Source of the DNA: Candidatus Binatia bacterium | Lineage (GTDB): Bacteria; Desulfobacterota; Binatia; UBA12015 | Direction: 5' to 3' | Length of the DNA stretch: 64,000 bases | Assembly: GCA_029243485.1 (NCBI GenBank) | Contig: JAQWRY010000007.1 | Span: forward strand, 1 to 64,000 | Part shown: one piece after another, positions 1 through 64,000 of the stretch | Numbering within the stretch: the first letter of the stretch is position 1 | Layout of the letters: each line of letters begins with the position of its first letter | Translations under genes and position numbers: made by a program | Notes under the pieces: generated by a model | What the model was told of the DNA's origin: nothing | Databases searched by the model: none | What the model saw: the letters and a program-made list of their open reading frames with translations, nothing else

Positions 1-1396
1 TGGCGATGAACCGAAGCCTGCCGGGGCACTGTGGGCAGCGTAGAACGTCGCAGTCGAAGGCTCTTCTCATCAGGTCGGCCCACCGGTGATGGCGACGCCT
101 GGGTTCTTTGGCTTCCTCCTCATCGTCGGGCGGAGCTGGGGGCTGGTGGCTTCGTCCGGCCGGTTCGGCGGCGCGTGCGACGGCGGCCTCGCGGCCACTG
201 GCATGGCCGGCGAAGACGCCACTATAGATGATGAGGTTGATGCGCGGCCGGGGGATGACCGTGGCCAAGCGTTCGAGAAACTCGCCCGGCTCGAAGAGGA
301 TGTGCGTGGTGCCGTCGGACCAGGTGCGGGGAAGTTCGAGGACGACGAGGCCGTCATCGCGTAGCCGCAGTCGATTCTGGGCCACCGGTGGACGCAAGAT
401 GTAGCGAGCCAGACGCTCGAGGCCAGCGCGGTCGCGCTCGTGGACGGAGATGTTGGCGTGCAGGTCGAAGCCATCTTCGTGCGCGTGTCGGGGGCCGTCG
501 TGTGGGATCCAGGGAGCGTCGGGGTCGGCGCCGATGCGGCGCAGGCGCTGGCCCGCGCGCCTGCCGGTGGCTACACGGCCTCGCGCGACCGCAGCGGTAA
601 GACCGACGAGGGTGGGCGCGATGTCCGCCGCTGGATCGGCCGGGGCGGCCGCGTCTTCTCCAGGGAGCAGCCCCCGCCTTCGCAAGAGCCGTAGCACGCG
701 GAGGCGAACCGTCGTGAGGAGACGCGTAATCTCGTTGTCGGTGGGCGGGGGCAAGGGGTGGAAGGCGTCGGCTTCACCGTTGGCGTCGAACACTCCATCG
801 GGAGCCAGAGTATGGAAGTGCAGGTTGACGTCGAGGGCCGAGCCGCATCTCTGGATCGCAGTGACGGTGCCGCTGCGGGGATCGGGAACGCCGCTCTCCT
901 TGGCGCGACGACGCAGCATGCCGAGGAGGGCGCGATTGAAGACGGCGAGGACGGCCCGGCACAGGCGGTGGTCGAAGGCCATGAGGTAGCGAAGGCGGTG
1001 GGGGACGGTGAGGACGTACTGGCGGATGGGCAAGCCACCAAGGACGTGGTCGACGAGATCGGCGGCACGCTCGTTCATGCGCCGGCCGGTGCAGCTCGAG
1101 CAGACCGCGCGACCCTTGCACGAGAAGGGTACCAGGTGCTCGAAGGCGCAGCTCTCGCATCGAAAGCGGGCGAAGCCGCGAGCGAGAGAGCCGCACGAGA
1201 TGAAGTCGCGGAACTCGCGCTCGACGAAGGCGGGTAGCGGGTGGCCGCCTGCGCGGCTCGAGACCTCTTGCAGGAAAGTCTCGAGGTGTTCGCGGACGAT
1301 GCGGTGCAGTACAGCGTCCTTGGGCGAGCGCGGGCGGTAGACGACGCGCGGCCCGGTCCCCTCGTGTACACACTGCGCCGCCGCGTCGCTCGACAT
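1..1396 (-). CDS. IS91-family transposase, 3' end beyond window
   Basis: This is a rolling-circle (HUH) transposase that would nick and strand-transfer its own element. The frame is open from an ATG at 1396 to the left edge, about 465 codons, so the C-terminus is missing. The N-terminal third has a zinc-ribbon pattern (CESC, then CSSC) at roughly residues 75-103. The catalytic part shows the HUH motif in LHFHTL, and a candidate nucleophile tyrosine lies in LARYILRPP, which is typical of the IS91 family. A basic stretch and a CPQC motif lie near the window edge. No accessory integrase is visible. It sits beside a tRNA fragment and arm-like repeats, so it may be cargo of, or a later arrival in, a larger element extending to the left. 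Family assignment is firm; intactness is unknown. Confidence 0.88.
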   Translation of the reverse strand, partial: MSSDAAAQCVHEGTGPRVVYRPRSPKDAVLHRIVREHLETFLQEVSSRAGGHPLPAFVEREFRDFISCGSLARGFARFRCESCAFEHLVPFSCKGRAVCSSCTGRRMNERAADLVDHVLGGLPIRQYVLTVPHRLRYLMAFDHRLCRAVLAVFNRALLGMLRRRAKESGVPDPRSGTVTAIQRCGSALDVNLHFHTLAPDGVFDANGEADAFHPLPPPTDNEITRLLTTVRLRVLRLLRRRGLLPGEDAAAPADPAADIAPTLVGLTAAVARGRVATGRRAGQRLRRIGADPDAPWIPHDGPRHAHEDGFDLHANISVHERDRAGLERLARYILRPPVAQNRLRLRDDGLVVLELPRTWSDGTTHILFEPGEFLERLATVIPRPRINLIIYSGVFAGHASGREAAVARAAEPAGRSHQPPAPPDDEEEAKEPRRRHHRWADLMRRAFDCDVLRCPQCPGRLRFIA

Positions 1397-1743
1397 GGCT
1401 GGCGGCGGAGCGCGATCCGTGCCGGGCGTGGCCGGTGAGCAGAGCCGGCCGCAATTCCGGGTGCCTCACCGAATCGGCCGGCTGTCCCTTACGACTTGCT
1501 ACGCGCTCGTGAAGCAATGCGATTCATCGCCCGTGGCTGAGTGTTCCTCAGGACGGCGCGTTGACTCACTTGGTCCGGAGTGATCCTGGGGCAGTTTGAG
1601 TGTGGCTGAGTTGTCTTGCGATTCACGGGGTGTGGACAACGTTTCAGAAAGTTGGCACACCCCTGGCACACAAGAGCGGTCAGGACGCTGATCGTCGCCT
1701 TGGCCCGGTCCCGAAAGTCATTGATAATACTAGACTTCCAAAG
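1397..1743. other. Non-coding interval between transposase and tRNA fragment
   Basis: I see no convincing gene in this stretch of about 350 bases. It holds the leader of the IS91-type transposase and, from about 1600, sequence that reads on the minus strand as the DNA following a tRNA 3' end, including a pair of TGGCACAC repeats. Short open frames exist on both strands but have no recognisable domain. Confidence 0.6.
1653..1671. repeat. TGGCACAC direct repeat, possible integrase arm sites
   Basis: Two copies of TGGCACAC at 1653-1660 and 1664-1671 are spaced 11 bases start to start, one helical turn. They lie about 75 bases beyond the 3' end of the tRNA fragment. Tandem octamers at this distance from a tRNA-type core are what arm-binding sites of a tyrosine integrase look like. 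The role is inferred; no integrase gene is visible. Confidence 0.4.
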
Positions 1744-1790
1744 AGCCACCCGCCGGAATCGAGCCGGCGACCTACTGATTACGAATCAGT
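1744..1790 (-). tRNA. Orphan 3' fragment of tRNA-Thr (CGT), possible att core
   Basis: Read on the minus strand from 1790, the fragment has an anticodon stem ACTGA/TCAGT with loop TTCGTAA (anticodon CGT, Thr). It continues with variable loop AGGTC, T stem GCCGG/CCGGC, and the 3' acceptor strand GGGTGGC plus one base. The 5' acceptor and the D arm are absent: their place is taken by the last codons of rlpA. The T loop reads CTCGATT, so the nearly universal T54 is C. It therefore cannot be a working tRNA. It ends cleanly at the anticodon stem, as expected for an attachment core carried by an element that targets tRNA-Thr. Confidence 0.7.
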
Positions 1791-2508
1791 GAATCGCCAC
1801 GATCTCTTCTACGACCAGCGAATCCAATCCGGCGCGCCCCAACTCGATTGCGAGGTCTTCCGCCTCGTCGCGGTTCGCGCAGAGTCCCACGCGCACCCGG
1901 TACAGCGTCTGCTCGGCGCGGTGCGCCTTGGCGACATAGACGTCCCGCGGCCCACGCCGCAGTGGCGCCATCCCGATCCCGCGCAGCCTCGCGACCTGCG
2001 TGCGCATCGCGACCGCATGCGGTTCGGTCACGAATGAACCGACCTGTACCGCGAAGCGAACAGCGCGTGGTGGCCCTTCGTACGTCCGGATCGGATCCAG
2101 TCGCACCTCGGCTGTCCCGGCCTGCACCATCCCGAGCCGCTGCGCCGCGCCGTAGGAGAGGTCGATCTCCCGATCATCCACGTACGGTCCGCGATCGTTG
2201 ATCCGCACCACGATCGAGCGCCCGTTCTCGAGATGCGTCACCCGAACCGGCGTTCCAAGAGGCCATGTCCGGTGCGCGGCCGTCATCTCGTTCTGATCGT
2301 ACCGCTCACCGCTCGCTGTCGCGCGGCCGTGAAACCCGGGCCCGTACCAGGAGGCCACCCCGACCGTCGTGCTGGGACTCTGCGGCGCCCGCGTCGCGCA
2401 CGCCGGCGCGAGAAGCATCAGGGCCGCCAGGCCTGCGAAGACAACGGGGGCTCCCCCCGGGCGCTCTCGCACGAATCCTCTCATCCACCACCTCCACGAC
2501 CTCCCCAC
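1786..2508 (-). CDS. rlpA: RlpA-like septal lipoprotein with SPOR domain
   Basis: A 240-residue protein. The N-terminus carries a hydrophobic segment ending in a lipobox-like LAPAC (Cys about residue 36), so it is probably a lipoprotein. A double-psi beta-barrel follows (ASWYGPGFHGRATASGE, then RINDRGPYV and a conserved DLSYGAA) at about 50-140. A C-terminal SPOR domain (about 150-235) would bind denuded peptidoglycan at division sites. RlpA proteins are septal peptidoglycan factors, in some species lytic transglycosylases. The stop codon lies inside the tRNA-Thr fragment, so the extreme C-terminus may have been replaced when foreign DNA inserted. Translation may start at Met1 or Met9. It is divergent from yebC across about 205 bases in which I see no confident promoter. 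Confidence 0.87.
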   Translation of the reverse strand: MGRSWRWWMRGFVRERPGGAPVVFAGLAALMLLAPACATRAPQSPSTTVGVASWYGPGFHGRATASGERYDQNEMTAAHRTWPLGTPVRVTHLENGRSIVVRINDRGPYVDDREIDLSYGAAQRLGMVQAGTAEVRLDPIRTYEGPPRAVRFAVQVGSFVTEPHAVAMRTQVARLRGIGMAPLRRGPRDVYVAKAHRAEQTLYRVRVGLCANRDEAEDLAIELGRAGLDSLVVEEIVAIH

Positions 2509-2713
2509 GGGACCGGATCCTCAATGGGAATGATATCACGGTTCCGGGGCTTGGAAAGAGAAGGTCCGCGCCGGCACGGGCCTGCGGGGGGCGCATGGCC
2601 GAAGCAATCGGGGTGGGGCGGAGGAAGTGAGTCCGAGGAAGCTTTGTGCTAGGTTCGCCCAGCGGGTCGCCTCCATTTTTTGGAGCAATCTTCGGCCCGG
2701 GAGCATTGCGAGT

Positions 2714-3466
2714 ATGTCCGGCCATTCCAAGTGGAGCACAATCAAGCACAAGAAGGCGGCGAAGGACGCCAAGCGCGGCAAGATCTTCACGAAGCTGATT
2801 CGTGAAATCACCGTCGCAACGCGCCTCGGCAACAGCGGAGACCCGAACTTCAACCCGCGCCTACGCACCGCGATCATCGGGGCCAAGGCCGCGAGTATGC
2901 CCAATGACAACATCGAACGGGCGATCAAGAAGGGTACGGGGGACGCCGGTGGCGCGGTCTACGAAGACGTCGTCTACGAGGGGTACGGTCCTGGTGGTGT
3001 CGCGCTCCTCGTTCGGACGCTCACCGACAATCGCAACCGCACCGTTGCCGATGTCCGCGGGGTCTTCACGAAGCACGGCGGAAACATGGGCGAAGCCGGC
3101 TGTGTGAACTGGATGTTCCATCGCAAGGGAGTTCTCTTGGTCGATCGGGCTGCGGTCGAGGAAGAGAGCCTGATGGAGCTCGCGCTCGAAGCCGGCGCCG
3201 AGGACGTCGCCGATTCCGGCGAGGTCTGGGAGATTACGACGGATCCCGAGGCCTTCGAGCCGGTCCGGGACTCGCTCGAGAAGGGCTCGATCGAGGTCAA
3301 CAGCGCCGAGATCGCGATGCTGCCCGAGAACACCGTGAAAATTGGAGGGACCGACGCCGAGAAGCTGCTGAAGCTGATCGACGCCCTCGAAGACAACGAC
3401 GACGTGCAGAGTGTGGCCGCCAACGCAGACTTTGACGAGGAGGCGCTGGCGCAGCTGGGAGCGTGA
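2714..3466 (+). CDS. yebC: YebC/PmpR family protein
   Basis: A 250-residue member of the YebC/PmpR/TACO1 family, known as transcriptional regulators or translation factors, often encoded beside ruvCAB as here. The start is the ATG of [14 protein letters not shown], the invariant N-terminus of the family; the frame extends upstream but without conserved sequence. Family hallmarks include the [13 protein letters not shown] segment and GYGPGGVA. Its stop lies 77 bases before the ruvC start chosen here, in what is probably a single transcription unit. Confidence 0.95.
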
Positions 3467-3543
3467 CGGTGGTCCGCGGAGGCCGCGGCGCGCGCAGGGA
3501 AGGTGGAGCCGCGATTGAACGCGGAGAGGGGTGGGGCCGGAAC

Positions 3544-4083
3544 GTGCGTGTACTCGGGGTCGATCCGGGATCGCGGAAGACGGGCTGGGGTTTGATCGAA
3601 GAGGCCGGCGGAGATCTGCGAAGCCTGGGTTCCGGCGTTGCTGCTTCGGGTAACGGCGAGATCAGCGAACGCCTCGCGAGGATCGGCGAACAGATTGAGG
3701 CGATCCTCGACGAGTGGAAGCCCAACGCCGTGGCGATTGAGAAGGCATTCGTGGGCAAGAACGTGGCGAGCGCGCTGCGCCTCGGCGAAGTCCGGGGGGT
3801 GATTCTGGCGAGCGCCGGTCGCCGTCGACTGCCGGTCGTCGACTATCCTCCGGCGACGGTGAAGGTGGCTGTCGCGGGGGCGGGCGCGGCAACCAAGGAG
3901 ATGGTCGCGCGCGGCGTGAGTGCTCTGCTTAACGTCGACGCGATCGCGGGTGACGCGACCGATGCTCTGGCGGTCGCGGTCTGTCATGTCCGTCACGACC
4001 GGTTCCGGAGTCGCCTGCGGTCGTCGACCGTCGTGGCTCCCGCCGTTCGTGCGCGCGTCCGCGTGGTGCGAGGCGGCCGATGA
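3544..4083 (+). CDS. ruvC: Holliday junction endonuclease RuvC
   Basis: A 179-residue endonuclease that resolves Holliday junctions with RuvAB. The GTG start gives the standard N-terminus VRVLGVDPGSRKTGWG with the first catalytic Asp. The acidic active site continues with IEKAF (Glu) and the DATDALAVAVCH segment (two Asp). An upstream GTG at 3463, overlapping the yebC stop, would add 27 unconserved Arg/Gly-rich residues; I prefer 3544. The gene overlaps ruvA by four bases. Confidence 0.94.
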   Translation: MRVLGVDPGSRKTGWGLIEEAGGDLRSLGSGVAASGNGEISERLARIGEQIEAILDEWKPNAVAIEKAFVGKNVASALRLGEVRGVILASAGRRRLPVVDYPPATVKVAVAGAGAATKEMVARGVSALLNVDAIAGDATDALAVAVCHVRHDRFRSRLRSSTVVAPAVRARVRVVRGGR

Positions 4084-4658
4084 TCGGCGGGCTGCGCGGC
4101 AAGGTCGCGCACAAAGAGCCCGGTCGTCTCCTAATCGACGTCGGCGGAGTCCTGTACGAAGTGATGGTGTCCCTGCAGGCCTTCTCGCAGCTCCCGAAGG
4201 AGGGCGCCGCGGTCAAGGTGGACGTCGTGACCCACGTTCGGGAAGACGCCTTCGTCCTTTACGCCTTCGTGGATCCCGCAGAGAAACTGCTGTTTGCCTG
4301 GCTGCGGGGCGTGAACGGGGTCGGTCCGAAGCTCGCCCTGAACATCCTCTCCGGGATTCCCGCGCAGGACCTGCGGGGCGCTCTCGGCGCGGGCGACGTT
4401 CCGCGGCTCTGCAAAATCCCCGGCGTGGGCAAGAAAATGGCCGAGAGGCTCGTCCTGGAGTTGAAGGAGCGCTCCGGGGAGCCCGCGGAGGTTCCCGGTG
4501 CAGGTCCCCCGGCCCGCGCGGCCGGCGAAGAGGCACTGTCGGCGCTCGTCAACCTGGGGTACAAACGGGCAGAGGCCGAACGAGTCGTGGAATCCCTGTC
4601 GCCTGACCTGTCTCTCGAGGAGACCATCCGGGAAGCTCTTCGGAGGTTTGCGCGCTGA
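4080..4658 (+). CDS. ruvA: Holliday junction DNA-binding subunit RuvA
   Basis: A 192-residue RuvA. The N-terminal OB fold starts [15 protein letters not shown]. It is followed by two helix-hairpin-helix elements ([13 protein letters not shown] and [17 protein letters not shown]) and a C-terminal domain ([15 protein letters not shown]) that binds RuvB. A low-complexity Pro/Ala/Gly linker separates domains II and III, as usual. It overlaps ruvC and ruvB by ATGA-type junctions, indicating translational coupling. Confidence 0.95.
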
Positions 4659-5722
4659 TGGCGCTCGATCCCGACGCGCCCGACCTGGATGAGGAGGACG
4701 CCGCGCCCGCCCCGGAACTGGGCCCCGCGGAGGAGGAGGTCCGGTTCGACGCCTCCCTGCGCCCGGAGGCCCTCGGCGACTACGTCGGCCAGGACGCGAT
4801 CCGCCACACGCTTGGCATCGCTATTCAGGCCGCGCAGGAGCGCGGGGACGTTCTCGACCACGTGTTGCTCTGCGGCCCACCCGGCCTGGGCAAGACGTCG
4901 CTCGCTCAGATCATCGCCCGCGAGATGGGTGTGCGCTGTCGCAAGACTCAGGGGCCGGCCGTCGACCGCGGGGGCGACCTCGCGGCAATTCTCTCCGATC
5001 TCGACGCAGGGGACGTCCTTTTCATCGACGAGATCCACGGCCTGCCGCGCAAGGTCGAAGAGGTGCTCTATCCGGCGATGGAGGACTTTGAGCTAGACCT
5101 GATCGTCGGGCAGGGGCCGACGGCCCGCAGCATGCGGCTCTCGCTCAAGCCCTTCACTCTGGTCGGCGCGACGACGCGCGCCGGCATGTTGGATGCGCCG
5201 CTGCGCGATCGGTTCGGTTCGACGTTTCGTCTCGAGTTCTACGCGGTGGCCGAGCTCGCCCGCATCCTGCATCGGTCGGCCGAGATCCTCGGCGTGGACC
5301 TGCGCGCGGAGGGAGCCGATGAGATCGCTCGGCGCTCGCGCGGCACACCGCGTATCGCGAACCGCCATCTGAAGAGAGTGCGCGACTACGGGCAGGTCGA
5401 GCACCCGTCTCGCCCGATCGACGAGAACATCGCAGCGGCCGGTCTCGAGTTGCACCGCGTGGATCCCGGCGGCCTCGAGCCGATGGACCATCAGATCCTC
5501 CTCGCCGTTCTCGATCGTTTCGACGGCGGTCCGGTGGGCGTCGAGAGCCTCGCCGCGATGCTCGGGGAAGAACGCGAGACGCTCGAAGCCGTCTACGAGC
5601 CGTTCCTCGTACAAGAGGGCTACCTGGAACGAACGCCTCGCGGTCGCATCGCGACTCGTCGCGCCTACGATCACTTTGGCCGGCAGGTGCCGACTGGGCC
5701 GCGCCAGGGCCGTCTTCTCTAG
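4658..5722 (+). CDS. ruvB: Holliday junction branch migration ATPase RuvB
   Basis: A 354-residue AAA+ motor. After an acidic N-terminal extension of about 30 residues come [11 protein letters not shown], Walker [10 protein letters not shown], Walker [10 protein letters not shown], sensor 1 VGATTRAG, the arginine-finger region LRDRFGS and the C-terminal winged helix. Some family-conserved spots are slightly changed, for example [10 protein letters not shown] where most RuvB have GPAIERPGDL, and [10 protein letters not shown] near sensor 2. These look like lineage variants rather than damage. It forms the ruvCAB operon. Confidence 0.95.
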
Positions 5723-5794
5723 CCTGATGCCGCTGCTCGGACGAACGTGGGTCCTCCTCGCCCTCGGGCCCGTCGCGATTCGGGGACTCAGGCG

Positions 5795-8083
5795 ATGAGC
5801 GACGACACCCAGAACGAGCCGTCGCCGGAACCTCCGGAAGGGGGGGAGGGCGCCGGTCGGTTGTGGCGTCGCCGCGAGGCGACTCTGCTCGTCGCGGCCA
5901 TCGCGGCTGCACTCTTCTTCCTCGTCTTCGAGACGCGGATGCCTCCGTTCTCCAGCAGTCAGACGGTGAGCCAGAACGTCGCGTTCTTCCTCCTCATCAA
6001 TCTGAACATCGTTCTGATCCTGCTGGTGGTGTTCCTGATCGGCCGGAACATCGTGAAGCTGGTCATCGAGCGTCGGCAACGGGTCCTCGGCTCGCACCTG
6101 CGAACACGGCTCGTCCTCGGATTTGTCGCCGTTGCGATCACGCCGGCCGTGCTGCTGTTCATCGTCGCGCTCGGGTTCATTCAAAGCTCGATTGAGAACT
6201 GGTTCTCGGTGCAGGTCGAGAGTGCACTCGAAGGCTCACTCGACATGTCGGAGACGTACTACCGCGAGTCGATGGCGACGGCGCTGCATCAGGCGCAGGA
6301 GTTGGCCAGACGGCTCGGCCCCGCGAAGCGGAAGCTCTCGGGGCAGAAGCGGTTGATCGAAGTGAAGCAGCAGGAGTACCAGGCCGCGACCGTGCAGATC
6401 TTCGACATGGAGGGGAAGCCGCTGGAGCGCGTCGAGGCCGCCGGCCTGAGTCCGAGTCTCAGTTGGCCGCCGTCCGAGGGTTTCCTGGCCCAGGTCATCG
6501 AGCACGGCGAGAGCGCCGAGGTCGTCGCGACTCCTGACGGCGAGATCTTGCGCGCTGCGGTCCGCATTGTGAGGAAGTCCGGGAAGACGCGCGGGATCGT
6601 CGTCGTCGAGCAGAGCGTTCCGAGGAGCGTGGAGCGACGCGCCGACGAGATCGAGCAGAGCTATCGGCAGTACAAGCAGCTCCGTCTGCAGCGGCGCCCG
6701 CTGATCAACAACTACGTCCTCACGCTCTTGTTGACGTCTCTCGTCGTCGTCTTCGGCGGAACATGGCTTGGCTTTACGATCGCTCGGAGCCTAACCGGCC
6801 CGCTCCAACGGCTGGCCGAGGGGACACGGCGAGTTGCCGAGGGCCATCTCGACGAGCAGATCCCGCAGGGGTCGGGCAGCGATGAGATCGCCACGTTGGT
6901 GACCGCCTTCAACCGGATGACCGCGAACTTGCGGACCACGCACACCGCGCTCGCGGAACGCCGGCAGGCCCTCGAGACGATTCTGGGCAACATCGCCGGT
7001 GGTGTGGTGTCGATCGATCGCCAGGCGAGAATCGAAACCGTGAACGAGGCGGCGCGCAGCATGCTCGGCATCGAAGAAGACGCGGTTGGGATGCCCTTTC
7101 GGCAGTGGTTCTCGAGTCCGCGCTTCGCCGCGATCCGCGAATTGCTATCCGAACTCGACAAGCGGGCGCAGCAGGGTATCTGGGAGAAGCTGCCGCCGCA
7201 GCGGATCTCGATCGAGCACGAAGACGGTGGCGCGGACATCCTCGCGTCCGGCGTCGTCCTGCGAATCGAGGAGGGCGATGCGGTCGGGGCTCTGCTGTTC
7301 TTCGAGGACATCACCGAGATCCGAAAGGTCCAACGCATGGAAGCGTGGCGCGAGGTCGCGCGCCGCATCGCGCACGAGATCAAGAACCCGCTCACGCCGA
7401 TCCAGCTCTCCGCGCAACGTCTGCGCAAGGTATACGCAGAGCAGCTTGGCGGATCCGTTTTGGATCAGAGTACGCGGACCATCATCGCCGAGGTCGAAGT
7501 TCTGAAGAACCTCGTGAGCGAGTTTGCGAACTTTGCGCGGCTCCCGTCGGGGCCGCACTTGCCGACGGACCTGAACGAACTCGTGGACGAGGCCCTCGGG
7601 CTGTTCCGTGAGGCGCACCGCCAGATCGGCTTCAAATTTGAGAGGGACGAGCGGGTTCCGCGGCTCGATCTCGACCGGGACGGCATCCGCCGCGTTCTCA
7701 CGAACATGTTGGACAACGGAGTCGCGTCGATCCTCCAGGCGCGCGGGCAGGACCCGGCCGTGGCCGCTGTCGCCGACGGTGAAGGGGAGGTCGTCGGGCA
7801 CATCACCCTGTCGACGCGGCTCGAGGCCAGCCGTGGTCTCGTCCGGCTCGAGATCGCCGACGACGGCTCCGGAATGTCCGCCGAGGTGAAGGCGCGGCTG
7901 TTCGAGCCCTATTTTTCCACCAAGGCGCAGGGGACCGGTCTGGGCCTCGCGATCGCCTCCCAGGTCATCGCGGATCACCGGGCGTTCATCCGGGTCCGGG
8001 ACAATCGGCCGCAGGGAAGCCGCTTCGTCATCGAGTTCCCTTACCGCCGGGCGGGCGCCCCGGGGGACGCCGGGCAGACCTGA
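5795..8083 (+). CDS. ntrY: NtrY-like transmembrane sensor histidine kinase
   Basis: A 762-residue membrane kinase. Three N-terminal membrane segments (about 27-46, 66-88, 105-130) precede an extracytoplasmic region, and a fourth lies near 305-330. Then come a HAMP domain, a PAS domain (about 385-500), a HisKA dimerisation domain with the phospho-acceptor His in IAHEIKNPLTP (about 525) and a HATPase domain (N box around DNGVAS, G1 DDGSGMS, G2 GTGLGLAI). This is the NtrY architecture, whose partner is normally the sigma-54 activator NtrX. Here the next gene, 96 bases on, has only the NtrX-type receiver joined to LpxC, so that fusion is the obvious candidate substrate. The start at ATG 5795 is preferred over GTG 5747. 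The stimulus cannot be read from sequence. Confidence 0.9.
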   Translation: MSDDTQNEPSPEPPEGGEGAGRLWRRREATLLVAAIAAALFFLVFETRMPPFSSSQTVSQNVAFFLLINLNIVLILLVVFLIGRNIVKLVIERRQRVLGSHLRTRLVLGFVAVAITPAVLLFIVALGFIQSSIENWFSVQVESALEGSLDMSETYYRESMATALHQAQELARRLGPAKRKLSGQKRLIEVKQQEYQAATVQIFDMEGKPLERVEAAGLSPSLSWPPSEGFLAQVIEHGESAEVVATPDGEILRAAVRIVRKSGKTRGIVVVEQSVPRSVERRADEIEQSYRQYKQLRLQRRPLINNYVLTLLLTSLVVVFGGTWLGFTIARSLTGPLQRLAEGTRRVAEGHLDEQIPQGSGSDEIATLVTAFNRMTANLRTTHTALAERRQALETILGNIAGGVVSIDRQARIETVNEAARSMLGIEEDAVGMPFRQWFSSPRFAAIRELLSELDKRAQQGIWEKLPPQRISIEHEDGGADILASGVVLRIEEGDAVGALLFFEDITEIRKVQRMEAWREVARRIAHEIKNPLTPIQLSAQRLRKVYAEQLGGSVLDQSTRTIIAEVEVLKNLVSEFANFARLPSGPHLPTDLNELVDEALGLFREAHRQIGFKFERDERVPRLDLDRDGIRRVLTNMLDNGVASILQARGQDPAVAAVADGEGEVVGHITLSTRLEASRGLVRLEIADDGSGMSAEVKARLFEPYFSTKAQGTGLGLAIASQVIADHRAFIRVRDNRPQGSRFVIEFPYRRAGAPGDAGQT

Positions 8084-8179
8084 ATCGGTAGGGCTTCCGG
8101 GCGGGTTTTCAGCTAGAGAAGGTCGAGCGCAGCCACTCGCGGAGATACGGGTCTCCGCCTACGGGAGAGAGAACGAGAG

Positions 8180-9433
8180 ATGTCGACCAACATCCTGGTC
8201 GTGGACGACGAAGAGAAGATCCGCGAGACTCTGCGCGGAGTGCTCTCCGACGAAGGCTACACGGTGTCCGACGCGGGCGACGGGCGGACCGCCCTCGATT
8301 CGCTGCGCGCCACGCGGCCCGACCTCGTCATCCTGGATGTCTGGCTGCCCGAGATCGACGGCATCTCGCTCCTCGAAGAGATCAAGCGCATCTACGCGGA
8401 CCTTCCGGTCATCATCATCTGCGGTCACGCGAATATCGAGGCCGCCGTTCGGGCCACTCGCCTCGGCGCGTCGGACTTCATCGAAAAGCCGTTCTCTCTC
8501 GACGCACTCCTCGCCTCGATCGCGCGCGCGCTCGGGAAGGGCGAGGGCGACGGTAGCTCGCCGGCCGAGTCGGTCGTTCCGCTCGCAAGCGATGGCGACG
8601 CGCAGAGCGTGCGCCCCCAGCGGACGATCGGCAAGAGCGTCGTGGCGAGCGGGCACGGGCTCCACACGGGAGTCCGAACCGGCGTTATCCTTCATCCGGC
8701 AGGCCCCGGCACCGGAATCGTGTTCCAAAGTCTCGCGACGGAAAAGTCGGTGCCGGCGCACGTCGATTTCGCCGACTCGACCGGATACGCGACCACGCTG
8801 TTCCGAGGCGGATTCGGTGCGAAGACCGTCGAACATCTCCTCGCGACACTGAACGCCTACGGCATCACCAACCTGATCGTGAAGATGGAAGGCGAAGTTC
8901 CGGCGCTCGACGGCTCCGCGCTCGGGTTCTGCCGGATGCTCGATGAGGCCGGCATACAAGAACAGGCCGGCGCCGGCATCAAGCTCTACGAAGTGGACCA
9001 GCGCTTCGAGGCTCGTGAAGAGAATGCGACGTTGGTCGTCGAGCCCTACGACGGTTTCGTGATCGACTACACGCTGGACTATCCGGCTCCCGTGGGTGAG
9101 CAGCGCTACGTGTTCGAGTATTCGGGACCGGAGTCGTTCCGTGATCAGATCGCGCCCGCGCGCACGTTTGGCTTCGTCCAGGAGTTCACGCAGCTTGCGT
9201 CCGTCGGGCTGGCGGCGGGCGGTCGTCTCGACAACTGCATCCTGATCGGTGACGACGGTGTGGTGAACGGGGAACTTCGCTTCGAGGACGAGTTCGTGCG
9301 CCACAAGATCCTCGATGTCATGGGCGACTTCGCCCTGCTCGGACGGCCCATCCGGGGCCGGATCGTCGCTCGCGCGACCGGTCATCGGCACAACGTCGGC
9401 ATGGTGAGGACACTCCTCGCAGCCGCGGCGTAG
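8180..9433 (+). CDS. lpxC: Receiver domain-LpxC fusion (UDP-acyl-GlcNAc deacetylase)
   Basis: A 417-residue fusion. Residues 1-120 form an NtrX-like CheY receiver: the acidic pair in VVDDEE, phospho-acceptor Asp in LVILDVWLPEIDG, Lys in DFIEKPFS. The Ser/Thr switch before GHANIE is Cys (IICGHA). A 30-residue linker leads to a full LpxC (about 150-415): GHGLHTG, zinc-site TVEHLLATL, LDGSALGF, ARTFGF, RHKILDVMGD and GHRHN are all present, so the deacetylase should be active. LpxC performs the committed step of lipid A synthesis, removing acetate from UDP-3-O-acyl-GlcNAc in the cytoplasm. The order kinase then receiver-LpxC suggests that phosphorylation tunes LPS output directly. The AAA+ and Fis domains of NtrX are absent. 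A purine-rich leader (GGGAGAGAGAACGAG) precedes ATG 8180. Confidence 0.93.
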   Translation: MSTNILVVDDEEKIRETLRGVLSDEGYTVSDAGDGRTALDSLRATRPDLVILDVWLPEIDGISLLEEIKRIYADLPVIIICGHANIEAAVRATRLGASDFIEKPFSLDALLASIARALGKGEGDGSSPAESVVPLASDGDAQSVRPQRTIGKSVVASGHGLHTGVRTGVILHPAGPGTGIVFQSLATEKSVPAHVDFADSTGYATTLFRGGFGAKTVEHLLATLNAYGITNLIVKMEGEVPALDGSALGFCRMLDEAGIQEQAGAGIKLYEVDQRFEAREENATLVVEPYDGFVIDYTLDYPAPVGEQRYVFEYSGPESFRDQIAPARTFGFVQEFTQLASVGLAAGGRLDNCILIGDDGVVNGELRFEDEFVRHKILDVMGDFALLGRPIRGRIVARATGHRHNVGMVRTLLAAAA

Positions 9434-9529
9434 AGATCGACCTGTGCGGCTAAGCTCGTGCTTGATGGAGAGCGCGGGAGAGTCTCCGGCCTGATTCGTA
9501 GTCGATGTTCGTCTTGGGAGGGGGCTGCA

Positions 9530-10158
9530 ATGTTCTGGCGTTCAAACAGGCGAAGCTGTTTGAGAGTTCTGTTGTCGCTGGCTTGGGCGGCCCTGGCGGT
9601 AGGCTCTCCGGCTTTCGCCGGGCACTCGGTTGAACTGCTGAGTGGGGCGCGTATCGAACTCAGAGCTTCTCGATCTCCGGCGACCAGGCCGGGATTTACT
9701 GCAGCGGGGGCAAGTGCAGGATCGATGGTCCGGGCTCAATCGGCGAGGCTATGAACTGTATCGACGCGCAGAAGGTTTGCTTGACGGATGTCGAGATCCA
9801 CAACTGCTCTCTGGGCGTGTCCGCGAATGAGAAGATCGTCGCCGCCGCGCTCGATGCCCACGGCCATACCATTGCGATTAATGCGCCGAGTGGGAATGTT
9901 CGTCTGTCCGACTTGATGTTGCACGGGAATGGCACCGATATCGACGCGGAGAAGGTAATCGTAAGAGACACGACGATCCTGGGAAACGACGTCGGGGTCC
10001 CCAGTTGCAAGTTGGTAAAGTTCGTCGCGTCGTCGCTCGACAACAGCGACTAGGACATCCGATCCACCCGCCTGCCGATCCTCGTCGGCGGTTCCTGTTC
10101 GGTTATGAGCCAGAACTACCCAGCGGGGCAGATCTGCGGGGTCTGCGCAGGAGGCTGA
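9530..10158 (+). pseudogene. Decayed exported beta-helix-like protein
   Basis: An ATG preceded by GGGAGGGGGC opens a clear signal peptide (basic start, hydrophobic core VLLSLAWAALAVGSPAFA). The reading then jumps: the continuation (QSFSISGDQAGIYCSGGKC, then MNCIDAQKVC and alternating IHNCS/VRLSD-type turns) is in another frame, implying a frameshift near 9650-9680. That second frame is stopped by TAG at 10051, but the same frame continues sensibly to TGA 10156-10158 with a Cys-rich tail ending QICGVCAGG, of the kind seen on secreted right-handed beta-helix proteins. Two lesions make this a pseudogene, unless sequencing errors explain both. It converges on the type II secretion operon; a lost secretion substrate is a guess. 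Confidence 0.6.
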
Positions 10159-10165
10159 GTTTCGG

Positions 10166-11068
10166 CTAACGGAGGGAAGGCGAGGCGAGCGAGCCGCGGA
10201 CCGCCCAGCCCTTCTGGCCGCTCTTGCGCGGGGGGAGTAGCGAGGTGGCGACGCGAAGCCCGGGCCGCGCGTCGGCCGCGACGTCGAGCTGGAAATCGAT
10301 GTTGAGTACGCTTCGCGCCGCCGGGTCTCGAACGAGGACGTCGCCGGTGGCCGCGACGGTCACTTCGTCGCCCGCCGCCTCGAACTCGTCGATCTGCAGT
10401 CGTGCGCCCTGGAGTTCGGCATCGAGCCGCACGGTCTGGAAGGTGAGATCGGGCACGGTAAAGCCCTGCGCGATGATGCCTTCGAGAGACACGTTCTTCG
10501 CGCGTAGCTTGATCTTCCCCTTCGAACTCTGCGTGCTGCGCCCGTCGCCGGACAGCTCGAGGTCGAGGGAGGCCGTTCCTCCGAGGGCGCCGGGCGAGGG
10601 CAGGAGGCGTCGGGACAGCTTGGCCAGGGAGACCTCGTCGAGTCTGACGCTCGTGTCGACCTTGCCGTTGGTGGTCTGAACCGTGCCGTCGAAGGTCCCG
10701 TCGTACAGACTCCCGGAGAAGTCGGCCGAATCGATGGGGCCGAAGAGGACGCCGAGAAGCGGGGTGCTGACAGTGATCTCGGAGATCTCTGCCATGTACT
10801 GCGGCGTCTCTCGGTGCGAGAGGCGTACGTTCTCGAGTCGGTATCCGCTCGGGAAGGAGAAGGCGACGTCCTCGAAGACGACGCGCACGGGGATCTCGCG
10901 TGTGGCCTCGTCGATCGCGCGTCGAGCGATCAGCTCGTGCGGCAGTCCGAACAGCAGTGCGATGACGAGCATGGCGATCGTGAACGCCCCATAGCCCAGG
11001 ACACCCTTCCACGGGCCGATGACCTGGCCGAGACGGCCGAGAGAAACACGGGTCAAAGTGGGGGTCAT
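10166..11068 (-). CDS. gspN: Type II secretion protein GspN
   Basis: A 300-residue inner-membrane protein, last gene of the minus-strand gsp operon. It has one N-terminal membrane segment (about 23-42) and a periplasmic beta-rich region resembling AsmA-like and GspN proteins (repeated LENVRLSHRE, DSADFSGSLYDG and GTASLDLELSG strands). GspN is a non-universal accessory of type II secretion. It overlaps gspM by four bases. The assignment rests on position plus this fold-like pattern. Confidence 0.82.
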   Translation of the reverse strand: MTPTLTRVSLGRLGQVIGPWKGVLGYGAFTIAMLVIALLFGLPHELIARRAIDEATREIPVRVVFEDVAFSFPSGYRLENVRLSHRETPQYMAEISEITVSTPLLGVLFGPIDSADFSGSLYDGTFDGTVQTTNGKVDTSVRLDEVSLAKLSRRLLPSPGALGGTASLDLELSGDGRSTQSSKGKIKLRAKNVSLEGIIAQGFTVPDLTFQTVRLDAELQGARLQIDEFEAAGDEVTVAATGDVLVRDPAARSVLNIDFQLDVAADARPGLRVATSLLPPRKSGQKGWAVRGSLASPSLR

Positions 11069-11637
11069 CGCGGGCTCAGGCGGGCGACGACGAGGGTCGC
11101 GTCGATCAGAGATGGATCTTTGTACTCGCGCTTGAACGCTGCGCGCGAGAGGCGCATCGGCGGGTCCTTGTACTCGATCGTGTAGAGGAGCTCGATGACC
11201 TCGCGAAGAGGCACGGCCTCGAGCCGCATGTCGACCAGGTCCTCTTCGAAGTTCTCGCCGATCTGGCGGCTCGACGGATTCATCGAGACGATTCGCTCTC
11301 GGCCGACGATCGGCACGGTCGTGGACTCGAGCTGCGAGAAGAGCGAGGCGCCGCCGTTGGAGCCGTCGCCGCCGCCCTCGAGGTCCGCCACGGCGTGGCG
11401 GAGAGTCCGATACCGTTCGGCCAGCGCGTTGATCGAGGCCGCGTCGCGCTGTGCGATGGCGATCTTTCGGTCGAGATCGGTGAGGGTGTTGGTCATCGGC
11501 TCGTACACCCCGAGCCAGAGGATGAGTACAGCGGCCACGCCCATCGCGCCGTAAAGCATGCTCCGTTCGCGTGGTTGGAGACCGGCGAGAAACTCGGTCA
11601 CCTGGGCACGCGGGCCTGCGAGAAGCCGCTCGATCAT
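11065..11637 (-). CDS. gspM: Type II secretion protein GspM
   Basis: A 190-residue GspM. A short cytoplasmic start is followed by one membrane helix (about 30-47, MGVAAVLILWLGVYEPM), a coiled-coil region of DLDRKIAIAQRDAASI type, and a periplasmic ferredoxin-like domain. GspM binds GspL and GspE at the inner-membrane platform. A Gly-rich loop (EGGGDGSNGGAS) interrupts the periplasmic part. Overlapping stop-start junctions join it to gspL and gspN. Confidence 0.88.
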   Translation of the reverse strand: MIERLLAGPRAQVTEFLAGLQPRERSMLYGAMGVAAVLILWLGVYEPMTNTLTDLDRKIAIAQRDAASINALAERYRTLRHAVADLEGGGDGSNGGASLFSQLESTTVPIVGRERIVSMNPSSRQIGENFEEDLVDMRLEAVPLREVIELLYTIEYKDPPMRLSRAAFKREYKDPSLIDATLVVARLSPR

Positions 11638-13004
11638 CCGGCGGTTCCTTCCTCGAACTCGATCGCGGTGCGGAACTCGATGCGATCGTCGATTCCCTTC
11701 TTCACGTCGCGGACGTCGGGCTCGACCGCGCCGGGGAGATCGTGGAGCGCGCGTTTGATGACGTCGACCGACTCGTAGGTGTCAGTCCGTCCGCGAAAGC
11801 GGACACTCTCTGCGTCGATAGAGAGCTCCTCGATCTCGAACGGGGTCGTCGCGGGTACGGCCTGGTTGATCAGGCGCAGTACATCGAGCACAGGGGGGCG
11901 CGCTGCACTCGAGCCGCCGAGCATGGCGCGGCGGCGTTCGAGGCCCTGTACCGCGCCCTCGAGGCGGATGCGCTCCTGGCCTACCGGGGCGTTCGAGGCG
12001 ATCGGTGCGACGGTTGTCCGGATCTCTTCGCGGAGCGCGGAGAGTTCAGAATTTCGTTCGGCCACGACGATGCCATAGCTGACGAGTCCGAGAAGGATCG
12101 TTACGGCCGCAACGGCAGCCGTCTGCCGAAGTTGGCGTCGCGCCTCTTCGCTCGGGGCGTGATACACGAACTCGCCGGTGCGGAAGTTGACGCCGGTCGG
12201 CGCGACAGCGGCCGCCCTCGCGGCGAGGGCAACAGCGCGGAGGCTGCCCGGGTGAACGTCTGCGGCCCAGGGCGGTAGCGCCTGGTTCAACGGGACGGCA
12301 TCAACGCCGAGCGCTTGGGCGGCGCCCACGGAGTCCTCGGGTACCGCGACCTCGACGACCGCCGGGAGTTCGTCCTCGCCGACCAGGGTGAGAGCGAGCC
12401 AGCGGACCTCTCGCGCGAGGGCATCTCGGTCGAGGCCGCCGAGGGTGTGGAGGCCGCGAAGCTGTCCATCGCGGATCAGGGCGACCACACCCCCCGGCCG
12501 CGGCTCGACGACCAGGGCATCGGGTCGCCCGAGCGCCACGAGACCGGCAAGGGCGAGGGCGCCGACGTCGACGACAGCGGGGTCGACATTCGCCTCCGCC
12601 AGTTCCTGCAGATGGCGCGCGAGCGCATTGCGCGGCGTGAGCGAAGCGAGGAGATCGGAGCCGCTGGTCTTGGAGAGGACCGTGTACGTCGTGACGGCCT
12701 CGTCGAGCTCGAACGGGACGAGGCTCTCGAGTTCGAACGGGACGGTCGCGTTCAGCCGGGCCGGCTCGGTGAACGGAAGGTGCAGGAGCCGGTGCGTGAC
12801 AACGCCCTCCTCGAGTGCCGTCGCGATCGCGTCGGGCGCGGTCGAGCAGTGCTGCTGGATGGCCGCCTGAAGCACGCCGGCGCGCTCGTCTTCGGACCCG
12901 CACGGGACGACCCACGGGCCTCCGACCTCGGGGCTTCGCCCCGCGGTATCGAGGACTGCGAGCACGAACCCGCCCTCCACCCGATCCACACCCAGCGCAC
13001 GCAT
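11634..13004 (-). CDS. gspL: Type II secretion protein GspL
   Basis: A 456-residue platform protein. The cytoplasmic domain (actin/PilM-like fold) occupies about the first 310 residues, followed by one membrane helix (TAAVAAVTILLGLVSYGIV) and a periplasmic ferredoxin-like domain. GspL recruits the ATPase GspE to the membrane. I start at the ATG of MRALGVDRVEGG; an upstream in-frame start would add 12 basic residues. It ends four bases inside the gspM start. Confidence 0.88.
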   Translation of the reverse strand: MRALGVDRVEGGFVLAVLDTAGRSPEVGGPWVVPCGSEDERAGVLQAAIQQHCSTAPDAIATALEEGVVTHRLLHLPFTEPARLNATVPFELESLVPFELDEAVTTYTVLSKTSGSDLLASLTPRNALARHLQELAEANVDPAVVDVGALALAGLVALGRPDALVVEPRPGGVVALIRDGQLRGLHTLGGLDRDALAREVRWLALTLVGEDELPAVVEVAVPEDSVGAAQALGVDAVPLNQALPPWAADVHPGSLRAVALAARAAAVAPTGVNFRTGEFVYHAPSEEARRQLRQTAAVAAVTILLGLVSYGIVVAERNSELSALREEIRTTVAPIASNAPVGQERIRLEGAVQGLERRRAMLGGSSAARPPVLDVLRLINQAVPATTPFEIEELSIDAESVRFRGRTDTYESVDVIKRALHDLPGAVEPDVRDVKKGIDDRIEFRTAIEFEEGTAG

Positions 13005-13009
13005 CCGGC

Positions 13010-13957
13010 TCAGGGTACCCCGCCGGGGCCGACTCCCCAAACGGGGCGTTGCTTCCAGGAGAGGGGCGCTTTGCTCTTCACCTCGACGATGGCCTCGACG
13101 GATTGGGTCGCGTCACCGACGATTGCCGTCGAGATGATCGAGTAGACCTTGCTGCGGTCGAGGTTCTTCGGCTTGGGCTTGGTGCCGCTCGGGCAGTTCT
13201 CCTCTTCGAGCCACGCCCGGACGTCGTCCGACGTCCGCGGGGGCGCCGACAGAGCATCCGTATTCTCGCACCCGATCGCCCGGAGGACCTCGGGTGGGGC
13301 GGTGCGGACGTTGATCCCTTGGTCTCCCTTCTTCGCGGGGAAGGCCGTGATGAACGGGCGGAGCTGGCCGAGGACGGCATCGGTGAATCCGCGGATCGTG
13401 CGGAGGTCGTCGATGGATTGGAGTTCGCCTCGTCGCGGCTCGCACGGGATCGGCAGGGAGCAGTCGCCGCTCAAGCTGCGTAGGTTCCCGTCCTCGCTCA
13501 CCTCGAGGCGGGCTTGAACCGACTGAAGCAAGCTTGGGTCGAGGTCCAAATCGGCAAAGAGGTTCTCGAAGGGCTCGGGGTTGTCGAGCGCGTCGTTCAG
13601 GTTCAGACGGCCGACCTCGTCGCGGATCGCGATCTGCATCATGTGCCCCTGGGCGGTGGGCAGGCTCAGCGGGGACGCGTCGATAAAGGTGTTCACGAAG
13701 CCGCGCACCTGATCATCGCTCACCCCGAGTGCTTCATGCGCCCCGACCTGTCCGGAGCGCGCGAGAAGTTGGGCCGCCATGGCGTTGCCGGCGTTCCGCG
13801 TGAGGTGGCTGTGCACGAACGTGGCGTCAGTCATCTCGACGACGATTAGCGTCAAGAGTGCGACGGAGAGCAGCGCGGACAAGAGCGCAAGGCCTTGTTG
13901 GTCCCGGAGCGTCTTTGCGAGCACGCCGCCGTTCACGCGATGTCGGCGGGGGTGCAC
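13010..13957 (-). CDS. gspK: Type II secretion minor pseudopilin GspK
   Basis: A 315-residue GspK, the large minor pseudopilin capping the pseudopilus tip. The prepilin-like start (QQGLALLSALLSVALLTLIVVEM) lacks the usual Glu at +5, a known GspK feature. A large periplasmic insert follows, with helix-hairpin-helix-like segments (LNLNDALDN and the LRTIRGFTDAVLGQLRPF stretch). Translation may start at GTG 13957, overlapping the gspJ stop, or at a GTG seven codons later. Confidence 0.9.
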   Translation of the reverse strand: MHPRRHRVNGGVLAKTLRDQQGLALLSALLSVALLTLIVVEMTDATFVHSHLTRNAGNAMAAQLLARSGQVGAHEALGVSDDQVRGFVNTFIDASPLSLPTAQGHMMQIAIRDEVGRLNLNDALDNPEPFENLFADLDLDPSLLQSVQARLEVSEDGNLRSLSGDCSLPIPCEPRRGELQSIDDLRTIRGFTDAVLGQLRPFITAFPAKKGDQGINVRTAPPEVLRAIGCENTDALSAPPRTSDDVRAWLEEENCPSGTKPKPKNLDRSKVYSIISTAIVGDATQSVEAIVEVKSKAPLSWKQRPVWGVGPGGVP

Positions 13958-14583
13958 TACTGCGCCCCCATCGGCAGGGTCACCGTCGTGCGGTAACTCG
14001 TGGGGACGGCCGTGCCGTCGTCGACGGAGAGCGTGAGGCGGACGGCGCGGGGCACCTCGGCCGAGGGCTCCTGTTGCGTGAGCCAGCTACCGCCGGGCGG
14101 CAGGAGTTCTGCCTGGAAGGACTGCACGTCTTCGAGCACCAGCATCGTCACGGGCTCGACGCCTTGCGCGGCGACCGACGGGAGCTGCTGCTTCATGAGC
14201 AGCATGGATCCCGGGCGGTCTGGATCGCGTTCGAGGTAATATCGAACGACGTCGATGGGGTCGCGGGCTCCGCCCTGGACGCGGCGGGCTCCTGTGGTTG
14301 CGAACCGAAGCTCGCTCGCCGGTTCGTCGAACGTGCGGTCGAGTAGGGAAAACCGAAGCCGCTCGTCGTCGAAGGCGAGGGCACCCGTGAGTTCCTCCGA
14401 CAGCCGCATGAGCGTGATCCGTGCGGCCGAGGACATCTGGACGGATGCTTCCGCCCGGTCGCGGCTCTCGATCGTCTGCTGGAACGGTGTGACCTGCGCG
14501 ACGACAATGATCGCGAGGATCGAGATTCCGACGAGAAGCTCGAGCAGCGTGAAGCCCGCCTCGGCTGGGTTGTGGGGAGTCAT
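13957..14583 (-). CDS. gspJ: Type II secretion minor pseudopilin GspJ
   Basis: A 208-residue minor pseudopilin. It starts at the ATG of MTPHNPAEAGFTLLELLVGI, giving a short leader, the prepilin peptidase site AG/FTLLE and the N-terminal hydrophobic helix. The C-terminal body has the beta-rich pattern of GspJ. It forms the tip complex with GspI and GspK. ATGA overlap with gspI; no prepilin peptidase gene is present in the window. Confidence 0.9.
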   Translation of the reverse strand: MTPHNPAEAGFTLLELLVGISILAIIVVAQVTPFQQTIESRDRAEASVQMSSAARITLMRLSEELTGALAFDDERLRFSLLDRTFDEPASELRFATTGARRVQGGARDPIDVVRYYLERDPDRPGSMLLMKQQLPSVAAQGVEPVTMLVLEDVQSFQAELLPPGGSWLTQQEPSAEVPRAVRLTLSVDDGTAVPTSYRTTVTLPMGAQ

Positions 14584-14969
14584 GACGTCCGAACCCAGAG
14601 CGTGAGTTCCGCGGCGCCGCCGATTCCGTCGGGCGGGATCACACGCACGGTGACCTCGCGCACGTTCTGGAAGAAGCCGGGGGTGCTGACGTACAGTTCC
14701 CACAGATAACCCGGGAACTCGCCGGGGTACTCCCCTTCGAAATCGCCGCGCGTCTCGCCGACATCCGGCGCACCCTGCAGCTCGATCTGGGCGAGCCTTT
14801 CGCGGGCGAGGAACAGAGATTCGGTGTAGCTCCGCTCTCGCGCGATCGTCTTCAGGTTCTGCGCGTGAAGGCCGAGGAGAGCGGTGAACGCCGTCGCGAG
14901 AATTGCGAGGGCGACCATGACCTCGAGGAGCGTGAAGCCGCGCTCCCCGCGTCGGGTTCGGCGGTTCAT
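14580..14969 (-). CDS. gspI: Type II secretion minor pseudopilin GspI
   Basis: A 129-residue minor pseudopilin starting MNRRTRRGERGFTLLEVMVA, with a basic leader, the cleavage site RG/FTLLE and the GspI-typical LALARERLAQIE-like stretch (here FLARERLAQIELQG). It lies between gspH and gspJ, overlapping both by four bases. Confidence 0.92.
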   Translation of the reverse strand: MNRRTRRGERGFTLLEVMVALAILATAFTALLGLHAQNLKTIARERSYTESLFLARERLAQIELQGAPDVGETRGDFEGEYPGEFPGYLWELYVSTPGFFQNVREVTVRVIPPDGIGGAAELTLWVRTS

Positions 14970-15523
14970 CGCAGCGAGCCCATGAGTCCGGTTGGGATGT
15001 CGTCGTCGTCGAGGATGCGGGCGCGCGTGCTCACCGGATCGATCACGACGGCGACCCGTCTCCCGGCGCCGTCGTCGAGCCACAGGAGTGCGGGGTCGGC
15101 GTAGCCGTCGGGAGAGAAGAGGGTGGTGTCGTAACCTTCGGTGCTCGCGGTGACGCCGGGGCCTTCGACGCTGATTTGGATGGGATCGGGGACGGTGATC
15201 TCGCGGTAGAGCGGTGTGTCGATAGGCGCGAAGCGGACGCCGCCTGCGGATGGGACGAGCCCTTCTGCCCGATACGTCCCGCGTTGCGGGTTCACGGCAA
15301 GGCGAATCCACCGGTTTCGGATCGCGGCCTCCTCCCGAAGGAACTGCACGCGTGTCGCGAGACGGCGCGCGCTCGAGTCGAGAGCCGCGCTACTGAGTAC
15401 GCCGACGCGCGGTACGACGAACGCGACGAGCAAGCCGATCAGGCCCATCACGACGGCGAGCTCGATCAGCGTGAACCCGGCATGTCGTAGGGTCTCGGCC
15501 CGCGGGCGGGCCGGCAGGATCAT
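14966..15523 (-). CDS. gspH: Type II secretion pseudopilin GspH
   Basis: A 185-residue pseudopilin with leader and cleavage site HAG/FTLIELAVVMGLIG, followed by the GspH-type SSARRLATRVQFLREEAAIRN helix. The C-terminal body is beta-rich, ending in segments such as DPALLWLDDGAG. GspH is thought to link the tip complex to the GspG shaft. Joined by ATGA overlaps to gspG and gspI. Confidence 0.9.
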   Translation of the reverse strand: MILPARPRAETLRHAGFTLIELAVVMGLIGLLVAFVVPRVGVLSSAALDSSARRLATRVQFLREEAAIRNRWIRLAVNPQRGTYRAEGLVPSAGGVRFAPIDTPLYREITVPDPIQISVEGPGVTASTEGYDTTLFSPDGYADPALLWLDDGAGRRVAVVIDPVSTRARILDDDDIPTGLMGSLR

Positions 15524-15972
15524 CCCAGATCTCTCGAGTCGACGTCGGCGGCCGGACCCTCGCCGCCCTCGGCTCCGTCCGCGCCGAACGAGATGATGAC
15601 GAAATTCCCGCCGTCACTTTGGAAGACGTATGGCAGGTCCCACGGGTCGGCGGGGATCTTGGACAGGTAGCCGTCGGGGTTCCACCGACGCGGCAGCATG
15701 CCACTGGTGGGGGGAAGAACGAGCGCTTCGAGTCCCTGATCGGTCGTCGGATAGAAACCGTTGTCGAGCTTGTAGAGATGGAGAGCCTGCTCGATCGCCT
15801 TGATGTCGGCGGCGGCCTTCGTCTGCCGTGCTTCGTCGGTGCGGCCGAGGATGCGGGGGGCGACGAGGGTGATCAGTAGGCCGAGGATGAAGACCACGAC
15901 CATGATCTCGATGAGGGTGAAGCCAGCCTGGTGGCGGCTTCGTGGTACCAAACTCTGCATGCGGTCGATCAT
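15520..15972 (-). CDS. gspG: Type II secretion major pseudopilin GspG
   Basis: A 150-residue major pseudopilin. The prepilin signal ends QAG/FTLIEIMVVVFILG. The body has the GspG signature: KAAADIKAIEQALHLYKLDNG, FYPTTDQGLEAL, DPWDLPYVF. The acidic C-terminus (GADGAEGGEGPAADVDS) matches the calcium-binding loop of the family. Met1 and Met5 are both possible starts; cleavage makes the difference small. Confidence 0.94.
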   Translation of the reverse strand: MIDRMQSLVPRSRHQAGFTLIEIMVVVFILGLLITLVAPRILGRTDEARQTKAAADIKAIEQALHLYKLDNGFYPTTDQGLEALVLPPTSGMLPRRWNPDGYLSKIPADPWDLPYVFQSDGGNFVIISFGADGAEGGEGPAADVDSRDLG

Positions 15973-15981
15973 CCCACGAAT

Positions 15982-17196
15982 CTACCTGACCAGCGAGTTG
16001 ATCTCGAAGATTGGGAGGAGGATCGCGAGCACCACGAAGATCATGACTCCGCCCATCACGACGATCATGAGGGGCTCCAGGACGGCGGTGAGGCCGGCGA
16101 GGCTGCTCTCCACGTCTTGCTCGTAGGCGTCCGCCACGCGCTCCAACATGGGCTCGAGCTCGCCCGAGCGCTCGCCCACCGCGATCATCCGGGTGAGTAG
16201 CGGGGGAAAGAGCCCTGAGCGCCGAAGAGGTTCGGCGACGCTCTGGCCCTCGCGGATGGCCGTGCGGGCCTCTTCGATTGCTCCGCGCAGCGCTTCGTTG
16301 CCGATGACGCGCCCGGCGAGTTCCAGCGCCCCAAGGAGCGGGATCCCGTTTCCGAGGAGGGTGGCGAGCGTGCTGGAGAAGCGAGCGACCGCGACCTTGG
16401 TCAGAATCGGACCGACGAGCGGCGTCGAGAGCAGCTTCCGATCGACCCACGCTCGCCCATCGGGTCGTCGGACGATCGCGGTCCCCGCCGCGATCAGCGC
16501 AAGGAGGATCAGGAGCAGGAGCCACCAGCTTTCGGTGATCGCGTTCGAGGCGCCGAGCAAGATGCGCGTCAGCAACGGAAGCTCGGCCTCCTGATCGGCG
16601 AAGATCCGCGTGACTTTCGGTACGACGAAGCCGAGCATCAGGAGCACGATGCCGCCCGAGATGCAGCTCATGATCACGGGGTAGGCGAGGGCGTTCCGTA
16701 CCCGGGCCCGCAGGCGGGTCTGCGCTTCGGTGTGCGTCGCCAATCGTTCGAGAACGAGGTCGAGGGCTCCGGCGGTCTCGCCGGCGCGGACCATGCCGAC
16801 GTAGAGTTCGGGAAAGACGGTCGGATGTTCGGACATCGCGTCCGCGAGCGACGTACCCTGACTCACGGCGTCGCGCAGATGGGAGAGGACGCGCGTGGCT
16901 GCCGGCCGTTCGGACTGTTCGCCGACCGCGGAGATCGCCTCGACTACCGGGATGCCGGCGGAAAGAAGGGTCGCGAGCTGACGGGAGATCAGCGCGAGGT
17001 CGGCGCTCGTGACGCGCGCGCTCGGTCGCCACGCTAGCGCCGCTCCCTGCGGTGACGTCGACTCTTCGACGACCTCCGTCGGATAGATGCCGCCCTTGCG
17101 CAGTCGCGACCGCGCGCTTCGTGCGCTCTCGGACTCGACGACGCCTTTGACGTTGCGGCCGCCCTCGTCGAGGCCTTTGTATGCGAAGACCGGCAT
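15982..17196 (-). CDS. gspF: Type II secretion inner-membrane platform protein GspF
   Basis: A 404-residue polytopic protein with the two GspF repeats. The first begins ISRQLATLLSAGIPVVEAI (about 68-190) and the second FSSTLATLLGNGIPLLGAL (about 270-390). Each is followed by a membrane helix, with the third helix at the C-terminus (LMIVVMGGVMIFVVLAILL). It couples the GspE motor to pseudopilus growth. Nine bases separate it from gspE upstream and gspG downstream. Confidence 0.94.
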   Translation of the reverse strand: MPVFAYKGLDEGGRNVKGVVESESARSARSRLRKGGIYPTEVVEESTSPQGAALAWRPSARVTSADLALISRQLATLLSAGIPVVEAISAVGEQSERPAATRVLSHLRDAVSQGTSLADAMSEHPTVFPELYVGMVRAGETAGALDLVLERLATHTEAQTRLRARVRNALAYPVIMSCISGGIVLLMLGFVVPKVTRIFADQEAELPLLTRILLGASNAITESWWLLLLILLALIAAGTAIVRRPDGRAWVDRKLLSTPLVGPILTKVAVARFSSTLATLLGNGIPLLGALELAGRVIGNEALRGAIEEARTAIREGQSVAEPLRRSGLFPPLLTRMIAVGERSGELEPMLERVADAYEQDVESSLAGLTAVLEPLMIVVMGGVMIFVVLAILLPIFEINSLVR

Positions 17197-17205
17197 CGAT
17201 CAGGT

Positions 17206-18807
17206 CTAGGTGACGATGTCTTCCTGCGTGACCCGGAGGACTTCGGCGACGGTCGTCGTTCCTTCGGTCACCTTCTCGGCACCGTCGTCGCGAAGGGTCC
17301 GCATGCCGCGGCTCGTTGCGAGCTTTCGGATGGCGGCGGCGTCGCTGCGTTGCATCACGAGGGTTCGCACATCGTCGTCGACCGGCAGAAGTTCGTGGAT
17401 GCCGCTTCGTCCGCGGTAGGATGTGCCTTTGCAGTCCTCGCAGCCGGGGCCCTCGCCGAAGATCTCGGTGCCGGTCGGGATTCCGAGCTCCCGCTCGGTC
17501 TCGGCGGTGGACGTTTCAGCGACCCGGCACGTCGGGCAAACCCGACGAACGAGGCGTTGGGCCATGACGCCGTTCAAGGAGGAGGAGACGAGGAACGGCT
17601 CGATCCCCATGTCTATCAGGCGCGAAAGCGCGCCGAACGAGTCGTTCGTGTGCAGCGTGGAGAACACGAGGTGGCCGGTGAGCGCCGCCTGGATCGCGAT
17701 CTCGGCGGTCTCGGGGTCCCGGATTTCGCCGACCATGATCACGTCGGGATCCTGCCGCAGGATCGACCGCAGGCCGCTTGCGAACGTGAGGTCGATCTTC
17801 GGGTTCACCTGGATCTGTCCGACGCCGTGCAACTGATATTCGATCGGGTCTTCAATCGTGATGATGTTCCGCGAGCTCGAGTTGAGGCGGGCGAGGGCGG
17901 CGTACAAAGTCGTGGTCTTGCCGCTGCCGGTGGGGCCCGTGACGAGCAAGATGCCGTGGCTTTTCTCGATCAGACGCTCGAGGTCGTCCAGGTTGGTGCC
18001 GAGGAGTCCGAGGTCTTCGAGACGGAGAAGCGCGCCCGTTCGGTCGAGAAGACGAAGGACGGCGCGTTCGCCGAACTGCGTCGGGACGATCGAGACACGA
18101 ACGTCGATGTCGCGTCCGGCGACGCGGAAGCGAAGTCGACCATCCTGCGGGAGGCGCTTCTCTGCGATGTCGAGCCCCGACATGATCTTGATTCGGGCGA
18201 CGATCGTCGGGTGGTAGCGACGCGGTGGCTTCAGGACGTCATAGAGGATCCCGTCGATGCGAAAGCGCACCGTGACGTCGCGCTCGAAGGGCTCGATGTG
18301 GATGTCCGAGGCGCGGTCCTTTACGGCCTGGAACAGAAGCGAGTTCACGAGCCGAATGATCGGGGCATCGTCGTCGGCGTCGAGTAGATCTCGCGGTTCC
18401 TCGAGTTCGTGGGCGACTTCGTCGAGGCCGCCTTCCTGGATGTCGCCCATGACCGCCTCGGCCGAGCCCTGTGCGTCGTCGTAGGCCCGGTTGATGCTGT
18501 CGAGGATTGCCGCCCCGGGGACGACGACTGGAACGATCGGACGCTGGAAGAGCGCGCGCAGGTCGTCGACGATCTGGGCTGCCCGCGGGTCGGCAAGGGC
18601 GATCTCTACGGCTCCGTCGTCCCGTTGACTCAGCGGAAGGCAGGCCGCGCGTCGCGCGTACTGAATCGGGAGCCGTGCGACGAGCGCAGGGTCGAGTTGG
18701 GACGCCTCGATCGTGTCCCGGAACTCGAGGCCGAAGCGGTTGGCGAGAGCGCTCGCGGTCGCGGAATCGGGTAGGCCCGCGGGTACCTCCGCGACGTCGT
18801 CCGCCAT
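17206..18807 (-). CDS. gspE: Type II secretion ATPase GspE
   Basis: A 533-residue ATPase driving pseudopilus assembly. The N-terminal domain (RFGLEFRDTI, LPLSQRDDGAVEIALADP) is the GspL-binding T2SSE_N type. The motor has Walker A GPTGSGKTTT, the Asp box IEDPIEYQL, Walker B RQDPDVIMVGEIRD and the His box GHLVFSTLHTNDS. The tetracysteine zinc site (CPTC, CEDC) typical of GspE is present. It starts at the ATG overlapping the gspD stop. Confidence 0.95.
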   Translation of the reverse strand: MADDVAEVPAGLPDSATASALANRFGLEFRDTIEASQLDPALVARLPIQYARRAACLPLSQRDDGAVEIALADPRAAQIVDDLRALFQRPIVPVVVPGAAILDSINRAYDDAQGSAEAVMGDIQEGGLDEVAHELEEPRDLLDADDDAPIIRLVNSLLFQAVKDRASDIHIEPFERDVTVRFRIDGILYDVLKPPRRYHPTIVARIKIMSGLDIAEKRLPQDGRLRFRVAGRDIDVRVSIVPTQFGERAVLRLLDRTGALLRLEDLGLLGTNLDDLERLIEKSHGILLVTGPTGSGKTTTLYAALARLNSSSRNIITIEDPIEYQLHGVGQIQVNPKIDLTFASGLRSILRQDPDVIMVGEIRDPETAEIAIQAALTGHLVFSTLHTNDSFGALSRLIDMGIEPFLVSSSLNGVMAQRLVRRVCPTCRVAETSTAETERELGIPTGTEIFGEGPGCEDCKGTSYRGRSGIHELLPVDDDVRTLVMQRSDAAAIRKLATSRGMRTLRDDGAEKVTEGTTTVAEVLRVTQEDIVT

Positions 18808-21104
18808 CAGTACTCCCGCGACGCGGCTCCGAGGTCGACGGGGGGCAGCAGGACGCCCCCTTCCTCCGCGGGCAGGGAACGGAGGCGGTTCGGCACGAGG
18901 CTGCCGAGGGTTCCTCCGAAGCGGCCCTCGCGCCCCTGTACGGCATCGCGGAACCTTAGGCGGCTCTCGTCGGCGACGACCCGCATCTCTTTCTGATTCT
19001 GGATGACGCGGGGCGTGAGTAGGATGATGAGGTTCACCTTCTCCTTCGTCTTCGTCTCGAACTTGAAGAGTTGGCCGAGCACCGGGATGTCCGAGAGGTA
19101 GGGCACGCCTTGCTGAGTGTCGGTCCAACGGTCGCTGATGAGCCCGCCGATCGCGACACTCTCGCCGTCCTCGACGACCACCGTGGTCGTGGTCGAGCGC
19201 AGAGACGTCGTTGGGCCGAGCTGTAGGACCTGCGCCTCGCTCGTGGGTACGAGTGCGGAGACTTCCTGGAAGACGAAGAGTCGCACGCTGTCGCCCTGCG
19301 TGATCTGCGGCGTGATGCGCAGGGTGATGCCCACGTCGCGTCGATCGATCTGACTGAAGGTGTTGGCGAGGTTCGTCTCGTTCGTCGAGCGGCTGCTCAC
19401 GAACGGAACGTTCTGGCCGACGACGATCTCGGCTTCTTCGTTGTCCGACGTGAGGATGTTCGGCGAGGAGAGGACGTTGATGTCGGAGTTGCCTTCGAGG
19501 GCTGAGATCATCGCGATGCCGGCGGGGACTTCGGTCCCGTCGGGGAGCTGGATGACCTGCTGGCTCACGAGTGCGCCGAGGAGTCCGGGCACGGCGCCGA
19601 GCGCGGCCGTATTGCCGGTCGTGAGGGCGGAACTCAGCGCGCCGATGTTCTTGAAGTTCGTCTGACCGAGCAGGACTCCGTTGCCGTCGCCGACTGACGT
19701 GCCGCCCTGTAGCTCGATGCCGAGTTCACGGGCTTTGTTGAGCGAGATCTCGAAGATGATCGCCTCGACGAGCACCTGCGGTCGCGCCACGTCGAGCTGC
19801 TGGATCACGCCGCGCAGCGTGTCGTAGTCCTGCGGTGCCGCCGCGATGACGAGCGAGTTGGTCGCCGGGTCGGCAGTGACCCGTACATCGCCCTCCAGCT
19901 CGAACGGTCCGCCGCCAGTGCCCGCGCTGCTCGCGCCCTGGCCGCGCCCGCCTGCGGACGGAGGCGTACGGCCTCCGAGTCCGCCGAGACTGCCGGCGTT
20001 GCGGCCGCCGATTGTGCTGCGACCGAACGGCTGTGAGCTCGAGTCGTTGCCGAACCGCCCGCCGCCCTGAGTGACCGAACGGCCGGGAAGGGACTGACGC
20101 ACCGGAGTGTTCACCGAAATGCCGAGCAGGTCGGCCAGGACCTGAACGAGCTCGGACGCATCTGCGTGGCGAAGCGCGTAGACCTGAATCCGGCCGGAGC
20201 CGCGCGGAAGCGGTACGTCCAGCTTGTCGATCAACGCGCGCACCTGCCGGATCTGGAAGGGGCTGCCGATCACGACAATCGAGTTCGATCGCTCTTCGGG
20301 GACGATCTTCAATGCGGCTTTCTTCCCCGCGGTCGAGGACCTGCGATTTCCGGAGGCGACGTTGGTCACGGCCGACGTTCCGCTGCGGCGCGGTTTCGTC
20401 GTGGCCACGTCCTCCTCGACGGCGTCGAGCAGGATGCTCGCTAGCTCACCGGAGAATGCGTAGTGCAACGGAATGACTTCGACCGTGCGCTCCTGCCCGG
20501 GGACGTCGAGCTGCTGGATGATGTTCATGAGCCGGGAGATGTTCGACCCGGTGTCGATGACGATGAGCGAGTTGGTGGGCGCGTACGCGCTGATCAGCCC
20601 TTCGCGCGAGACGAGGGGCTGAAGGAGGGCCGCAGCTGCGTCGGCCGCGATGTGGAGGAGCGGAACGATCTGCGTGACGAAGATGTCGTTGCCCTCGCCG
20701 TCGTCGGCCAGAGGCAGGTGGGTCGCTTTCGCGTCCTTGATCGGGATGATCTTGGTTATGGGCCCGGAGGCGACGAGCGTGAAGCCCTTCACCTGCAGGA
20801 CGGATTGGAAGACCTGATAGGCCTCCTTCACCGTGATCTCCTTGGGGGACACCACCGAGACCCGCCCCTGGACCTTCTCGTCCATGAGGAAGTTCCGCCC
20901 GGTGATCTCACTGATGAACTTCACGAGCGTGGGCAGCTCGACGTCCTGGAAGTCCATCAGGACGAGCTCGTCGGGCCCGAGCGCATGAGGAGCGCCGTCG
21001 CCGGGCGAGGCCGCATCGGCCTGCGCCGCAGAGACGGTCGGCAGGAGGCCGGAGAGTAGAACCGCCAGGACGGCAACTACCGAATTTCGTACGAAAGCGT
21101 CCGT
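18807..21104 (-). CDS. gspD: Type II secretion secretin GspD (start codon unclear)
   Basis: About 765 residues forming the outer-membrane pore. A signal peptide (VRNSVVAVLAVLLSGLLPTVSA) precedes the N0 domain (LMDFQDVELPTLVKFIS), N1-N3 repeats with a long Gly-rich loop in N3 (about 20040-19930), and the secretin domain (VPFVSSRSTNE, then SVAIGGLISD and VPYLSDIPVLG). The frame of the signal peptide has no ATG, GTG or TTG nearby. The first codon after a purine-rich G9 tract is ACG at 21104-21102, used here as a provisional start. The gene overlaps the gspC stop (21077), so reinitiation or ribosomal slippage on the G tract could deliver ribosomes. A single-base error in the G run would also explain it. 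Confidence 0.88.
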   Translation of the reverse strand, partial: TDAFVRNSVVAVLAVLLSGLLPTVSAAQADAASPGDGAPHALGPDELVLMDFQDVELPTLVKFISEITGRNFLMDEKVQGRVSVVSPKEITVKEAYQVFQSVLQVKGFTLVASGPITKIIPIKDAKATHLPLADDGEGNDIFVTQIVPLLHIAADAAAALLQPLVSREGLISAYAPTNSLIVIDTGSNISRLMNIIQQLDVPGQERTVEVIPLHYAFSGELASILLDAVEEDVATTKPRRSGTSAVTNVASGNRRSSTAGKKAALKIVPEERSNSIVVIGSPFQIRQVRALIDKLDVPLPRGSGRIQVYALRHADASELVQVLADLLGISVNTPVRQSLPGRSVTQGGGRFGNDSSSQPFGRSTIGGRNAGSLGGLGGRTPPSAGGRGQGASSAGTGGGPFELEGDVRVTADPATNSLVIAAAPQDYDTLRGVIQQLDVARPQVLVEAIIFEISLNKARELGIELQGGTSVGDGNGVLLGQTNFKNIGALSSALTTGNTAALGAVPGLLGALVSQQVIQLPDGTEVPAGIAMISALEGNSDINVLSSPNILTSDNEEAEIVVGQNVPFVSSRSTNETNLANTFSQIDRRDVGITLRITPQITQGDSVRLFVFQEVSALVPTSEAQVLQLGPTTSLRSTTTTVVVEDGESVAIGGLISDRWTDTQQGVPYLSDIPVLGQLFKFETKTKEKVNLIILLTPRVIQNQKEMRVVADESRLRFRDAVQGREGRFGGTLGSLVPNRLRSLPAEEGGVLLPPVDLGAASREY

Positions 21105-21961
21105 GGCTCCCCCCCCCTCAACACATCGACGGTAAGTCGATTCTCCCCCTTCAACTCCCCGAACAAGCCCATGGCCCGCGTCGGGTCCGTTAGCTCCGTA
21201 CCATTGATGCGTTGTACCACATCGTTGTTGCGAAGCCCGAGTTGCTGAAACAGGCTGCCGCGACGGATCGCAAAGACCCGGAAGCCCTGGGTGTTGCCGT
21301 CCTTCATGCTCGGCACCGCGCGCATCTGGGTGAAGAGCGTCGAGAGATTGTCGAGCTGGTGGTCGACCTCGGCCCGCCCGATCATGAACCGGTCGTCTCC
21401 GAGCTTCCGCACCTTGGACTCGGCGGCCTTCTTCGAGGCGGACGATCCCGCCCGGGTGCGGGTCTTGTTGGCCGAGGCACTGACGCCCAGGTCCGGCGGG
21501 ACGGTGAGAACCTCTTCCTTCGCTCCCCGTTGGAGCACGATCCGCCGCCAGCCGACCTCGACGACTTCGGCGCCGTCCAGCCCGTCGCCGAGGCGGACCA
21601 GCTTCTGCTCCTTGGCCTTTTGGTCTTCGACGATCCCGAAGCGGAAGTCGCCGGCACCACCGGTTCCGAGCAGCTTCAGGTCGGCGGGGCCCGCCTGGGC
21701 CTGGGTGGTGCGCCGACGGTTGGGCTCCTCGTCCCGGACGGCCGCGAAGAGGTCTCTGCGGGCGATCGGGAGATACGCCGACAGTGGATCTGTCTTCGCC
21801 TCGCGCGTAGGCGCCGAGGCGGAAGCGCCGCGCTCTATCCCGGCGCGACTCAGGCGCCCCCGTACCACGCTGGAAATCGCAGTCGCGACGAACAGGGCCG
21901 CCAGCCCGAGAAGGAGCAGACGGCCAGCGACCCAGTAGGGCCGAGCGATCCGCGTGATCAC
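21077..21961 (-). CDS. gspC: Type II secretion protein GspC
   Basis: First gene of the minus-strand gsp operon. One membrane helix near the start (RLLLLGLAALFVATAIS), then the homology-region domain (PLSAYLPIARRDLF, LKLLGTGGAGDFRFGIVED) that binds GspD N0, and a C-terminal PDZ domain (GFRVFAIRRGSLFQQLGLRNNDVVQRING). I chose GTG 21961 (294 residues), which leaves a short cytoplasmic start. A GTG at 22018 would add 19 residues without family resemblance. It faces lysS across about 170 bases that must hold both promoters; I cannot place them with confidence. Confidence 0.87.
   Translation of the reverse strand: MITRIARPYWVAGRLLLLGLAALFVATAISSVVRGRLSRAGIERGASASAPTREAKTDPLSAYLPIARRDLFAAVRDEEPNRRRTTQAQAGPADLKLLGTGGAGDFRFGIVEDQKAKEQKLVRLGDGLDGAEVVEVGWRRIVLQRGAKEEVLTVPPDLGVSASANKTRTRAGSSASKKAAESKVRKLGDDRFMIGRAEVDHQLDNLSTLFTQMRAVPSMKDGNTQGFRVFAIRRGSLFQQLGLRNNDVVQRINGTELTDPTRAMGLFGELKGENRLTVDVLRGGEPRTLSYEIR
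21109..21117. repeat. Nine-G homopolymer at gspC-gspD junction
   Basis: A run of nine G on the minus strand lies within the last codons of gspC and directly before the only possible initiation zone of gspD. One additional G would fuse the gspC frame to gspD and put GTG and TTG codons in frame with it. Runs of this length are prone to slippage in replication, translation and sequencing. Confidence 0.8.
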
Positions 21962-22132
21962 GTCCGTACCATGAACTATCCGATTCTCGCAGACCTGCAA
22001 GTAATCGGCTCGTATCACCGCGGGGCGGGACTTCTGGGGGAGGCTCGCGTTGACGGGGCACGGATTGGACGGTTACTGTGGGCTGATACCCGCGGGCCTG
22101 ATGGTGAGGATGCCCGCTCGAGCCGAGTCCCC

Positions 22133-23605
22133 GTGAGCGAAGACGATCTGACCGCGACCCGGCGAGCCAAACTTGCGACCCTGCGCGCATCCGGCTTCGC
22201 GTACCCCAACGATTTCAGGCCCGAGAACCGTGCCGGCGAAATCCTGGCCACGCACGCGGATCACGACAGGGAGGCCCTCGAAGGCCTGGGCCGTGAGGTC
22301 GTGGTTGCGGGCCGGGTCATGGCCAAGCGGAGCTTCGGCAAGGCCGCCTTCGCGGTCATCGAGGACGAGACCGGTCGCGTCCAGGCGTACCTCAAGAAGG
22401 ACAAGCTCGACGAGGAGACGTTCGCGCTCGTGAAGTCCCTCGATCTGGGTGACCGCATCGGCGTCCGGGGCACGGTCTTTCGGACCCGGACCGACGAGAT
22501 CACGATCGCCGCCACTGAGATGCACCTTCTGGTGAAGTGCCTTCATCCGCTGCCCGAGAAGTGGCATGGCCTGACCGACGTCGAGATCCGCTACCGGCAG
22601 CGCTACCTCGACCTGCTGAACAACGCCGAGGTGCGCGAGTCGTTCCAGAAGCGCGCGAAGATCCTCTCGGGGATGCGCGACTTCCTGACAAAGCGCGACT
22701 ACCTCGAAGTCGAGACCCCGATCCTGCAGGCCATCGCGGGCGGCGCCGCGGCCAAGCCCTTTCGCACACAGCACAACGCGTTGGATCTCTCGCTCCAGCT
22801 TCGGATCGCTCCGGAACTCTACCTGAAGCGACTCCTCGTCGGGGGCTTCGAGCGCGTCTTCGAGATCGGGCGAAACTTTCGGAACGAAGGGCTGTCGACG
22901 CGTCACAATCCCGAGTTCACGATGCTCGAGTTCTACCAGTCGTACGCGAGCGTCGACGATCTGTTGCCGCTCGTCGAAGAGATGATCGTCGGGCTGGCGG
23001 AATCGCTGCACGGTGGAACGAAGATCACGTACGGCGAGCAGGAGATCGATCTCGGCCAGCCGTGGAACCGTCTTTCGCTCGTCGGAGCCACCGCCGAGCG
23101 CGTGGGCTGTGCGCCCGAGGATCTTCGCTCCGACGCCAAGGCAGCCGAGATCGCGAAGAAGCACGGCGTCCAGCCGCCGCCCGGAGCCGGTGCCGGCAAG
23201 ATTACGACGGAGCTCTTCGAGCACCTCTTCGAGCCGGAGCTCGTGCAGCCGACCTTCGTGATCGACTTTCCACGCGAGGTGTCGCCGCTCGCGCGTCCGC
23301 GCGACGGAGATCCGTTCCTGGTGGACCGGTTCGAGCTCTACGCCGCGGGTCGTGAGATGGCGAACGGGTTCTCCGAGCTCAACGACCCGGATGACCAGCG
23401 GGAACGGTTTGCAGCGCAGGTCGCCAGTCGCGCGCACGGCGACGAAGAAGCACACCCGATGGACGAGGACTACATCACGGCTCTAGAGTACGGCATGCCG
23501 CCCGCCGCCGGTTGCGGTGTCGGTATCGACCGGCTGGTCATGTTGCTCTGCAACCTCCCGTCGATTCGCGACGCGATCCTCTTCCCGCTTCTGAGGCCTC
23601 AATGA
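22133..23605 (+). CDS. lysS: Lysine-tRNA ligase (class II)
   Basis: A 490-residue class II LysRS that charges tRNA-Lys. The N-terminal OB-fold anticodon domain (VVAGRVMAKRSFGKAAFAVI) is followed by the catalytic core: motif 1 with KRAKILSGMRDFLTKRDYLEVETPIL, motif 2 (RNFRNEGLSTRHNPEFTMLE) and motif 3 near the end (GCGVGIDRLVMLL). I use GTG 22133 (VSEDDLTATRRAKL), matching the usual N-terminus; the open frame continues upstream through gspC antisense. It ends in an ATGA overlap with the Lol permease, so lysS heads the lol-bam-lpx unit. Confidence 0.95.
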   Translation: MSEDDLTATRRAKLATLRASGFAYPNDFRPENRAGEILATHADHDREALEGLGREVVVAGRVMAKRSFGKAAFAVIEDETGRVQAYLKKDKLDEETFALVKSLDLGDRIGVRGTVFRTRTDEITIAATEMHLLVKCLHPLPEKWHGLTDVEIRYRQRYLDLLNNAEVRESFQKRAKILSGMRDFLTKRDYLEVETPILQAIAGGAAAKPFRTQHNALDLSLQLRIAPELYLKRLLVGGFERVFEIGRNFRNEGLSTRHNPEFTMLEFYQSYASVDDLLPLVEEMIVGLAESLHGGTKITYGEQEIDLGQPWNRLSLVGATAERVGCAPEDLRSDAKAAEIAKKHGVQPPPGAGAGKITTELFEHLFEPELVQPTFVIDFPREVSPLARPRDGDPFLVDRFELYAAGREMANGFSELNDPDDQRERFAAQVASRAHGDEEAHPMDEDYITALEYGMPPAAGCGVGIDRLVMLLCNLPSIRDAILFPLLRPQ

Positions 23606-24879
23606 GGTCCTGGTGGGGCTCTTGGGAGCTCTCGGTCGGGATGCGCTACCTCCGCGCCCGGCGCCGCGAAGCCTTCGTTTCGCTCATCGCGCTGATCGCC
23701 GGGGCGGGCGTTGCCATCGGCGTGATGACCTTGTGCATCGTCCTCGCGGTCATGACGGGCTTCGAGGAGGATCTGCGCGAGCGAATCCTCGGTTTCAATC
23801 CGCAGATCGTCGTGTTGAGCCACGGCGGTACGTTGCGAAAAGCTGCCGAGGCCGAGCAGGCGGTTGCGGGAACGGTTGGCGTCGCGAAGGCGGCACCGTT
23901 CGTTTACGGCCAGGCGATGGTGAGCAGCGCTGATGCGGTCTCCGGCGCGGTCGTGCGAGGAGTCGAGCCTGCTCGGATCGACGACGTCGTCGAAGTGCGT
24001 CGTCACATCAAGCGCGGCTCGGCCGACGATCTCGGCAAGCCCATGCCGATCGAGCGATTCGTCGATGGCGAGTTGGAACGATTCAGCGTGCCGCAGGTGT
24101 TGCTCGGATTCGAACTCGCGAAGACTCTCGGTGTAGACGTCGGCGACTGGATCAACCTGATGTCGCCGCTCGGTACGCCATCCGCGGTCGGGATGGTTCC
24201 GCGGGTGAAGCGTTATGCCGTCGGTGGCGTGTTCGACTCCGGGATGTACGACTACGATTCGACGATCCTCTATATGGCGATCGGTGACGCGCAGCGCTTT
24301 TTCAAGATGGAAGACACTGTCAGCGGCATCGAGGTGCGCCTCGACGACCTGAACGCCGCGCGCGAGGTTTCAGGCCAGATCGAGGAGCGGCTCGGCTATC
24401 CGTACTACGCGCGCGACTGGATGGAGGTGAACCGAAACCTCTTCGTCGCCTTCAAGCTCGAGAAGTTCATCCAGTTCGTCGTCCTGCTTCTGATCGTCCT
24501 GGTGGCGGCGTTCAACATCGCCGCGACCCTGATCATGGTCGTCATGGAGCGGCGCAAGGACATCGCGATCCTGAAGTCCATGGGGGCGTCGAATCAGGCC
24601 GTCGGCCGGATCTTCATCTTTAAGGGCGCCCTGATCGGCGTGACGGGGACGCTCATCGGCATCCTCGGAGGACTCGGCGGGTCGCTCCTCTTGCGGCGCT
24701 ACCAGTTCATCGAGTTGCCCAAGGACGTCTTCTACGTGAATACGGTTCCGGTCCGGCTCGAGCCCGAGAACTTCCTCCTGGTGGCGGGCGCCTCGATCCT
24801 GATCTGCATCCTCGCCACCATCTACCCGGCCAGGCAGGCGGCCCGCCTCGCACCCGTCGAAGTGATCCGCTACGAGTGA
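23602..24879 (+). CDS. lolE: Lipoprotein-releasing ABC permease (LolC/E-like)
   Basis: A 425-residue inner-membrane permease extracting lipoproteins for the LolA carrier. The family start GMRYLRARRREAFVSLI precedes membrane helix 1 (GAGVAIGVMTLCIVLAVMTGF). A large periplasmic MacB-like domain follows, then three C-terminal helices (about 285-420), ending in the FtsX/LolE motif ARLAPVEVIRYE. Only one such permease is encoded, so the transporter is probably a homodimer of the LolF kind rather than LolC plus LolE. Naming within LolC/E/F is uncertain. Coupled to lysS and lolD by overlapping codons. Confidence 0.9.
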   Translation: MRSWWGSWELSVGMRYLRARRREAFVSLIALIAGAGVAIGVMTLCIVLAVMTGFEEDLRERILGFNPQIVVLSHGGTLRKAAEAEQAVAGTVGVAKAAPFVYGQAMVSSADAVSGAVVRGVEPARIDDVVEVRRHIKRGSADDLGKPMPIERFVDGELERFSVPQVLLGFELAKTLGVDVGDWINLMSPLGTPSAVGMVPRVKRYAVGGVFDSGMYDYDSTILYMAIGDAQRFFKMEDTVSGIEVRLDDLNAAREVSGQIEERLGYPYYARDWMEVNRNLFVAFKLEKFIQFVVLLLIVLVAAFNIAATLIMVVMERRKDIAILKSMGASNQAVGRIFIFKGALIGVTGTLIGILGGLGGSLLLRRYQFIELPKDVFYVNTVPVRLEPENFLLVAGASILICILATIYPARQAARLAPVEVIRYE

Positions 24880-25577
24880 GGCCGGCAAGTGGGGTGGGGC
24901 AACGAGCGCACATCGAGGCCAGTGGAGTGGCCAAGGAATTCGTCGACGGACCGCGATCCGTGCGCGTGCTTTCCGAAATCAGCCTCTCGGTCGAGCGGGG
25001 TGAGACGGTCTCGATCGTCGGGGAATCCGGCGTGGGGAAGAGCACTCTCCTGCACATCCTGGGCGGGCTCGAGCGCCCGAGCAGCGGGGCCGTACGGGTC
25101 GGCGAAGTCGACCTGTCCGAGCAGAGCGAGAAGGAGCTCGCCCGCTTTCGGAACGAGTCGATCGGCTTCGTGTTCCAATTCCATCACCTCATGCCGGACT
25201 TCACCGCCCTCGAGAACGTCATGATGCCGAGTCTGATCGCCGGAGAGCATCCCAGGGAGGCGCGAGGGCCCGCCGAGGCCATTCTCGAGCGCGTCGGTCT
25301 GGCCGACCGCCTCGATCACCGCCCCGGGGAGCTGAGCGGAGGCGAACAGCAGCGTGTTGCCGTCGCACGAGCGGTCGTCCGTCACCCGGACCTCGTTCTG
25401 GCCGACGAGCCGACCGGCAATCTCGATCCGGACACGGCCAGCGACATCGAGCGGCTCCTCGTCGAATTGAACGGAGAAGTCGGAACCACTTGCGTGGTCG
25501 TCACTCACAGTGACCGGCTCGCCGGCGCCATGGATCGCCGGCTGCGCCTCACGCACGGTCACATCGAGACAGCATGA
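24876..25577 (+). CDS. lolD: Lipoprotein-releasing ABC ATPase LolD
   Basis: A 233-residue ABC ATPase energising the preceding permease. Walker A GESGVGKST, Q loop VFQFHHLMPDFTALENV (LolD-type), signature LSGGEQQRVAVARA, Walker B LVLADEPTGNLD and switch His VVVTHS. The GTG start overlaps the permease stop and the gene overlaps bamA by four bases, placing Lol and Bam functions in one unit. Confidence 0.94.
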   Translation: MRPASGVGQRAHIEASGVAKEFVDGPRSVRVLSEISLSVERGETVSIVGESGVGKSTLLHILGGLERPSSGAVRVGEVDLSEQSEKELARFRNESIGFVFQFHHLMPDFTALENVMMPSLIAGEHPREARGPAEAILERVGLADRLDHRPGELSGGEQQRVAVARAVVRHPDLVLADEPTGNLDPDTASDIERLLVELNGEVGTTCVVVTHSDRLAGAMDRRLRLTHGHIETA

Positions 25578-27958
25578 AGACGCGAAGGTCTCTCACGGTT
25601 CTGGGCGTGGTCCTCGTGCTCTGTCTCGGACTCCTGGCCTTCGCCGGCGAGGCGGCGGCGCAGGCGTTCCCGCGCGTCAAATCCATCACGATTGCGGACA
25701 ACACCCGGGTTGATGAACACGCGATTCGCGTTCACATCGCATCCAAGGCCGGTGTGCCGATCAATCTCCCGCAGCTCGATGCGGACCTGCGCTCCGTCTA
25801 CGGGATGGGCTTCTTCGACGACGTCCAGATCGAGGTCGAGCAGACACCGGGTGCGAATCAGGTCGACGTGATCTTCCGGGTCGTCGAGCGCCCGCTCATT
25901 CGCGACGTCACGATCAACGGCGACAGCGAGGTCAAGGAAGAGGAGCTCGAGGAAGCTCTCGGCGTCCGGGGTCGTACGATCTATGACCCCGAGAAGGTGC
26001 GCCGCGGCGTCGAGCAGGCGCGCGGGCTCTTCGAGAAGGAAGGCTACCTCGACGTCACGATCACGCCCGAGGTGCAGCCGACCGGCACCGGTGACGTCGA
26101 TCTCGTCTACCAGATCGAGCAGGGCGAGGCGATTCGCGTCGGCGAGATCCTCTTCGAAGGCAACGAGAATTTCTCGGACCGCGAGCTGAAGGCGATCATG
26201 GCCACGAAAGAGGCTTGGTTCCTCTCGTGGATCTTCGATTCGGGCACGCTCAATCGTGAAGACCTGAAGACCGACATGGAGCGCGTCACCGCGTTCTACT
26301 TCGATCATGGGTACGTCAACGTGAAGCTGGGGAAGCCCGAGGTCACGCGTGACGGTAACGAACTCATCATTACGACGAAGGTCGAAGAGGGCGAGCCGTA
26401 CGACTTCGGCGAGATCCGCTTCGCGGGCGACTATCAGGAAGACATTCTCACCGTCGAGAACCTCCAGAAGTCGATCGAGGCGCAGCAGGGAGACGTCTTC
26501 CGTTCGAGCCTCCTGCGCACTGACGTCGAGCGGCTCACCGACATCTACGGAGATCTCGGGTACGCGTTCACCAACGTCGAGCCCGAAACGCTGATTCGAC
26601 CCGACGAAAAGAAGGTCGACGTGACCTTCCGCGTGAGCAAGGGCGCACCCGTCTCGATCGGCAAGATCGAGATCACGGGAAACACCAAGACCCGCGACAA
26701 GGTCCTCCGTCGCGAGATGAAGATCAACGAGCAGGAGAAGTTCTCCGCGACGAATCTTCGTCGTAGCCGCGATGCGCTGCAGCGGCTGGGGTTCTTCTCC
26801 GAGGTGAACGTCACCACGCGAAAGGCCAACGCTCCTGACCAGATCAACGTGCTCGTCGATCTGAAAGAGGGATCGACCGGGTCGTTTAGCGCGGGCGCCG
26901 GCTTCAGTTCGGCCGACAGCTTCTTGTTTAACGTGCGTGTGTCGGAGAACAACTTCCTCGGTCGGGGTCTGCGCGTCGTCGCAAACGCCGACATCGGTTC
27001 GGTGCGCAGAAACATCTTCCTGTCGGCGACCGATCCCTACTTCCTTGACACGAACCTCCTGATGACGGGCACGCTGTTCACCGCACAGCTGCAGTTCCCC
27101 GACTTCACGCGTGAGGCCCTGGGCCTCTCGATTCGAGCCCTCTATCCGTTTGAAGCGCTCGACATCGACCGCGTGCAGCTGCTGCCCTGGACGCCGCCGA
27201 TCTCCCTCCAGGACACGCGCTTCGGCGTCGAGTACCGGCTCGAGAGGGCGAAGATCTCCGACATCGCGCCGGATGCGCCGCCGAGCATCTTCGCGGCCGA
27301 GGGGAGCACCTTCATCTCCTCGATCGCGCCCGGCATCCTGCGCAACACGCTGAACCACGCCTTCGACCCGACCGACGGGTCCTACCAGGACTTCTCGTTC
27401 GAATTCGCCGGCCTCGGGGGCGAGACCCGGTTCTTGAAGTTCTCCGGCCGCGGTCGTTGGTTCGTGCCGATCTACAGGATCCCCGGGATCGGCCCGCTCG
27501 TGTTCTCGTCCGGTGGGCGGGTCGCTTGGGGACTCGGCGAAGAGGGGATCTCCGGCAAGGAGATTCCGCTCATCGATCGCTACTTCCCAGGTGGCATCAA
27601 TACCGTCCGCGGCTACGAAATTCGGTCCCTGGGACCGCGTGAGAGCACCTTCAGCCCGCAAGGGGCGGAGATCAACAACCAGCCCGTCGGTGGTACGAAC
27701 CAGCTGATCGTCCAGACCGAGGTCATCTTCCCGCTTTTCCAGGAAGTGGGCCTGCGGGGCGTAGCATTCTTCGATCTGGGCAATGCCTGGCTCCAGGAAG
27801 ACGGCATCGACGTCGGGAACTTGCGCTATTCGACAGGGCTCGGCATTCGTTGGCTCTCGCCCTTTGGACCGTTACGGATCGAGTTCGGCGTCCCGCTGAA
27901 CCCGAAAGAGAACGAAGAGAAGCAGCCGATCCAATTCTCGTTCGGCGCTCCCCTTTGA
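25574..27958 (+). CDS. bamA: Outer-membrane protein assembly factor BamA
   Basis: A 794-residue Omp85 protein that folds beta-barrels into the outer membrane. A signal peptide ends AGEAAAQA. Five POTRA repeats follow (about 30-430; for example [51 protein letters not shown]). The 16-strand barrel carries the L6 motif [12 protein letters not shown]. The C-terminal strand ends QFSFGAPL rather than in Phe, a modest departure from the usual beta-signal. The neighbour skp supplies the matching periplasmic chaperone. Confidence 0.95.
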
Positions 27959-27993
27959 GTTGCCCGCACCCCAAAGTGGCGCGTGGAGGAGTT

Positions 27994-28530
27994 ATGAGCA
28001 TGCGAGCATTGAAATGGATCGTCCCTGTCGTCGCTTTGGCCCTCACGTGGGCGGCGCCGGCGCTTGCCGAAGACGCCGCGACGTCGGTTCGAATCGGCTA
28101 CGTCGACCTTCAGAAGGCCCTGATGGAGTCCAAGGCCGGCAAGAAGGCAAAGGCTGATTTCAAGGTGCGGGTCGACAAGCTGGAGAAGCGCCTGCAGGGG
28201 AAGAAGACCGAGCTCGAGAAGATGAAGGAAGATCTCGAGCGCCGGGCCGTCGTGATGCGCGAGGAAGAGCGCCGGAAGCTCGCAGATGAGTTCGAGCGCA
28301 AGCGTCTCGATCTGAAGCTCGACTTCGAGGACTCGCAGGCGGAGCTCCAGAAGAAGGATCAGGAGCTGACGGGTACGATCGTCACGAGCCTTCAGGCGAT
28401 CATCAAGGAGATCGGCGACTCGAAGGGTTACACGCTGATCCTCGAGTTGGGGTCGAGCCCGGTACTGTACTTCAAGTCGTCCGACGACATCACTGCCGAG
28501 GTCCTCAAGAAGTTCGACGCCCGCTCGTAA
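27994..28530 (+). CDS. skp: Periplasmic chaperone Skp/OmpH
   Basis: A 178-residue exported chaperone carrying unfolded outer-membrane proteins. A signal peptide cleaving after APALA is followed by [21 protein letters not shown], a long charged helical coiled coil (about 55-130) and a return strand. An ideal GGAGGA lies seven bases before ATG 27994. It sits between bamA and the lipid A genes, the usual order, except that lpxD is missing after it. Confidence 0.92.
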
Positions 28531-28552
28531 CGAGGGGACGAGCAGAGCCTCC

Positions 28553-29824
28553 ATGCTGTCGGGACGAGACATCTCGCGGCTCTTGCCGCATCGGTACCCG
28601 TTCCTACTCGTCGACCGCGTAGTCGAGTTCGAGGCGGACCGCCGCATCGTCGCGGTGAAGAACGTGACGCTCAACGAGCCGCACTTCAGCGGGCACTTCC
28701 CGGACCGTCCGATCATGCCGGGGGTCCTGTTGTGCGAGGCGATGGCGCAGGCGGGCGGGTTGCTCGTTCAGGGCACGCACCGAGGTGGCCTGTCCGTCGA
28801 CATGGATGACGACGGCGAGGGCTTGTTCCTCGTGCTGACCGGGCTCGACAATGTGAAGTTTCGCCGGCAGGTGCTCCCCGGGGATCAGGTTCAGCTCGAG
28901 GTCACTCTTCAGCGCAAGCATCGCCCGCTGTGGAAGATGCGGGGGGTGGCGTCCGTCGATGGGCAAGTCGTCGCGCAGGCCGACCTTTCCGCCGTCGAAG
29001 TCGAGTCCGAGGCGGCGGCGGGCGAGCCCGTTGCGCCTGCACCGCGCACTCAGATTCATTCGACGGCCATCGTTTCGGTGGGTGCCGAGCTCGAGGCGGG
29101 CGTTGAGGTGGGGCCGCAGGCGTTCATCGGGCCGCGGGTGCGCATCGGTCGTGGAACGAAGGTGCAGCATCACGCGCACATCGACGGCTGCACCACCTTG
29201 GGCGTCCACAACCAGGTCTTCCCGTACGCGGTTGTGGGGTCGGTTCCCCAGGACATGAAGTACGCCGGCGAAGACAGCCGTCTGACCATCGGCGACCGCA
29301 ATCGGATCCGAGAGTTCGCAACCTTGTCTCTGGGCACCGAGGGGGGCGGTATGGAGACGACGATCGGCGACGACAATCTCTTCATGAACTACAGCCACGT
29401 GGGGCACGACTGTCACATCGGGAGTCACGCGATTCTCGTGAACTCGTCAGCCCTCGCCGGGCACATCGACATCGGTGATTTCGCGATCGTGTCCGGGCTC
29501 TCGGCAATCGCACAGTTCGTGCGGGTGGGCGAGTCCGCGTTCATCGGCGGTGGCTCGATGGTGGTGATGGACGTCCCGCCTTACTGTATGGCGAACGGCA
29601 ACCGGGCCGAGTTGAAGGGCCTGAACCAGGTCGGTCTCGAGCGACGCGGAATCACGGCCGATCAGGTCCGCGAGTTGAAGCGTGCCTACAAGTTGCTGTT
29701 CTCCTCCAAGATGCGAGTCGCGGAGGCCGTCAAGGCGGTGCACAAGGAACTTGCGGACTCGGCTCCCGCGAAGGCCATGGCGGAGTTCGTCGCCGCGAGC
29801 GAGCGTGGCGTGACCCGGCCCTGA
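28553..29824 (+). CDS. FabZ-LpxA fusion
   Basis: A 423-residue fusion. Residues 1-147 are FabZ, the 3-hydroxyacyl-ACP dehydratase: [14 protein letters not shown] and catalytic [20 protein letters not shown] with His and Glu. After a linker rich in Ala/Pro/Glu, residues about 165-423 are LpxA, the UDP-GlcNAc acyltransferase: a left-handed beta-helix of hexapeptide repeats, catalytic His in [11 protein letters not shown], second His in LAGHIDIGD and the C-terminal helices. The residue matching E. coli LpxA His160 is Ala (SAIAQF). FabZ and LpxA compete for the same 3-hydroxyacyl-ACP pool, so fusion ties the phospholipid/lipid A branch point to one polypeptide. Normally these are adjacent separate genes. 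Confidence 0.93.
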
Positions 29825-29847
29825 GCCGAGCCGCCTGAGGAGTTCTA

Positions 29848-30687
29848 GTGGAACGGACGGGTGGATCTCCCGAACCGTTGGGTCTGATCGCAGGCAACGG
29901 AATTTTCCCGCAACTGGTCGCGGCCGGTGCCCGCGACGCCGGGGTCCCGGTGGTCGCGGTGGCGCACCACGGGGAGACGGAAGACGGGCTCGAGGCCGTG
30001 GTGCAGGAATGCACGTGGGTGCGCGTCGGCGAGCTCGGGAAGATCATCAAGGTCTTCAAAAAGGCCGGTTGCACGCGTGCCGTCATGGCCGGAGGCCTGG
30101 CCAAGGTGAAGCTCCTGGGCGGCGTGCGTCCCGATTTTCGGGGCGCGGCGTTCCTCGCGAAGACGCGGAGCGTTCACGACGACAAGCTCCTGCGCGGGAT
30201 CGCCGCAGAGTTGGAAGCGGACGGGATCACGGTGATCCCGTCGACCGAGTATCTTCCGGAGCTGCTTCCGCCGCCGGGCGTTCTCACGCGCAAGAAGCCC
30301 CGTCGGAAGGAGCGCGAAGACATCGCGTTCGGTCGGCAGGTCGCGAAAGTCACCGGGGGGTTCGAGATCGGCCAGACGGTCGTGGTTCGCAACGGGCTCG
30401 TCCTCGCCATCGAAGCCGTCGAGGGAACCGATGCGGCCGTCCGCCGCGGCGGCGAGTTGGGTCGCGGCGGCGCCGTCGTGGTGAAGGCGAGCAAGCCCGG
30501 GCAGGACCTGCGATTCGACGTGCCGGCGGTCGGACCCAATACGATCGAACTGATGAACGAGGTCGGTGCGAAGGTATTGGCCGTCGAGGCCGGGCGCACG
30601 CTCTTACTCGAGCGCGACAAGTTGATCGCCAAAGCCGACGCCGCTGGTATCGTCGTGGTGGCATTTGATCCGGAGGAAGACACATGA
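29848..30687 (+). CDS. lpxI: UDP-2,3-diacylglucosamine pyrophosphatase LpxI
   Basis: A 279-residue LpxI, which hydrolyses UDP-2,3-diacylglucosamine to lipid X; it replaces LpxH in alpha- and many deltaproteobacteria. The N-terminal domain begins LGLIAGNGIFPQLVA. The C-terminal domain has DIAFGRQVAKVTGGFEIGQTVVV, VLAIEAVEGTDAAVRRGGEL and VGPNTIELMNEVGAKVLAVEAGRTLLLER, all family signatures. GTG start; overlaps the next gene by four bases. It supplies substrate for lpxB two genes on. Confidence 0.93.
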   Translation: MERTGGSPEPLGLIAGNGIFPQLVAAGARDAGVPVVAVAHHGETEDGLEAVVQECTWVRVGELGKIIKVFKKAGCTRAVMAGGLAKVKLLGGVRPDFRGAAFLAKTRSVHDDKLLRGIAAELEADGITVIPSTEYLPELLPPPGVLTRKKPRRKEREDIAFGRQVAKVTGGFEIGQTVVVRNGLVLAIEAVEGTDAAVRRGGELGRGGAVVVKASKPGQDLRFDVPAVGPNTIELMNEVGAKVLAVEAGRTLLLERDKLIAKADAAGIVVVAFDPEEDT

Positions 30688-31625
30688 ACGGGTCGGGTGG
30701 ACTTCGTGCGGCAGTGGTCGGTGCGGGCTACCTCGGGACGTTTCACGCCGAGAAGTATGCGGCGCTGGAAGACTGCGAACTCGTCGGCGTCGCCGACATC
30801 GATCTCGGGCGCGCGACGGCGTTGGCGGACCGGCTCGGTTGTCGCGCCGTTCAGGACATCGGCGAACTCATCGGCGAGATCGACTGCGCGAGTGTAGTGG
30901 TCCCGACGACGCACCACGAGAGCATCGCCACGCGGCTGCTGAAAGCTGGTGTTGATTGCCTCGTCGAGAAGCCGCTCGCGACGAACACCGAGCAGGCGGC
31001 GAACCTCGTCGCGCTGGCGAATGCGCTGGGGCGGATTCTCCAGGTCGGCCATCTCGAGCGCTTCAATCCGGCGCTGACTCGGCTGGCGAGTGAGATCACG
31101 GCGCCGCGCTTCCTGGAGTGCCATCGGCTCGCGCCGTTCACCGAGCGCGGTGCGGACGTCGACGTCGTCCGTGACCTGATGATCCACGACCTCGACCTCG
31201 TGCGCTTGCTCGTGCCGCACGAGATCACGTCGCTGGAAGCCGTGGGCGTGCCCGTCGTCACGAACAAACCCGACATCGCGAACGTCCGCCTCCGCTTCGA
31301 CGGCGGCGGAATCGCGAACATCACGGCGAGCCGCGTTTCTCTCAAGCGCGAGCGGAAGCTGCGCCTCTTTCAGACGGACACCTACCTCACGATCGATCTC
31401 GGCGAGCGTTCGGTTCGAATTGCCCGCCGAACGCCGGGCACGACCGGCGTTGCCGGCGTCAAGTGGGAGCAGATCGACCTCGCCGAGGCGGATGCGCTCG
31501 ATGCGGAGATTCGCGCGTTCGTCGCGTCGGTTCGAACCCGTTCGCGGCCGGCCGTAACCGGGGAAGACGGGCTCGCGGCCCTCGAGCTGTGCGAGAGAAT
31601 CCTCGCCGTGATGGAGTCCGAGTGA
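30684..31625 (+). CDS. Gfo/Idh/MocA family oxidoreductase
   Basis: A 313-residue NAD(P)-dependent sugar dehydrogenase. Rossmann motif VVGAGYLGTFHAEKY, the EKP motif in VEKPLATN, and a C-terminal domain with HLERFNPAL and the DLMIHDLDLV helix. It lies between lpxI and lpxB, overlapping both, so it probably acts on an LPS sugar nucleotide. GnnA, which oxidises UDP-GlcNAc at C3 before GnnB aminates it for 3-amino lipid A, belongs to this superfamily. No GnnB aminotransferase is seen in the window, so that role is only a suggestion. Confidence 0.85.
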   Translation: MNGSGGLRAAVVGAGYLGTFHAEKYAALEDCELVGVADIDLGRATALADRLGCRAVQDIGELIGEIDCASVVVPTTHHESIATRLLKAGVDCLVEKPLATNTEQAANLVALANALGRILQVGHLERFNPALTRLASEITAPRFLECHRLAPFTERGADVDVVRDLMIHDLDLVRLLVPHEITSLEAVGVPVVTNKPDIANVRLRFDGGGIANITASRVSLKRERKLRLFQTDTYLTIDLGERSVRIARRTPGTTGVAGVKWEQIDLAEADALDAEIRAFVASVRTRSRPAVTGEDGLAALELCERILAVMESE

Positions 31626-32767
31626 GCGCGCGCGTTCTGCTGGTCGCCGGGGAAGCCTCCGGAGACCTGCGCGGCGCAGAGTTGGTTCGCGAGCTTCGGG
31701 CGCTCGTGCCCGAGGTCGAGGTCTCCGGTGTCGGCGGCGAGCGTCTGCGGGCAGCAGGGATGCACATCACCGTTCCCGCCTCCGACCTCTCGATCATGGG
31801 CTTCACCGAAGTCACCTCGCGCGCCGCGACGATCGTGCGCTCCTATCGACGGCTCCGCGACGAGATTCTCGGGCGAGGGCCGTCCGGTCGGAAGCCCGAC
31901 CTGGTGGTCCTGATCGATTTTCCGGATTTCAATCTGCGGCTCGCCGCGGTGGCGAAGCGCGTGGGAGTTCCCGTCTTCTACTACGTGAGCCCGCAGGTCT
32001 GGGCGTGGCGGCGCTATCGCATCAAGACGCTCGCGCGCAGGGTGGATCGGCTCGCCGTCGTCTTCCCCTTTGAAGAAGAACTTTATCGCGGTCTCGCCGA
32101 CGTCACCTTCGTGGGCCATCCGGCGCTCACTACGGTGCACTCCACCCGGTCTCGTGAGGAGACGCGAGAGGTTCTGGGCGTCGAGGACGGCAAGCAGCTC
32201 GTCGCGATCCTGCCGGGGAGCCGCCAGGCGGAGGTGCGAGAACTGCTTCCGCCGATGCGCGGATCCCTCGAGCTCCTCTCGGCCCCGGTGCACGGTGTGG
32301 TGGCCCTCGCCGACGAGAGTCTGCGCACCACCGTCGAGGAGCTGGCGCCGGACCTGCCCCGAGTCGTGGATGAGACCTACGATCTCGTGGCAGCCGCCGA
32401 TCTTGTCCTCGTGGCTTCGGGGAGTGCGTCTCTCGAGACGGCTCTCCTCGGGCGGCCCATGGTGATTTGCTACCGGCTGTCGGGCTTCAGCTATGCGGTC
32501 GCTCGTGCGTTGGTCCGGGTCCCATTCTTCGGAATGCCCAATCTGGTTCTCCACAAGCGCGCAGTGCCCGAACTGCTGCAGTCCCAGGTCACGCCCGAAC
32601 GGATCGCGGCGGAAGCGCGCCTGATCCTGGACGATCCTGCGCGTGGCGCGGAGATCGAGGAGGATCTACGGCAGGTGCGGGCTCGCCTCGGCAAGCCGGG
32701 CGCGGCGGGCCGAGCGGCAAAGATCGCGGCCGACATGATGTTTGTCGGGTCCGCCGGACTTCGGTAG
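31622..32767 (+). CDS. lpxB: Lipid-A-disaccharide synthase LpxB
   Basis: A 381-residue GT19 glycosyltransferase joining lipid X to UDP-2,3-diacylglucosamine. It begins VSARVLLVAGEASGDLRGA with GTG overlapping the previous stop. Signatures: GVGGERLRAAGM, LIDFPDFNLRLA, YYVSPQVWAWRRYRIK, FPFEEELYRG, FVGHPAL, ILPGSRQAEV and the donor-binding SGSASLETALLGRPMVICYR. All are as in the family; no oddities. Confidence 0.95.
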   Translation: MSARVLLVAGEASGDLRGAELVRELRALVPEVEVSGVGGERLRAAGMHITVPASDLSIMGFTEVTSRAATIVRSYRRLRDEILGRGPSGRKPDLVVLIDFPDFNLRLAAVAKRVGVPVFYYVSPQVWAWRRYRIKTLARRVDRLAVVFPFEEELYRGLADVTFVGHPALTTVHSTRSREETREVLGVEDGKQLVAILPGSRQAEVRELLPPMRGSLELLSAPVHGVVALADESLRTTVEELAPDLPRVVDETYDLVAAADLVLVASGSASLETALLGRPMVICYRLSGFSYAVARALVRVPFFGMPNLVLHKRAVPELLQSQVTPERIAAEARLILDDPARGAEIEEDLRQVRARLGKPGAAGRAAKIAADMMFVGSAGLR

Positions 32768-32780
32768 GAACGGCAGGAGT

Positions 32781-34604
32781 ATGGAGCGCGGCACGAGCTA
32801 TCGGCGCCTGCTGTCCTACCTGCGCCCGTACGTCTGGCCGCGGTTCGTGGGCGGCGCGGCGTGCATGTTGGTCTTCAGCGCGACCACGTTCTACCTGCCC
32901 TTCCTGATCCGGAACGTCTTCGACGACATCTTCGCTGCCCGGGATTGGGCGATGTTGGCCTGGCTTCCGGTCCTCTCGCTGCTCGTCTTCGCCGTCCGAA
33001 GCCTCGCGAACTACGGCTCGAGCTATCTCATCGAATGGGTGGCACAGAAGATCGTCGTCGATTTCCGCAAGGCGTTGAACGAGCGCGTTCAGCATCTCCC
33101 GCTGTCGTTCTTCAACCGGACGCCGACGGGCGCGATCGTCTCGCGTGCGACGAGCGATGTAACGCAGGTGAACACGGCCCTCACCCAGAGTACGATCGCC
33201 CTCCTGCAAGACACGACGTCGCTGATTGCGCTCCTCGCCGCGGCCTTCGTTCTGGATTGGTCACTGGCGCTGATCGCCTTCGTGGGCTTCCCGATTGCGG
33301 TCCTTCCCGTGATTCAGCTCTCGAGTCGCTTGCGGCGCCACGCGCGGGCGGGGCAGGAAGCGTTGGGGACGCTCGCGGCTCTCCTGCAGGAGACCGCGCA
33401 GGGCAACCGGGTGGTGAAGGCCTTCGGGATGGAGGCCTACGAGCAGGAGCGGTTCGCGGCCGAGAGCCGGCGCGTCTTCCACTATCAGATGAAGGCGACG
33501 CGCGCGCGTGCGTTCATCCAGCCGATCATGGAGATGCTGGCCGCCTTCGGGGCGGCTGGGGTCATCTGGTACGGCGGCTACAGCGTTCTGTCGGGCACGC
33601 GGACGCAGGGGGCGTTCCTGGGCTTCATGGCGGCTTTGATGCTCGTATACGAGCCATTCAAGCGCCTCGCCAAGGTGAACAGCGAGATCCAACGCGGGCT
33701 CGCGTCGGCGAGTCGTGTCTTCGAGATCCTCGACGAGCCAGACGAGATCGACGAACGGGCCGGTGCGCTCGCGCTCGGGCCTTTGTCCGACGCCATTCGG
33801 TTGGAAGCCGTTCGGTTTCAGTACCCCAAGCGAGCGGGTGATCGCGCGGCGGCGGCTGCTGGAGCGAAGTCCGAGGGGCTCGACGCGGAAGCCGCGTTGG
33901 ACGGCATCGACCTCACCCTGAAGCGAGGTGAGGCGGTCGCGGTGGTCGGGGCGAGTGGGGGCGGCAAGTCGACGCTGGCCGATCTCATCCCCCGTTTCTG
34001 CGATCCGACGTCTGGGCGGGTGACCGTGGACGGCACCGACCTTCGGGAGGTGACGCTCGCTTCCCTGCGGGACCAGATCGGGATCGTCACGCAGTTCACG
34101 TTCCTGTTCAACGACACCATCCGTGCGAACATCGCCTACGGTAGCAGCGTGGCGCGGTCCGACGAGGTCGAAGCGGCCGCCCGCGCGGCGCACGCCCACG
34201 AGTTCATCTCCGAGTTACCCGACGGGTACGACACGGTCGTCGGTGAGCTCGGGGTGATGCTTTCGGGCGGGCAGCGGCAGCGGCTGGCCATCGCGCGGGC
34301 CCTGATGAAGAACGCGCCGATCCTCATCTTGGACGAGGCGACGTCTGCGCTGGATTCGGAATCGGAGCGGCTCGTGCAGGATGCCATCGACCACCTGATG
34401 GACGGCCGCACGACTTTGGTGATCGCGCACCGCTTCTCGACCATCCGTCGCTGCCACCGGATCGTGGTTCTCGACCGCGGACGGATCATCGAGGAGGGGA
34501 CGCACGAGGAGCTCTACGAGCGGCGTGCCGCGTACCGGAGCCTGCACGACCAGCAGGCGCTCGCACATGCCGTTGCCGCCGACGCGGACCCGAGACCCGC
34601 GTGA
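32781..34604 (+). CDS. msbA: MsbA-like lipid A export ABC transporter
   Basis: A 607-residue half-transporter, with membrane and ATPase domains in one chain, that would flip lipid A-core across the inner membrane. Six membrane helices occupy about 15-315. The ATPase has Walker A GASGGGKST, signature LSGGQRQRLAIARAL and Walker B ILILDEATSALD. A short Ala-rich insertion (RAGDRAAAAAGAKSEG) precedes the first ATPase strand. I start at ATG 32781 behind GGCAGGAG. Position between lpxB and waaA supports lipid A as substrate. It overlaps the next gene by four bases. Confidence 0.9.
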   Translation: MERGTSYRRLLSYLRPYVWPRFVGGAACMLVFSATTFYLPFLIRNVFDDIFAARDWAMLAWLPVLSLLVFAVRSLANYGSSYLIEWVAQKIVVDFRKALNERVQHLPLSFFNRTPTGAIVSRATSDVTQVNTALTQSTIALLQDTTSLIALLAAAFVLDWSLALIAFVGFPIAVLPVIQLSSRLRRHARAGQEALGTLAALLQETAQGNRVVKAFGMEAYEQERFAAESRRVFHYQMKATRARAFIQPIMEMLAAFGAAGVIWYGGYSVLSGTRTQGAFLGFMAALMLVYEPFKRLAKVNSEIQRGLASASRVFEILDEPDEIDERAGALALGPLSDAIRLEAVRFQYPKRAGDRAAAAAGAKSEGLDAEAALDGIDLTLKRGEAVAVVGASGGGKSTLADLIPRFCDPTSGRVTVDGTDLREVTLASLRDQIGIVTQFTFLFNDTIRANIAYGSSVARSDEVEAAARAAHAHEFISELPDGYDTVVGELGVMLSGGQRQRLAIARALMKNAPILILDEATSALDSESERLVQDAIDHLMDGRTTLVIAHRFSTIRRCHRIVVLDRGRIIEEGTHEELYERRAAYRSLHDQQALAHAVAADADPRPA

Positions 34605-35347
34605 AGCTGGTCCCGCGGGGATCGAAGGGTGAGCGCTTCGTTGTCGAGGTCGGCGGCTACCTGATTCACCTCGTGCTGCGAGTGGTCGCCGCGACGAGTC
34701 GCCACCGTTATGTCGGAGCGGAGGACATCCTGGCGCGGTTCGCGGCAGGCGACCAGCTCATCATGGCGTTCTGGCACGGTCGCATGGTGATGACGCCGTT
34801 CGGTTACAAAGGGGCGGGCGCCTGCATCATGAACAGCCGGCACCGCGACGGCGCCTTGATCTCGAGGGCGATCGAGCGTCTGGGGGTCGAGGTCGTCCAC
34901 GGCTCCTCGTCGCAGGGCTGGGTAGGGGGCCTGAAGGGGCTCCTGCTGGCGGCAGAGCGCGGGCGCGACCTGGTGGTTGTCCCGGACGGGCCGCGGGGGC
35001 CACGCTGTCGGGCGAAGGGCGGTGTGGTTCAGCTCGCCCGGGCGACCGGGCTGCCCATCTTTCCCACGTCCACTGCGGCTCGTCGTCAGAAAGTCGTTGC
35101 CAAGAGCTGGGACTGGCTGTGCATCCCGTGGCCGTTCACCGAGATCGTCTACGCGGTCGAGGAGCCGATCTGGGTGTCGAGCGATGCCTCGCAGGAAGCC
35201 ATGGAAGAGGCGCGTCTCGAGCTCGAACGGCGGCTGAATCGGGCGACAGAGACGGCGGACCGGGAGCTGGGCGTCGCATCCGGCTTCACCGCAGAGTATA
35301 TACGCGGCGGACCGCCTCGCCGGAGGCGGCAGGAGGAGCGGGTATGA
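34601..35347 (+). CDS. DUF374 lysophospholipid acyltransferase-like protein
   Basis: A 248-residue protein of the DUF374 branch of the PlsC/LPLAT superfamily. Signatures: IMAFWHGRMVM with the catalytic-type His, a following NSRHRDGALIS block, and the VVPDGPRGPR motif. Such genes lie in lipid A clusters of delta- and alphaproteobacteria and are candidates for secondary acylation of lipid A, but the reaction is not established here. GTG start overlaps the transporter gene; ATGA overlap with the next gene. Confidence 0.85.
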   Translation: MKLVPRGSKGERFVVEVGGYLIHLVLRVVAATSRHRYVGAEDILARFAAGDQLIMAFWHGRMVMTPFGYKGAGACIMNSRHRDGALISRAIERLGVEVVHGSSSQGWVGGLKGLLLAAERGRDLVVVPDGPRGPRCRAKGGVVQLARATGLPIFPTSTAARRQKVVAKSWDWLCIPWPFTEIVYAVEEPIWVSSDASQEAMEEARLELERRLNRATETADRELGVASGFTAEYIRGGPPRRRRQEERV

Positions 35348-35793
35348 GACGGATCGGGATCGGAAGCTTGGTGGCCATCATGATCGCCCTCGGCGTCGTT
35401 GCGACGGAGCCGTTGGTGGATCGCGTCGTCACCGTCGGAGAGGCCCTCGCGGCCGAAGACCCGGAGACGATCCGCAAGAAGTTCGAGACGTTCGCGTCGG
35501 GTTGGATGGAGAAGCTACGGGAGCGCCAGCGCTTCAACCAGGGCAAGGCGAAATGGAGCCCGGCCGGGGGCGGCGTCCAGACCATCTTCATCGGATACGA
35601 TACGGCCAACTACCGGATCCTTCCCCTGTCCAACGTCGAAACGCATCCAATCGGCAAGCTCGTATATCTCGAGTTGAAGCTACGGCTCGTCGGCGAGACC
35701 GAGGACGCGGCTCGTGCCCGCCAACCCGAAATCATCGAGCGCGTCGAGGTGACGGAGCTCTTTCGCTACGCCGGCGGGAAGTGGGTCTACTGA
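35344..35793 (+). CDS. Hypothetical exported protein in LPS operon
   Basis: A 149-residue protein I do not recognise. It opens with a likely signal peptide (RRIGIGSLVAIMIALGVVA, possible cleavage after EALAA), followed by a charged helix (DPETIRKKFETFASGWMEKL) and a beta-rich part (QTIFIGYDTANYRILPL, KLVYLELKLRLVG, VEVTELFRYAGGKWVY). The last portion resembles small periplasmic domains in which aromatic-rich strands end the chain. Coupling to the acyltransferase and waaA suggests an envelope role. No catalytic motif is evident. Confidence 0.7.
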   Translation: MRRIGIGSLVAIMIALGVVATEPLVDRVVTVGEALAAEDPETIRKKFETFASGWMEKLRERQRFNQGKAKWSPAGGGVQTIFIGYDTANYRILPLSNVETHPIGKLVYLELKLRLVGETEDAARARQPEIIERVEVTELFRYAGGKWVY

Positions 35794-37106
35794 GCGCGGC
35801 CGCGGTGTACGGCGAGTCCTCGAGTCCGTCGGCGCGCCTACGCCTATACAATCTGCTCGCGGTCGTCGGCGTTTTGCTCGTCGGACCGTTCGCGGCGCTG
35901 GTGAGTCTGTTCAAGCCGTCTTGGCGGCGCGGGCTGACCCATCGTCTTGGGTGGGGTTGGCCGCAATCCGACGGCCGACCGACGCTGTGGGCTCATGCTG
36001 CCTCCGTCGGAGAGGTCGAGGGGATCGGTCCGTTGGTCGACCGATGGCGGGAAAAACATCCCGAGGGGCGTGTCGTCGTAAGCGCACTCACGGCGACCGG
36101 CTGCGACGTGGCGCGCACGATCCTGCCGTTCGCCGAGGTCCGCGCCTTCCCGTTCGATCTGCCCGGAATCGCGCCCCGTGTGGCCCGGCAGTTACGCCCG
36201 GATCTTTTCCTGTTCAGTGAGAACGAGATCTGGCCGAACCTGCTGACGACGCTTTCGGAGATGGGCGTGCCGACAGTGCAGGTGAGCGGACGGATCTCCG
36301 AGAGCGCCGCCGACACGCTGGGCCGCTTTCCGGTGTGGAGTGCCGACATCCTCGCGCGCGTCACCCGGTTTTGCGTTCAGGGCGACGGAGACCGGGAGAG
36401 GCTGGTTGAACTCGGCGTCGATGCGGCGCGGGTGGTCGTGACCGGCTCGCTCAAGGGAGACGGTCGGATGGCTCCGAGTCCCGCTTTCCTCGACGAGATT
36501 CGCAGGCTGGGCCGTCCTGTCATCGTCGCGGGGTCCACGCACGAGGGTGAAGAACGGATCGTCCTCTCCGCCCTTCGGCTGCTCGGTGGGCAGGCCGTGG
36601 CGCCGTTCTGGATCCTCGCACCGCGGCATCCCGAGCGCTTCGAGGCGATCGCGGCGCTCCTCGACGAGGAGCACATCCGGTACCTCCGCCGGACGGAACT
36701 TACCGCCGACGGCGGGACCCTCGAGGCCGCCGACGTGCTCCTGCTCGACACGATCGGTGAGCTCGCGGGCTGCTTCCCGGCGTCGACTGCTTGCTTCATC
36801 GGCGGCTCGCTCGTGCCGATCGGTGGGCACAACCTTCTGGAGCCGGCCCGGTGTGGTGTGCCGATCATCGTAGGCCCGCACCTCGACTCGGTACGGGAGC
36901 TGGCCGAGAGGTTGCAGTCCGTTGGCGCGGCCGCCGTGGTGAACGACGCCGCGGAACTTGCTCAGGCGGTGTCCGACCGGATCGATGCGCGACCGGACGC
37001 GACGGCGGGAGAGGCCGCACGCGCCGTCGCGGAGGAGTCCGCGGGGAGTCTCGCCCGAACCTGGCAGTACGTGGAGCAGGCCGCTTCCGAGGCAGCGGTA
37101 CGATGA
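35781..37106 (+). CDS. waaA: 3-deoxy-D-manno-octulosonic acid transferase WaaA
   Basis: A 441-residue Kdo transferase attaching Kdo to lipid IVA. An N-terminal membrane anchor (LYNLLAVVGVLLVGPFAAL) precedes the GT-B core: HAASVGEVEG with the conserved Glu, SENEIWPNL (usually ETEIWPNL), VTGSLKGDG, VAGSTHEGEE, APRHPERF and GGHNLLEPARCGVPIIVGPH. Start is GTG 35781 or GTG 35805; the former overlaps the previous gene by 13 bases. Whether it adds one or two Kdo residues cannot be told from sequence. Confidence 0.93.
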   Translation: MGLLSAAAVYGESSSPSARLRLYNLLAVVGVLLVGPFAALVSLFKPSWRRGLTHRLGWGWPQSDGRPTLWAHAASVGEVEGIGPLVDRWREKHPEGRVVVSALTATGCDVARTILPFAEVRAFPFDLPGIAPRVARQLRPDLFLFSENEIWPNLLTTLSEMGVPTVQVSGRISESAADTLGRFPVWSADILARVTRFCVQGDGDRERLVELGVDAARVVVTGSLKGDGRMAPSPAFLDEIRRLGRPVIVAGSTHEGEERIVLSALRLLGGQAVAPFWILAPRHPERFEAIAALLDEEHIRYLRRTELTADGGTLEAADVLLLDTIGELAGCFPASTACFIGGSLVPIGGHNLLEPARCGVPIIVGPHLDSVRELAERLQSVGAAAVVNDAAELAQAVSDRIDARPDATAGEAARAVAEESAGSLARTWQYVEQAASEAAVR

Positions 37107-38236
37107 GTTCGGACGCGCCGCCGACGAGCCGCGAGCGACTCGTACGCAGTTGGTCGAATCGAGGGCTGCTGCGAACTGTTCTGGCTCCGCTCGAGTGGGG
37201 CTATCGTCTCGGCGTCGCCGGGCGACGCGTGGGGTTCCGTACGGGCGTGTTCCGGACACGGCAGGCCGGCGTGCCCGTGGTGAGTGTCGGGAACCTAACG
37301 GTCGGCGGGACGGGTAAGACGCCGGCGACTCTATGGCTTGCACGTCGACTCCGGGAGGATGGTCACAAGCCTGCCATCGTCACGCGCGGGTACGGCGGGA
37401 ATCTCGCTGGTCGGACCGAGGTCGTCGGGAGAGACGGTCGCCCGTTGCTCGACGTGGACATGATCGGGGACGAGGCGTCCCTGCTCGCCGCGCGCTTCGG
37501 AGGGCCCGTGGTCTGCGGCGCCGACCGCGCGGCTGCGGTGGCGCTGGCCGTCGAGAAGGAAGGGGCGGACGTCGTCGTTCTCGACGACGGGTTCCAGCAT
37601 TGGCGCCTCGAGCGCGACATGGACATCGTCCTCGTCGACGGCCGTGCGGGGTTCGGAAACGGAGCGCTGCTACCCGCTGGGCCCGTCCGCGAGCCGCTGC
37701 GCGCTCTCTCGCGTGCTCAGGCGATCATCGTGACGAAGACGTCTCCGGTCGGGCCGCTCGCGAACACGCTGCGACGCTACGCGAGCGACGTTCCGCTGTT
37801 TTCTGCGGAGCTCAAGCCGGTGAGTCTCAGCCAATGGGAGGATGGGGAGCTTCGCACCCGCTCGATTGGGGATCTCGTCGGGCGCCGGGTGGTCACGGTC
37901 TCGGCGATTGCCGAACCCAGATCGTTCTACGAGTTGCTGGGCCAGCTCGAGGCGCAGGCCGTCGAGGTGCTCGAGTATCCGGACCACCATCGATTTACCC
38001 AGTCCGACTGGCACCGGATCAACAAGGCGGCGCACAGCGCCGACCTGGTCGTCTGCACCGAGAAGGATCTCGTGAAGCTCTGCCGGTTTCCCTTCGCCCG
38101 GGGGCGTCTCGCGGCGCTCCGTGTGGACTTTTCGCTCGGAGAGGCCGACGAGGAGCGGTTGTACAGTCTCGTGCAGGAGCGGCTGCGCCTGCGCGCAACT
38201 CGTGCTAACGGACCGGCTGACGAGGGTGGATTATGA
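37103..38236 (+). CDS. lpxK: Tetraacyldisaccharide 4'-kinase LpxK
   Basis: A 377-residue kinase phosphorylating the 4' position of the lipid A disaccharide. A membrane-associated N-terminal helix is followed by the P-loop VGNLTVGGTGKTP, IVTRGYGG, GDEASLLA and the family block DDGFQHWRLERDMDIVLVD. The C-terminal lobe has YPDHHRFTQSDW and TEKDLVKL. ATGA overlaps join it to waaA and the epimerase gene. Confidence 0.95.
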   Translation: MSSDAPPTSRERLVRSWSNRGLLRTVLAPLEWGYRLGVAGRRVGFRTGVFRTRQAGVPVVSVGNLTVGGTGKTPATLWLARRLREDGHKPAIVTRGYGGNLAGRTEVVGRDGRPLLDVDMIGDEASLLAARFGGPVVCGADRAAAVALAVEKEGADVVVLDDGFQHWRLERDMDIVLVDGRAGFGNGALLPAGPVREPLRALSRAQAIIVTKTSPVGPLANTLRRYASDVPLFSAELKPVSLSQWEDGELRTRSIGDLVGRRVVTVSAIAEPRSFYELLGQLEAQAVEVLEYPDHHRFTQSDWHRINKAAHSADLVVCTEKDLVKLCRFPFARGRLAALRVDFSLGEADEERLYSLVQERLRLRATRANGPADEGGL

Positions 38237-39180
38237 AGGTTTTGGTGACGGGGGCGGCGGGCTTCATTGGTTCGCACGTGGCGGAGGCGCTGCTCGGACG
38301 CGGCGACACGGTAACGGGAGTCGATTGCTTTCTCGATTACTACCCGCGCGCGGTGAAGGAGCGGAATCTCGAAGGTCCGCGAAGTCACGATGGGTTTTCG
38401 TTCGTCGAAGCCGATCTCGCAACCGCGTCGCTCGAGCCTCTCGCCGAGGGCTGTGACGCCGTCATACACTTGGCTGCACAGGCCGGTGTTCGTGCGAGCT
38501 GGGGGCAGGATTTTCGGATTTACGTCGATTCGAATATCCACGCGACGCAGCGGCTTCTCGAAGCCTGCTCGCGCACGAACCCGCCGCGCTTCGTCTACTC
38601 GTCGTCCTCCTCGATCTACGGTGATGCGCCGGAGCTGCCCACGCTCGAGACGACGCTCCCGCGGCCGATTTCGCCTTACGGCGTGAGCAAACTCGCCGCC
38701 GAGCACCTGTGCCGCCTCTACACGCAGGCAAGCGGGATTCCGACGATCTCTCTTCGGTACTTCACGGTCTACGGGCCCCGTCAGCGTCCCGACATGGCCT
38801 TCAACCGATTCCTGCGAGCGCAGCTGCAAGACGAAGAGCTTCAGTTGTACGACGACGGCGAGCAGACGCGGGACTTCACGTTCGTTGCAGATGCCGTAGC
38901 CGCGAACGTACTCGCGATCGAGAACGGGACGCCGGGAGCGGCGTACAACATCGGAGGCGGTTCGCGCGTCAGCGTGAACGACGTCTTGAAAATCATCGGC
39001 GAGCTGACCGGGCGAGAGCCGCGGGTTCGGCGCCTGGACAAACAGCTCGGTGACGTGCGTGACACCCATGCCGCGGCTGACGCCGCGCGGCAAGAGCTTC
39101 GCTGGACACCGAAAACAGAGCTTCGAGAGGGTCTTGCCGCGGAGTTGGAATGGCTTCGGGACGAGATCCGCGCCGATTAA
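38233..39180 (+). CDS. NAD-dependent sugar-nucleotide epimerase/dehydratase
   Basis: A 315-residue extended short-chain dehydrogenase: NAD motif VTGAAGFIGSHV, VIHLAAQAGVR, catalytic SSSSIYG and YGVSK, then YFTVYGPRQRPDMA and DFTFVADAVAANV. The closest general class is UDP-glucuronate/UDP-glucose 4-epimerases. Being inside the LPS operon it presumably makes a core or O-antigen sugar nucleotide; the exact substrate is not readable. Confidence 0.9.
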   Translation: MKVLVTGAAGFIGSHVAEALLGRGDTVTGVDCFLDYYPRAVKERNLEGPRSHDGFSFVEADLATASLEPLAEGCDAVIHLAAQAGVRASWGQDFRIYVDSNIHATQRLLEACSRTNPPRFVYSSSSSIYGDAPELPTLETTLPRPISPYGVSKLAAEHLCRLYTQASGIPTISLRYFTVYGPRQRPDMAFNRFLRAQLQDEELQLYDDGEQTRDFTFVADAVAANVLAIENGTPGAAYNIGGGSRVSVNDVLKIIGELTGREPRVRRLDKQLGDVRDTHAAADAARQELRWTPKTELREGLAAELEWLRDEIRAD

Positions 39181-39194
39181 GAGGAGGGCGACGA

Positions 39195-39362
39195 ATGGCA
39201 ATCAGTCCAGAGCTTCTCGAGATTCTCGTCTGTCCCAAATGCAAGGGCGAGATCGCGCTGAGTAACGAGGGAAGCGGGCTCGACTGCGGTACGTGCAAGC
39301 TGCGCTACCGTATCGAGGACGACATTCCGGTCATGTTGATCGACGAGGCGAGCCCGCTCTGA
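39195..39362 (+). CDS. Trm112 family zinc-ribbon protein
   Basis: A 55-residue protein with the Trm112/YcaR pattern: LLEILVCPKCKGEI, then CGTC, then YRIEDDIPVMLIDEA. The four Cys probably bind zinc. GAGGAGGG lies upstream of the ATG. Such genes commonly sit next to lpxK in proteobacteria, as here; the bacterial function is not well defined. Confidence 0.9.
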   Translation: MAISPELLEILVCPKCKGEIALSNEGSGLDCGTCKLRYRIEDDIPVMLIDEASPL

Positions 39363-39394
39363 CGGGCGACGCCCTCTTGGGCGCGCTCGGAGAG

Positions 39395-40453
39395 ATGGTA
39401 CCGCCAGTGGCCGGTCGGGTGTTGCTGGCGCAGACCAGCTTCTTGGGCGACGTCGTGCTCAGCACGGCGCTCGCGCGCGAGATTTCGGATGCCCGACCCG
39501 ACACCGAAATCTGGTGGTTGGTTCGACCTGATGCGGTCTCGGTTCTCACTCCGACGTACGGAGCGGGTCGGGTACTCTCCTTTGACAAGCGCGGTGCGGA
39601 GAGTGGCCTCGGCGGCGTCCTCCGCCTCGGCGCTCGGTTGGGCACGATGGGCTTCGATGCGGCTGTCGGCATCCAGAGATCGCTCCGCACGGCTCTGCTA
39701 CTCGCCCGTGCGCGAATCCCGCTGCGCGTCGGGTACGCCGGCAGCCCGGGCGCGTGGCTCTATCATCAGCGCGTCCACAAGGAGGGCGCGCACGCGCGAG
39801 ACCGACTCGTGGCGCTCGCGGAGGGGCTCGGGATCGACGTCGGGTCGAGCCGGCCCGATCCGCATCTCGACGTGGATCCGGCGTCGGCGCGGCGGGTGTC
39901 CGAGCGTCTGGACGAGCTCGGTTGCAGCGACCGAGACCTGCTCGTCGTGGCGCCGGGATCGGCTTGGGCGACGAAGCAGTGGCCGGCGAAGCGGTTCGGT
40001 GAGGCGGCCGCGGGTCTCGTGCGCCCCGACCGGGGTCGCGTCGTGGTGATCGGTACGCCGCACGATCGACCGCTCGCCGCGGAGATCGCGACCGAGGTGG
40101 CCGCCGTGGGGGGCGCTACGATCGATGCTACGGGCGAAACGTCGATCGCGGATGCCGTCGCATGGATCGCGCGCGCACGGCTGGTGTTGGCGAACGACAG
40201 TGCGCCCGCGCACATCGCGGCCGCGCTCGGCCGTCCCGTCGTGACGATGTTCGGACCGACGGTCCCTTCGCAGGGATTCGCCCCTCTGGGGGACCGGGTT
40301 CGAATCGTCGAGCGGCAGCTCGACTGTCGTCCTTGCTCGCGTCACGGGGGAGACCGGTGTCCCATCGGCACGCACGAGTGCCTGGCGGAGGTCGACTCGG
40401 ACGAGGTCGTCTCGGCCGGGACTGCGCTGCTTTCCGGGGGCGTCGCGAAATGA
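39395..40453 (+). CDS. Heptosyltransferase-like glycosyltransferase (GT9)
   Basis: A 352-residue GT9 enzyme resembling heptosyltransferase II (WaaF): LLAQTSFLGDVVLSTALA at the start, the nucleotide-binding VVAPGSAWATKQWPAKRF, then NDSAPAHIAAALGRPVVTMFGPTVPS and the Cys pair in LDCRPCSRHGGDRCP. It would add heptose from ADP-heptose to the inner core; rfaE1 and rfaE2 in the window make that donor. ATG 39395 is chosen; earlier in-frame codons add an unconserved leader. Confidence 0.9.
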   Translation: MVPPVAGRVLLAQTSFLGDVVLSTALAREISDARPDTEIWWLVRPDAVSVLTPTYGAGRVLSFDKRGAESGLGGVLRLGARLGTMGFDAAVGIQRSLRTALLLARARIPLRVGYAGSPGAWLYHQRVHKEGAHARDRLVALAEGLGIDVGSSRPDPHLDVDPASARRVSERLDELGCSDRDLLVVAPGSAWATKQWPAKRFGEAAAGLVRPDRGRVVVIGTPHDRPLAAEIATEVAAVGGATIDATGETSIADAVAWIARARLVLANDSAPAHIAAALGRPVVTMFGPTVPSQGFAPLGDRVRIVERQLDCRPCSRHGGDRCPIGTHECLAEVDSDEVVSAGTALLSGGVAK

Positions 40454-41115
40454 GCGGCGTCGAGCCGGTCTTCGCGCTGCCGGTCATCGTCGCCGGCCCG
40501 CCGAGCGTCGAGTTGAGCGCCGATTTGCAAGGCTGGACCACGTCCCCGGTCGTCCTGCAAGCGCCGCTGGATCCCGCGATCCTTCCCGATCCTGCGCGAG
40601 ACGGTTTTGTCTGGCTGAGCCCGCGGACGCGCATCGACGCAGACCTGCGTGATGCGCTTGGTCGGTTCGGAGTCGTCGGCCGCCCGCGGGTGGGCGTCGC
40701 GCCGCACGTAGCCGAACGCGCGGGCGGCACAGTTCCGCTCGGAGATCGCGTCGTCGTTGCGGAAGCCGGGGCGGCGCGGTTCGCGCTCCGCGGGCCCAAA
40801 GCCGTGGCGGGGGCCGAGATCGTTCGACTCGATTGCACGATTCGGGTGTCGGCGCCCGAGCGCGTGGGGGACCACCTGCGCTCGATCAACGAAGAGAGCA
40901 CGATCGCGGCCGCACTCGGGGCGCACGTCGGTGAGGTCGCGGGGTGGGGCGCGCTCGCTCTCGCACCGATGGTCGGTACTCTGCGTGGTTGGATGGGGGC
41001 GCGTGGGGCGGGTGAGCGAACGATCACGGTCGCGTTTCTCGAAAGCTTTGCCGCGGCGGCGGCTGCCGCGAAGCTCTGGGAGTTGCGCAATGCCGAAGTG
41101 GGGCGGCCGTCGTGA
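40450..41115 (+). CDS. Hypothetical protein, possible GT2-derived remnant
   Basis: A 221-residue protein I cannot assign firmly. The middle (VWLSPRTRIDADLRDALGRFG) and C-terminal parts (DHLRSINEESTIAAALGA, then a hydrophobic GALALAPMVGTLRGWMGARG and AAAAAKLWEL) recall the back half of WaaE/KdtX-type GT2 glycosyltransferases, but the N-terminal donor-binding domain with its DxD is not there. It might be a shortened relative with a different role or a protein-protein partner. It overlaps its neighbours by four bases on both sides and has no stop, so it is expressed with the core genes. Confidence 0.55.
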   Translation: MSGVEPVFALPVIVAGPPSVELSADLQGWTTSPVVLQAPLDPAILPDPARDGFVWLSPRTRIDADLRDALGRFGVVGRPRVGVAPHVAERAGGTVPLGDRVVVAEAGAARFALRGPKAVAGAEIVRLDCTIRVSAPERVGDHLRSINEESTIAAALGAHVGEVAGWGALALAPMVGTLRGWMGARGAGERTITVAFLESFAAAAAAAKLWELRNAEVGRPS

Positions 41116-41843
41116 GAGTGCCGGAGGGGTTTCGCCTGACCGCGGCCGGGAGTCTGGTCCGCTGTGGATACGAGAGCCGTCTCCCCGACTGGGTGCAGCG
41201 GGCGCGCACGGCGGGCGAGTCGGTCGGCATCGGTGGGCGCGGCGGCCTCGCGCGTGCGCCGCTCGACGACGGCGCCGAGGCCTTCGTTCGCCGGTATCGG
41301 CACGGGGGCTTGCTCGGTACGGTTCTCGGGGAGGCCTATTTTGGGCGCCCCCCGCGGCCGTGGCGCGAACTGGTGGCCACCGAGGCGGCGCGCCGAGCGG
41401 GAGTGGTTGCGCCGGAAGTCCTCGCCGCCGTCGTGGAGCCGTTTGACGGTGCGGTCTTCGGTGTCCCGTACCGGGGCGTTCTCGTGACGCGGGGGCTCGA
41501 GCAGCGTCGGACGTTTCGCGAGGCGCTCCTGGAGGCGTCGTCCGGGGAGGAGCGACTGCGCTGGTTGGCCGTTGCGGCCGCGGCCGTTCGGCAGCTGCAC
41601 ACGTGTGGGGTGCGACATCCGGACCTGAACGTGACGAACCTGCTCGTCGGCGACTCGCTCGACGAGAAGGTTGCTGTGATCGACTTCGATCGCGCCGTCG
41701 CAGGTACGAGCCCGGTGGGATGGGTCGGCCGTCGCATGGCGCATCGTCGCCTCTCCCGCTCGATCGGAAAGCTGGGTCTCCCGGGGCTCTCGAGAGCGCA
41801 GGCACGCCGCGAGCTCGCGGTGGTCCTCGAGGCTGGTCGATGA
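41112..41843 (+). CDS. LPS core sugar kinase (KdkA/InaA type)
   Basis: A 243-residue kinase-fold protein of the lipopolysaccharide kinase group. ATP-site strands are followed by a catalytic loop HTCGVRHPDLNVTNLL (HxDxxxxN type) and the metal-binding VAVIDFDRA. Such enzymes phosphorylate Kdo (KdkA) or heptose (WaaP) in the inner core. RHPDLN and DFDRA resemble the Kdo kinase branch. GTG start; directly followed by a second kinase fused to a glycosyltransferase. Confidence 0.82.
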   Translation: MRVPEGFRLTAAGSLVRCGYESRLPDWVQRARTAGESVGIGGRGGLARAPLDDGAEAFVRRYRHGGLLGTVLGEAYFGRPPRPWRELVATEAARRAGVVAPEVLAAVVEPFDGAVFGVPYRGVLVTRGLEQRRTFREALLEASSGEERLRWLAVAAAAVRQLHTCGVRHPDLNVTNLLVGDSLDEKVAVIDFDRAVAGTSPVGWVGRRMAHRRLSRSIGKLGLPGLSRAQARRELAVVLEAGR

Positions 41844-43390
41844 CGGCGGTCGCGCGGGCTCGGAAGGAGTGGGACGCGGCGTTCGTCGTTCGCGAGGCGG
41901 AGCGCGTGCGTGCGGGTGGTGTCGGCGGTCGTGTTCTGAAGGAGAACGAACACGGGTTCGTCGTGTGGGTCGAAGGGGCAGGTCCCGCCGGTGAAGCGGT
42001 CGTCGTCAAAGCCCGGCATCCGAACACCGAGTGGTCCCGACTGCGGGATCGTTTCGCGACGTCGCCTGCGGTCGCGCAGCAAGTCGTCGCCGAGGCGTGC
42101 GCGGCTGCCGGCGTGGCCGTGCCTGAAGTCTTTGGCGTCGAGGATGCGGGCTGGCCCTCGCAGCCGTGTCATATGATCACGGCCGCGGTCGAGGATGCCG
42201 AGCCACTCCTGGCCGTCCTGTTGCGGCTCGACCCGAAGGGGCGTCGGAAGCTCGCGCGTTCGGTAGGTCGCTTCGTCGCGAAGCTGCACCACGCCGGCAT
42301 CTACGTGCCCGACCTGAAGCACGAGAACCTGATGTTGCGCGAAGCGGGCGACGCGGAGCCGCGGGTTCTGCTCGTCGACCTCGATCGCGCCCGCCTGCCG
42401 CGTGGCGGGGTGTCGCGTCGGCGTCGGATCCGGAACCTGGTTCAGCTGTGTTGGCGGCTGTCGTGGGAGACGACGCCGCGAGAGCGGCTGCTGATGCTCG
42501 GGCAGTACACCCGGGCGCTCGGTGCACCGGGCGAATCCGTCGCAGCGCTCGCGCAGGACGTCGACCGCGAGCGTCGTCGCAAGCAGCGCCGCCTCCTGGC
42601 GATGCGGCGCCGGATGCGGGAGCGCCCGACGGAGCGCCCCGGCATCTCCGTGATGATTGTCTGTCAGGACGAGGAGCGGCTCATCCGGCCCTGTCTGGAG
42701 AGCGTCGCCTGGTGCGACGAGATCGTCGTGGTGGATGGTGGGTCGAAGGACTCCACGGTCGAGATTTGCCGCGAGTACACCGACCGGGTCCTCCACAACC
42801 CATGGCCGGGCCACCGGGCGCAGAAGCAGTTCGCGCTCGATCAGACCACACAGCCCTGGGTGCTGAACATCGATTCCGACGAGCGCGTCCCGGAGCCCCT
42901 GCGCGAGGAACTCGAGTGGATGCTCGCGCACGATGGGGCTGGATGGGACGGATTTCAGGTCCCGCGTCTCGTTCGCTATCTGGGACGGTGGTGGTGGCGT
43001 GGCGGATGGTACCCGAGTCGGCGGCTTCGGCTGTTCCGGCGCGAGAAGGCGGAGTGGGGGGGCGTCGACCCGCACGAGAAGGCCGTCGTCCACGGACGCA
43101 TTGGGAAGGTCAAAGAGCCACTCTGGCATCTGAGCTATGAAAACGTTGCCCACCATTTGCACTCGATCGATTGCCTCACCGACGTGGGGGCTCGGGCGAA
43201 GCCCCGCCGCGCGCGATGGGACCGGCTCTATCTTCGGCCGCCGGCCCGCTTCCTTCGCTCCTGGCTGGTGGGGCGGGGCTGCCAGGAGGGGTTTCCCGGC
43301 TTCTTCATCGCTCTGGCTTCGGCCCTCTACGTCCACGTCAAGCACGTGAAGGCGGACGAAGAGGCACAAGCTTCCGAGAACCGAACATGA
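41840..43390 (+). CDS. LPS kinase-glycosyltransferase (GT2) fusion
   Basis: A 516-residue two-domain protein. Residues about 25-245 are an LPS kinase-like domain: VVVKARHPN (ATP Lys), catalytic loop HHAGIYVPDLKHENLML and metal-binding LLVDLDRARL. After a basic linker (RERRRKQRRLLAMRRRMRER), residues about 265-516 are a GT2 glycosyltransferase of the WaaE/KdtX class: VMIVCQDEERLIRPCLESV, VVDGGSKDST, the DxD-like NIDSDERVPEPL, WYPSRRLRLFRR, HEKAVVHG. Together they could glycosylate and phosphorylate neighbouring inner-core positions. No internal start with a good ribosome site was found at the linker, so this looks like one polypeptide. The acceptor sugars are unknown. Confidence 0.87.
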   Translation: MTAVARARKEWDAAFVVREAERVRAGGVGGRVLKENEHGFVVWVEGAGPAGEAVVVKARHPNTEWSRLRDRFATSPAVAQQVVAEACAAAGVAVPEVFGVEDAGWPSQPCHMITAAVEDAEPLLAVLLRLDPKGRRKLARSVGRFVAKLHHAGIYVPDLKHENLMLREAGDAEPRVLLVDLDRARLPRGGVSRRRRIRNLVQLCWRLSWETTPRERLLMLGQYTRALGAPGESVAALAQDVDRERRRKQRRLLAMRRRMRERPTERPGISVMIVCQDEERLIRPCLESVAWCDEIVVVDGGSKDSTVEICREYTDRVLHNPWPGHRAQKQFALDQTTQPWVLNIDSDERVPEPLREELEWMLAHDGAGWDGFQVPRLVRYLGRWWWRGGWYPSRRLRLFRREKAEWGGVDPHEKAVVHGRIGKVKEPLWHLSYENVAHHLHSIDCLTDVGARAKPRRARWDRLYLRPPARFLRSWLVGRGCQEGFPGFFIALASALYVHVKHVKADEEAQASENRT

Positions 43391-44487
43391 AAGTCCTTCA
43401 CGTAGATCCCGAGTACACCTTCGGCGGCGGCGAGACACAGGTCCTTGCGCTCGTGACGCACCTTCGACAACACGGGCACACGTCCGTCCTGGCGACGCCG
43501 ACGAGTGGCGAGCTCGGAACGCGTGCCGCGGCGGCCGATTTCCTCGTCGAGGACCTTCGCGCAGAGTTCGGGCACGATCCGCGCGGCGGCTTCACGCTGC
43601 GCCGATTGGTCAGGGCGCATCAGCCGGACATCGTTCACCTCCACACCGCGCGGGCTCTGTCTCTTGCGGCGTACCGTCCATCCGGAACGCCGGCTGTGGT
43701 GACGCGCCGAATGGACTACGCGCCCCGCGGCGCGCGGGCTTACGTGGGCTGGTTGTACAACCAAGTCGATCGGATCATCGCAGTGTCGCAGGCGGCGTGC
43801 TCCGCCATGGGTTCTCGCGGGGTCGCGCCGGAGCGGGTGACGGTCGTACCGAGTGGTGTGGCGGTCGATCACTTCGCGCAGGCCGATCGGGCGTCGGGTC
43901 GCGCCGCGCTCTCCATCGATGCCGAGCAGAAGGTCGTCTCGATCGTCGGCAGCCTGCATGCTCGCAAAGGGCACTCGGTGCTTCTCAAGGCCGTCGCCGC
44001 GCTGCGCGGAGAGGGCCTCGACGTCCTCTGTCTGGCGGCGGGCGAGGGGCCCGAGCACGAGGCTCTCAACGCACAAGCGCGCACGCTCGGACTGTCCGAG
44101 CGCGTTCGGCTGCTCGGCCACATCGAAGACGTTCTTCCGGTTCTCGCGGCGGCTGACGTCGTGGCGCAGCCCTCCGTAGCCGAGGGGCTCGGCGTCGCGG
44201 CCGTCGAGGGGATGGCGAGCGGACGGCCCGTCGTGGCGAGCCGCGTCGGAGGCCTCATGGAGACGATCCGGCACGACATCGAGGGGCTTCTGGTGCCGAT
44301 CGGAGACGTACGGGCCTTCGCCGACGGGCTCGGAGCGTGTCTCCGGGACCCCGAGCTGAGCGCCCGGCTGGGAGCCGCGGGACGCCTGCGCGCCGCCCAG
44401 TTCTCGACCGAGGCGATGGCGCGAGGCAACGAGGCGGTGTACGAACGCCTGCTCGTGGGCCGGCCGGCCCGCGAATCGGATTCATGA
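43387..44487 (+). CDS. Glycosyltransferase family 4
   Basis: A 366-residue GT-B retaining glycosyltransferase. N-terminal GGGETQVLALVTHL with the glycine-rich acceptor loop, PDIVHLHTARAL, VSQAA and VVPSGVAVDHF. The C-terminal donor domain has VGSLHARKGHSVLLKAV, GEGPEHEAL, and the EX7E-type stretch PSVAEGLGVAAVEGMASGRPVVAS. A role in LPS core extension is inferred from position. ATGA overlaps on both sides. Confidence 0.9.
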   Translation: MKVLHVDPEYTFGGGETQVLALVTHLRQHGHTSVLATPTSGELGTRAAAADFLVEDLRAEFGHDPRGGFTLRRLVRAHQPDIVHLHTARALSLAAYRPSGTPAVVTRRMDYAPRGARAYVGWLYNQVDRIIAVSQAACSAMGSRGVAPERVTVVPSGVAVDHFAQADRASGRAALSIDAEQKVVSIVGSLHARKGHSVLLKAVAALRGEGLDVLCLAAGEGPEHEALNAQARTLGLSERVRLLGHIEDVLPVLAAADVVAQPSVAEGLGVAAVEGMASGRPVVASRVGGLMETIRHDIEGLLVPIGDVRAFADGLGACLRDPELSARLGAAGRLRAAQFSTEAMARGNEAVYERLLVGRPARESDS

Positions 44488-45503
44488 CGGCATCGGAACA
44501 GCGCAGACTCCTTCGCCTCGTCTCGGCGTTCGCCAAGAAGCGGATTCTGGTGGTCGGGGACCTCATGCTCGATCGGTTCATCTTCGGCGACGTCCGCCGA
44601 ATCTCGCCGGAGGCTCCGGTGCCGGTCGTGCGCGTCACGCACGAGAGCGTGCATCCCGGGGGGGCCGGGAACGTCGTCGCCAACCTCGCCTCGCTCGGTG
44701 CTCGGCCGGTCGTCGCCGGTTGGATCGGCCGTGATGCGGCGGGGCGCACGATCACGGATCTGTTGAAGAAACTCGGCGCGGATGCGTCCGGGCTCTTCAC
44801 GACGGCCGAAGTTCAGTCCATCGAGAAGACGCGCATCCTCGCGCACAGCCAGCAGGTCGTTCGGCTCGACCGCGAGGCCCGGCGACCGAGCCCACGTCTG
44901 ACGAAGCGCCTGCTCGACGTCGTCGGGAAGAAGCTCCGCGGTGCGGACGCGGTTCTCGTGTCCGACTACGGGAAGGGGGCCGTGTCGCCGGCCCTGCTCG
45001 ACTTCCTGGCGGACCGACGCGAGTCCGGAAAGTTCGCGTACCTCATCGATCCCAAGCAGCCGAACTTCGATTCCTACCGTGGCGCAACGTTGGTGAAGCC
45101 GAACGAGGTCGAAGCCACGGCCGCCGCCGGGCTCGAGATCGAGGATACGAAGTCGCTCGGGGCCGCGGGCCGCAAGCTTCTCGACCGATGGCAGAGCGAC
45201 GCCGTCATGATCTCGCGCGGGGAGAACGGTCTTTCGCTGTTTCAGCGCGGGGCTTCGCCCCGGAACTTCCCGGCCGTTGCGCGGGAGGTCTTCGACGTCA
45301 CGGGTGCGGGCGATACGGTCATGGCGGTCGCATCGCTCTCACTTGCCGCGGGCGGCACGTTGGAGGAAGCGGCGCTTCTCGCCAACCTGGCGGCGGCCAT
45401 CGTGGTTGGCAAGGTTGGAACCGCGACGTTGGAACCCAAGGAACTACTGGCCGCGGTCCGAAACGCCCGGCCGCGCACCACCACACGGAGACGGAAGCCA
45501 TGA
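44484..45503 (+). CDS. rfaE1: Heptose-7-phosphate kinase (RfaE domain I)
   Basis: A 339-residue PfkB-family kinase making heptose 1,7-bisphosphate on the way to ADP-heptose. ILVVGDLMLDRFIFGDV, the PEAPVPVV block typical of HldE/RfaE, HPGGAGNVVANLASLG, LVKPNEVEA and the anion-hole DVTGAGDTVMAV are present. In E. coli this is fused to the nucleotidyltransferase HldE-C; here the second half is the separate minus-strand gene at 49989-50501. Confidence 0.92.
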   Translation: MTASEQRRLLRLVSAFAKKRILVVGDLMLDRFIFGDVRRISPEAPVPVVRVTHESVHPGGAGNVVANLASLGARPVVAGWIGRDAAGRTITDLLKKLGADASGLFTTAEVQSIEKTRILAHSQQVVRLDREARRPSPRLTKRLLDVVGKKLRGADAVLVSDYGKGAVSPALLDFLADRRESGKFAYLIDPKQPNFDSYRGATLVKPNEVEATAAAGLEIEDTKSLGAAGRKLLDRWQSDAVMISRGENGLSLFQRGASPRNFPAVAREVFDVTGAGDTVMAVASLSLAAGGTLEEAALLANLAAAIVVGKVGTATLEPKELLAAVRNARPRTTTRRRKP

Positions 45504-46378
45504 AGAGCATGACCGGGTTCGGGGGCGCCCAGGTTGCGGCCCCCGGCGGCCGAGTGACCGTCGAAGTGAAGAGCGTGAACTCGCGTTTCCTCGAACTGCG
45601 AATCGGGCTTCCGCGTGAACAACAGGTACTCGAAGCGGATCTGCGCAAGATCGTTCAGGCTTGTGTCGAGCGTGGCCGAGTCGAAGTGTCCGTAAGACGT
45701 GAAGGGCGCGCGGGACGGAAGACCAAGGTCGAGGCCGACCTGAAGCTTGCGCGTGAGATCACGTCGGCCTGGAAACGCGTGGGCAAGGAACTCAAACTGC
45801 CCGGGGACCTCGATCTGGCGTTCCTGCGGTCCGCCGCAGGCGACATCGTGCGTACGGCGGAAGAGACCCCGGAACCGGCCAAGGACGCCACCGCGATCCG
45901 AACGGCTCTGAAGCGGGCGCTTCAGGCGCACGACCGCGAGCGGGTTCGCGAGGGTGCACACCTCGAGAAGGACATGAAGAAGCGTCTGAAGGCCTTGGTG
46001 CGCCTGCGCGCCCGTGCGGCAAAGCTGGCCGGTACGCTTCGCAAGGTCCTTATGGACCGGCTGAACGGCCGTATCGCCGATTTGATGGGAGAACAGGCGC
46101 CCGAGCCCGCACGGATCGTTCAAGAGGTCGCGCTCGCGGTCGATCGTGGAGACGTATCCGAGGAGTTGGCGAGGCTCGAGAGCCACCTGGCTGCCCTCGG
46201 CGATCTCCTCGATGCCCAAGATCCGGTCGGCAAGCGGATCGAGTTCCTGCTGCAGGAGATTCTGCGCGAGGTGAACACCGTCGGTTCGAAGGCGAATCAC
46301 CTGCCGATGACCGAGACGGTCCTCGAGGCGAAGGGCGAGATCGAGAAGCTCCGCGAGCAGGTGGCGAACGTCGAATGA
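45500..46378 (+). CDS. yicC: YicC family endoribonuclease
   Basis: A 292-residue YicC protein: start MKSMTGFGGAQ, VEVKSVNSRFLELRIGLP and C-terminal KRIEFLLQEILREVNTVGSKA, VLEAKGEIEKLREQVANVE. E. coli YicC is reported to be an endoribonuclease affecting small RNA turnover. It sits before gmk, the standard neighbourhood, with ATGA overlaps. Confidence 0.93.
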   Translation: MKSMTGFGGAQVAAPGGRVTVEVKSVNSRFLELRIGLPREQQVLEADLRKIVQACVERGRVEVSVRREGRAGRKTKVEADLKLAREITSAWKRVGKELKLPGDLDLAFLRSAAGDIVRTAEETPEPAKDATAIRTALKRALQAHDRERVREGAHLEKDMKKRLKALVRLRARAAKLAGTLRKVLMDRLNGRIADLMGEQAPEPARIVQEVALAVDRGDVSEELARLESHLAALGDLLDAQDPVGKRIEFLLQEILREVNTVGSKANHLPMTETVLEAKGEIEKLREQVANVE

Positions 46379-47001
46379 CCCCGGGGTCCGCAGCAAACCG
46401 GCGAGGGGTTCTCTTCGTCGTGTCGGCCCCATCGGGCGGCGGGAAGACGACACTCGTGAAGGTCGCGCTCGACGCGGATCGAGGGCTCTCGCTTTCGGTC
46501 TCTCTCACGACGCGGCAGCCGCGGGTGGGGGAAGTCGACGGCCGCGACTACTTCTTCGTCGCCGCGGACGAGTTCGACAAGCGGCGTGAAGCCGGGGAGT
46601 TTGCGGAGTGGGCCGAGGTGTTCGACCACGCCTACGCGACGCCGCGCGGCCCCCTCGAAGATGCGATCCGGGAAGGCCGGGACGTTCTGCTGGACGTCGA
46701 CATCCAGGGAGCGCGCGCCCTGAAGAAGCTCTACGGCGCCGACGCCGTCGGGATTTTTGTCGTACCGCCGAGCTTCGCTGCACTGGAGAGTCGGTTGCGC
46801 TCGCGAGGGACCGATAGCGAAGAGCAGGTGGCGCGCAGACTCCAGCGGGTTCGTACCGAGATGAGTGCTACGTCGGAGACCGAGGTCTACGACTATCGGA
46901 TCATCAACGAGGATCGCGATGTGGCCGCGGCGGAGATCCGAGCCATCTTGATGGCGGAGCGGCTACGGCTCACCCGCGTCCCGGATCCGACGCTGGACTG
47001 A
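46375..47001 (+). CDS. gmk: Guanylate kinase
   Basis: A 208-residue GMP kinase: P-loop SAPSGGGKTTL, LTTRQPRVGEVDGRDYFFV (GMP site), GEFAEWAEVFDHAYATPRG, VLLDVDIQGA and the lid DSEEQVARRLQRV. It supplies GDP, the (p)ppGpp precursor, and lies directly upstream of the RelA/SpoT gene. The omega subunit gene rpoZ, usually in between, is absent: only 14 bases separate the two. Confidence 0.95.
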   Translation: MTPGSAANRRGVLFVVSAPSGGGKTTLVKVALDADRGLSLSVSLTTRQPRVGEVDGRDYFFVAADEFDKRREAGEFAEWAEVFDHAYATPRGPLEDAIREGRDVLLDVDIQGARALKKLYGADAVGIFVVPPSFAALESRLRSRGTDSEEQVARRLQRVRTEMSATSETEVYDYRIINEDRDVAAAEIRAILMAERLRLTRVPDPTLD

Positions 47002-47015
47002 CGTGATCGCTTGCG

Positions 47016-49193
47016 GTGCCCCGGCGCCGCTCCTACGCTGAGCGGGTGCGACTCGAGGGACTCGTCTCGAAGATCCAGGGGTACCTGCCCGGTGCGGAGT
47101 TGGATCTCATCCGCCGTGCGTACGAATTCTCGGCCGAGAAGCACAAGAGCCAGCGACGGGCGAGCGGCGAACCCTACGTTTCGCACCCTCTCGCGGTCGC
47201 GAGCATCATCGGCGATCTGAGGCTCGACGTCCCGAGCGTCGTGACGGGCCTCCTGCACGACACCGTCGAGGACACGCTCACGAGCCTCGGCCAGGTCGAG
47301 GCACTCTTCGGATCCGAGATCGCCACTCTCGTGGACGGTGTGACGAAGATCTCGCAGATCAATTTCCGGACCCGCGAGGAGCACCGTGCGGAGAACATCC
47401 GCAAGATGATCATCGCGATGTCGGAAGATCTGCGCGTGATCCTCATCAAACTCGCGGACCGCACGCACAACATGCGCACTCTCGGAGGGCTTCCGCCCGA
47501 CAAGCAGGCCAAGGTCGCGCAGGAGACGCTCGACATCTTCGCTCCACTCGCGCACCGCCTCGGCATCTATTGGATGAAGAGCGAGATGGAAGACAACGCT
47601 CTCCACGCGCTGCACCCGGAAGTGTTCTATCAACTCAAGCGCGCGGTCTCGAAGAAGAAGACCGAGCGCGAGAAGTACATCCGCGAAGTGCAGGCCGTCC
47701 TCGAGAGGCAGTTCGAAGCGGCGGGCATGGAGTGCTTCGTTCACGGCCGCCCGAAGCACTTCTACTCGATCTACCAAAAGATGCGGAGCCAGAACCTCCT
47801 GTACGAACAGGTCTACGACCTGGTCGCGTTTCGCGTCGTCGTCGACACGGCGCGGGAGTGTTACGAGGCGCTCGGCGTCGTGCATGGGCAGTGGAAGCCG
47901 GTTCCGGGGAGGTTCAAGGACTACATCGCCCTGCCCAAGGGGAACGGCTATCAGTCGCTCCATACGACGGTGATCGGGCCCCGCGGCGAGCGGATCGAGG
48001 TTCAGATACGCAGTTCCGAGATGCACCGGTTCGCCGAACAGGGGATCGCCGCGCACTGGACGCACAAGGAAGGCGGCGGGATCGACCAGGAGGAGATCCA
48101 GCGCTTTCAGTGGCTCCGTCAGATGCTGGAGTGGCAGCAGCACGTGCGAGATCCGAACGAGTTCCTGCATTCGTTCAAAGAAGATCTCGTGCCGGACGAG
48201 GTCTACGTGTTCACACCGAAGGGCGATCTTCTGCACTTCCCGGCTGGCGCGACGATCATCGATTTCGCGTACCGAATTCACTCCGAAGTGGGACATCGGT
48301 GCACCGGCGCCCGCGTCGCGGGACGTCTGGTGCCTCTGCGCTACAAGCTGCAGAACGGCGACACGATCGAGATCATCACCACCCAGCACCAGCAGCCCAG
48401 TCGGGACTGGCTGAAGATGGTACGTACGCCGCGCGCGAAGGAGCGCATCCGAGAGTGGATCAAGGCAGAGGAGTCGACTCGGAGCGTTGAGGTTGGGCGG
48501 GAGATCCTGGCGCGGGATCTCGCACACTTCAACCTCGATCTCGTGAAGCTGTCTTCCGACGGGACGCTCGACCGTGTGGCGCACGAACTCGGGGTCGAAG
48601 ACTTCGCGAGCCTCGTCACGGATGTCGGCTATGGGAAGATCACCCCGCGTCAGGTCATCGAGCGGCTGGTGCCGGCCGAAGAGCTGGAGAAGCCGGAGGT
48701 CCGCGAAGGCCCGCTCGCTCGTCTGTTCCGAGTGGTGGCTCGCCGCCCGGCGGCGAGCGGGATCAAGGTTTCCGGACTGGACGACGTCCTCGTTCGCGTC
48801 GCGCGCTGTTGCGATCCGCTGCCGGGCGAACCGATCACCGGCCTCAGCTCGCACGGTCGGGGCGTGACGGTCCATTCCGCCGAATGCGCGACGGCGCTCG
48901 AAGCGGACCCGCAACGCCGGGTCCAGTGCGTCTGGGACGGGAAGCCCGACTCGCTCCGGCCCATTCGCCTCGAGGTGCTCTGCATCGATCAGCCGGGCCT
49001 GCTCGCGGCCATCAGCAAGGCAATCGCACAGACCGGGGTGAACATCCGGAACGCGGATGCGCGCGGCATCGAAGACGGAAAGGCACTGAACACGTTCGAG
49101 GTGATGGTCCTCGGGATCGCTGATCTGAACAAGGTCATCCGAAACCTGAGTCGGGTGAAGGGCGTGATGCGCGTCGACCGGGTTCGCGGGTGA
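47016..49193 (+). CDS. relA/spoT: Bifunctional (p)ppGpp synthetase/hydrolase
   Basis: A 725-residue Rel protein. The HD hydrolase domain has HPLAVASIIGD, GLLHDTVEDT and KLADRTHNMRTL, so degradation should work. The synthetase has RFKDYIALPKGNGYQSLHTTVIGP. Then come the TGS domain (VFTPKGDLLHFPAGATIIDFAY), a helical and zinc-finger-like region (RCCDPLPGEPI) and a C-terminal ACT domain. A single long Rel of this kind usually handles stringent response alone. GTG start 47016. Confidence 0.94.
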   Translation: MPRRRSYAERVRLEGLVSKIQGYLPGAELDLIRRAYEFSAEKHKSQRRASGEPYVSHPLAVASIIGDLRLDVPSVVTGLLHDTVEDTLTSLGQVEALFGSEIATLVDGVTKISQINFRTREEHRAENIRKMIIAMSEDLRVILIKLADRTHNMRTLGGLPPDKQAKVAQETLDIFAPLAHRLGIYWMKSEMEDNALHALHPEVFYQLKRAVSKKKTEREKYIREVQAVLERQFEAAGMECFVHGRPKHFYSIYQKMRSQNLLYEQVYDLVAFRVVVDTARECYEALGVVHGQWKPVPGRFKDYIALPKGNGYQSLHTTVIGPRGERIEVQIRSSEMHRFAEQGIAAHWTHKEGGGIDQEEIQRFQWLRQMLEWQQHVRDPNEFLHSFKEDLVPDEVYVFTPKGDLLHFPAGATIIDFAYRIHSEVGHRCTGARVAGRLVPLRYKLQNGDTIEIITTQHQQPSRDWLKMVRTPRAKERIREWIKAEESTRSVEVGREILARDLAHFNLDLVKLSSDGTLDRVAHELGVEDFASLVTDVGYGKITPRQVIERLVPAEELEKPEVREGPLARLFRVVARRPAASGIKVSGLDDVLVRVARCCDPLPGEPITGLSSHGRGVTVHSAECATALEADPQRRVQCVWDGKPDSLRPIRLEVLCIDQPGLLAAISKAIAQTGVNIRNADARGIEDGKALNTFEVMVLGIADLNKVIRNLSRVKGVMRVDRVRG

Positions 49194-49245
49194 GCGCGGC
49201 CGTGTCGGCTTGACGCCCGCCGCGGCCTCCCCCACGATCCCGTCC

Positions 49246-49641
49246 ATGGAATCTGCCAAGGCACCCGCCGCCGTCGCCACCGAAGACGCCCCCGCCGCGC
49301 TCGGCGCTTACTCCCAGGCCGTGGTCGCTGGTGGACTGATATTCTGCTCCGGGCAGATCGGGTTGGATCCGAAGACGGGAGAGGTGGTCGCGGGGGGTGT
49401 CGAGGCTGAGACCGAGCGGGTGCTGACCAACCTGGAAGCCGTTCTGGCGGCCGCCGGGGCCGATTTCGGGCGGGTGACCAAGGCGACGATCTATCTGGTC
49501 GATATTGCCGATTTTGCGGCTGTGAATGCGATCTACGCGCGCCGCCTGGGAGACGCCCGACCGGCCCGGGCGGCGGTCGGTGTGGCCTCCCTGCCAAAGG
49601 GGGCACGGGTCGAAATCGACGCGATCGCCGTGGCCTCCTAG
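49246..49641 (+). CDS. ridA: RidA family imine/enamine deaminase
   Basis: A 131-residue RidA/YjgF protein, hydrolysing reactive 2-aminoacrylate-type enamines. LGAYSQAVVAGGLIFCSGQIGLDPKTGE, then VTKATIYLVDIADFAAVN and a C-terminal ARAAVGVASLPKGARVEIDAIA including the substrate-binding Arg. ATG 49246 gives the normal family length; an in-frame TTG at 49210 would add 12 residues. Confidence 0.92.
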   Translation: MESAKAPAAVATEDAPAALGAYSQAVVAGGLIFCSGQIGLDPKTGEVVAGGVEAETERVLTNLEAVLAAAGADFGRVTKATIYLVDIADFAAVNAIYARRLGDARPARAAVGVASLPKGARVEIDAIAVAS

Positions 49642-49755
49642 GGGCTGGACCGGGCGCCGATCCGGGCCTGGATCTTTACAACCGTTGCGGTGACCGTTAG
49701 GCCACCTCTCTCGATCCCCGAGGCGTGAATCGTCTCGGGTGGAGGAATGGATCCC

Positions 49756-49992
49756 ATGGCACGCGATTGCGACATCTGCGGAAAACGACGTTCGGTCGGA
49801 AACAACGTCAGTCACGCGAACAACAAGACCCGACGTACTTGGAAGCCGAACCTGCAAACGGTGCGAGCCAACCTTTCGGGGACCATTCGACGAATCCTCG
49901 TCTGCACCCGCTGCCTGCGATCTGGTAAGGTCGTGAAGGTCAGCGGCTCGCGGCCGGAGTCGATTCGTACCGCTCCCGTCACCCCCGCCTAG
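49756..49992 (+). CDS. rpmB: 50S ribosomal protein L28
   Basis: A 78-residue L28: [27 protein letters not shown] with a CxxC pair, and [12 protein letters not shown] as the second pair, so the zinc-binding form. GGAGGA at 49741-49746 is nine bases before ATG 49756; an in-frame ATG at 49747 lies too close to it. The last codons overlap the end of the convergent rfaE2 gene: both stop codons use the palindrome CTAG at 49989-49992. Confidence 0.94.
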
Positions 49993-50501
49993 GGGGCCTG
50001 GCGGCGCCCCTGCGGGGCTGCTGAGCGCTTGACCAGGCGGGTCGTGGACTCTCCCGGCACGAGCGTGATTCGCGCGACTTTGCCCCCCCAGGACCGGACC
50101 TCGTCCGCTCCGACAATCTCGTCTGCGGCCCAATCGGCGCCCTTGGCCAGCACGTCGGGCTGCAGCGCGTTGATTACGTCGATCGGCGTGGGCGCATCGA
50201 AGACCAGCACGTGGTCCACGGCGGCCAGTGCGGCCATCACTTCGGCGCGCGCGGCCTCGTTCTGGACAGGTCGTCCGGGGCCCTTGAGCTTGCGGACCGA
50301 GCGGTCGCTGTTCACCGCGACCACCAGAAGGTCGCCTCGGGCGCGTGCTCCGGCCAGGTAGCGCACGTGGCCCGGGTGCAGGAGGTCAAAACAGCCGTTC
50401 GTGAAGACCACGGTCTGCCCTTCACGCCGGGCGCGGCGAACGCGGCTGCGCACCGTCGACAAGGGTGCGATCTTCCGCAGGTAGGCCGTCGCTTTGCTCA
50501 C
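49989..50501 (-). CDS. rfaE2: Heptose-1-phosphate adenylyltransferase (RfaE domain II)
   Basis: A 170-residue nucleotidyltransferase that activates heptose 1-phosphate with ATP to ADP-heptose. [19 protein letters not shown] holds the HxGH motif, followed by [36 protein letters not shown] and the C-terminal [13 protein letters not shown]. The GTG start gives [11 protein letters not shown]. It complements rfaE1 located about 4.5 kb away on the other strand. Its gene stands alone on the minus strand. Confidence 0.92.
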
Positions 50502-50590
50502 GGGGCAGCAGACTAGAGTCCCGGCGGAAAAGTGCAACGGGGCCGTGCACATTGTGACGGCGCGCCGGCGGGTGATAGGGCTAGGCGACC

Positions 50591-52021
50591 ATGGCGAGCG
50601 GCGGTCGGCGGAAGAAGGGGCGCGCGGAGCCGCCCGTTCGTGTGGATGCGAATGGCGCGACGGACGCGGCAATCGGGGCACAGGCGGGGCTCTCGCCCGC
50701 AGAGTTCGAATCGGTAGCCGATCGGCTTCGCGAATCGATCGCGCGCCTCGAGACCGAGCGCGACGAGGGACGGCGCCCGTTCCTCGAGCTGGCGGCCCGC
50801 AAAGAGGATCTCGCGAAGACCATCGCGCGCGCCGAAGAGCTTCGCGGCGAGATCGATTGGTTCGTGATCGTCGCGGGGGAGGGCTCGGCCCTCGGAAACC
50901 GCGTGCTCGGGGATGCTCTGATCGACGGCGTCGATCGCGGGGGCGCGGGGCGCGTAGGGATGCTGTTCGTGGACGGCGCCGACCCGGGCTCGATGCGTGC
51001 GGTCCTCGAGCGGGTCGAACTGCGGCGGTCCGTCTTCCATGTGATCACGCGTGCGGGCGAGAGTGTCGAGACGCTGGCCGCGTTTCTCGTCCTGCGAGAC
51101 CGCCTCCTCAGCGATCTCGGGGCTGTAGAGTACACGCGCCATATCCTCCTCACGACCGATGCGGATGCCGGCCCGCTGCGGCAGATCGTGAATGACGAGG
51201 GCCTCCACGCGACGAACTTCCCTTCCGGCGTGGCCGGGCATCAAGCGGCCTCGAGTCCCGCGCACTTGCTTGGCGCGCAGCTGCTCGAGATCGACGTCGA
51301 GGGCTTTCTCGCCGGCGTTCAGGACATGGAGGAGCGCTGCCGTGCTCCCGAGCCGCAGCAGAATCCGGCCGCACTTCTGGCCGCGGCATACTACCTGCTC
51401 GCCACCCTGCATGGCGTCCAGACGAGCGTCTTGTTCGGGTACTCGGACCGGTTGAGCGGGCTCTCGGAGTGGTGGCGTCAGTTCTGGTCGACGACGCTGG
51501 GCAAAAAGCTCGAGGGGGAGTCGAGCAACGTATCGGTCGGAACGACGCCCGTCGTGGCTCGAGGCACGGTCGACCAATACACGCAGCTTCAGATGTACCT
51601 CGAAGGTCCGGCGGACAAGGTCCTCACATTCGTTCGCGTTGCGGATGCGGGGCCCCGTGTCGAGATCCCGGACAGCTACGGCGACGTCGAGGACATCGGC
51701 TACCTCGGTGGCCGCAGTCTCGAGGATCTCGTCGAGGCCGAACGACAGGCGGTGGAGTGGGCGACCGCGCGCGCCGGACGGCCCTCGGTGACGATCGAGT
51801 TGCCCGCGCTGACGCCGCACGCGCTGGGGCAGGCCGTCCGCCTCTTCGAGCGTGCTGCGCTTCTGTGCGCGTCGCTCCATGATGTCGACCCGCACGCCCG
51901 CCCCGCCGTGGAAGCGACCCGTCGCCTCGTGTACGGAGCATTGCGCAAGCCGGGGTTCGAGGCGGAGGGTGAGGAGTTGAAGCGCTGGCTGGATGCCCGC
52001 CAGGAGAAGTGGATTCTATGA
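50591..52021 (+). CDS. Phosphoglucose isomerase-like protein with altered active site
   Basis: A 476-residue protein clearly of the glucose-6-phosphate isomerase fold: [95 protein letters not shown] and [18 protein letters not shown]. Several catalytic signatures differ from those I know: the GIGGS loop reads VAGEGS, SKSGGTAET reads TRAGESVET, the His of DQHSQ is Tyr (DQYTQ), and the C-terminal Lys of VEEGK is Arg (VEATR). It may have changed substrate, or be inactive. It has about 50 extra N-terminal residues rich in Arg/Ala. It overlaps mutL. Confidence 0.78.
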
Positions 52022-53904
52022 CGTCCGCAGCGCAGGCCCCGACCCCGAAACGGATCGAGCTCCTCGATCCGCTCGTCGCCGACCAGATCGCCGCCGGCGA
52101 GGTGATCGAGCGGCCCGCGTCGGTTGTGAAGGAGCTCGTCGAGAATGCGCTCGACGCCGGCGCGACCGACATCCGCGTTGAGCTCGAGGCCGGCGGCCGC
52201 GATCGGATCCGCGTGCAGGACGACGGCTTCGGAATGTCTCCCGAGAACGCCGAGCGCGCCTGCCTGCGGCACGCGACCAGCAAGCTGTCGACGATCGACC
52301 AGCTCACGGGCATCGCGACGCTGGGGTTTCGCGGGGAGGCGCTCGCGAGCATTGCGTCTGTCGCGCGGGTCGAGATCCGCACCCGGGAGCGGGGCTCGGA
52401 CGTCGGTACGCGATTGGTCGTCGAGAGCGGCGCGGTTCGGGAAGCCGAGCCGGCCGGGGTCCCCGAGGGCACGTCGATCGAAGTGACGGAGCTCTTCGCG
52501 ACGGTGCCCGCCCGTCGCAAGTTCCTGCGCAAGGCGCAGACGGAGCAGGGGCACATCGTGGAGTGGCTGCAGCGAATCGCGCTCGCCCGACCGGATGTCG
52601 GCTTTCAGTGCGTGCACGGAACCCGGCAGCTTCTGCGTCACCCCGCCGTACGCCGCCCCGAAGAGCGACTCCGCCAGGTGCTCGGTGCGGACCGCGCGCG
52701 CGACATGGTGCCGGTCTCGTGGGACGAAGACGGGATATCGGTTCGCGGTTTCGCCTCCCGGCCCGGGACTTCGTTCGCGCAGGCTCGCCACGTGCTGCCT
52801 TTCGTTGGCGGCCGGCATGTACGTGATCGTCTGCTTCTGCGGGCGATCCTCGACGCCTATCGCGCCTTGCTGCCGCAGGGGCGCTATCCGTCGGCGGTGT
52901 TGTTCCTCGAGGTGCCCGGCGAGATGGTCGACGTGAACGTGCATCCGACCAAGACCGAGGTTCGATTCGCCGACTCCGATGCGGTCTTCGGTGTGACGCT
53001 TCGCGCGGTGCGCGCCGCGCTCGCGGGTCCCGGATTACGGGCCGCCGAGGCGGTGGAGGGAACAGGAGGGGTGGAATCCGACGGGGCGACGACACCGACG
53101 ACGGCACCTGGTCGGGTCTCGGAGGCTCTTCAGCGGTACGTGATTCGTAGCGACGCGGGCGGCGGTGGCAACGCGGGGAGTGCTCGAGAGCGCTTCTCGC
53201 CACGGATCTCGCCTGCCCATCGCGAACCGGTCCGCAGCACCGCGCCGATCCGTCCGCGTGAGAGCGGCTCGCTGCTGCCGGTGGTCGAGTCGACGCCGCG
53301 TGCGGATGGGGCCCCGCCCGAGCCCTTCGCCGCTCTGCGCGTGCTCGGCCAGGCACTGAACGGCTACGTCGTGTGCGCCTATGGCGAGGGCCTCGTTCTG
53401 ATCGATCAGCATGCGGCCCACGAGCGGGTCCGGTTCGAGCGGCTGCGCGCCGCCGCACCGGAAGAGGCGGCGAGCCAGCGTCTTCTGGTCCCGGCCGTCG
53501 TCGAGTTGGGCTCGGTCGAACGGGTGCGATTGATCGACGCGAAGGCGGATCTCGCCCGTGCGGGCTTCGAAGTCGAAGAGTTCGGGGACAAGGCGCTCAT
53601 CGTGCGCGCGATCCCGGCGGCGCTCGACGTGACGACTGATGCGCGCGAGTTGCTCGAGCAGCTTGCGGCCGATCTGGCCGAGGTTGGTGTGAGCGATCGG
53701 CTGGCTTCGGCGCGAGATGCGCTCCTTGCGCGCGTGGCCTGTCACGGCGCCGTCCGGGTCGGCGACCCGCTGTCGGCGGAAGAGATGAAGAAGCTCGTCG
53801 CCGAGCTCGACACGATCCCGTTCGCCTCGACGTGCCCGCACGGTCGGCCGTTGCTGATTCAGCTCGATCGAAACGAGATCGAGCGGCGGGTCGGCCGCAC
53901 GTGA
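52018..53904 (+). CDS. mutL: DNA mismatch repair protein MutL
   Basis: A 628-residue MutL. GHKL ATPase motifs: VVKELVENALDAGATD, DDGFGM, ATSKLSTIDQL, GFRGEALASIASV. The C-terminal dimerisation domain includes the endonuclease motif DQHAAHERVRFE plus ACHGAVRVGD and CPHGRP, so it is probably a nicking MutL. A long Pro/Arg/Ser linker (about 345-445) separates the halves. ATG 52018 overlaps the previous stop; a GTG three codons earlier is possible. mutS is not in the window. Confidence 0.94.
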   Translation: MTSAAQAPTPKRIELLDPLVADQIAAGEVIERPASVVKELVENALDAGATDIRVELEAGGRDRIRVQDDGFGMSPENAERACLRHATSKLSTIDQLTGIATLGFRGEALASIASVARVEIRTRERGSDVGTRLVVESGAVREAEPAGVPEGTSIEVTELFATVPARRKFLRKAQTEQGHIVEWLQRIALARPDVGFQCVHGTRQLLRHPAVRRPEERLRQVLGADRARDMVPVSWDEDGISVRGFASRPGTSFAQARHVLPFVGGRHVRDRLLLRAILDAYRALLPQGRYPSAVLFLEVPGEMVDVNVHPTKTEVRFADSDAVFGVTLRAVRAALAGPGLRAAEAVEGTGGVESDGATTPTTAPGRVSEALQRYVIRSDAGGGGNAGSARERFSPRISPAHREPVRSTAPIRPRESGSLLPVVESTPRADGAPPEPFAALRVLGQALNGYVVCAYGEGLVLIDQHAAHERVRFERLRAAAPEEAASQRLLVPAVVELGSVERVRLIDAKADLARAGFEVEEFGDKALIVRAIPAALDVTTDARELLEQLAADLAEVGVSDRLASARDALLARVACHGAVRVGDPLSAEEMKKLVAELDTIPFASTCPHGRPLLIQLDRNEIERRVGRT

Positions 53905-54848
53905 TTCAGGCTTCGGGCGAAGCGCGCCCCCGCGTGGTCGCCGTCGTCGGTCCCACGGCGGCCGGCAAGACCGATCTCGCGGCCGAGGTCGCGCGTGCGT
54001 CGAACGGAGAGGTGGTTTCGGTCGACTCCCGGCAGGTCTTCCGGCGCCTCGACATCGGTACCGCCAAGCCGTCGGCTGAGCTGCGTGCTGACGTGCCGCA
54101 CCATCTCGTCGACGTCGTGGAGCCCGACGAGCCGTTCGACGTCGCCCGCTTCCAGGACCTGGGTCGGGCCGCGATCGAGGATACTCTCGGCCGTGGGCAG
54201 GCCGTCGTGCTGTGCGGCGGAAGTGGTCTGTACCTTCGCGCGCTTACCGAGGGACTTTGCCCGGCGCCGCCCGCCGATCCGGACATGCGCGCCGAGCTCG
54301 CTTGCGAGCGAGCCGAACGCGGGCTGGAGGCCCTCCACCGAGAGCTCTCCGTCGTCGATCCTGCGGCGGCCAAGCGGATCGCTCCCCGCGATGCGGTTCG
54401 GATCATCCGCGCTCTCGAGGTCGCGCGTTTGACAGGCCGCCCCCTGTCGGAGTGGCAGCGGGATCATGCCTTCGCCGACCGTCCGTACGAGGTCCTCGTC
54501 CTGGTCCTCTCGCCGGAGTCCGCGGCCCTGGACGACCGAATCGTGCTCCGGACGGATAAGATGTGGAAGGACGGGCTGCTCGAAGAGACGCGGGGGATTC
54601 TGGAGGCCGGTTTCGACGGCCGCCTGCAGCCGCTGCAGGCTATTGGCTACCGGGAGGCACAGGCCGTGCTCCGGGGCGAGATGGAGGTTCCCGCCGCGAT
54701 CGAACGGATCCGGATCGACACCCGCCGCTACGCGAAACGGCAGCGAACCTGGTTTCGTCGGCTCGAGGGCGCCGAGTGGCTGGATGGATCGGAGAGCTCC
54801 GGTACGGTCACCGACCGCGCGGCTCGATTCCTGGAACGTGGACCGTGA
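53901..54848 (+). CDS. miaA: tRNA dimethylallyltransferase MiaA
   Basis: A 315-residue MiaA, which prenylates A37 of tRNAs reading UNN codons. P-loop VVGPTAAGKTDLA, VSVDSRQVFRRLDIGTAKPS, PHHLVDVVEPDEPFDVARF, GGSGLYLRAL and the C-terminal RYAKRQRTWFRR. GTG start overlaps mutL stop, the common mutL-miaA order; hfq does not follow. Confidence 0.94.
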   Translation: MIQASGEARPRVVAVVGPTAAGKTDLAAEVARASNGEVVSVDSRQVFRRLDIGTAKPSAELRADVPHHLVDVVEPDEPFDVARFQDLGRAAIEDTLGRGQAVVLCGGSGLYLRALTEGLCPAPPADPDMRAELACERAERGLEALHRELSVVDPAAAKRIAPRDAVRIIRALEVARLTGRPLSEWQRDHAFADRPYEVLVLVLSPESAALDDRIVLRTDKMWKDGLLEETRGILEAGFDGRLQPLQAIGYREAQAVLRGEMEVPAAIERIRIDTRRYAKRQRTWFRRLEGAEWLDGSESSGTVTDRAARFLERGP

Positions 54849-54914
54849 GCTTGGTCGAGGTTCGCCCATTGTGTTAGGCAAACCATCGCGACGGAACGCG
54901 GGGCATCGAGGAGC

Positions 54915-56048
54915 GTGAGTACGAAGAAGAAGTCGCGCCCACCGGCGCCGAAGACTCGCGCGCGAACCGCACTCGACAAGCTCCGGGTGCGGATCGACGA
55001 GATCGACGACGAGATCGTCGCGCAGCTGGGTGAGCGGTACCAGGTCGTCGAGCAGGTCCAGGCGGCGAAGAAGCGCGACGGGGGCGTCGTCTTCCAGCCC
55101 GAGAGAGAGCGGTCGCAGCTCCGACGCCTCCACCGGCTGAACGAGCGCGCAGGGAGCCCCGTCAAGGCGGACGCGCTCGAGGCGATCTTCCGCGAGATCC
55201 TGTCTGCGTCGCGCGCCCTTCAGACCGCGATCTCGGTCGCGTACCTCGGCCCCGCGGGAACCTTCTCGGAGCGCGCCGCGATCGAGCAGTTCGGATCTGC
55301 GGCCGATCTTCTCCCGGTTGCGTCGATCCCTGAGGTCTTCCGGGTCGTCGAGCGGGGACAGGCCACCTTCGGGGTCGTTCCCATCGAGAACTCGACTGCC
55401 GGAATGGTGGGTCCGACGCTCGACGCGTTCGTCCAGAGTCCGCTTCAGATCGTTGCGGAACGCCAGCTTCTGATCCGACACTCCTTGCTGGCCAAGGGGC
55501 CGGGCCGCGGCCGGATCAAGAAGATCGTCTCGCATCCGCAATCGCTGAGTCAGTGTCGCGAATGGCTTGCGGGACACATGCCCGGCATTCCGACGCAGGA
55601 AGTGGCGAGCAACGCGGAGGCGGCCGCGGCCGCGGCGAAGAGCCCGACGACGGGTGCGATCGCCGGCCAGGACGCGGCGCGGGTCTACGGGCTGCGGGTT
55701 CTCGCGGGCGGCATCCAGGACGTGCCCCACAACGTCACCCGCTTCCTCGTGATCGCACCCGAGTCCGCGACCCCGCCGACGATGAGTGACAAGGTTTCCG
55801 TGATCTTCTCGGTGAAGAACGAGCCCGGCATGCTGTACGACAGCCTGAAGCCGCTCGCGGGGCAGGGGATCGATCTCCTCAAGATCGAGTCCCGTCCGAT
55901 GCGGGGCCGGATCTGGGACTACCTTTTCTTCGTCGACTTCGGTGGTGAGCTCGCGAATCCGAAGGTTCGCCGGGCGATGAACGCGATGAAGAAGAACTGC
56001 GTCTGGTTCAAAGTGCTGGGCTCGTACCCGGCCGCGGTGGCGAAGTGA
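54915..56048 (+). CDS. pheA: Chorismate mutase-prephenate dehydratase PheA
   Basis: A 377-residue bifunctional enzyme: chorismate to prephenate to phenylpyruvate. An AroQ chorismate mutase helix pair (about 20-100; LRVRIDEIDDEIVAQLGERYQ, AIFREILSASRALQ) precedes the dehydratase (YLGPAGTFSERAA, VPIENSTAGMV, TRFLVI) and a C-terminal ACT domain with the Phe-binding ESRP motif, so feedback inhibition by phenylalanine is likely. GTG start after GAGGAGC. Basic Lys/Pro/Arg N-terminus of 18 residues. Confidence 0.95.
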   Translation: MSTKKKSRPPAPKTRARTALDKLRVRIDEIDDEIVAQLGERYQVVEQVQAAKKRDGGVVFQPERERSQLRRLHRLNERAGSPVKADALEAIFREILSASRALQTAISVAYLGPAGTFSERAAIEQFGSAADLLPVASIPEVFRVVERGQATFGVVPIENSTAGMVGPTLDAFVQSPLQIVAERQLLIRHSLLAKGPGRGRIKKIVSHPQSLSQCREWLAGHMPGIPTQEVASNAEAAAAAAKSPTTGAIAGQDAARVYGLRVLAGGIQDVPHNVTRFLVIAPESATPPTMSDKVSVIFSVKNEPGMLYDSLKPLAGQGIDLLKIESRPMRGRIWDYLFFVDFGGELANPKVRRAMNAMKKNCVWFKVLGSYPAAVAK

Positions 56049-57217
56049 GTTCCGACGCCGAGACGGCCGATCCGGCGGCCCGTGTTGCGGCCTATCTTCG
56101 CAACCTGATGCCGTACGTGCCCGGGAAGCCTGCCGCCGAGATCGAGCGGGAGTTCGGGCTCGCGCGCGTCATCAAGCTCGCATCGAACGAGAATCCGCTG
56201 GGGCCATCGCCCCGCGCGACCGAGGCGATGCAGCGCGCTCTCTCGGAACTCAACCGGTACCCGGATGGGGACGGGACGGATCTGCGGGCCGAATTGGCTC
56301 GGCGTTTCGGCGTCACGCCGAAGCGGATCCTGCTCGGCAACGGTTCGAACGAGATCTTGACTCTTCTCGGCCGTGTTCTGCTGAAGCCCGGCGACGAAGC
56401 CGTCATGTCGGACGGCGCATTCATCGTCTACCCGCTCGCGACGCAGGCCAATGGAGCGACGCGCGTCTCCGTGCCGACCACCGACTTCGGCCACGACCTC
56501 GAGGCCATGGCTGACGCGATCGGACCCGATACCCGTGTCGTGTTCCTCGCAAACCCGAACAATCCGACGGGTACGATGTTCCGGCGCGCAGCCTGGGAGA
56601 AGTTCATCGCCCGCGTTCCGGACAACGTCGTAGTGGTCTGCGACAATGCCTACGCCGAGTACGTCCTCGACCCCGAGTACCCCGACGCGATCGCGCAACC
56701 GGATCGTCATCCGGGACTCGTGGCGCTGCGTACGTTCTCGAAGATCTACGGCCTCGCGGGCCTGCGCGTGGGCTACGGGGTGGGCCCAGAGTGGTTGGTC
56801 GACCTCGTCGATCGTATCCGGGACCCGTTCAACGTGAACCATCTGGCCCAGGCGGGCGCTCTCGCCGCGCTCGACGACGTGGAGCATGTTCGGGCGTGTC
56901 GCGAGATGAACCGGGACGGCATGCGCTTCCTCGAGCGTGTCTGTCGGGCCCTCGGAATCGGCTTCGTGCCGAGCCACGGCAACTTCGTTCTCGTCGAGAT
57001 CGGGGATGCGGGGAACGCGTTCGAGGCGCTTCTGCGGGCCGGCGTGATCGTGCGCCCCGTCGGGGGATACGGTTTCCCGGGTCACGTACGCGTGAGCATC
57101 GGTATGCCCGAGGAGAACACCGTCTTCGCCCAAGCGCTCGCGGCGCTACTCGGGCGGAGCGACGCGGGCGTCGCGAGTCTCGTACAGTCCCCATCCGGTT
57201 CGGAGGCGGATCGGTGA
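56045..57217 (+). CDS. hisC: Histidinol-phosphate aminotransferase family protein
   Basis: A 390-residue class I PLP aminotransferase: KLASNENPLGPSPRATEAM, GNGSNEILTLL, ANPNNPTGTMF, DNAYAEY and the PLP Lys in TFSKIYGLAGLRVGYG. Located between pheA and tyrA-aroA, it probably transaminates phenylpyruvate or 4-hydroxyphenylpyruvate in addition to, or instead of, histidinol phosphate. GTG start overlaps pheA stop. Confidence 0.92.
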   Translation: MSSDAETADPAARVAAYLRNLMPYVPGKPAAEIEREFGLARVIKLASNENPLGPSPRATEAMQRALSELNRYPDGDGTDLRAELARRFGVTPKRILLGNGSNEILTLLGRVLLKPGDEAVMSDGAFIVYPLATQANGATRVSVPTTDFGHDLEAMADAIGPDTRVVFLANPNNPTGTMFRRAAWEKFIARVPDNVVVVCDNAYAEYVLDPEYPDAIAQPDRHPGLVALRTFSKIYGLAGLRVGYGVGPEWLVDLVDRIRDPFNVNHLAQAGALAALDDVEHVRACREMNRDGMRFLERVCRALGIGFVPSHGNFVLVEIGDAGNAFEALLRAGVIVRPVGGYGFPGHVRVSIGMPEENTVFAQALAALLGRSDAGVASLVQSPSGSEADR

Positions 57218-59394
57218 AGCGGGTACGACGCCTGGGGATCGTCGGGGTCGGACTCCTCGGGGGGTCGCTTGGGCTCGTGGCAAAGCGCGAGGGTTTGGCG
57301 GGTGAGGTGGTTGCGCTCGGACGAACGCAGGCGAACCTCGATGTCGCGCTGAAGCGTGGCTGCGTCGATCGGGCGGGCGTGACGCCGGATGTCCTCGCCG
57401 GCGCCGACCTCGTCGTCCTCGCCACGCCCATCGGGATGTTGGCCTCCTCGGCTGCCGCGGTTGCGCCGCATCTGGCGGACGGTGCCATCGTCACCGACGT
57501 CGGGAGTTCGAAGGCGAGTGTCGTCGAAGACTGTACGGCTGCTCTGGCGGGCCGCGCGCGGTTCGTCGGAAGTCACCCGATCGCCGGGATGGAGACCTCG
57601 GGCGCCGGCGCTGCGCTGGCCGATCTCTTCTCCGGGGCGCGCTGCGTGCTGACGCCCATCGAGAGCACGGATCCCGAGGCGCTCGCCGAGGTGCGCGCGC
57701 TGTGGATCGCCGCCGGCATGGACGTCGACGAGATGTCCCCGGACGATCACGACCGCGTTCTGGCGCTCACCAGCCATCTGCCGCACGTCGCCGCTTGGGC
57801 TCTCGCGCGGGCCGTGGCGGCGATGCGGGGCGGGGAGATCGACCCGCTGCGCTTCGCGGGACCTTCGCTGCGGGACATGACCCGGATCGCAGGCGCTTCG
57901 CCGGAGATGTGGCGGGACATTCTGGTCGCCAATGCGGATTCCGTGTTGGCGCAGATCGACCTCTTCCGTGGCCGCGTCGACGACCTCGCCGCTGCGATCG
58001 AGAAGCGAGACGACCAGCAGATCGAGGCGTTTCTTCGCGAAGCCGCGGATCTGCGGACCTCGCTGCAGGCCGAGGCGGCGCCCGCGCCCGCGCCCGCGCC
58101 GGACGACGCCGAGGTGGTGCTCGCGGCGGGACCGCTCCGGGGGCGGGTGGATCTCCCCGGCGACAAGTCGATCGGGCATCGTGCGTTGATTCTCGGAGCG
58201 GTGGCCGAAGGCATCACGCAGATCTCTGGTTTGTCCTCGGGGGAAGACAACGCATCCACGCGCGAGGTTCTCGCGTCCCTCGGCGTCGAGAGCTGTCGAG
58301 AGGGCGACCGCGTCTGGATCGACGGGCGCGGCTTCGAGGGCCTGCAGGCGCCGACCGCGCCGCTGTCCTGTGGGAACTCGGGCACGACGATCCGGATGAT
58401 GTGCGGCGTCCTCGCTGGGCGCCCGTTCGAGGCGACGCTCGACGGCGACGAGTCGTTGCGCAAACGGCCGATGGACCGGGTGATCGAACCGCTCGCCGCG
58501 CTGGGAGCCGAGTTCGCCGGGACCAATCGCCGGGCGCCGATCACGGTTCGCGGAGGGAGCCTGCGCCCCGGACGTTTTGAGCTGCCCGTCGCGAGCGCGC
58601 AGGTGAAGACGGCGCTCTTGCTCGCCGGTCTGCAGGCGGACGGCGAGACTATCGTCGCCGAGCCCGGGGCATCGCGCGATCACACCGAGCGGCTCCTGCC
58701 AGTCTTTGGCGTGTCGGTCCGCCGTCCGGACGCGCGGACGGTCTGCGTGTCGGGCCCCGCACGGCTCACGGCCGCGAAGGTCGCCATCCCGGCGGATCCG
58801 AGTGCCGCGGCGTTCTGGCTGGTTGCCGGCTCGATCGTGCGGGGTTCTCGACTGGAGCTGCGGGGAGTCTCGATGAACCCGACCCGGACGGGCGCGCTCG
58901 ACGTCCTCCTGTCGATGGGCGCCCGGATCGATGTGATCGAGCGAGATCCCGTGGGCGAAGAGCCCGTCGCGGACCTCGTAGTCGAGGCTGCCCCCCTGCG
59001 CGCCACCGAGGTTTCCGGGGAGACCATGCTGCGCGCCATCGACGAGTTCCCGGCGTTGGCCGTGGCTGCGGCAGTCGCCGAGGGATCTACGCGCTTTGCG
59101 GACGGCGCCGAGCTTCGCGTGAAGGAAAGCGACCGAATCGCAGCAATGACGCAGGGGCTGAGCCGGCTCGGAGTCCAGGTCCAGGAGGCCGCCGACGGCC
59201 TGGTGGTCCACGGGGGATCCGGCATCGGTGGGGGCGAGGTCGAGACCCACCGGGATCACCGGATCGCGATGGCCTTCGCCGTCGCCGGCCTGGTCGCCCG
59301 CGGGCCGGTCCGGATCCGGCAGGCCGACATAATGGCCGTTTCCGATCCGGGATTTCTTCGGACCCTGCGGCGATTGCAAGAAAGCGAATCATGA
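57214..59394 (+). CDS. TyrA-AroA fusion (prephenate dehydrogenase/EPSP synthase)
   Basis: A 726-residue fusion. Residues 1-285 are prephenate dehydrogenase: GVGLLGGSLGLVAKREG, VVLATPIGML, DVGSSKASVV, GSHPIAGMETSG, SHLPHVAAWAL. A PAPAPAP linker (about 288-295) leads to EPSP synthase (about 297-726): LPGDKSIGHRALIL, GNSGTTIRMM, LRKRPMDRVIEPL, RDHTERLLPVFG, catalytic DEFPALAVAAAVA and VKESDRIAAM, DHRIAMAF. It thus joins the shikimate step before chorismate to the first committed tyrosine step. Similar fusions are known in some gammaproteobacteria. GTG start. Confidence 0.95.
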   Translation: MKRVRRLGIVGVGLLGGSLGLVAKREGLAGEVVALGRTQANLDVALKRGCVDRAGVTPDVLAGADLVVLATPIGMLASSAAAVAPHLADGAIVTDVGSSKASVVEDCTAALAGRARFVGSHPIAGMETSGAGAALADLFSGARCVLTPIESTDPEALAEVRALWIAAGMDVDEMSPDDHDRVLALTSHLPHVAAWALARAVAAMRGGEIDPLRFAGPSLRDMTRIAGASPEMWRDILVANADSVLAQIDLFRGRVDDLAAAIEKRDDQQIEAFLREAADLRTSLQAEAAPAPAPAPDDAEVVLAAGPLRGRVDLPGDKSIGHRALILGAVAEGITQISGLSSGEDNASTREVLASLGVESCREGDRVWIDGRGFEGLQAPTAPLSCGNSGTTIRMMCGVLAGRPFEATLDGDESLRKRPMDRVIEPLAALGAEFAGTNRRAPITVRGGSLRPGRFELPVASAQVKTALLLAGLQADGETIVAEPGASRDHTERLLPVFGVSVRRPDARTVCVSGPARLTAAKVAIPADPSAAAFWLVAGSIVRGSRLELRGVSMNPTRTGALDVLLSMGARIDVIERDPVGEEPVADLVVEAAPLRATEVSGETMLRAIDEFPALAVAAAVAEGSTRFADGAELRVKESDRIAAMTQGLSRLGVQVQEAADGLVVHGGSGIGGGEVETHRDHRIAMAFAVAGLVARGPVRIRQADIMAVSDPGFLRTLRRLQESES

Positions 59395-60095
59395 GGCGAA
59401 AAAAACCGGTGGTGACGATCGACGGCCCCGCGGGGGCCGGGAAGAGCACGGTCAGCCGGGCCCTGGCCGAGCGGTTGGGCTTCACCTACCTCGACACGGG
59501 GGCCCTGTACCGGACGGTGGCTCTTCGCGTCCTCGACGAGCCCGAGCTCGCCCTGGCACTCACTGACGATGGACCGGCTTGCGGCGACGCAGAGCGCCTC
59601 GGCGCCCTGACGCGATCCCTCGAGATCCGCTTCGCAGACGCGGGAACCCGGGTCTTCCTGGGGGGGCGAGAGATCACGACCGAGATCCGGACTCCGGAAA
59701 TCAGTCAGGCGGCATCTAGGGTTTCCGCGGTTCCTGCCGTCAGGACGGGCCTGCTGGATCTCCAGCGCCGCTTGGCCGAGGAGGGCGGCGTGGTGGCCGA
59801 GGGTCGGGATGTGGGGACGGTGGTTTTCCCTGATGCCGAGGTGAAGTTCTACCTCACCGCCGACCTTGCTTGTCGTGCGAAGCGCCGTGCGGACGAGCTC
59901 GCGGCCCGCGGCGCGGAGGTCGATTTGGCCGCTACGCAGCGCGAGATCGAGGAGCGAGACGCCCGGGATGCCGGCCGGGATGTCGCTCCGCTGCGCTGTC
60001 CGGAGGGCGCCGTGGAGGTCGACTCCGGGCCTCTGACCGCCGACGAAGTTGTCGAGCGGATGATCGAAGTCGTAAGGTCGCGGGAAGGCTCTTGA
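59391..60095 (+). CDS. cmk: Cytidylate kinase
   Basis: A 234-residue CMP/dCMP kinase: VVTIDGPAGAGKSTVSRALAERL, YLDTGALYRTVAL, EGRDVGTVVFPDAEVKFYL, and the lid region AKRRADELAARGAEVD. ATGA overlap with tyrA-aroA; upstream of rpsA, a widely conserved pair. Confidence 0.95.
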   Translation: MRRKKPVVTIDGPAGAGKSTVSRALAERLGFTYLDTGALYRTVALRVLDEPELALALTDDGPACGDAERLGALTRSLEIRFADAGTRVFLGGREITTEIRTPEISQAASRVSAVPAVRTGLLDLQRRLAEEGGVVAEGRDVGTVVFPDAEVKFYLTADLACRAKRRADELAARGAEVDLAATQREIEERDARDAGRDVAPLRCPEGAVEVDSGPLTADEVVERMIEVVRSREGS

Positions 60096-60167
60096 AAAAA
60101 CGGGCACGCAAGAGTAAGCCCAGGTGACGCTGTCGGCCGCCTGGCCGACGTGCGCCCACCCCCCCCT

Positions 60168-60175
60168 AGGAGGAA
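60168..60175 (+). promoter_or_regulatory. Strong Shine-Dalgarno of rpsA
   Basis: AGGAGGAA ends eight bases before the ATG at 60184 and follows a C-rich stretch. It is the best ribosome site in this part of the window, in keeping with a highly expressed ribosomal protein. It favours ATG 60184 over the adjacent ATG 60187. Confidence 0.75.
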
Positions 60176-60183
60176 TTCGCTGC

Positions 60184-61908
60184 ATGATGAGTGAGAACGA
60201 CGAAGAGTCGTCCGTTGAGGAGGACTTTAGCCAGCTCTTTGAGCAAAGCCTCAAGCTGGTTAAGCCGGGAGAAGTAGTCCAAGGGCAGATCGTTCAGATC
60301 GCCAATGGCTTCGTCACCGTCGACATTGGGTACAAGTCGGAGGGGCATATCCCCGTCGCCGAGTTCCGCGACCGCGAGGGAACGGTACACGCCGAGGTCG
60401 GAGACGACATCGACGTCTTCTTCGAGTCGAGCGAAGGCGAGAGCGGCAGTGTCACGCTATCGCGCACCAAGGCCGAGCAAGTAAAGGTCTGGAGCGACAT
60501 CGAGCAGGCCTTCAACGACGCCGTTCCCATAGAGGGACTCATCGTGGGCAAGGTGAAGGGCGGTCTCAAGGTAGACATCGGTGTTTCGGCATTCCTGCCG
60601 GGCTCGCACGCCGACCTTCGTCCGACCCGCAACCTCGATCGCTTCATCGGGCAGAAGGGTCGCTTCGCGATCCTGAAGTTCAACCGGTCGCGCGGCAACG
60701 TCGTCGTTTCGCGCCGCGCCGTGCTCGAGAAGGAGCGCTCCGCTCTCAAGGAAGAGACTCTTCGTGTCCTCGAAGAGGGCATCATCCTCGAAGGCTCCGT
60801 AAAGAACATCACCGACTACGGCGCGTTCGTCGACCTCGGTGGCATCGACGGCTTGCTGCACATCACGGACATGTCGTGGGGGCGCATCTCGCATCCGTCG
60901 GAAGTCATCAACGTTGGTGATCAGCTGAAGGTCGTCGTGCTGAAGTACGACGCCGAACGCGAGCGTGTCTCGCTCGGCATGAAGCAGATCCTGCCTGACC
61001 CGTGGACCACCGCGGAAGAGCGCTACCCGACGGGCAAGCGCATCAACGGCAAGGTCGTCAGCATCACCGATTACGGCGCGTTCGTGGAACTCGAGAAGGG
61101 TGTCGAGGGCCTCATTCACGTCTCGGAGATGTCTTGGACGAAGCGGGTCACGCACCCGTCGAAGCTTCTCGACGTAGGCGCCGAGGTCGAGGTTCAGGTC
61201 CTCGACGTCGACCCGACCAACCGTCGCATCTCGCTGGGCCTGAAGCAGGTCGAGCCGAACCCTTGGGAGATGGTGCGGTCGAACCATCCGATCGACAGCC
61301 ACATCAAGGGCATCGTGAAGAGCATCACCGACTTCGGCATCTTCGTCGGCGTCGAGGATGGCATCGACGGGTTGGTCCACATTTCGGACCTTCACTGGAC
61401 CAAGAAGATCAAGCATCCCTCCGAGGCCTACAAGAAGGGTGACGAGATCGAGGCGGTCGTGCTCGGTGTCGATGTCGACAACGAGCGCATCTCTCTTGGT
61501 GTGAAGCAGCTCGCCAACGATCCGTGGGCGAACCTCGCAGAGCGCTTCCCGGTCGGTAGCCGCATCAAGGGACCGATCACGAGTGTCACCGACTTCGGTG
61601 TGTTCGTGCAGCTCGAAGAAGGGATCGAGGGACTGGTTCACGTCTCGCAGATCTCGGCCGAGCGTGTCGATCGCCCGGGTGATCACTTCCACGTGGGCGA
61701 AGAGATCGAGGCAGAGATCACGAACCTCGATCCGCGCGAGAAGAAGATCGGCTTGTCTGTGCGGGCACTTCGGCGCTCCGAGGAGCGGGCCGAGATGGAC
61801 GCGTACCTCAGTCGTGAAGGGAAGGCCGGCCGGTTCTCGCTCGAGGACGTCGTCGGCACCGATCTGCAACGCGTCGCGGTCGGCGAGAAGAACAAGACCG
61901 AGGGGTAG
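60184..61908 (+). CDS. rpsA: 30S ribosomal protein S1
   Basis: A 574-residue S1 with six S1/OB repeats (first begins GEVVQGQIVQIANGFVTVDIG; repeats 3-6 carry the clear ITDYGAFVDLGG, ITDYGAFVELEKG, ITDFGIFVGVEDG, VTDFGVFVQLEEG cores). It binds mRNA to the 30S subunit. An acidic N-terminus (SENDEESSVEEDFSQLFE) precedes repeat 1. Base composition is slightly less extreme than neighbours, as expected for a highly expressed gene. The sppA GTG follows the stop with no gap. Confidence 0.95.
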   Translation: MMSENDEESSVEEDFSQLFEQSLKLVKPGEVVQGQIVQIANGFVTVDIGYKSEGHIPVAEFRDREGTVHAEVGDDIDVFFESSEGESGSVTLSRTKAEQVKVWSDIEQAFNDAVPIEGLIVGKVKGGLKVDIGVSAFLPGSHADLRPTRNLDRFIGQKGRFAILKFNRSRGNVVVSRRAVLEKERSALKEETLRVLEEGIILEGSVKNITDYGAFVDLGGIDGLLHITDMSWGRISHPSEVINVGDQLKVVVLKYDAERERVSLGMKQILPDPWTTAEERYPTGKRINGKVVSITDYGAFVELEKGVEGLIHVSEMSWTKRVTHPSKLLDVGAEVEVQVLDVDPTNRRISLGLKQVEPNPWEMVRSNHPIDSHIKGIVKSITDFGIFVGVEDGIDGLVHISDLHWTKKIKHPSEAYKKGDEIEAVVLGVDVDNERISLGVKQLANDPWANLAERFPVGSRIKGPITSVTDFGVFVQLEEGIEGLVHVSQISAERVDRPGDHFHVGEEIEAEITNLDPREKKIGLSVRALRRSEERAEMDAYLSREGKAGRFSLEDVVGTDLQRVAVGEKNKTEG

Positions 61909-62886
61909 GTGGCGAGGGTGGCCAAGCCCCGTCACCCCGCCGGGCGAGCGTTTCGTTTCTTTCTGGCCTTCGCCGGCGTGTTCGCGTTCGTTGCGTTCGT
62001 CGTGACGTTGTTGCCGGGAAGCCCCGGGGGCTCGCTCTTGCGGACGGGCGACTTGCACGTCGCTCTGGTTCCTCTGCGCGGTGAGATCAGCCGGTCGGAT
62101 GCCTTCGTCGAGACTTTGTCCGACCTTCAGAAGGACAGCTCGGTCGGCGCGGTCGTCGTTCGTATCGAGTCGCCCGGTGGCGCGGTTGCGCCGTCGCAGG
62201 AAATGTATGACGCGGTTCTTCGTTTGCGCGAAGAGAAGCCGGTGATTGCCTCTTTGGGCTCCGTGGCGGCATCGGGCGGGTACTACGTCGCGTGTGCCGC
62301 AGACGTGGTGGTGGCCAACCCGGGGACGCTTACGGGCTCGATTGGTGTGATCATGCAGCTCACCAACCTCGAGGGCTTGATGGACAAAGTCGGGGTGCGA
62401 GCCGAGATCGTGACCGCCGGGACGCAGAAGGACATGGGGTCCCCGTTCCGGAGCTTGTCGGCTCCCGAGCGGGCCATCTTTCAGACGATGGCCGACGAGG
62501 TTCACACGCAGTTTATCGACGCCGTTGCGGTCGGTCGCGGGATGACGCCTGAGGCGATGCGTCGCGTGTCGACCGGGCGAACGTTTACGGGAGAGCAGGC
62601 GCAGGGGCTGGGCCTCGTCGACGAGCTCGGTGGGCTCCATGAGGCCGTTGCGATTGCCGCGGCGAGGGCCGGGATCGAGGGTGAGCCCGTCGTCGAGAAG
62701 GTCTCCCCCCGGCGCGGGCCCTGGTGGATGCGGGCTTTGTTCTCGGACGAATCCGGCGTGAGCGCCGGTGGTTCGGCCCTCAGCCACTTCGCCGATTCCC
62801 TCGCGACTCTTGCCGGGACTTCCGGGGACGAACGTACCCCGCAGTTTCTGTGGCGCTTGCCCGTCGTGACCGAAGGGCTTCGCTGA
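61909..62886 (+). CDS. sppA: Signal peptide peptidase SppA (short form)
   Basis: A 325-residue membrane-anchored serine protease cutting leftover signal peptides. One N-terminal membrane helix (FRFFLAFAGVFAFVAFVVTLL), then VRIESPGGAVAPSQEMYDAV, nucleophile Ser in GSVAASGGYYVACAAD and the probable catalytic Lys in TAGTQKDMGSPFR. GTG directly abuts the rpsA stop. Confidence 0.9.
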   Translation: MARVAKPRHPAGRAFRFFLAFAGVFAFVAFVVTLLPGSPGGSLLRTGDLHVALVPLRGEISRSDAFVETLSDLQKDSSVGAVVVRIESPGGAVAPSQEMYDAVLRLREEKPVIASLGSVAASGGYYVACAADVVVANPGTLTGSIGVIMQLTNLEGLMDKVGVRAEIVTAGTQKDMGSPFRSLSAPERAIFQTMADEVHTQFIDAVAVGRGMTPEAMRRVSTGRTFTGEQAQGLGLVDELGGLHEAVAIAAARAGIEGEPVVEKVSPRRGPWWMRALFSDESGVSAGGSALSHFADSLATLAGTSGDERTPQFLWRLPVVTEGLR

Positions 62887-62914
62887 TGCACTACCGCCAG
62901 ATCGGAGGACGAAC

Positions 62915-63280
62915 ATGACCAAGCGCGAACTCATCGAGACTGTGGCCAACGCGCGGCCGCTCCTGCCGAGGCGGGACGTCGAGACTCTGGTCAACGCTGT
63001 GTTCAAAACTCTCTCGGAAGCTCTCACCCGTGGGGAGCGGATCGAGATTCGGGGCTTCGGTAGTTTCATCGTGAAGCGGCGGAATGCGCGTGAAGGGCTC
63101 AACCCGAAGACGGGCGAGGCCGTGTCTGTGTCGGCGAAGCGGGTGCCGTTCTTCAAAGCTGGCAAGGAGCTCAAGTTGCGCGTCGACAAGAAGCCCGGCG
63201 ACGTCGGCGACGAGATCGCCGAGACGAACGTCGCCCTCGGCGAGGCGACTGCGGTCGGCGCACCCGGCGAGGAAAGCTAA
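62915..63280 (+). CDS. HU/IHF family DNA-binding protein (IHF beta-like)
   Basis: A 121-residue histone-like protein: MTKRELIETVANARPLLPRRDVETLVNAVF helices, IEIRGFGSFIVKRRNAREGLNPKTGEAV beta-arm with the intercalating Pro region, and VPFFKAGKELK. The order rpsA...ihfB is common and favours IHF beta. A C-terminal tail of about 27 acidic and Ala/Gly residues exceeds the normal length of about 95. Confidence 0.92.
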   Translation: MTKRELIETVANARPLLPRRDVETLVNAVFKTLSEALTRGERIEIRGFGSFIVKRRNAREGLNPKTGEAVSVSAKRVPFFKAGKELKLRVDKKPGDVGDEIAETNVALGEATAVGAPGEES

Positions 63281-63281
63281 G

Positions 63282-63770
63282 CTGTCCGAGAGCGTACTCT
63301 GGGCGCCGTGGCGTATGAGCTACGTCGTCGGGGAGAAGCCGGCGCCGGACGCCTGCTTCTTCTGCGATCTCCCCGGGGCCGGTGACGACCGCGAAAATCT
63401 GATCCTCGCGACCGACGACCGGTGCGTCGTCATGATGAATCGCTACCCGTACAACAACGGCCATCTGATGGTCGCTCCCCGGGAACACACGGCGGAGCTC
63501 GGCGTCCTGGACCCCGAAACGTACGCCCACGTGATGGAGATGTTGCGCCGGACTGCCGGAATCGTTCGCACGGCGCTCGCCTGTGACGGGATGAACATCG
63601 GGCTGAACCTCGGGAAGGTGGCCGGGGCGGGGGTCGACTCGCATCTCCACTGGCACATCGTGCCGCGGTGGAACGGCGATACGAACTTCATGCCGGTCGT
63701 GGCGGAGACCAAGGTGATGCCGCAGCATCTCCTCGCTTGCTACGACCAACTCGCGCCGCACTTCGCTTGA
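63282..63770 (+). CDS. HIT family hydrolase (start codon uncertain)
   Basis: About 162 residues of a histidine-triad nucleotide hydrolase or AP4A phosphorylase-like protein. It opens with the conserved WAPWRMSYV, a zinc-type CFFCDL, NRYPYNNGHLMVAPREH and the triad SHLHWHIVPRWNGDTNFMPV. The conserved WAPWR lies upstream of the first ATG (63315), and no ATG, GTG or TTG precedes it closely in frame. A CTG at 63282, just after the ihfB stop and behind GAGGAAAG, is the likely start. Starting at 63315 would remove WAPWR. Confidence 0.85.
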   Translation: MSESVLWAPWRMSYVVGEKPAPDACFFCDLPGAGDDRENLILATDDRCVVMMNRYPYNNGHLMVAPREHTAELGVLDPETYAHVMEMLRRTAGIVRTALACDGMNIGLNLGKVAGAGVDSHLHWHIVPRWNGDTNFMPVVAETKVMPQHLLACYDQLAPHFA

Positions 63771-63774
63771 GCCC

Positions 63775-63817
63775 GCCGGGCGGTTGCTCCGGGTTGCCCG
63801 GCCTAGCCGGTTGCTCC
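63775..63817. repeat. Hairpin and 10-base direct repeat after HIT gene
   Basis: GCCGGGC (63775-63781) and GCCCGGC (63796-63802) can form a 7-bp stem with a 14-base loop, and CGGTTGCTCC occurs at 63781-63790 and again at 63808-63817. There is no U-rich tail, so an intrinsic terminator is doubtful. Confidence 0.35.
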
Positions 63818-63858
63818 CATAATGCGCTTCCGCGCCGATGGCGCGGGGGGAGGTGCTG

Positions 63859-64000
63859 ATGGCGAAACCTACGACCCTTGGAGAGTTGCGAGCTTCTGGC
63901 TACGAGCCGACAACGGTCCGCGCGGAACTGCGGCGGAACCTGAAGGCCGCATTGATCGACGGCCGATCGATTCTTCCGTCGATTCTCGGGTACGACGACA
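63859..64000 (+). CDS. Mg-chelatase/MoxR-like AAA+ ATPase, 5' part only
   Basis: Forty-seven codons are visible from ATG 63859, behind GGGGGGAGGTG. The sequence MAKPTTLGELRASGYEP, then VRAELRRNLKAAL and ILPSILGYDD matches the N-terminus of the magnesium chelatase subunit I-like AAA+ family found outside photosynthetic bacteria, in which a P-loop follows shortly after. The gene runs off the window, so motifs cannot be checked. Confidence 0.65.
   Translation, partial: MAKPTTLGELRASGYEPTTVRAELRRNLKAALIDGRSILPSILGYDD

Follow-up and report, generated by a model that had tools for sequence, protein, structure and literature searches.

The locus described here raises the question of whether a membrane kinase could control the committed enzyme of lipopolysaccharide (LPS) synthesis directly, through a receiver domain built into the enzyme. 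It lies in a 64,000-nucleotide stretch of a Candidatus Binatia genome (contig JAQWRY010000007.1, positions 1 to 64,000; hereafter the window), in which a gene at 8180..9433 (+) runs from ATG to stop without interruption and encodes 417 amino acids plus the stop. A domain search of this protein bore out an earlier note on the same DNA, which had read it as a single frame joining an NtrX-type receiver to a complete LpxC. Pfam places a receiver (Response_reg, PF00072; 108.6 bits against a cut-off of 30.2) at residues 5-114 (8192..8521, +) and LpxC (PF03331; 274 bits against a cut-off of 27; profile positions 1-267 of 268) at residues 147-413 (8618..9418, +), and the NCBIfam lpxC model TIGR00325 agrees (244.4 bits against 187.25). 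A linker occupies residues 115-146 (8522..8617, +), and only four residues follow the LpxC domain, judged by its Pfam end. NtrX is the best named relative of the receiver in NCBIfam, with a match confined to positions 2-119 of the 452 in NF051870, a model that spans receiver, AAA+ domain and helix-turn-helix; scoring 137.4 bits against a cut-off of 600, the window protein fails that model. By these profiles it is not an NtrX and is NtrX-like in its receiver alone; as had been proposed, the domain search found no DNA-binding output in it, and LpxC stands in that place.

Conservation identifies in the receiver the acidic pair D9/D10 (8204-8209, +), the acceptor D53 (8336-8338, +) and K103 (8486-8488, +), together with C81 (8420-8422, +), which replaces the usual switch Ser/Thr. 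The LpxC domain carries E218, H219, H375, K376, D379, D383 and H402, which we take to be the metal and catalytic residues of LpxC, as well as T329. Out of 1758 PDB matches, those listed (50) are without exception LpxC chains, at 33-38% identity. An AlphaFold2 model built from a 21-row alignment has a mean pLDDT of 88.5, and the only run of three or more residues with pLDDT below 50 falls at 122-130, in the linker; its pTM of 0.88 gives only a hint of how the domains are arranged. The fusion gene is the sole PF03331 match in the assembly, which is 97.5% complete, and because the genome has this single LpxC, the fusion protein is suggested to have deacetylase activity.

Upstream of the fusion gene, across a gap of 96 bp (8084..8179, +), lies the gene of an NtrY-like membrane histidine kinase of 778 amino acids (5747..8083, +), as had been described. 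Pfam recognizes NtrY_N (34 bits against a cut-off of 23.2), HAMP, PAS, HisKA and HATPase_c in it, all above cut-off, and hydropathy and motif inspection add four hydrophobic peaks, an H-box at His543 and ATP-site motifs. The kinase is the only NtrY_N match and the only NtrY-like kinase in the genome. Together with the fused receiver it would make a simple two-component pair, for which the earlier term 'phosphorelay' is unwarranted. A survey of NtrY next to LpxC across genomes, which the earlier note had suggested, found the same arrangement within the class (Binatia): in all 17 class genomes tested, NtrY_N gives a single match and the window kinase a single homologue at 1e-40, immediately upstream of the fusion. 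Among the individual genes compared (rows), a script found the adjacent kinase in 34 of the 40 class rows with sequence. In five others (L006, L008, L021, L022 and L125) the adjacent kinase is present, masked from the script by long stop-to-stop frames, and the last (L013) starts at the first bases of its contig.

An artefact of assembly or reading frame, including a stop hidden by a sequencing error, is ruled out by the relatives. Both domains are spanned, by a match from residue 5 or below to residue 402 or above, in 133 of 148 class genomes, including three single-contig genomes (G029, G061 and G126), and 132 of these have no internal stop; the exception, from the same genus (G002), has one in-frame TGA within the LpxC part. 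A second start yielding LpxC alone was also considered. The only in-frame ATG, GTG, TTG or CTG codons between codons 57 and 160 are GTG144 and GTG155, and a simple Shine-Dalgarno pattern flags neither; it also fails to flag the ATG at codon 1, and hence is a weak test. By that test no supported internal start was found at codons 57-160, and the genome has no separate LpxC.

The class-wide search makes the receiver-LpxC architecture near-universal in the class. At 1e-40, 140 of the 148 genomes match the fusion protein, with seven partial copies besides the 133 that span both domains, and eight have no match. Contig ends account for six of the seven partial copies: three (G103, G109 and G133) are truncated by them, and three (G073, G078 and G140) lie at contig base 8, 67 and 1; the seventh is G062. 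Among the genomes without a match, the kinase match extends to contig base 2 in G003 and base 32 in G065, and the contig stops 1 and 233 bases past the kinase match in G039 and G066; neither the kinase (1e-40) nor the fusion was found in G012, G049, G100 and G101. True gene loss is thus not supported as the explanation of the misses, which are mostly contig ends. A search for LpxC in 20 relatives gave one match each in 16, the fused gene every time, and none in G003, G012, G039 and G049. Among the 148 matches listed, one LpxC-only match lies away from known contig ends; it is a second match in G136 (C171:1544-2371, 40% identity), found beside a full fusion, and reflects either a genuine extra copy or contamination.

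The fusion is neither unique to the class nor recent, neither of which the earlier note had foreseen. Across the phylum sample, 372 of 395 genomes match at 1e-30. Among the matches listed, all 16 class members are fused, 35 non-class genomes align over both domains (G441 to residue 384), the match in one (G357) covers residues 2-280, and another 39 align in LpxC only, with frames of 448-820 residues and best E values of 8.8e-74 or lower. All 27 sequences fetched from those 39 genomes have a receiver in the same frame: in 13 a linker of about 50-67 residues joins it to LpxC and in 14 the two are some 300-350 residues apart, and in the five proteins of this long kind scanned, Pfam found Sigma54_activat and AAA_lid_14 every time. 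We refer to the latter architecture as receiver-AAA+-LpxC. A scan of named genomes with receiver patterns adds, among the matches listed and by depositors' titles, this long form in Nitrospinaceae, Nitrospinota and Desulfomonile; the same titles put receiver-LpxC in Deltaproteobacteria, Thermodesulfovibrionia and a record titled Bacterium. Of the 20 phylum genomes listed without a match, 11 belong to one family (f56), of which two other genomes do match; LpxC there is divergent or absent. Outside the class, no adjacent NtrY-like kinase is seen in 39 of the 41 rows with receiver-LpxC or in 9 of the 17 with receiver-AAA+-LpxC, some of these loci being cut short, and NtrY homologues occur somewhere in the genome in 25 of 27 cases (20 of 22 with receiver-LpxC and 5 of 5 with receiver-AAA+-LpxC). 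One genome (G525; 75% complete) has two receiver-LpxC genes (L161 and L162) on its contig 1 and no NtrY homologue at 1e-50.

We compared residues across 125 rows, which, leaving out one partial sequence (L106) and one with an in-frame stop that was thus called unfused (L004), comprise 98 fused and 25 unfused rows. Some are duplicate genes: L032/L033 equal L014/L030, and the Desulfomonile receiver-AAA+-LpxC gene (L040) is identical to that of a same-phylum genome (L144), which places that Desulfomonile genome in the phylum of the window; NCBI assigns Desulfomonile to Thermodesulfobacteriota. The motifs named in the earlier note are not only present but kept throughout, with D9, D10, D53 and K103 of the receiver in 98 of 98 fused rows, and E218, H219, H375, K376, D379, D383 and H402 of LpxC in every row, fused (98) or unfused (25); at position 329, 96 fused rows have Thr and 2 have Ser. 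The switch position at the end of receiver strand 4 is Ser in 76 fused rows, Thr in 11 and Cys in 11; the Cys rows are those of the window protein's own family, which thus lacks the customary Ser/Thr. This Cys had not been foreseen, and it counts against a signalling role; it may make the switch redox-sensitive in that family.

The AAA+ part, absent from 81 fused rows, shows selective decay where it persists. Walker A Lys is kept in 17 of 17 receiver-AAA+-LpxC rows (64 of 72 standalone NtrX-like rows), whereas Walker B Glu is found in 0 of 17 (62 of 72 standalone) and Walker B Asp in 5 of 17 (63 of 72). Of two Arg positions, the first holds Arg in 66 of 72 standalone rows, whereas in receiver-AAA+-LpxC rows Arg falls outside the four commonest letters there. 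Loss of GAFTGA was dropped as a mark of decay, the standalone NtrX consensus also being without it. A helix-turn-helix-like tail is kept, by eye, in 11 of the 17 rows and missing in 6; Pfam named no helix-turn-helix in the five such proteins scanned. The 11 (L137-L143, L146, L147, L149 and L150), in which this tail precedes LpxC, are possible transcription-factor-enzyme chimeras.

Fused LpxCs also differ from unfused ones within the enzyme. Beyond the LpxC domain, the C-terminal tail measures 3-20 residues in the 98 fused rows, compared with 18-55 where LpxC is unfused (24 rows, L045 left out) and 31 in Escherichia coli, a difference with a U test p of 1.9e-14 among rows that, being descended from one ancestor on the fused side, are not independent. 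Tails of 3-20 residues leave the fused LpxCs without a tail of the E. coli kind that carries the FtsH degron. Eleven LpxC positions are near-fixed in fused rows and rare in unfused ones, including G168 and C251 (98 of 98 fused rows each) and K235 (97 of 98; mostly Glu or Asp in unfused rows). These positions fit a contact between the domains, although common ancestry alone could give both the positions and the short tails. Between the domain profiles, the linker varies from 24 to 67 residues in 81 rows, which speaks against a rigid coupling of receiver to LpxC.

The fused LpxCs sampled form one anciently fused branch of LpxC. In a quick tree of 88 LpxC domains, from which 37 of the 125 rows were omitted (near-copies, L004 and L106), one branch with support 100 parts 63 fused from 25 unfused domains, implying one change; in a careful tree of 67 hand-picked rows rooted with E. 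coli LpxC (68 rows), the 47 fused rows are a clade (support 100/99). Receiver-LpxC and receiver-AAA+-LpxC are intermixed on both, with three to five changes between them. In a receiver tree of 115 columns, fused receivers group with those of NtrX, separated from 15 other regulators (support 83, subject to a long-branch warning), and they are not united there, with four changes. Independent fusions are disfavoured by the single change on both LpxC trees, whereas the receiver tree fails to support a single origin. Between gain and loss of the AAA+ part the trees do not discriminate. We prefer loss, because the AAA+ part sits between receiver and LpxC in the NtrX order and its motifs have decayed.

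Unfused neighbours point to a likely ancestral setting in which lpxC stood beside ntrY and ntrX. By record titles, a separate lpxC near ntrY and ntrX occurs in Rokubacteria, Acidobacteria, Thermoanaerobaculia, Desulfuromonas, Deltaproteobacteria and Syntrophobacteraceae, with lpxC-ntrY-ntrX as the prevailing order. Receiver patterns brought in the majority of these loci, so their number implies no frequency among all genomes; of 14 unfused phylum loci fetched without a receiver pattern, 5 also contain an NtrX-like receiver (above 110 bits). In Syntrophobacter fumaroxidans, the operon of a regulator orthologous to Desulfovibrio DVU2934 is reported to be immediately preceded by lpxC (PMC3333781). 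Four genomes with separate lpxC, ntrY and ntrX have a best NF051870 match of 494-512 bits and a next match of at most 426, and the maximum is 418 bits in the 17 class genomes and 407 in two receiver-AAA+-LpxC genomes; none of these 23 genomes passes the cut-off of 600, making the comparison relative rather than absolute. By that measure, no full-length NtrX-like regulator stands out in the 17 class genomes. From such a setting, an NtrX regulator linked to lpxC would have become joined to LpxC, and its AAA+ and DNA-binding parts would then have decayed and been dropped in several lines, including this class.

We propose that the window protein is a response regulator with LpxC as its output, and that NtrY phosphorylates the receiver and thereby controls LpxC, a reading to which we assign a probability of about 0.6. 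The membrane kinase would sense a signal, autophosphorylate at the predicted His543 and pass the phosphate to Asp53, whose phosphorylation would change LpxC output without a transcription step, perhaps within seconds as the earlier note supposed; activation and inhibition are both possible. Phosphotransfer from NtrY and its effect on LpxC are what we infer from features that can be read in the sequences themselves: the protein's anatomy, the kinase adjacency, the conserved phosphorylation site and catalytic residues, the decayed AAA+ motifs and the short tail. The phosphorylation site is invariant (98 of 98), although Walker B Glu has gone (0 of 17). The sole LpxC, the class-wide fusion, the upstream NtrY, the lack of an outstanding NtrX, the single LpxC branch, the short tail, the pTM of 0.88 and the link between NtrYX and lpxC in alphaproteobacteria also count in its favour; the missing adjacent kinase in most fusions outside the class and the ununited fused receivers count against it.

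Other roles for the receiver would explain parts of this evidence. It might set the location of LpxC, docking it on the membrane protein NtrY so that phosphorylation releases or recruits the enzyme with catalysis unchanged. A membrane kinase adjoining the fusion in 17 of 17 class genomes and a variable linker would suit such a tether, but a plain tether would need less than a whole phosphorylation site kept in all 98 rows, and receivers as a rule bind their kinases only briefly. Placement of LpxC at the inner membrane by a LapB homologue in Neisseria (PMC12444477) also fits; overall we consider this role unlikely. We regard control of the enzyme's lifetime as likewise improbable: here phosphorylation would hide or expose a protease site, taking over from the C-terminal tail that E. 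coli uses for FtsH. The tails, short in fused and long in unfused LpxCs, agree with this, as does the control of E. coli LpxC by proteolysis (PMC3333781 and PMC12444477). No protease site has been identified in fused LpxC, however, and the short tail may be a single event in the one shared ancestor of the fused rows. Nor is a short tail proof of new control, because alpha- and betaproteobacterial LpxCs are without the degron that E. coli LpxC carries at its C-terminal end and yet are unfused (PMC12444477). The LapB zinc ribbon (PF18073) cannot decide the matter: besides 15 of 17 class genomes, it turns up in 10 of 14 controls, Gram-positives among them, and so does not discriminate.

The receiver could also be a leftover of an old NtrX-LpxC chimera that aids folding or stability and signals no longer. 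The Cys at the switch position in the window's family and the missing adjacent kinase in most fusions outside the class are what such a relic might show. D9, D10, D53 and K103 are nevertheless invariant in every fused row, in proteins whose AAA+ part, where present (17 rows), has always lost Walker B Glu and is lacking altogether in the other 81, and we think this explanation very improbable. Returning to the phosphorylation-controlled enzyme, we give even odds to a longer history in which an ancient fusion turned NtrYX, which elsewhere lowers lpxC transcription, into a direct switch on LpxC by way of chimeras with decayed AAA+ parts, ending as the sole, phospho-controlled, short-tailed LpxC of nearly the whole class.

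Among the closest known systems is NtrYX itself, which lowers lpxC transcription in two alphaproteobacteria, Rhodobacter sphaeroides and Caulobacter crescentus (PMC12444477 and PMC7240162). Kinase family, receiver family and affected gene are alike; in those bacteria NtrX acts as a free-standing transcription factor and the lpxC transcript changes, whereas here the receiver lies within LpxC and a full-length NtrX was not found. Upstream of R. sphaeroides lpxC, no site for NtrX is reported (PMC7240162), so NtrYX may act on its transcription only indirectly; the fusion would make the regulatory link direct. Desulfovibrio DVU2934, from a related group, likewise brings lpxC under two-component control, but as the product of a separate gene that binds DNA and acts on transcription, unlike the fused receiver (PMC3333781). 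E. coli LpxC, under FtsH/LapB control, is the same enzyme at the same committed step, unfused and with its 31-residue tail where the window protein has four residues. LpxC also occurs in a two-domain fusion in LpxC/FabZ (NCBIfam PRK13188), where a 3-hydroxyacyl-ACP dehydratase takes the place of the receiver; with 191.4 bits, the window protein stays well below that model's cut-off of 465.

Response regulators with enzyme outputs are well known, CheB and GGDEF regulators among them, and share with the window protein the order of receiver followed by catalytic domain; the output here is an essential biosynthetic enzyme. No description of a response regulator with an LpxC output was found in full-text searches, in a collection outside which most subscription papers fall, and domain databases may list the architecture uncommented. 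Direct two-component control of LpxC would therefore be a regulator output without a description in the literature searched. Should the receiver act on LpxC, a two-component system would directly control LPS synthesis across a large group of mostly uncultured bacteria, and the near-universal fusion suggests that most sequenced relatives in the class could place the LPS-committing enzyme, and with it membrane building, under a direct signal. The series from separate lpxC, ntrY and ntrX through NtrX-LpxC to receiver-LpxC would record a transcription factor turned into the regulatory domain of an enzyme, and a single purified protein together with a single kinase domain would suffice to put the question to the test.

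The surroundings of the pair add two observations. Directly upstream of the kinase, at 2627-5722 (+), Pfam recognizes RuvC and RuvB, accompanied by YebC- and RuvA-like frames. About 700 bp past the fusion gene, frames at 10166-22190 (-) resemble, by eye, a type II (general) secretion cluster.
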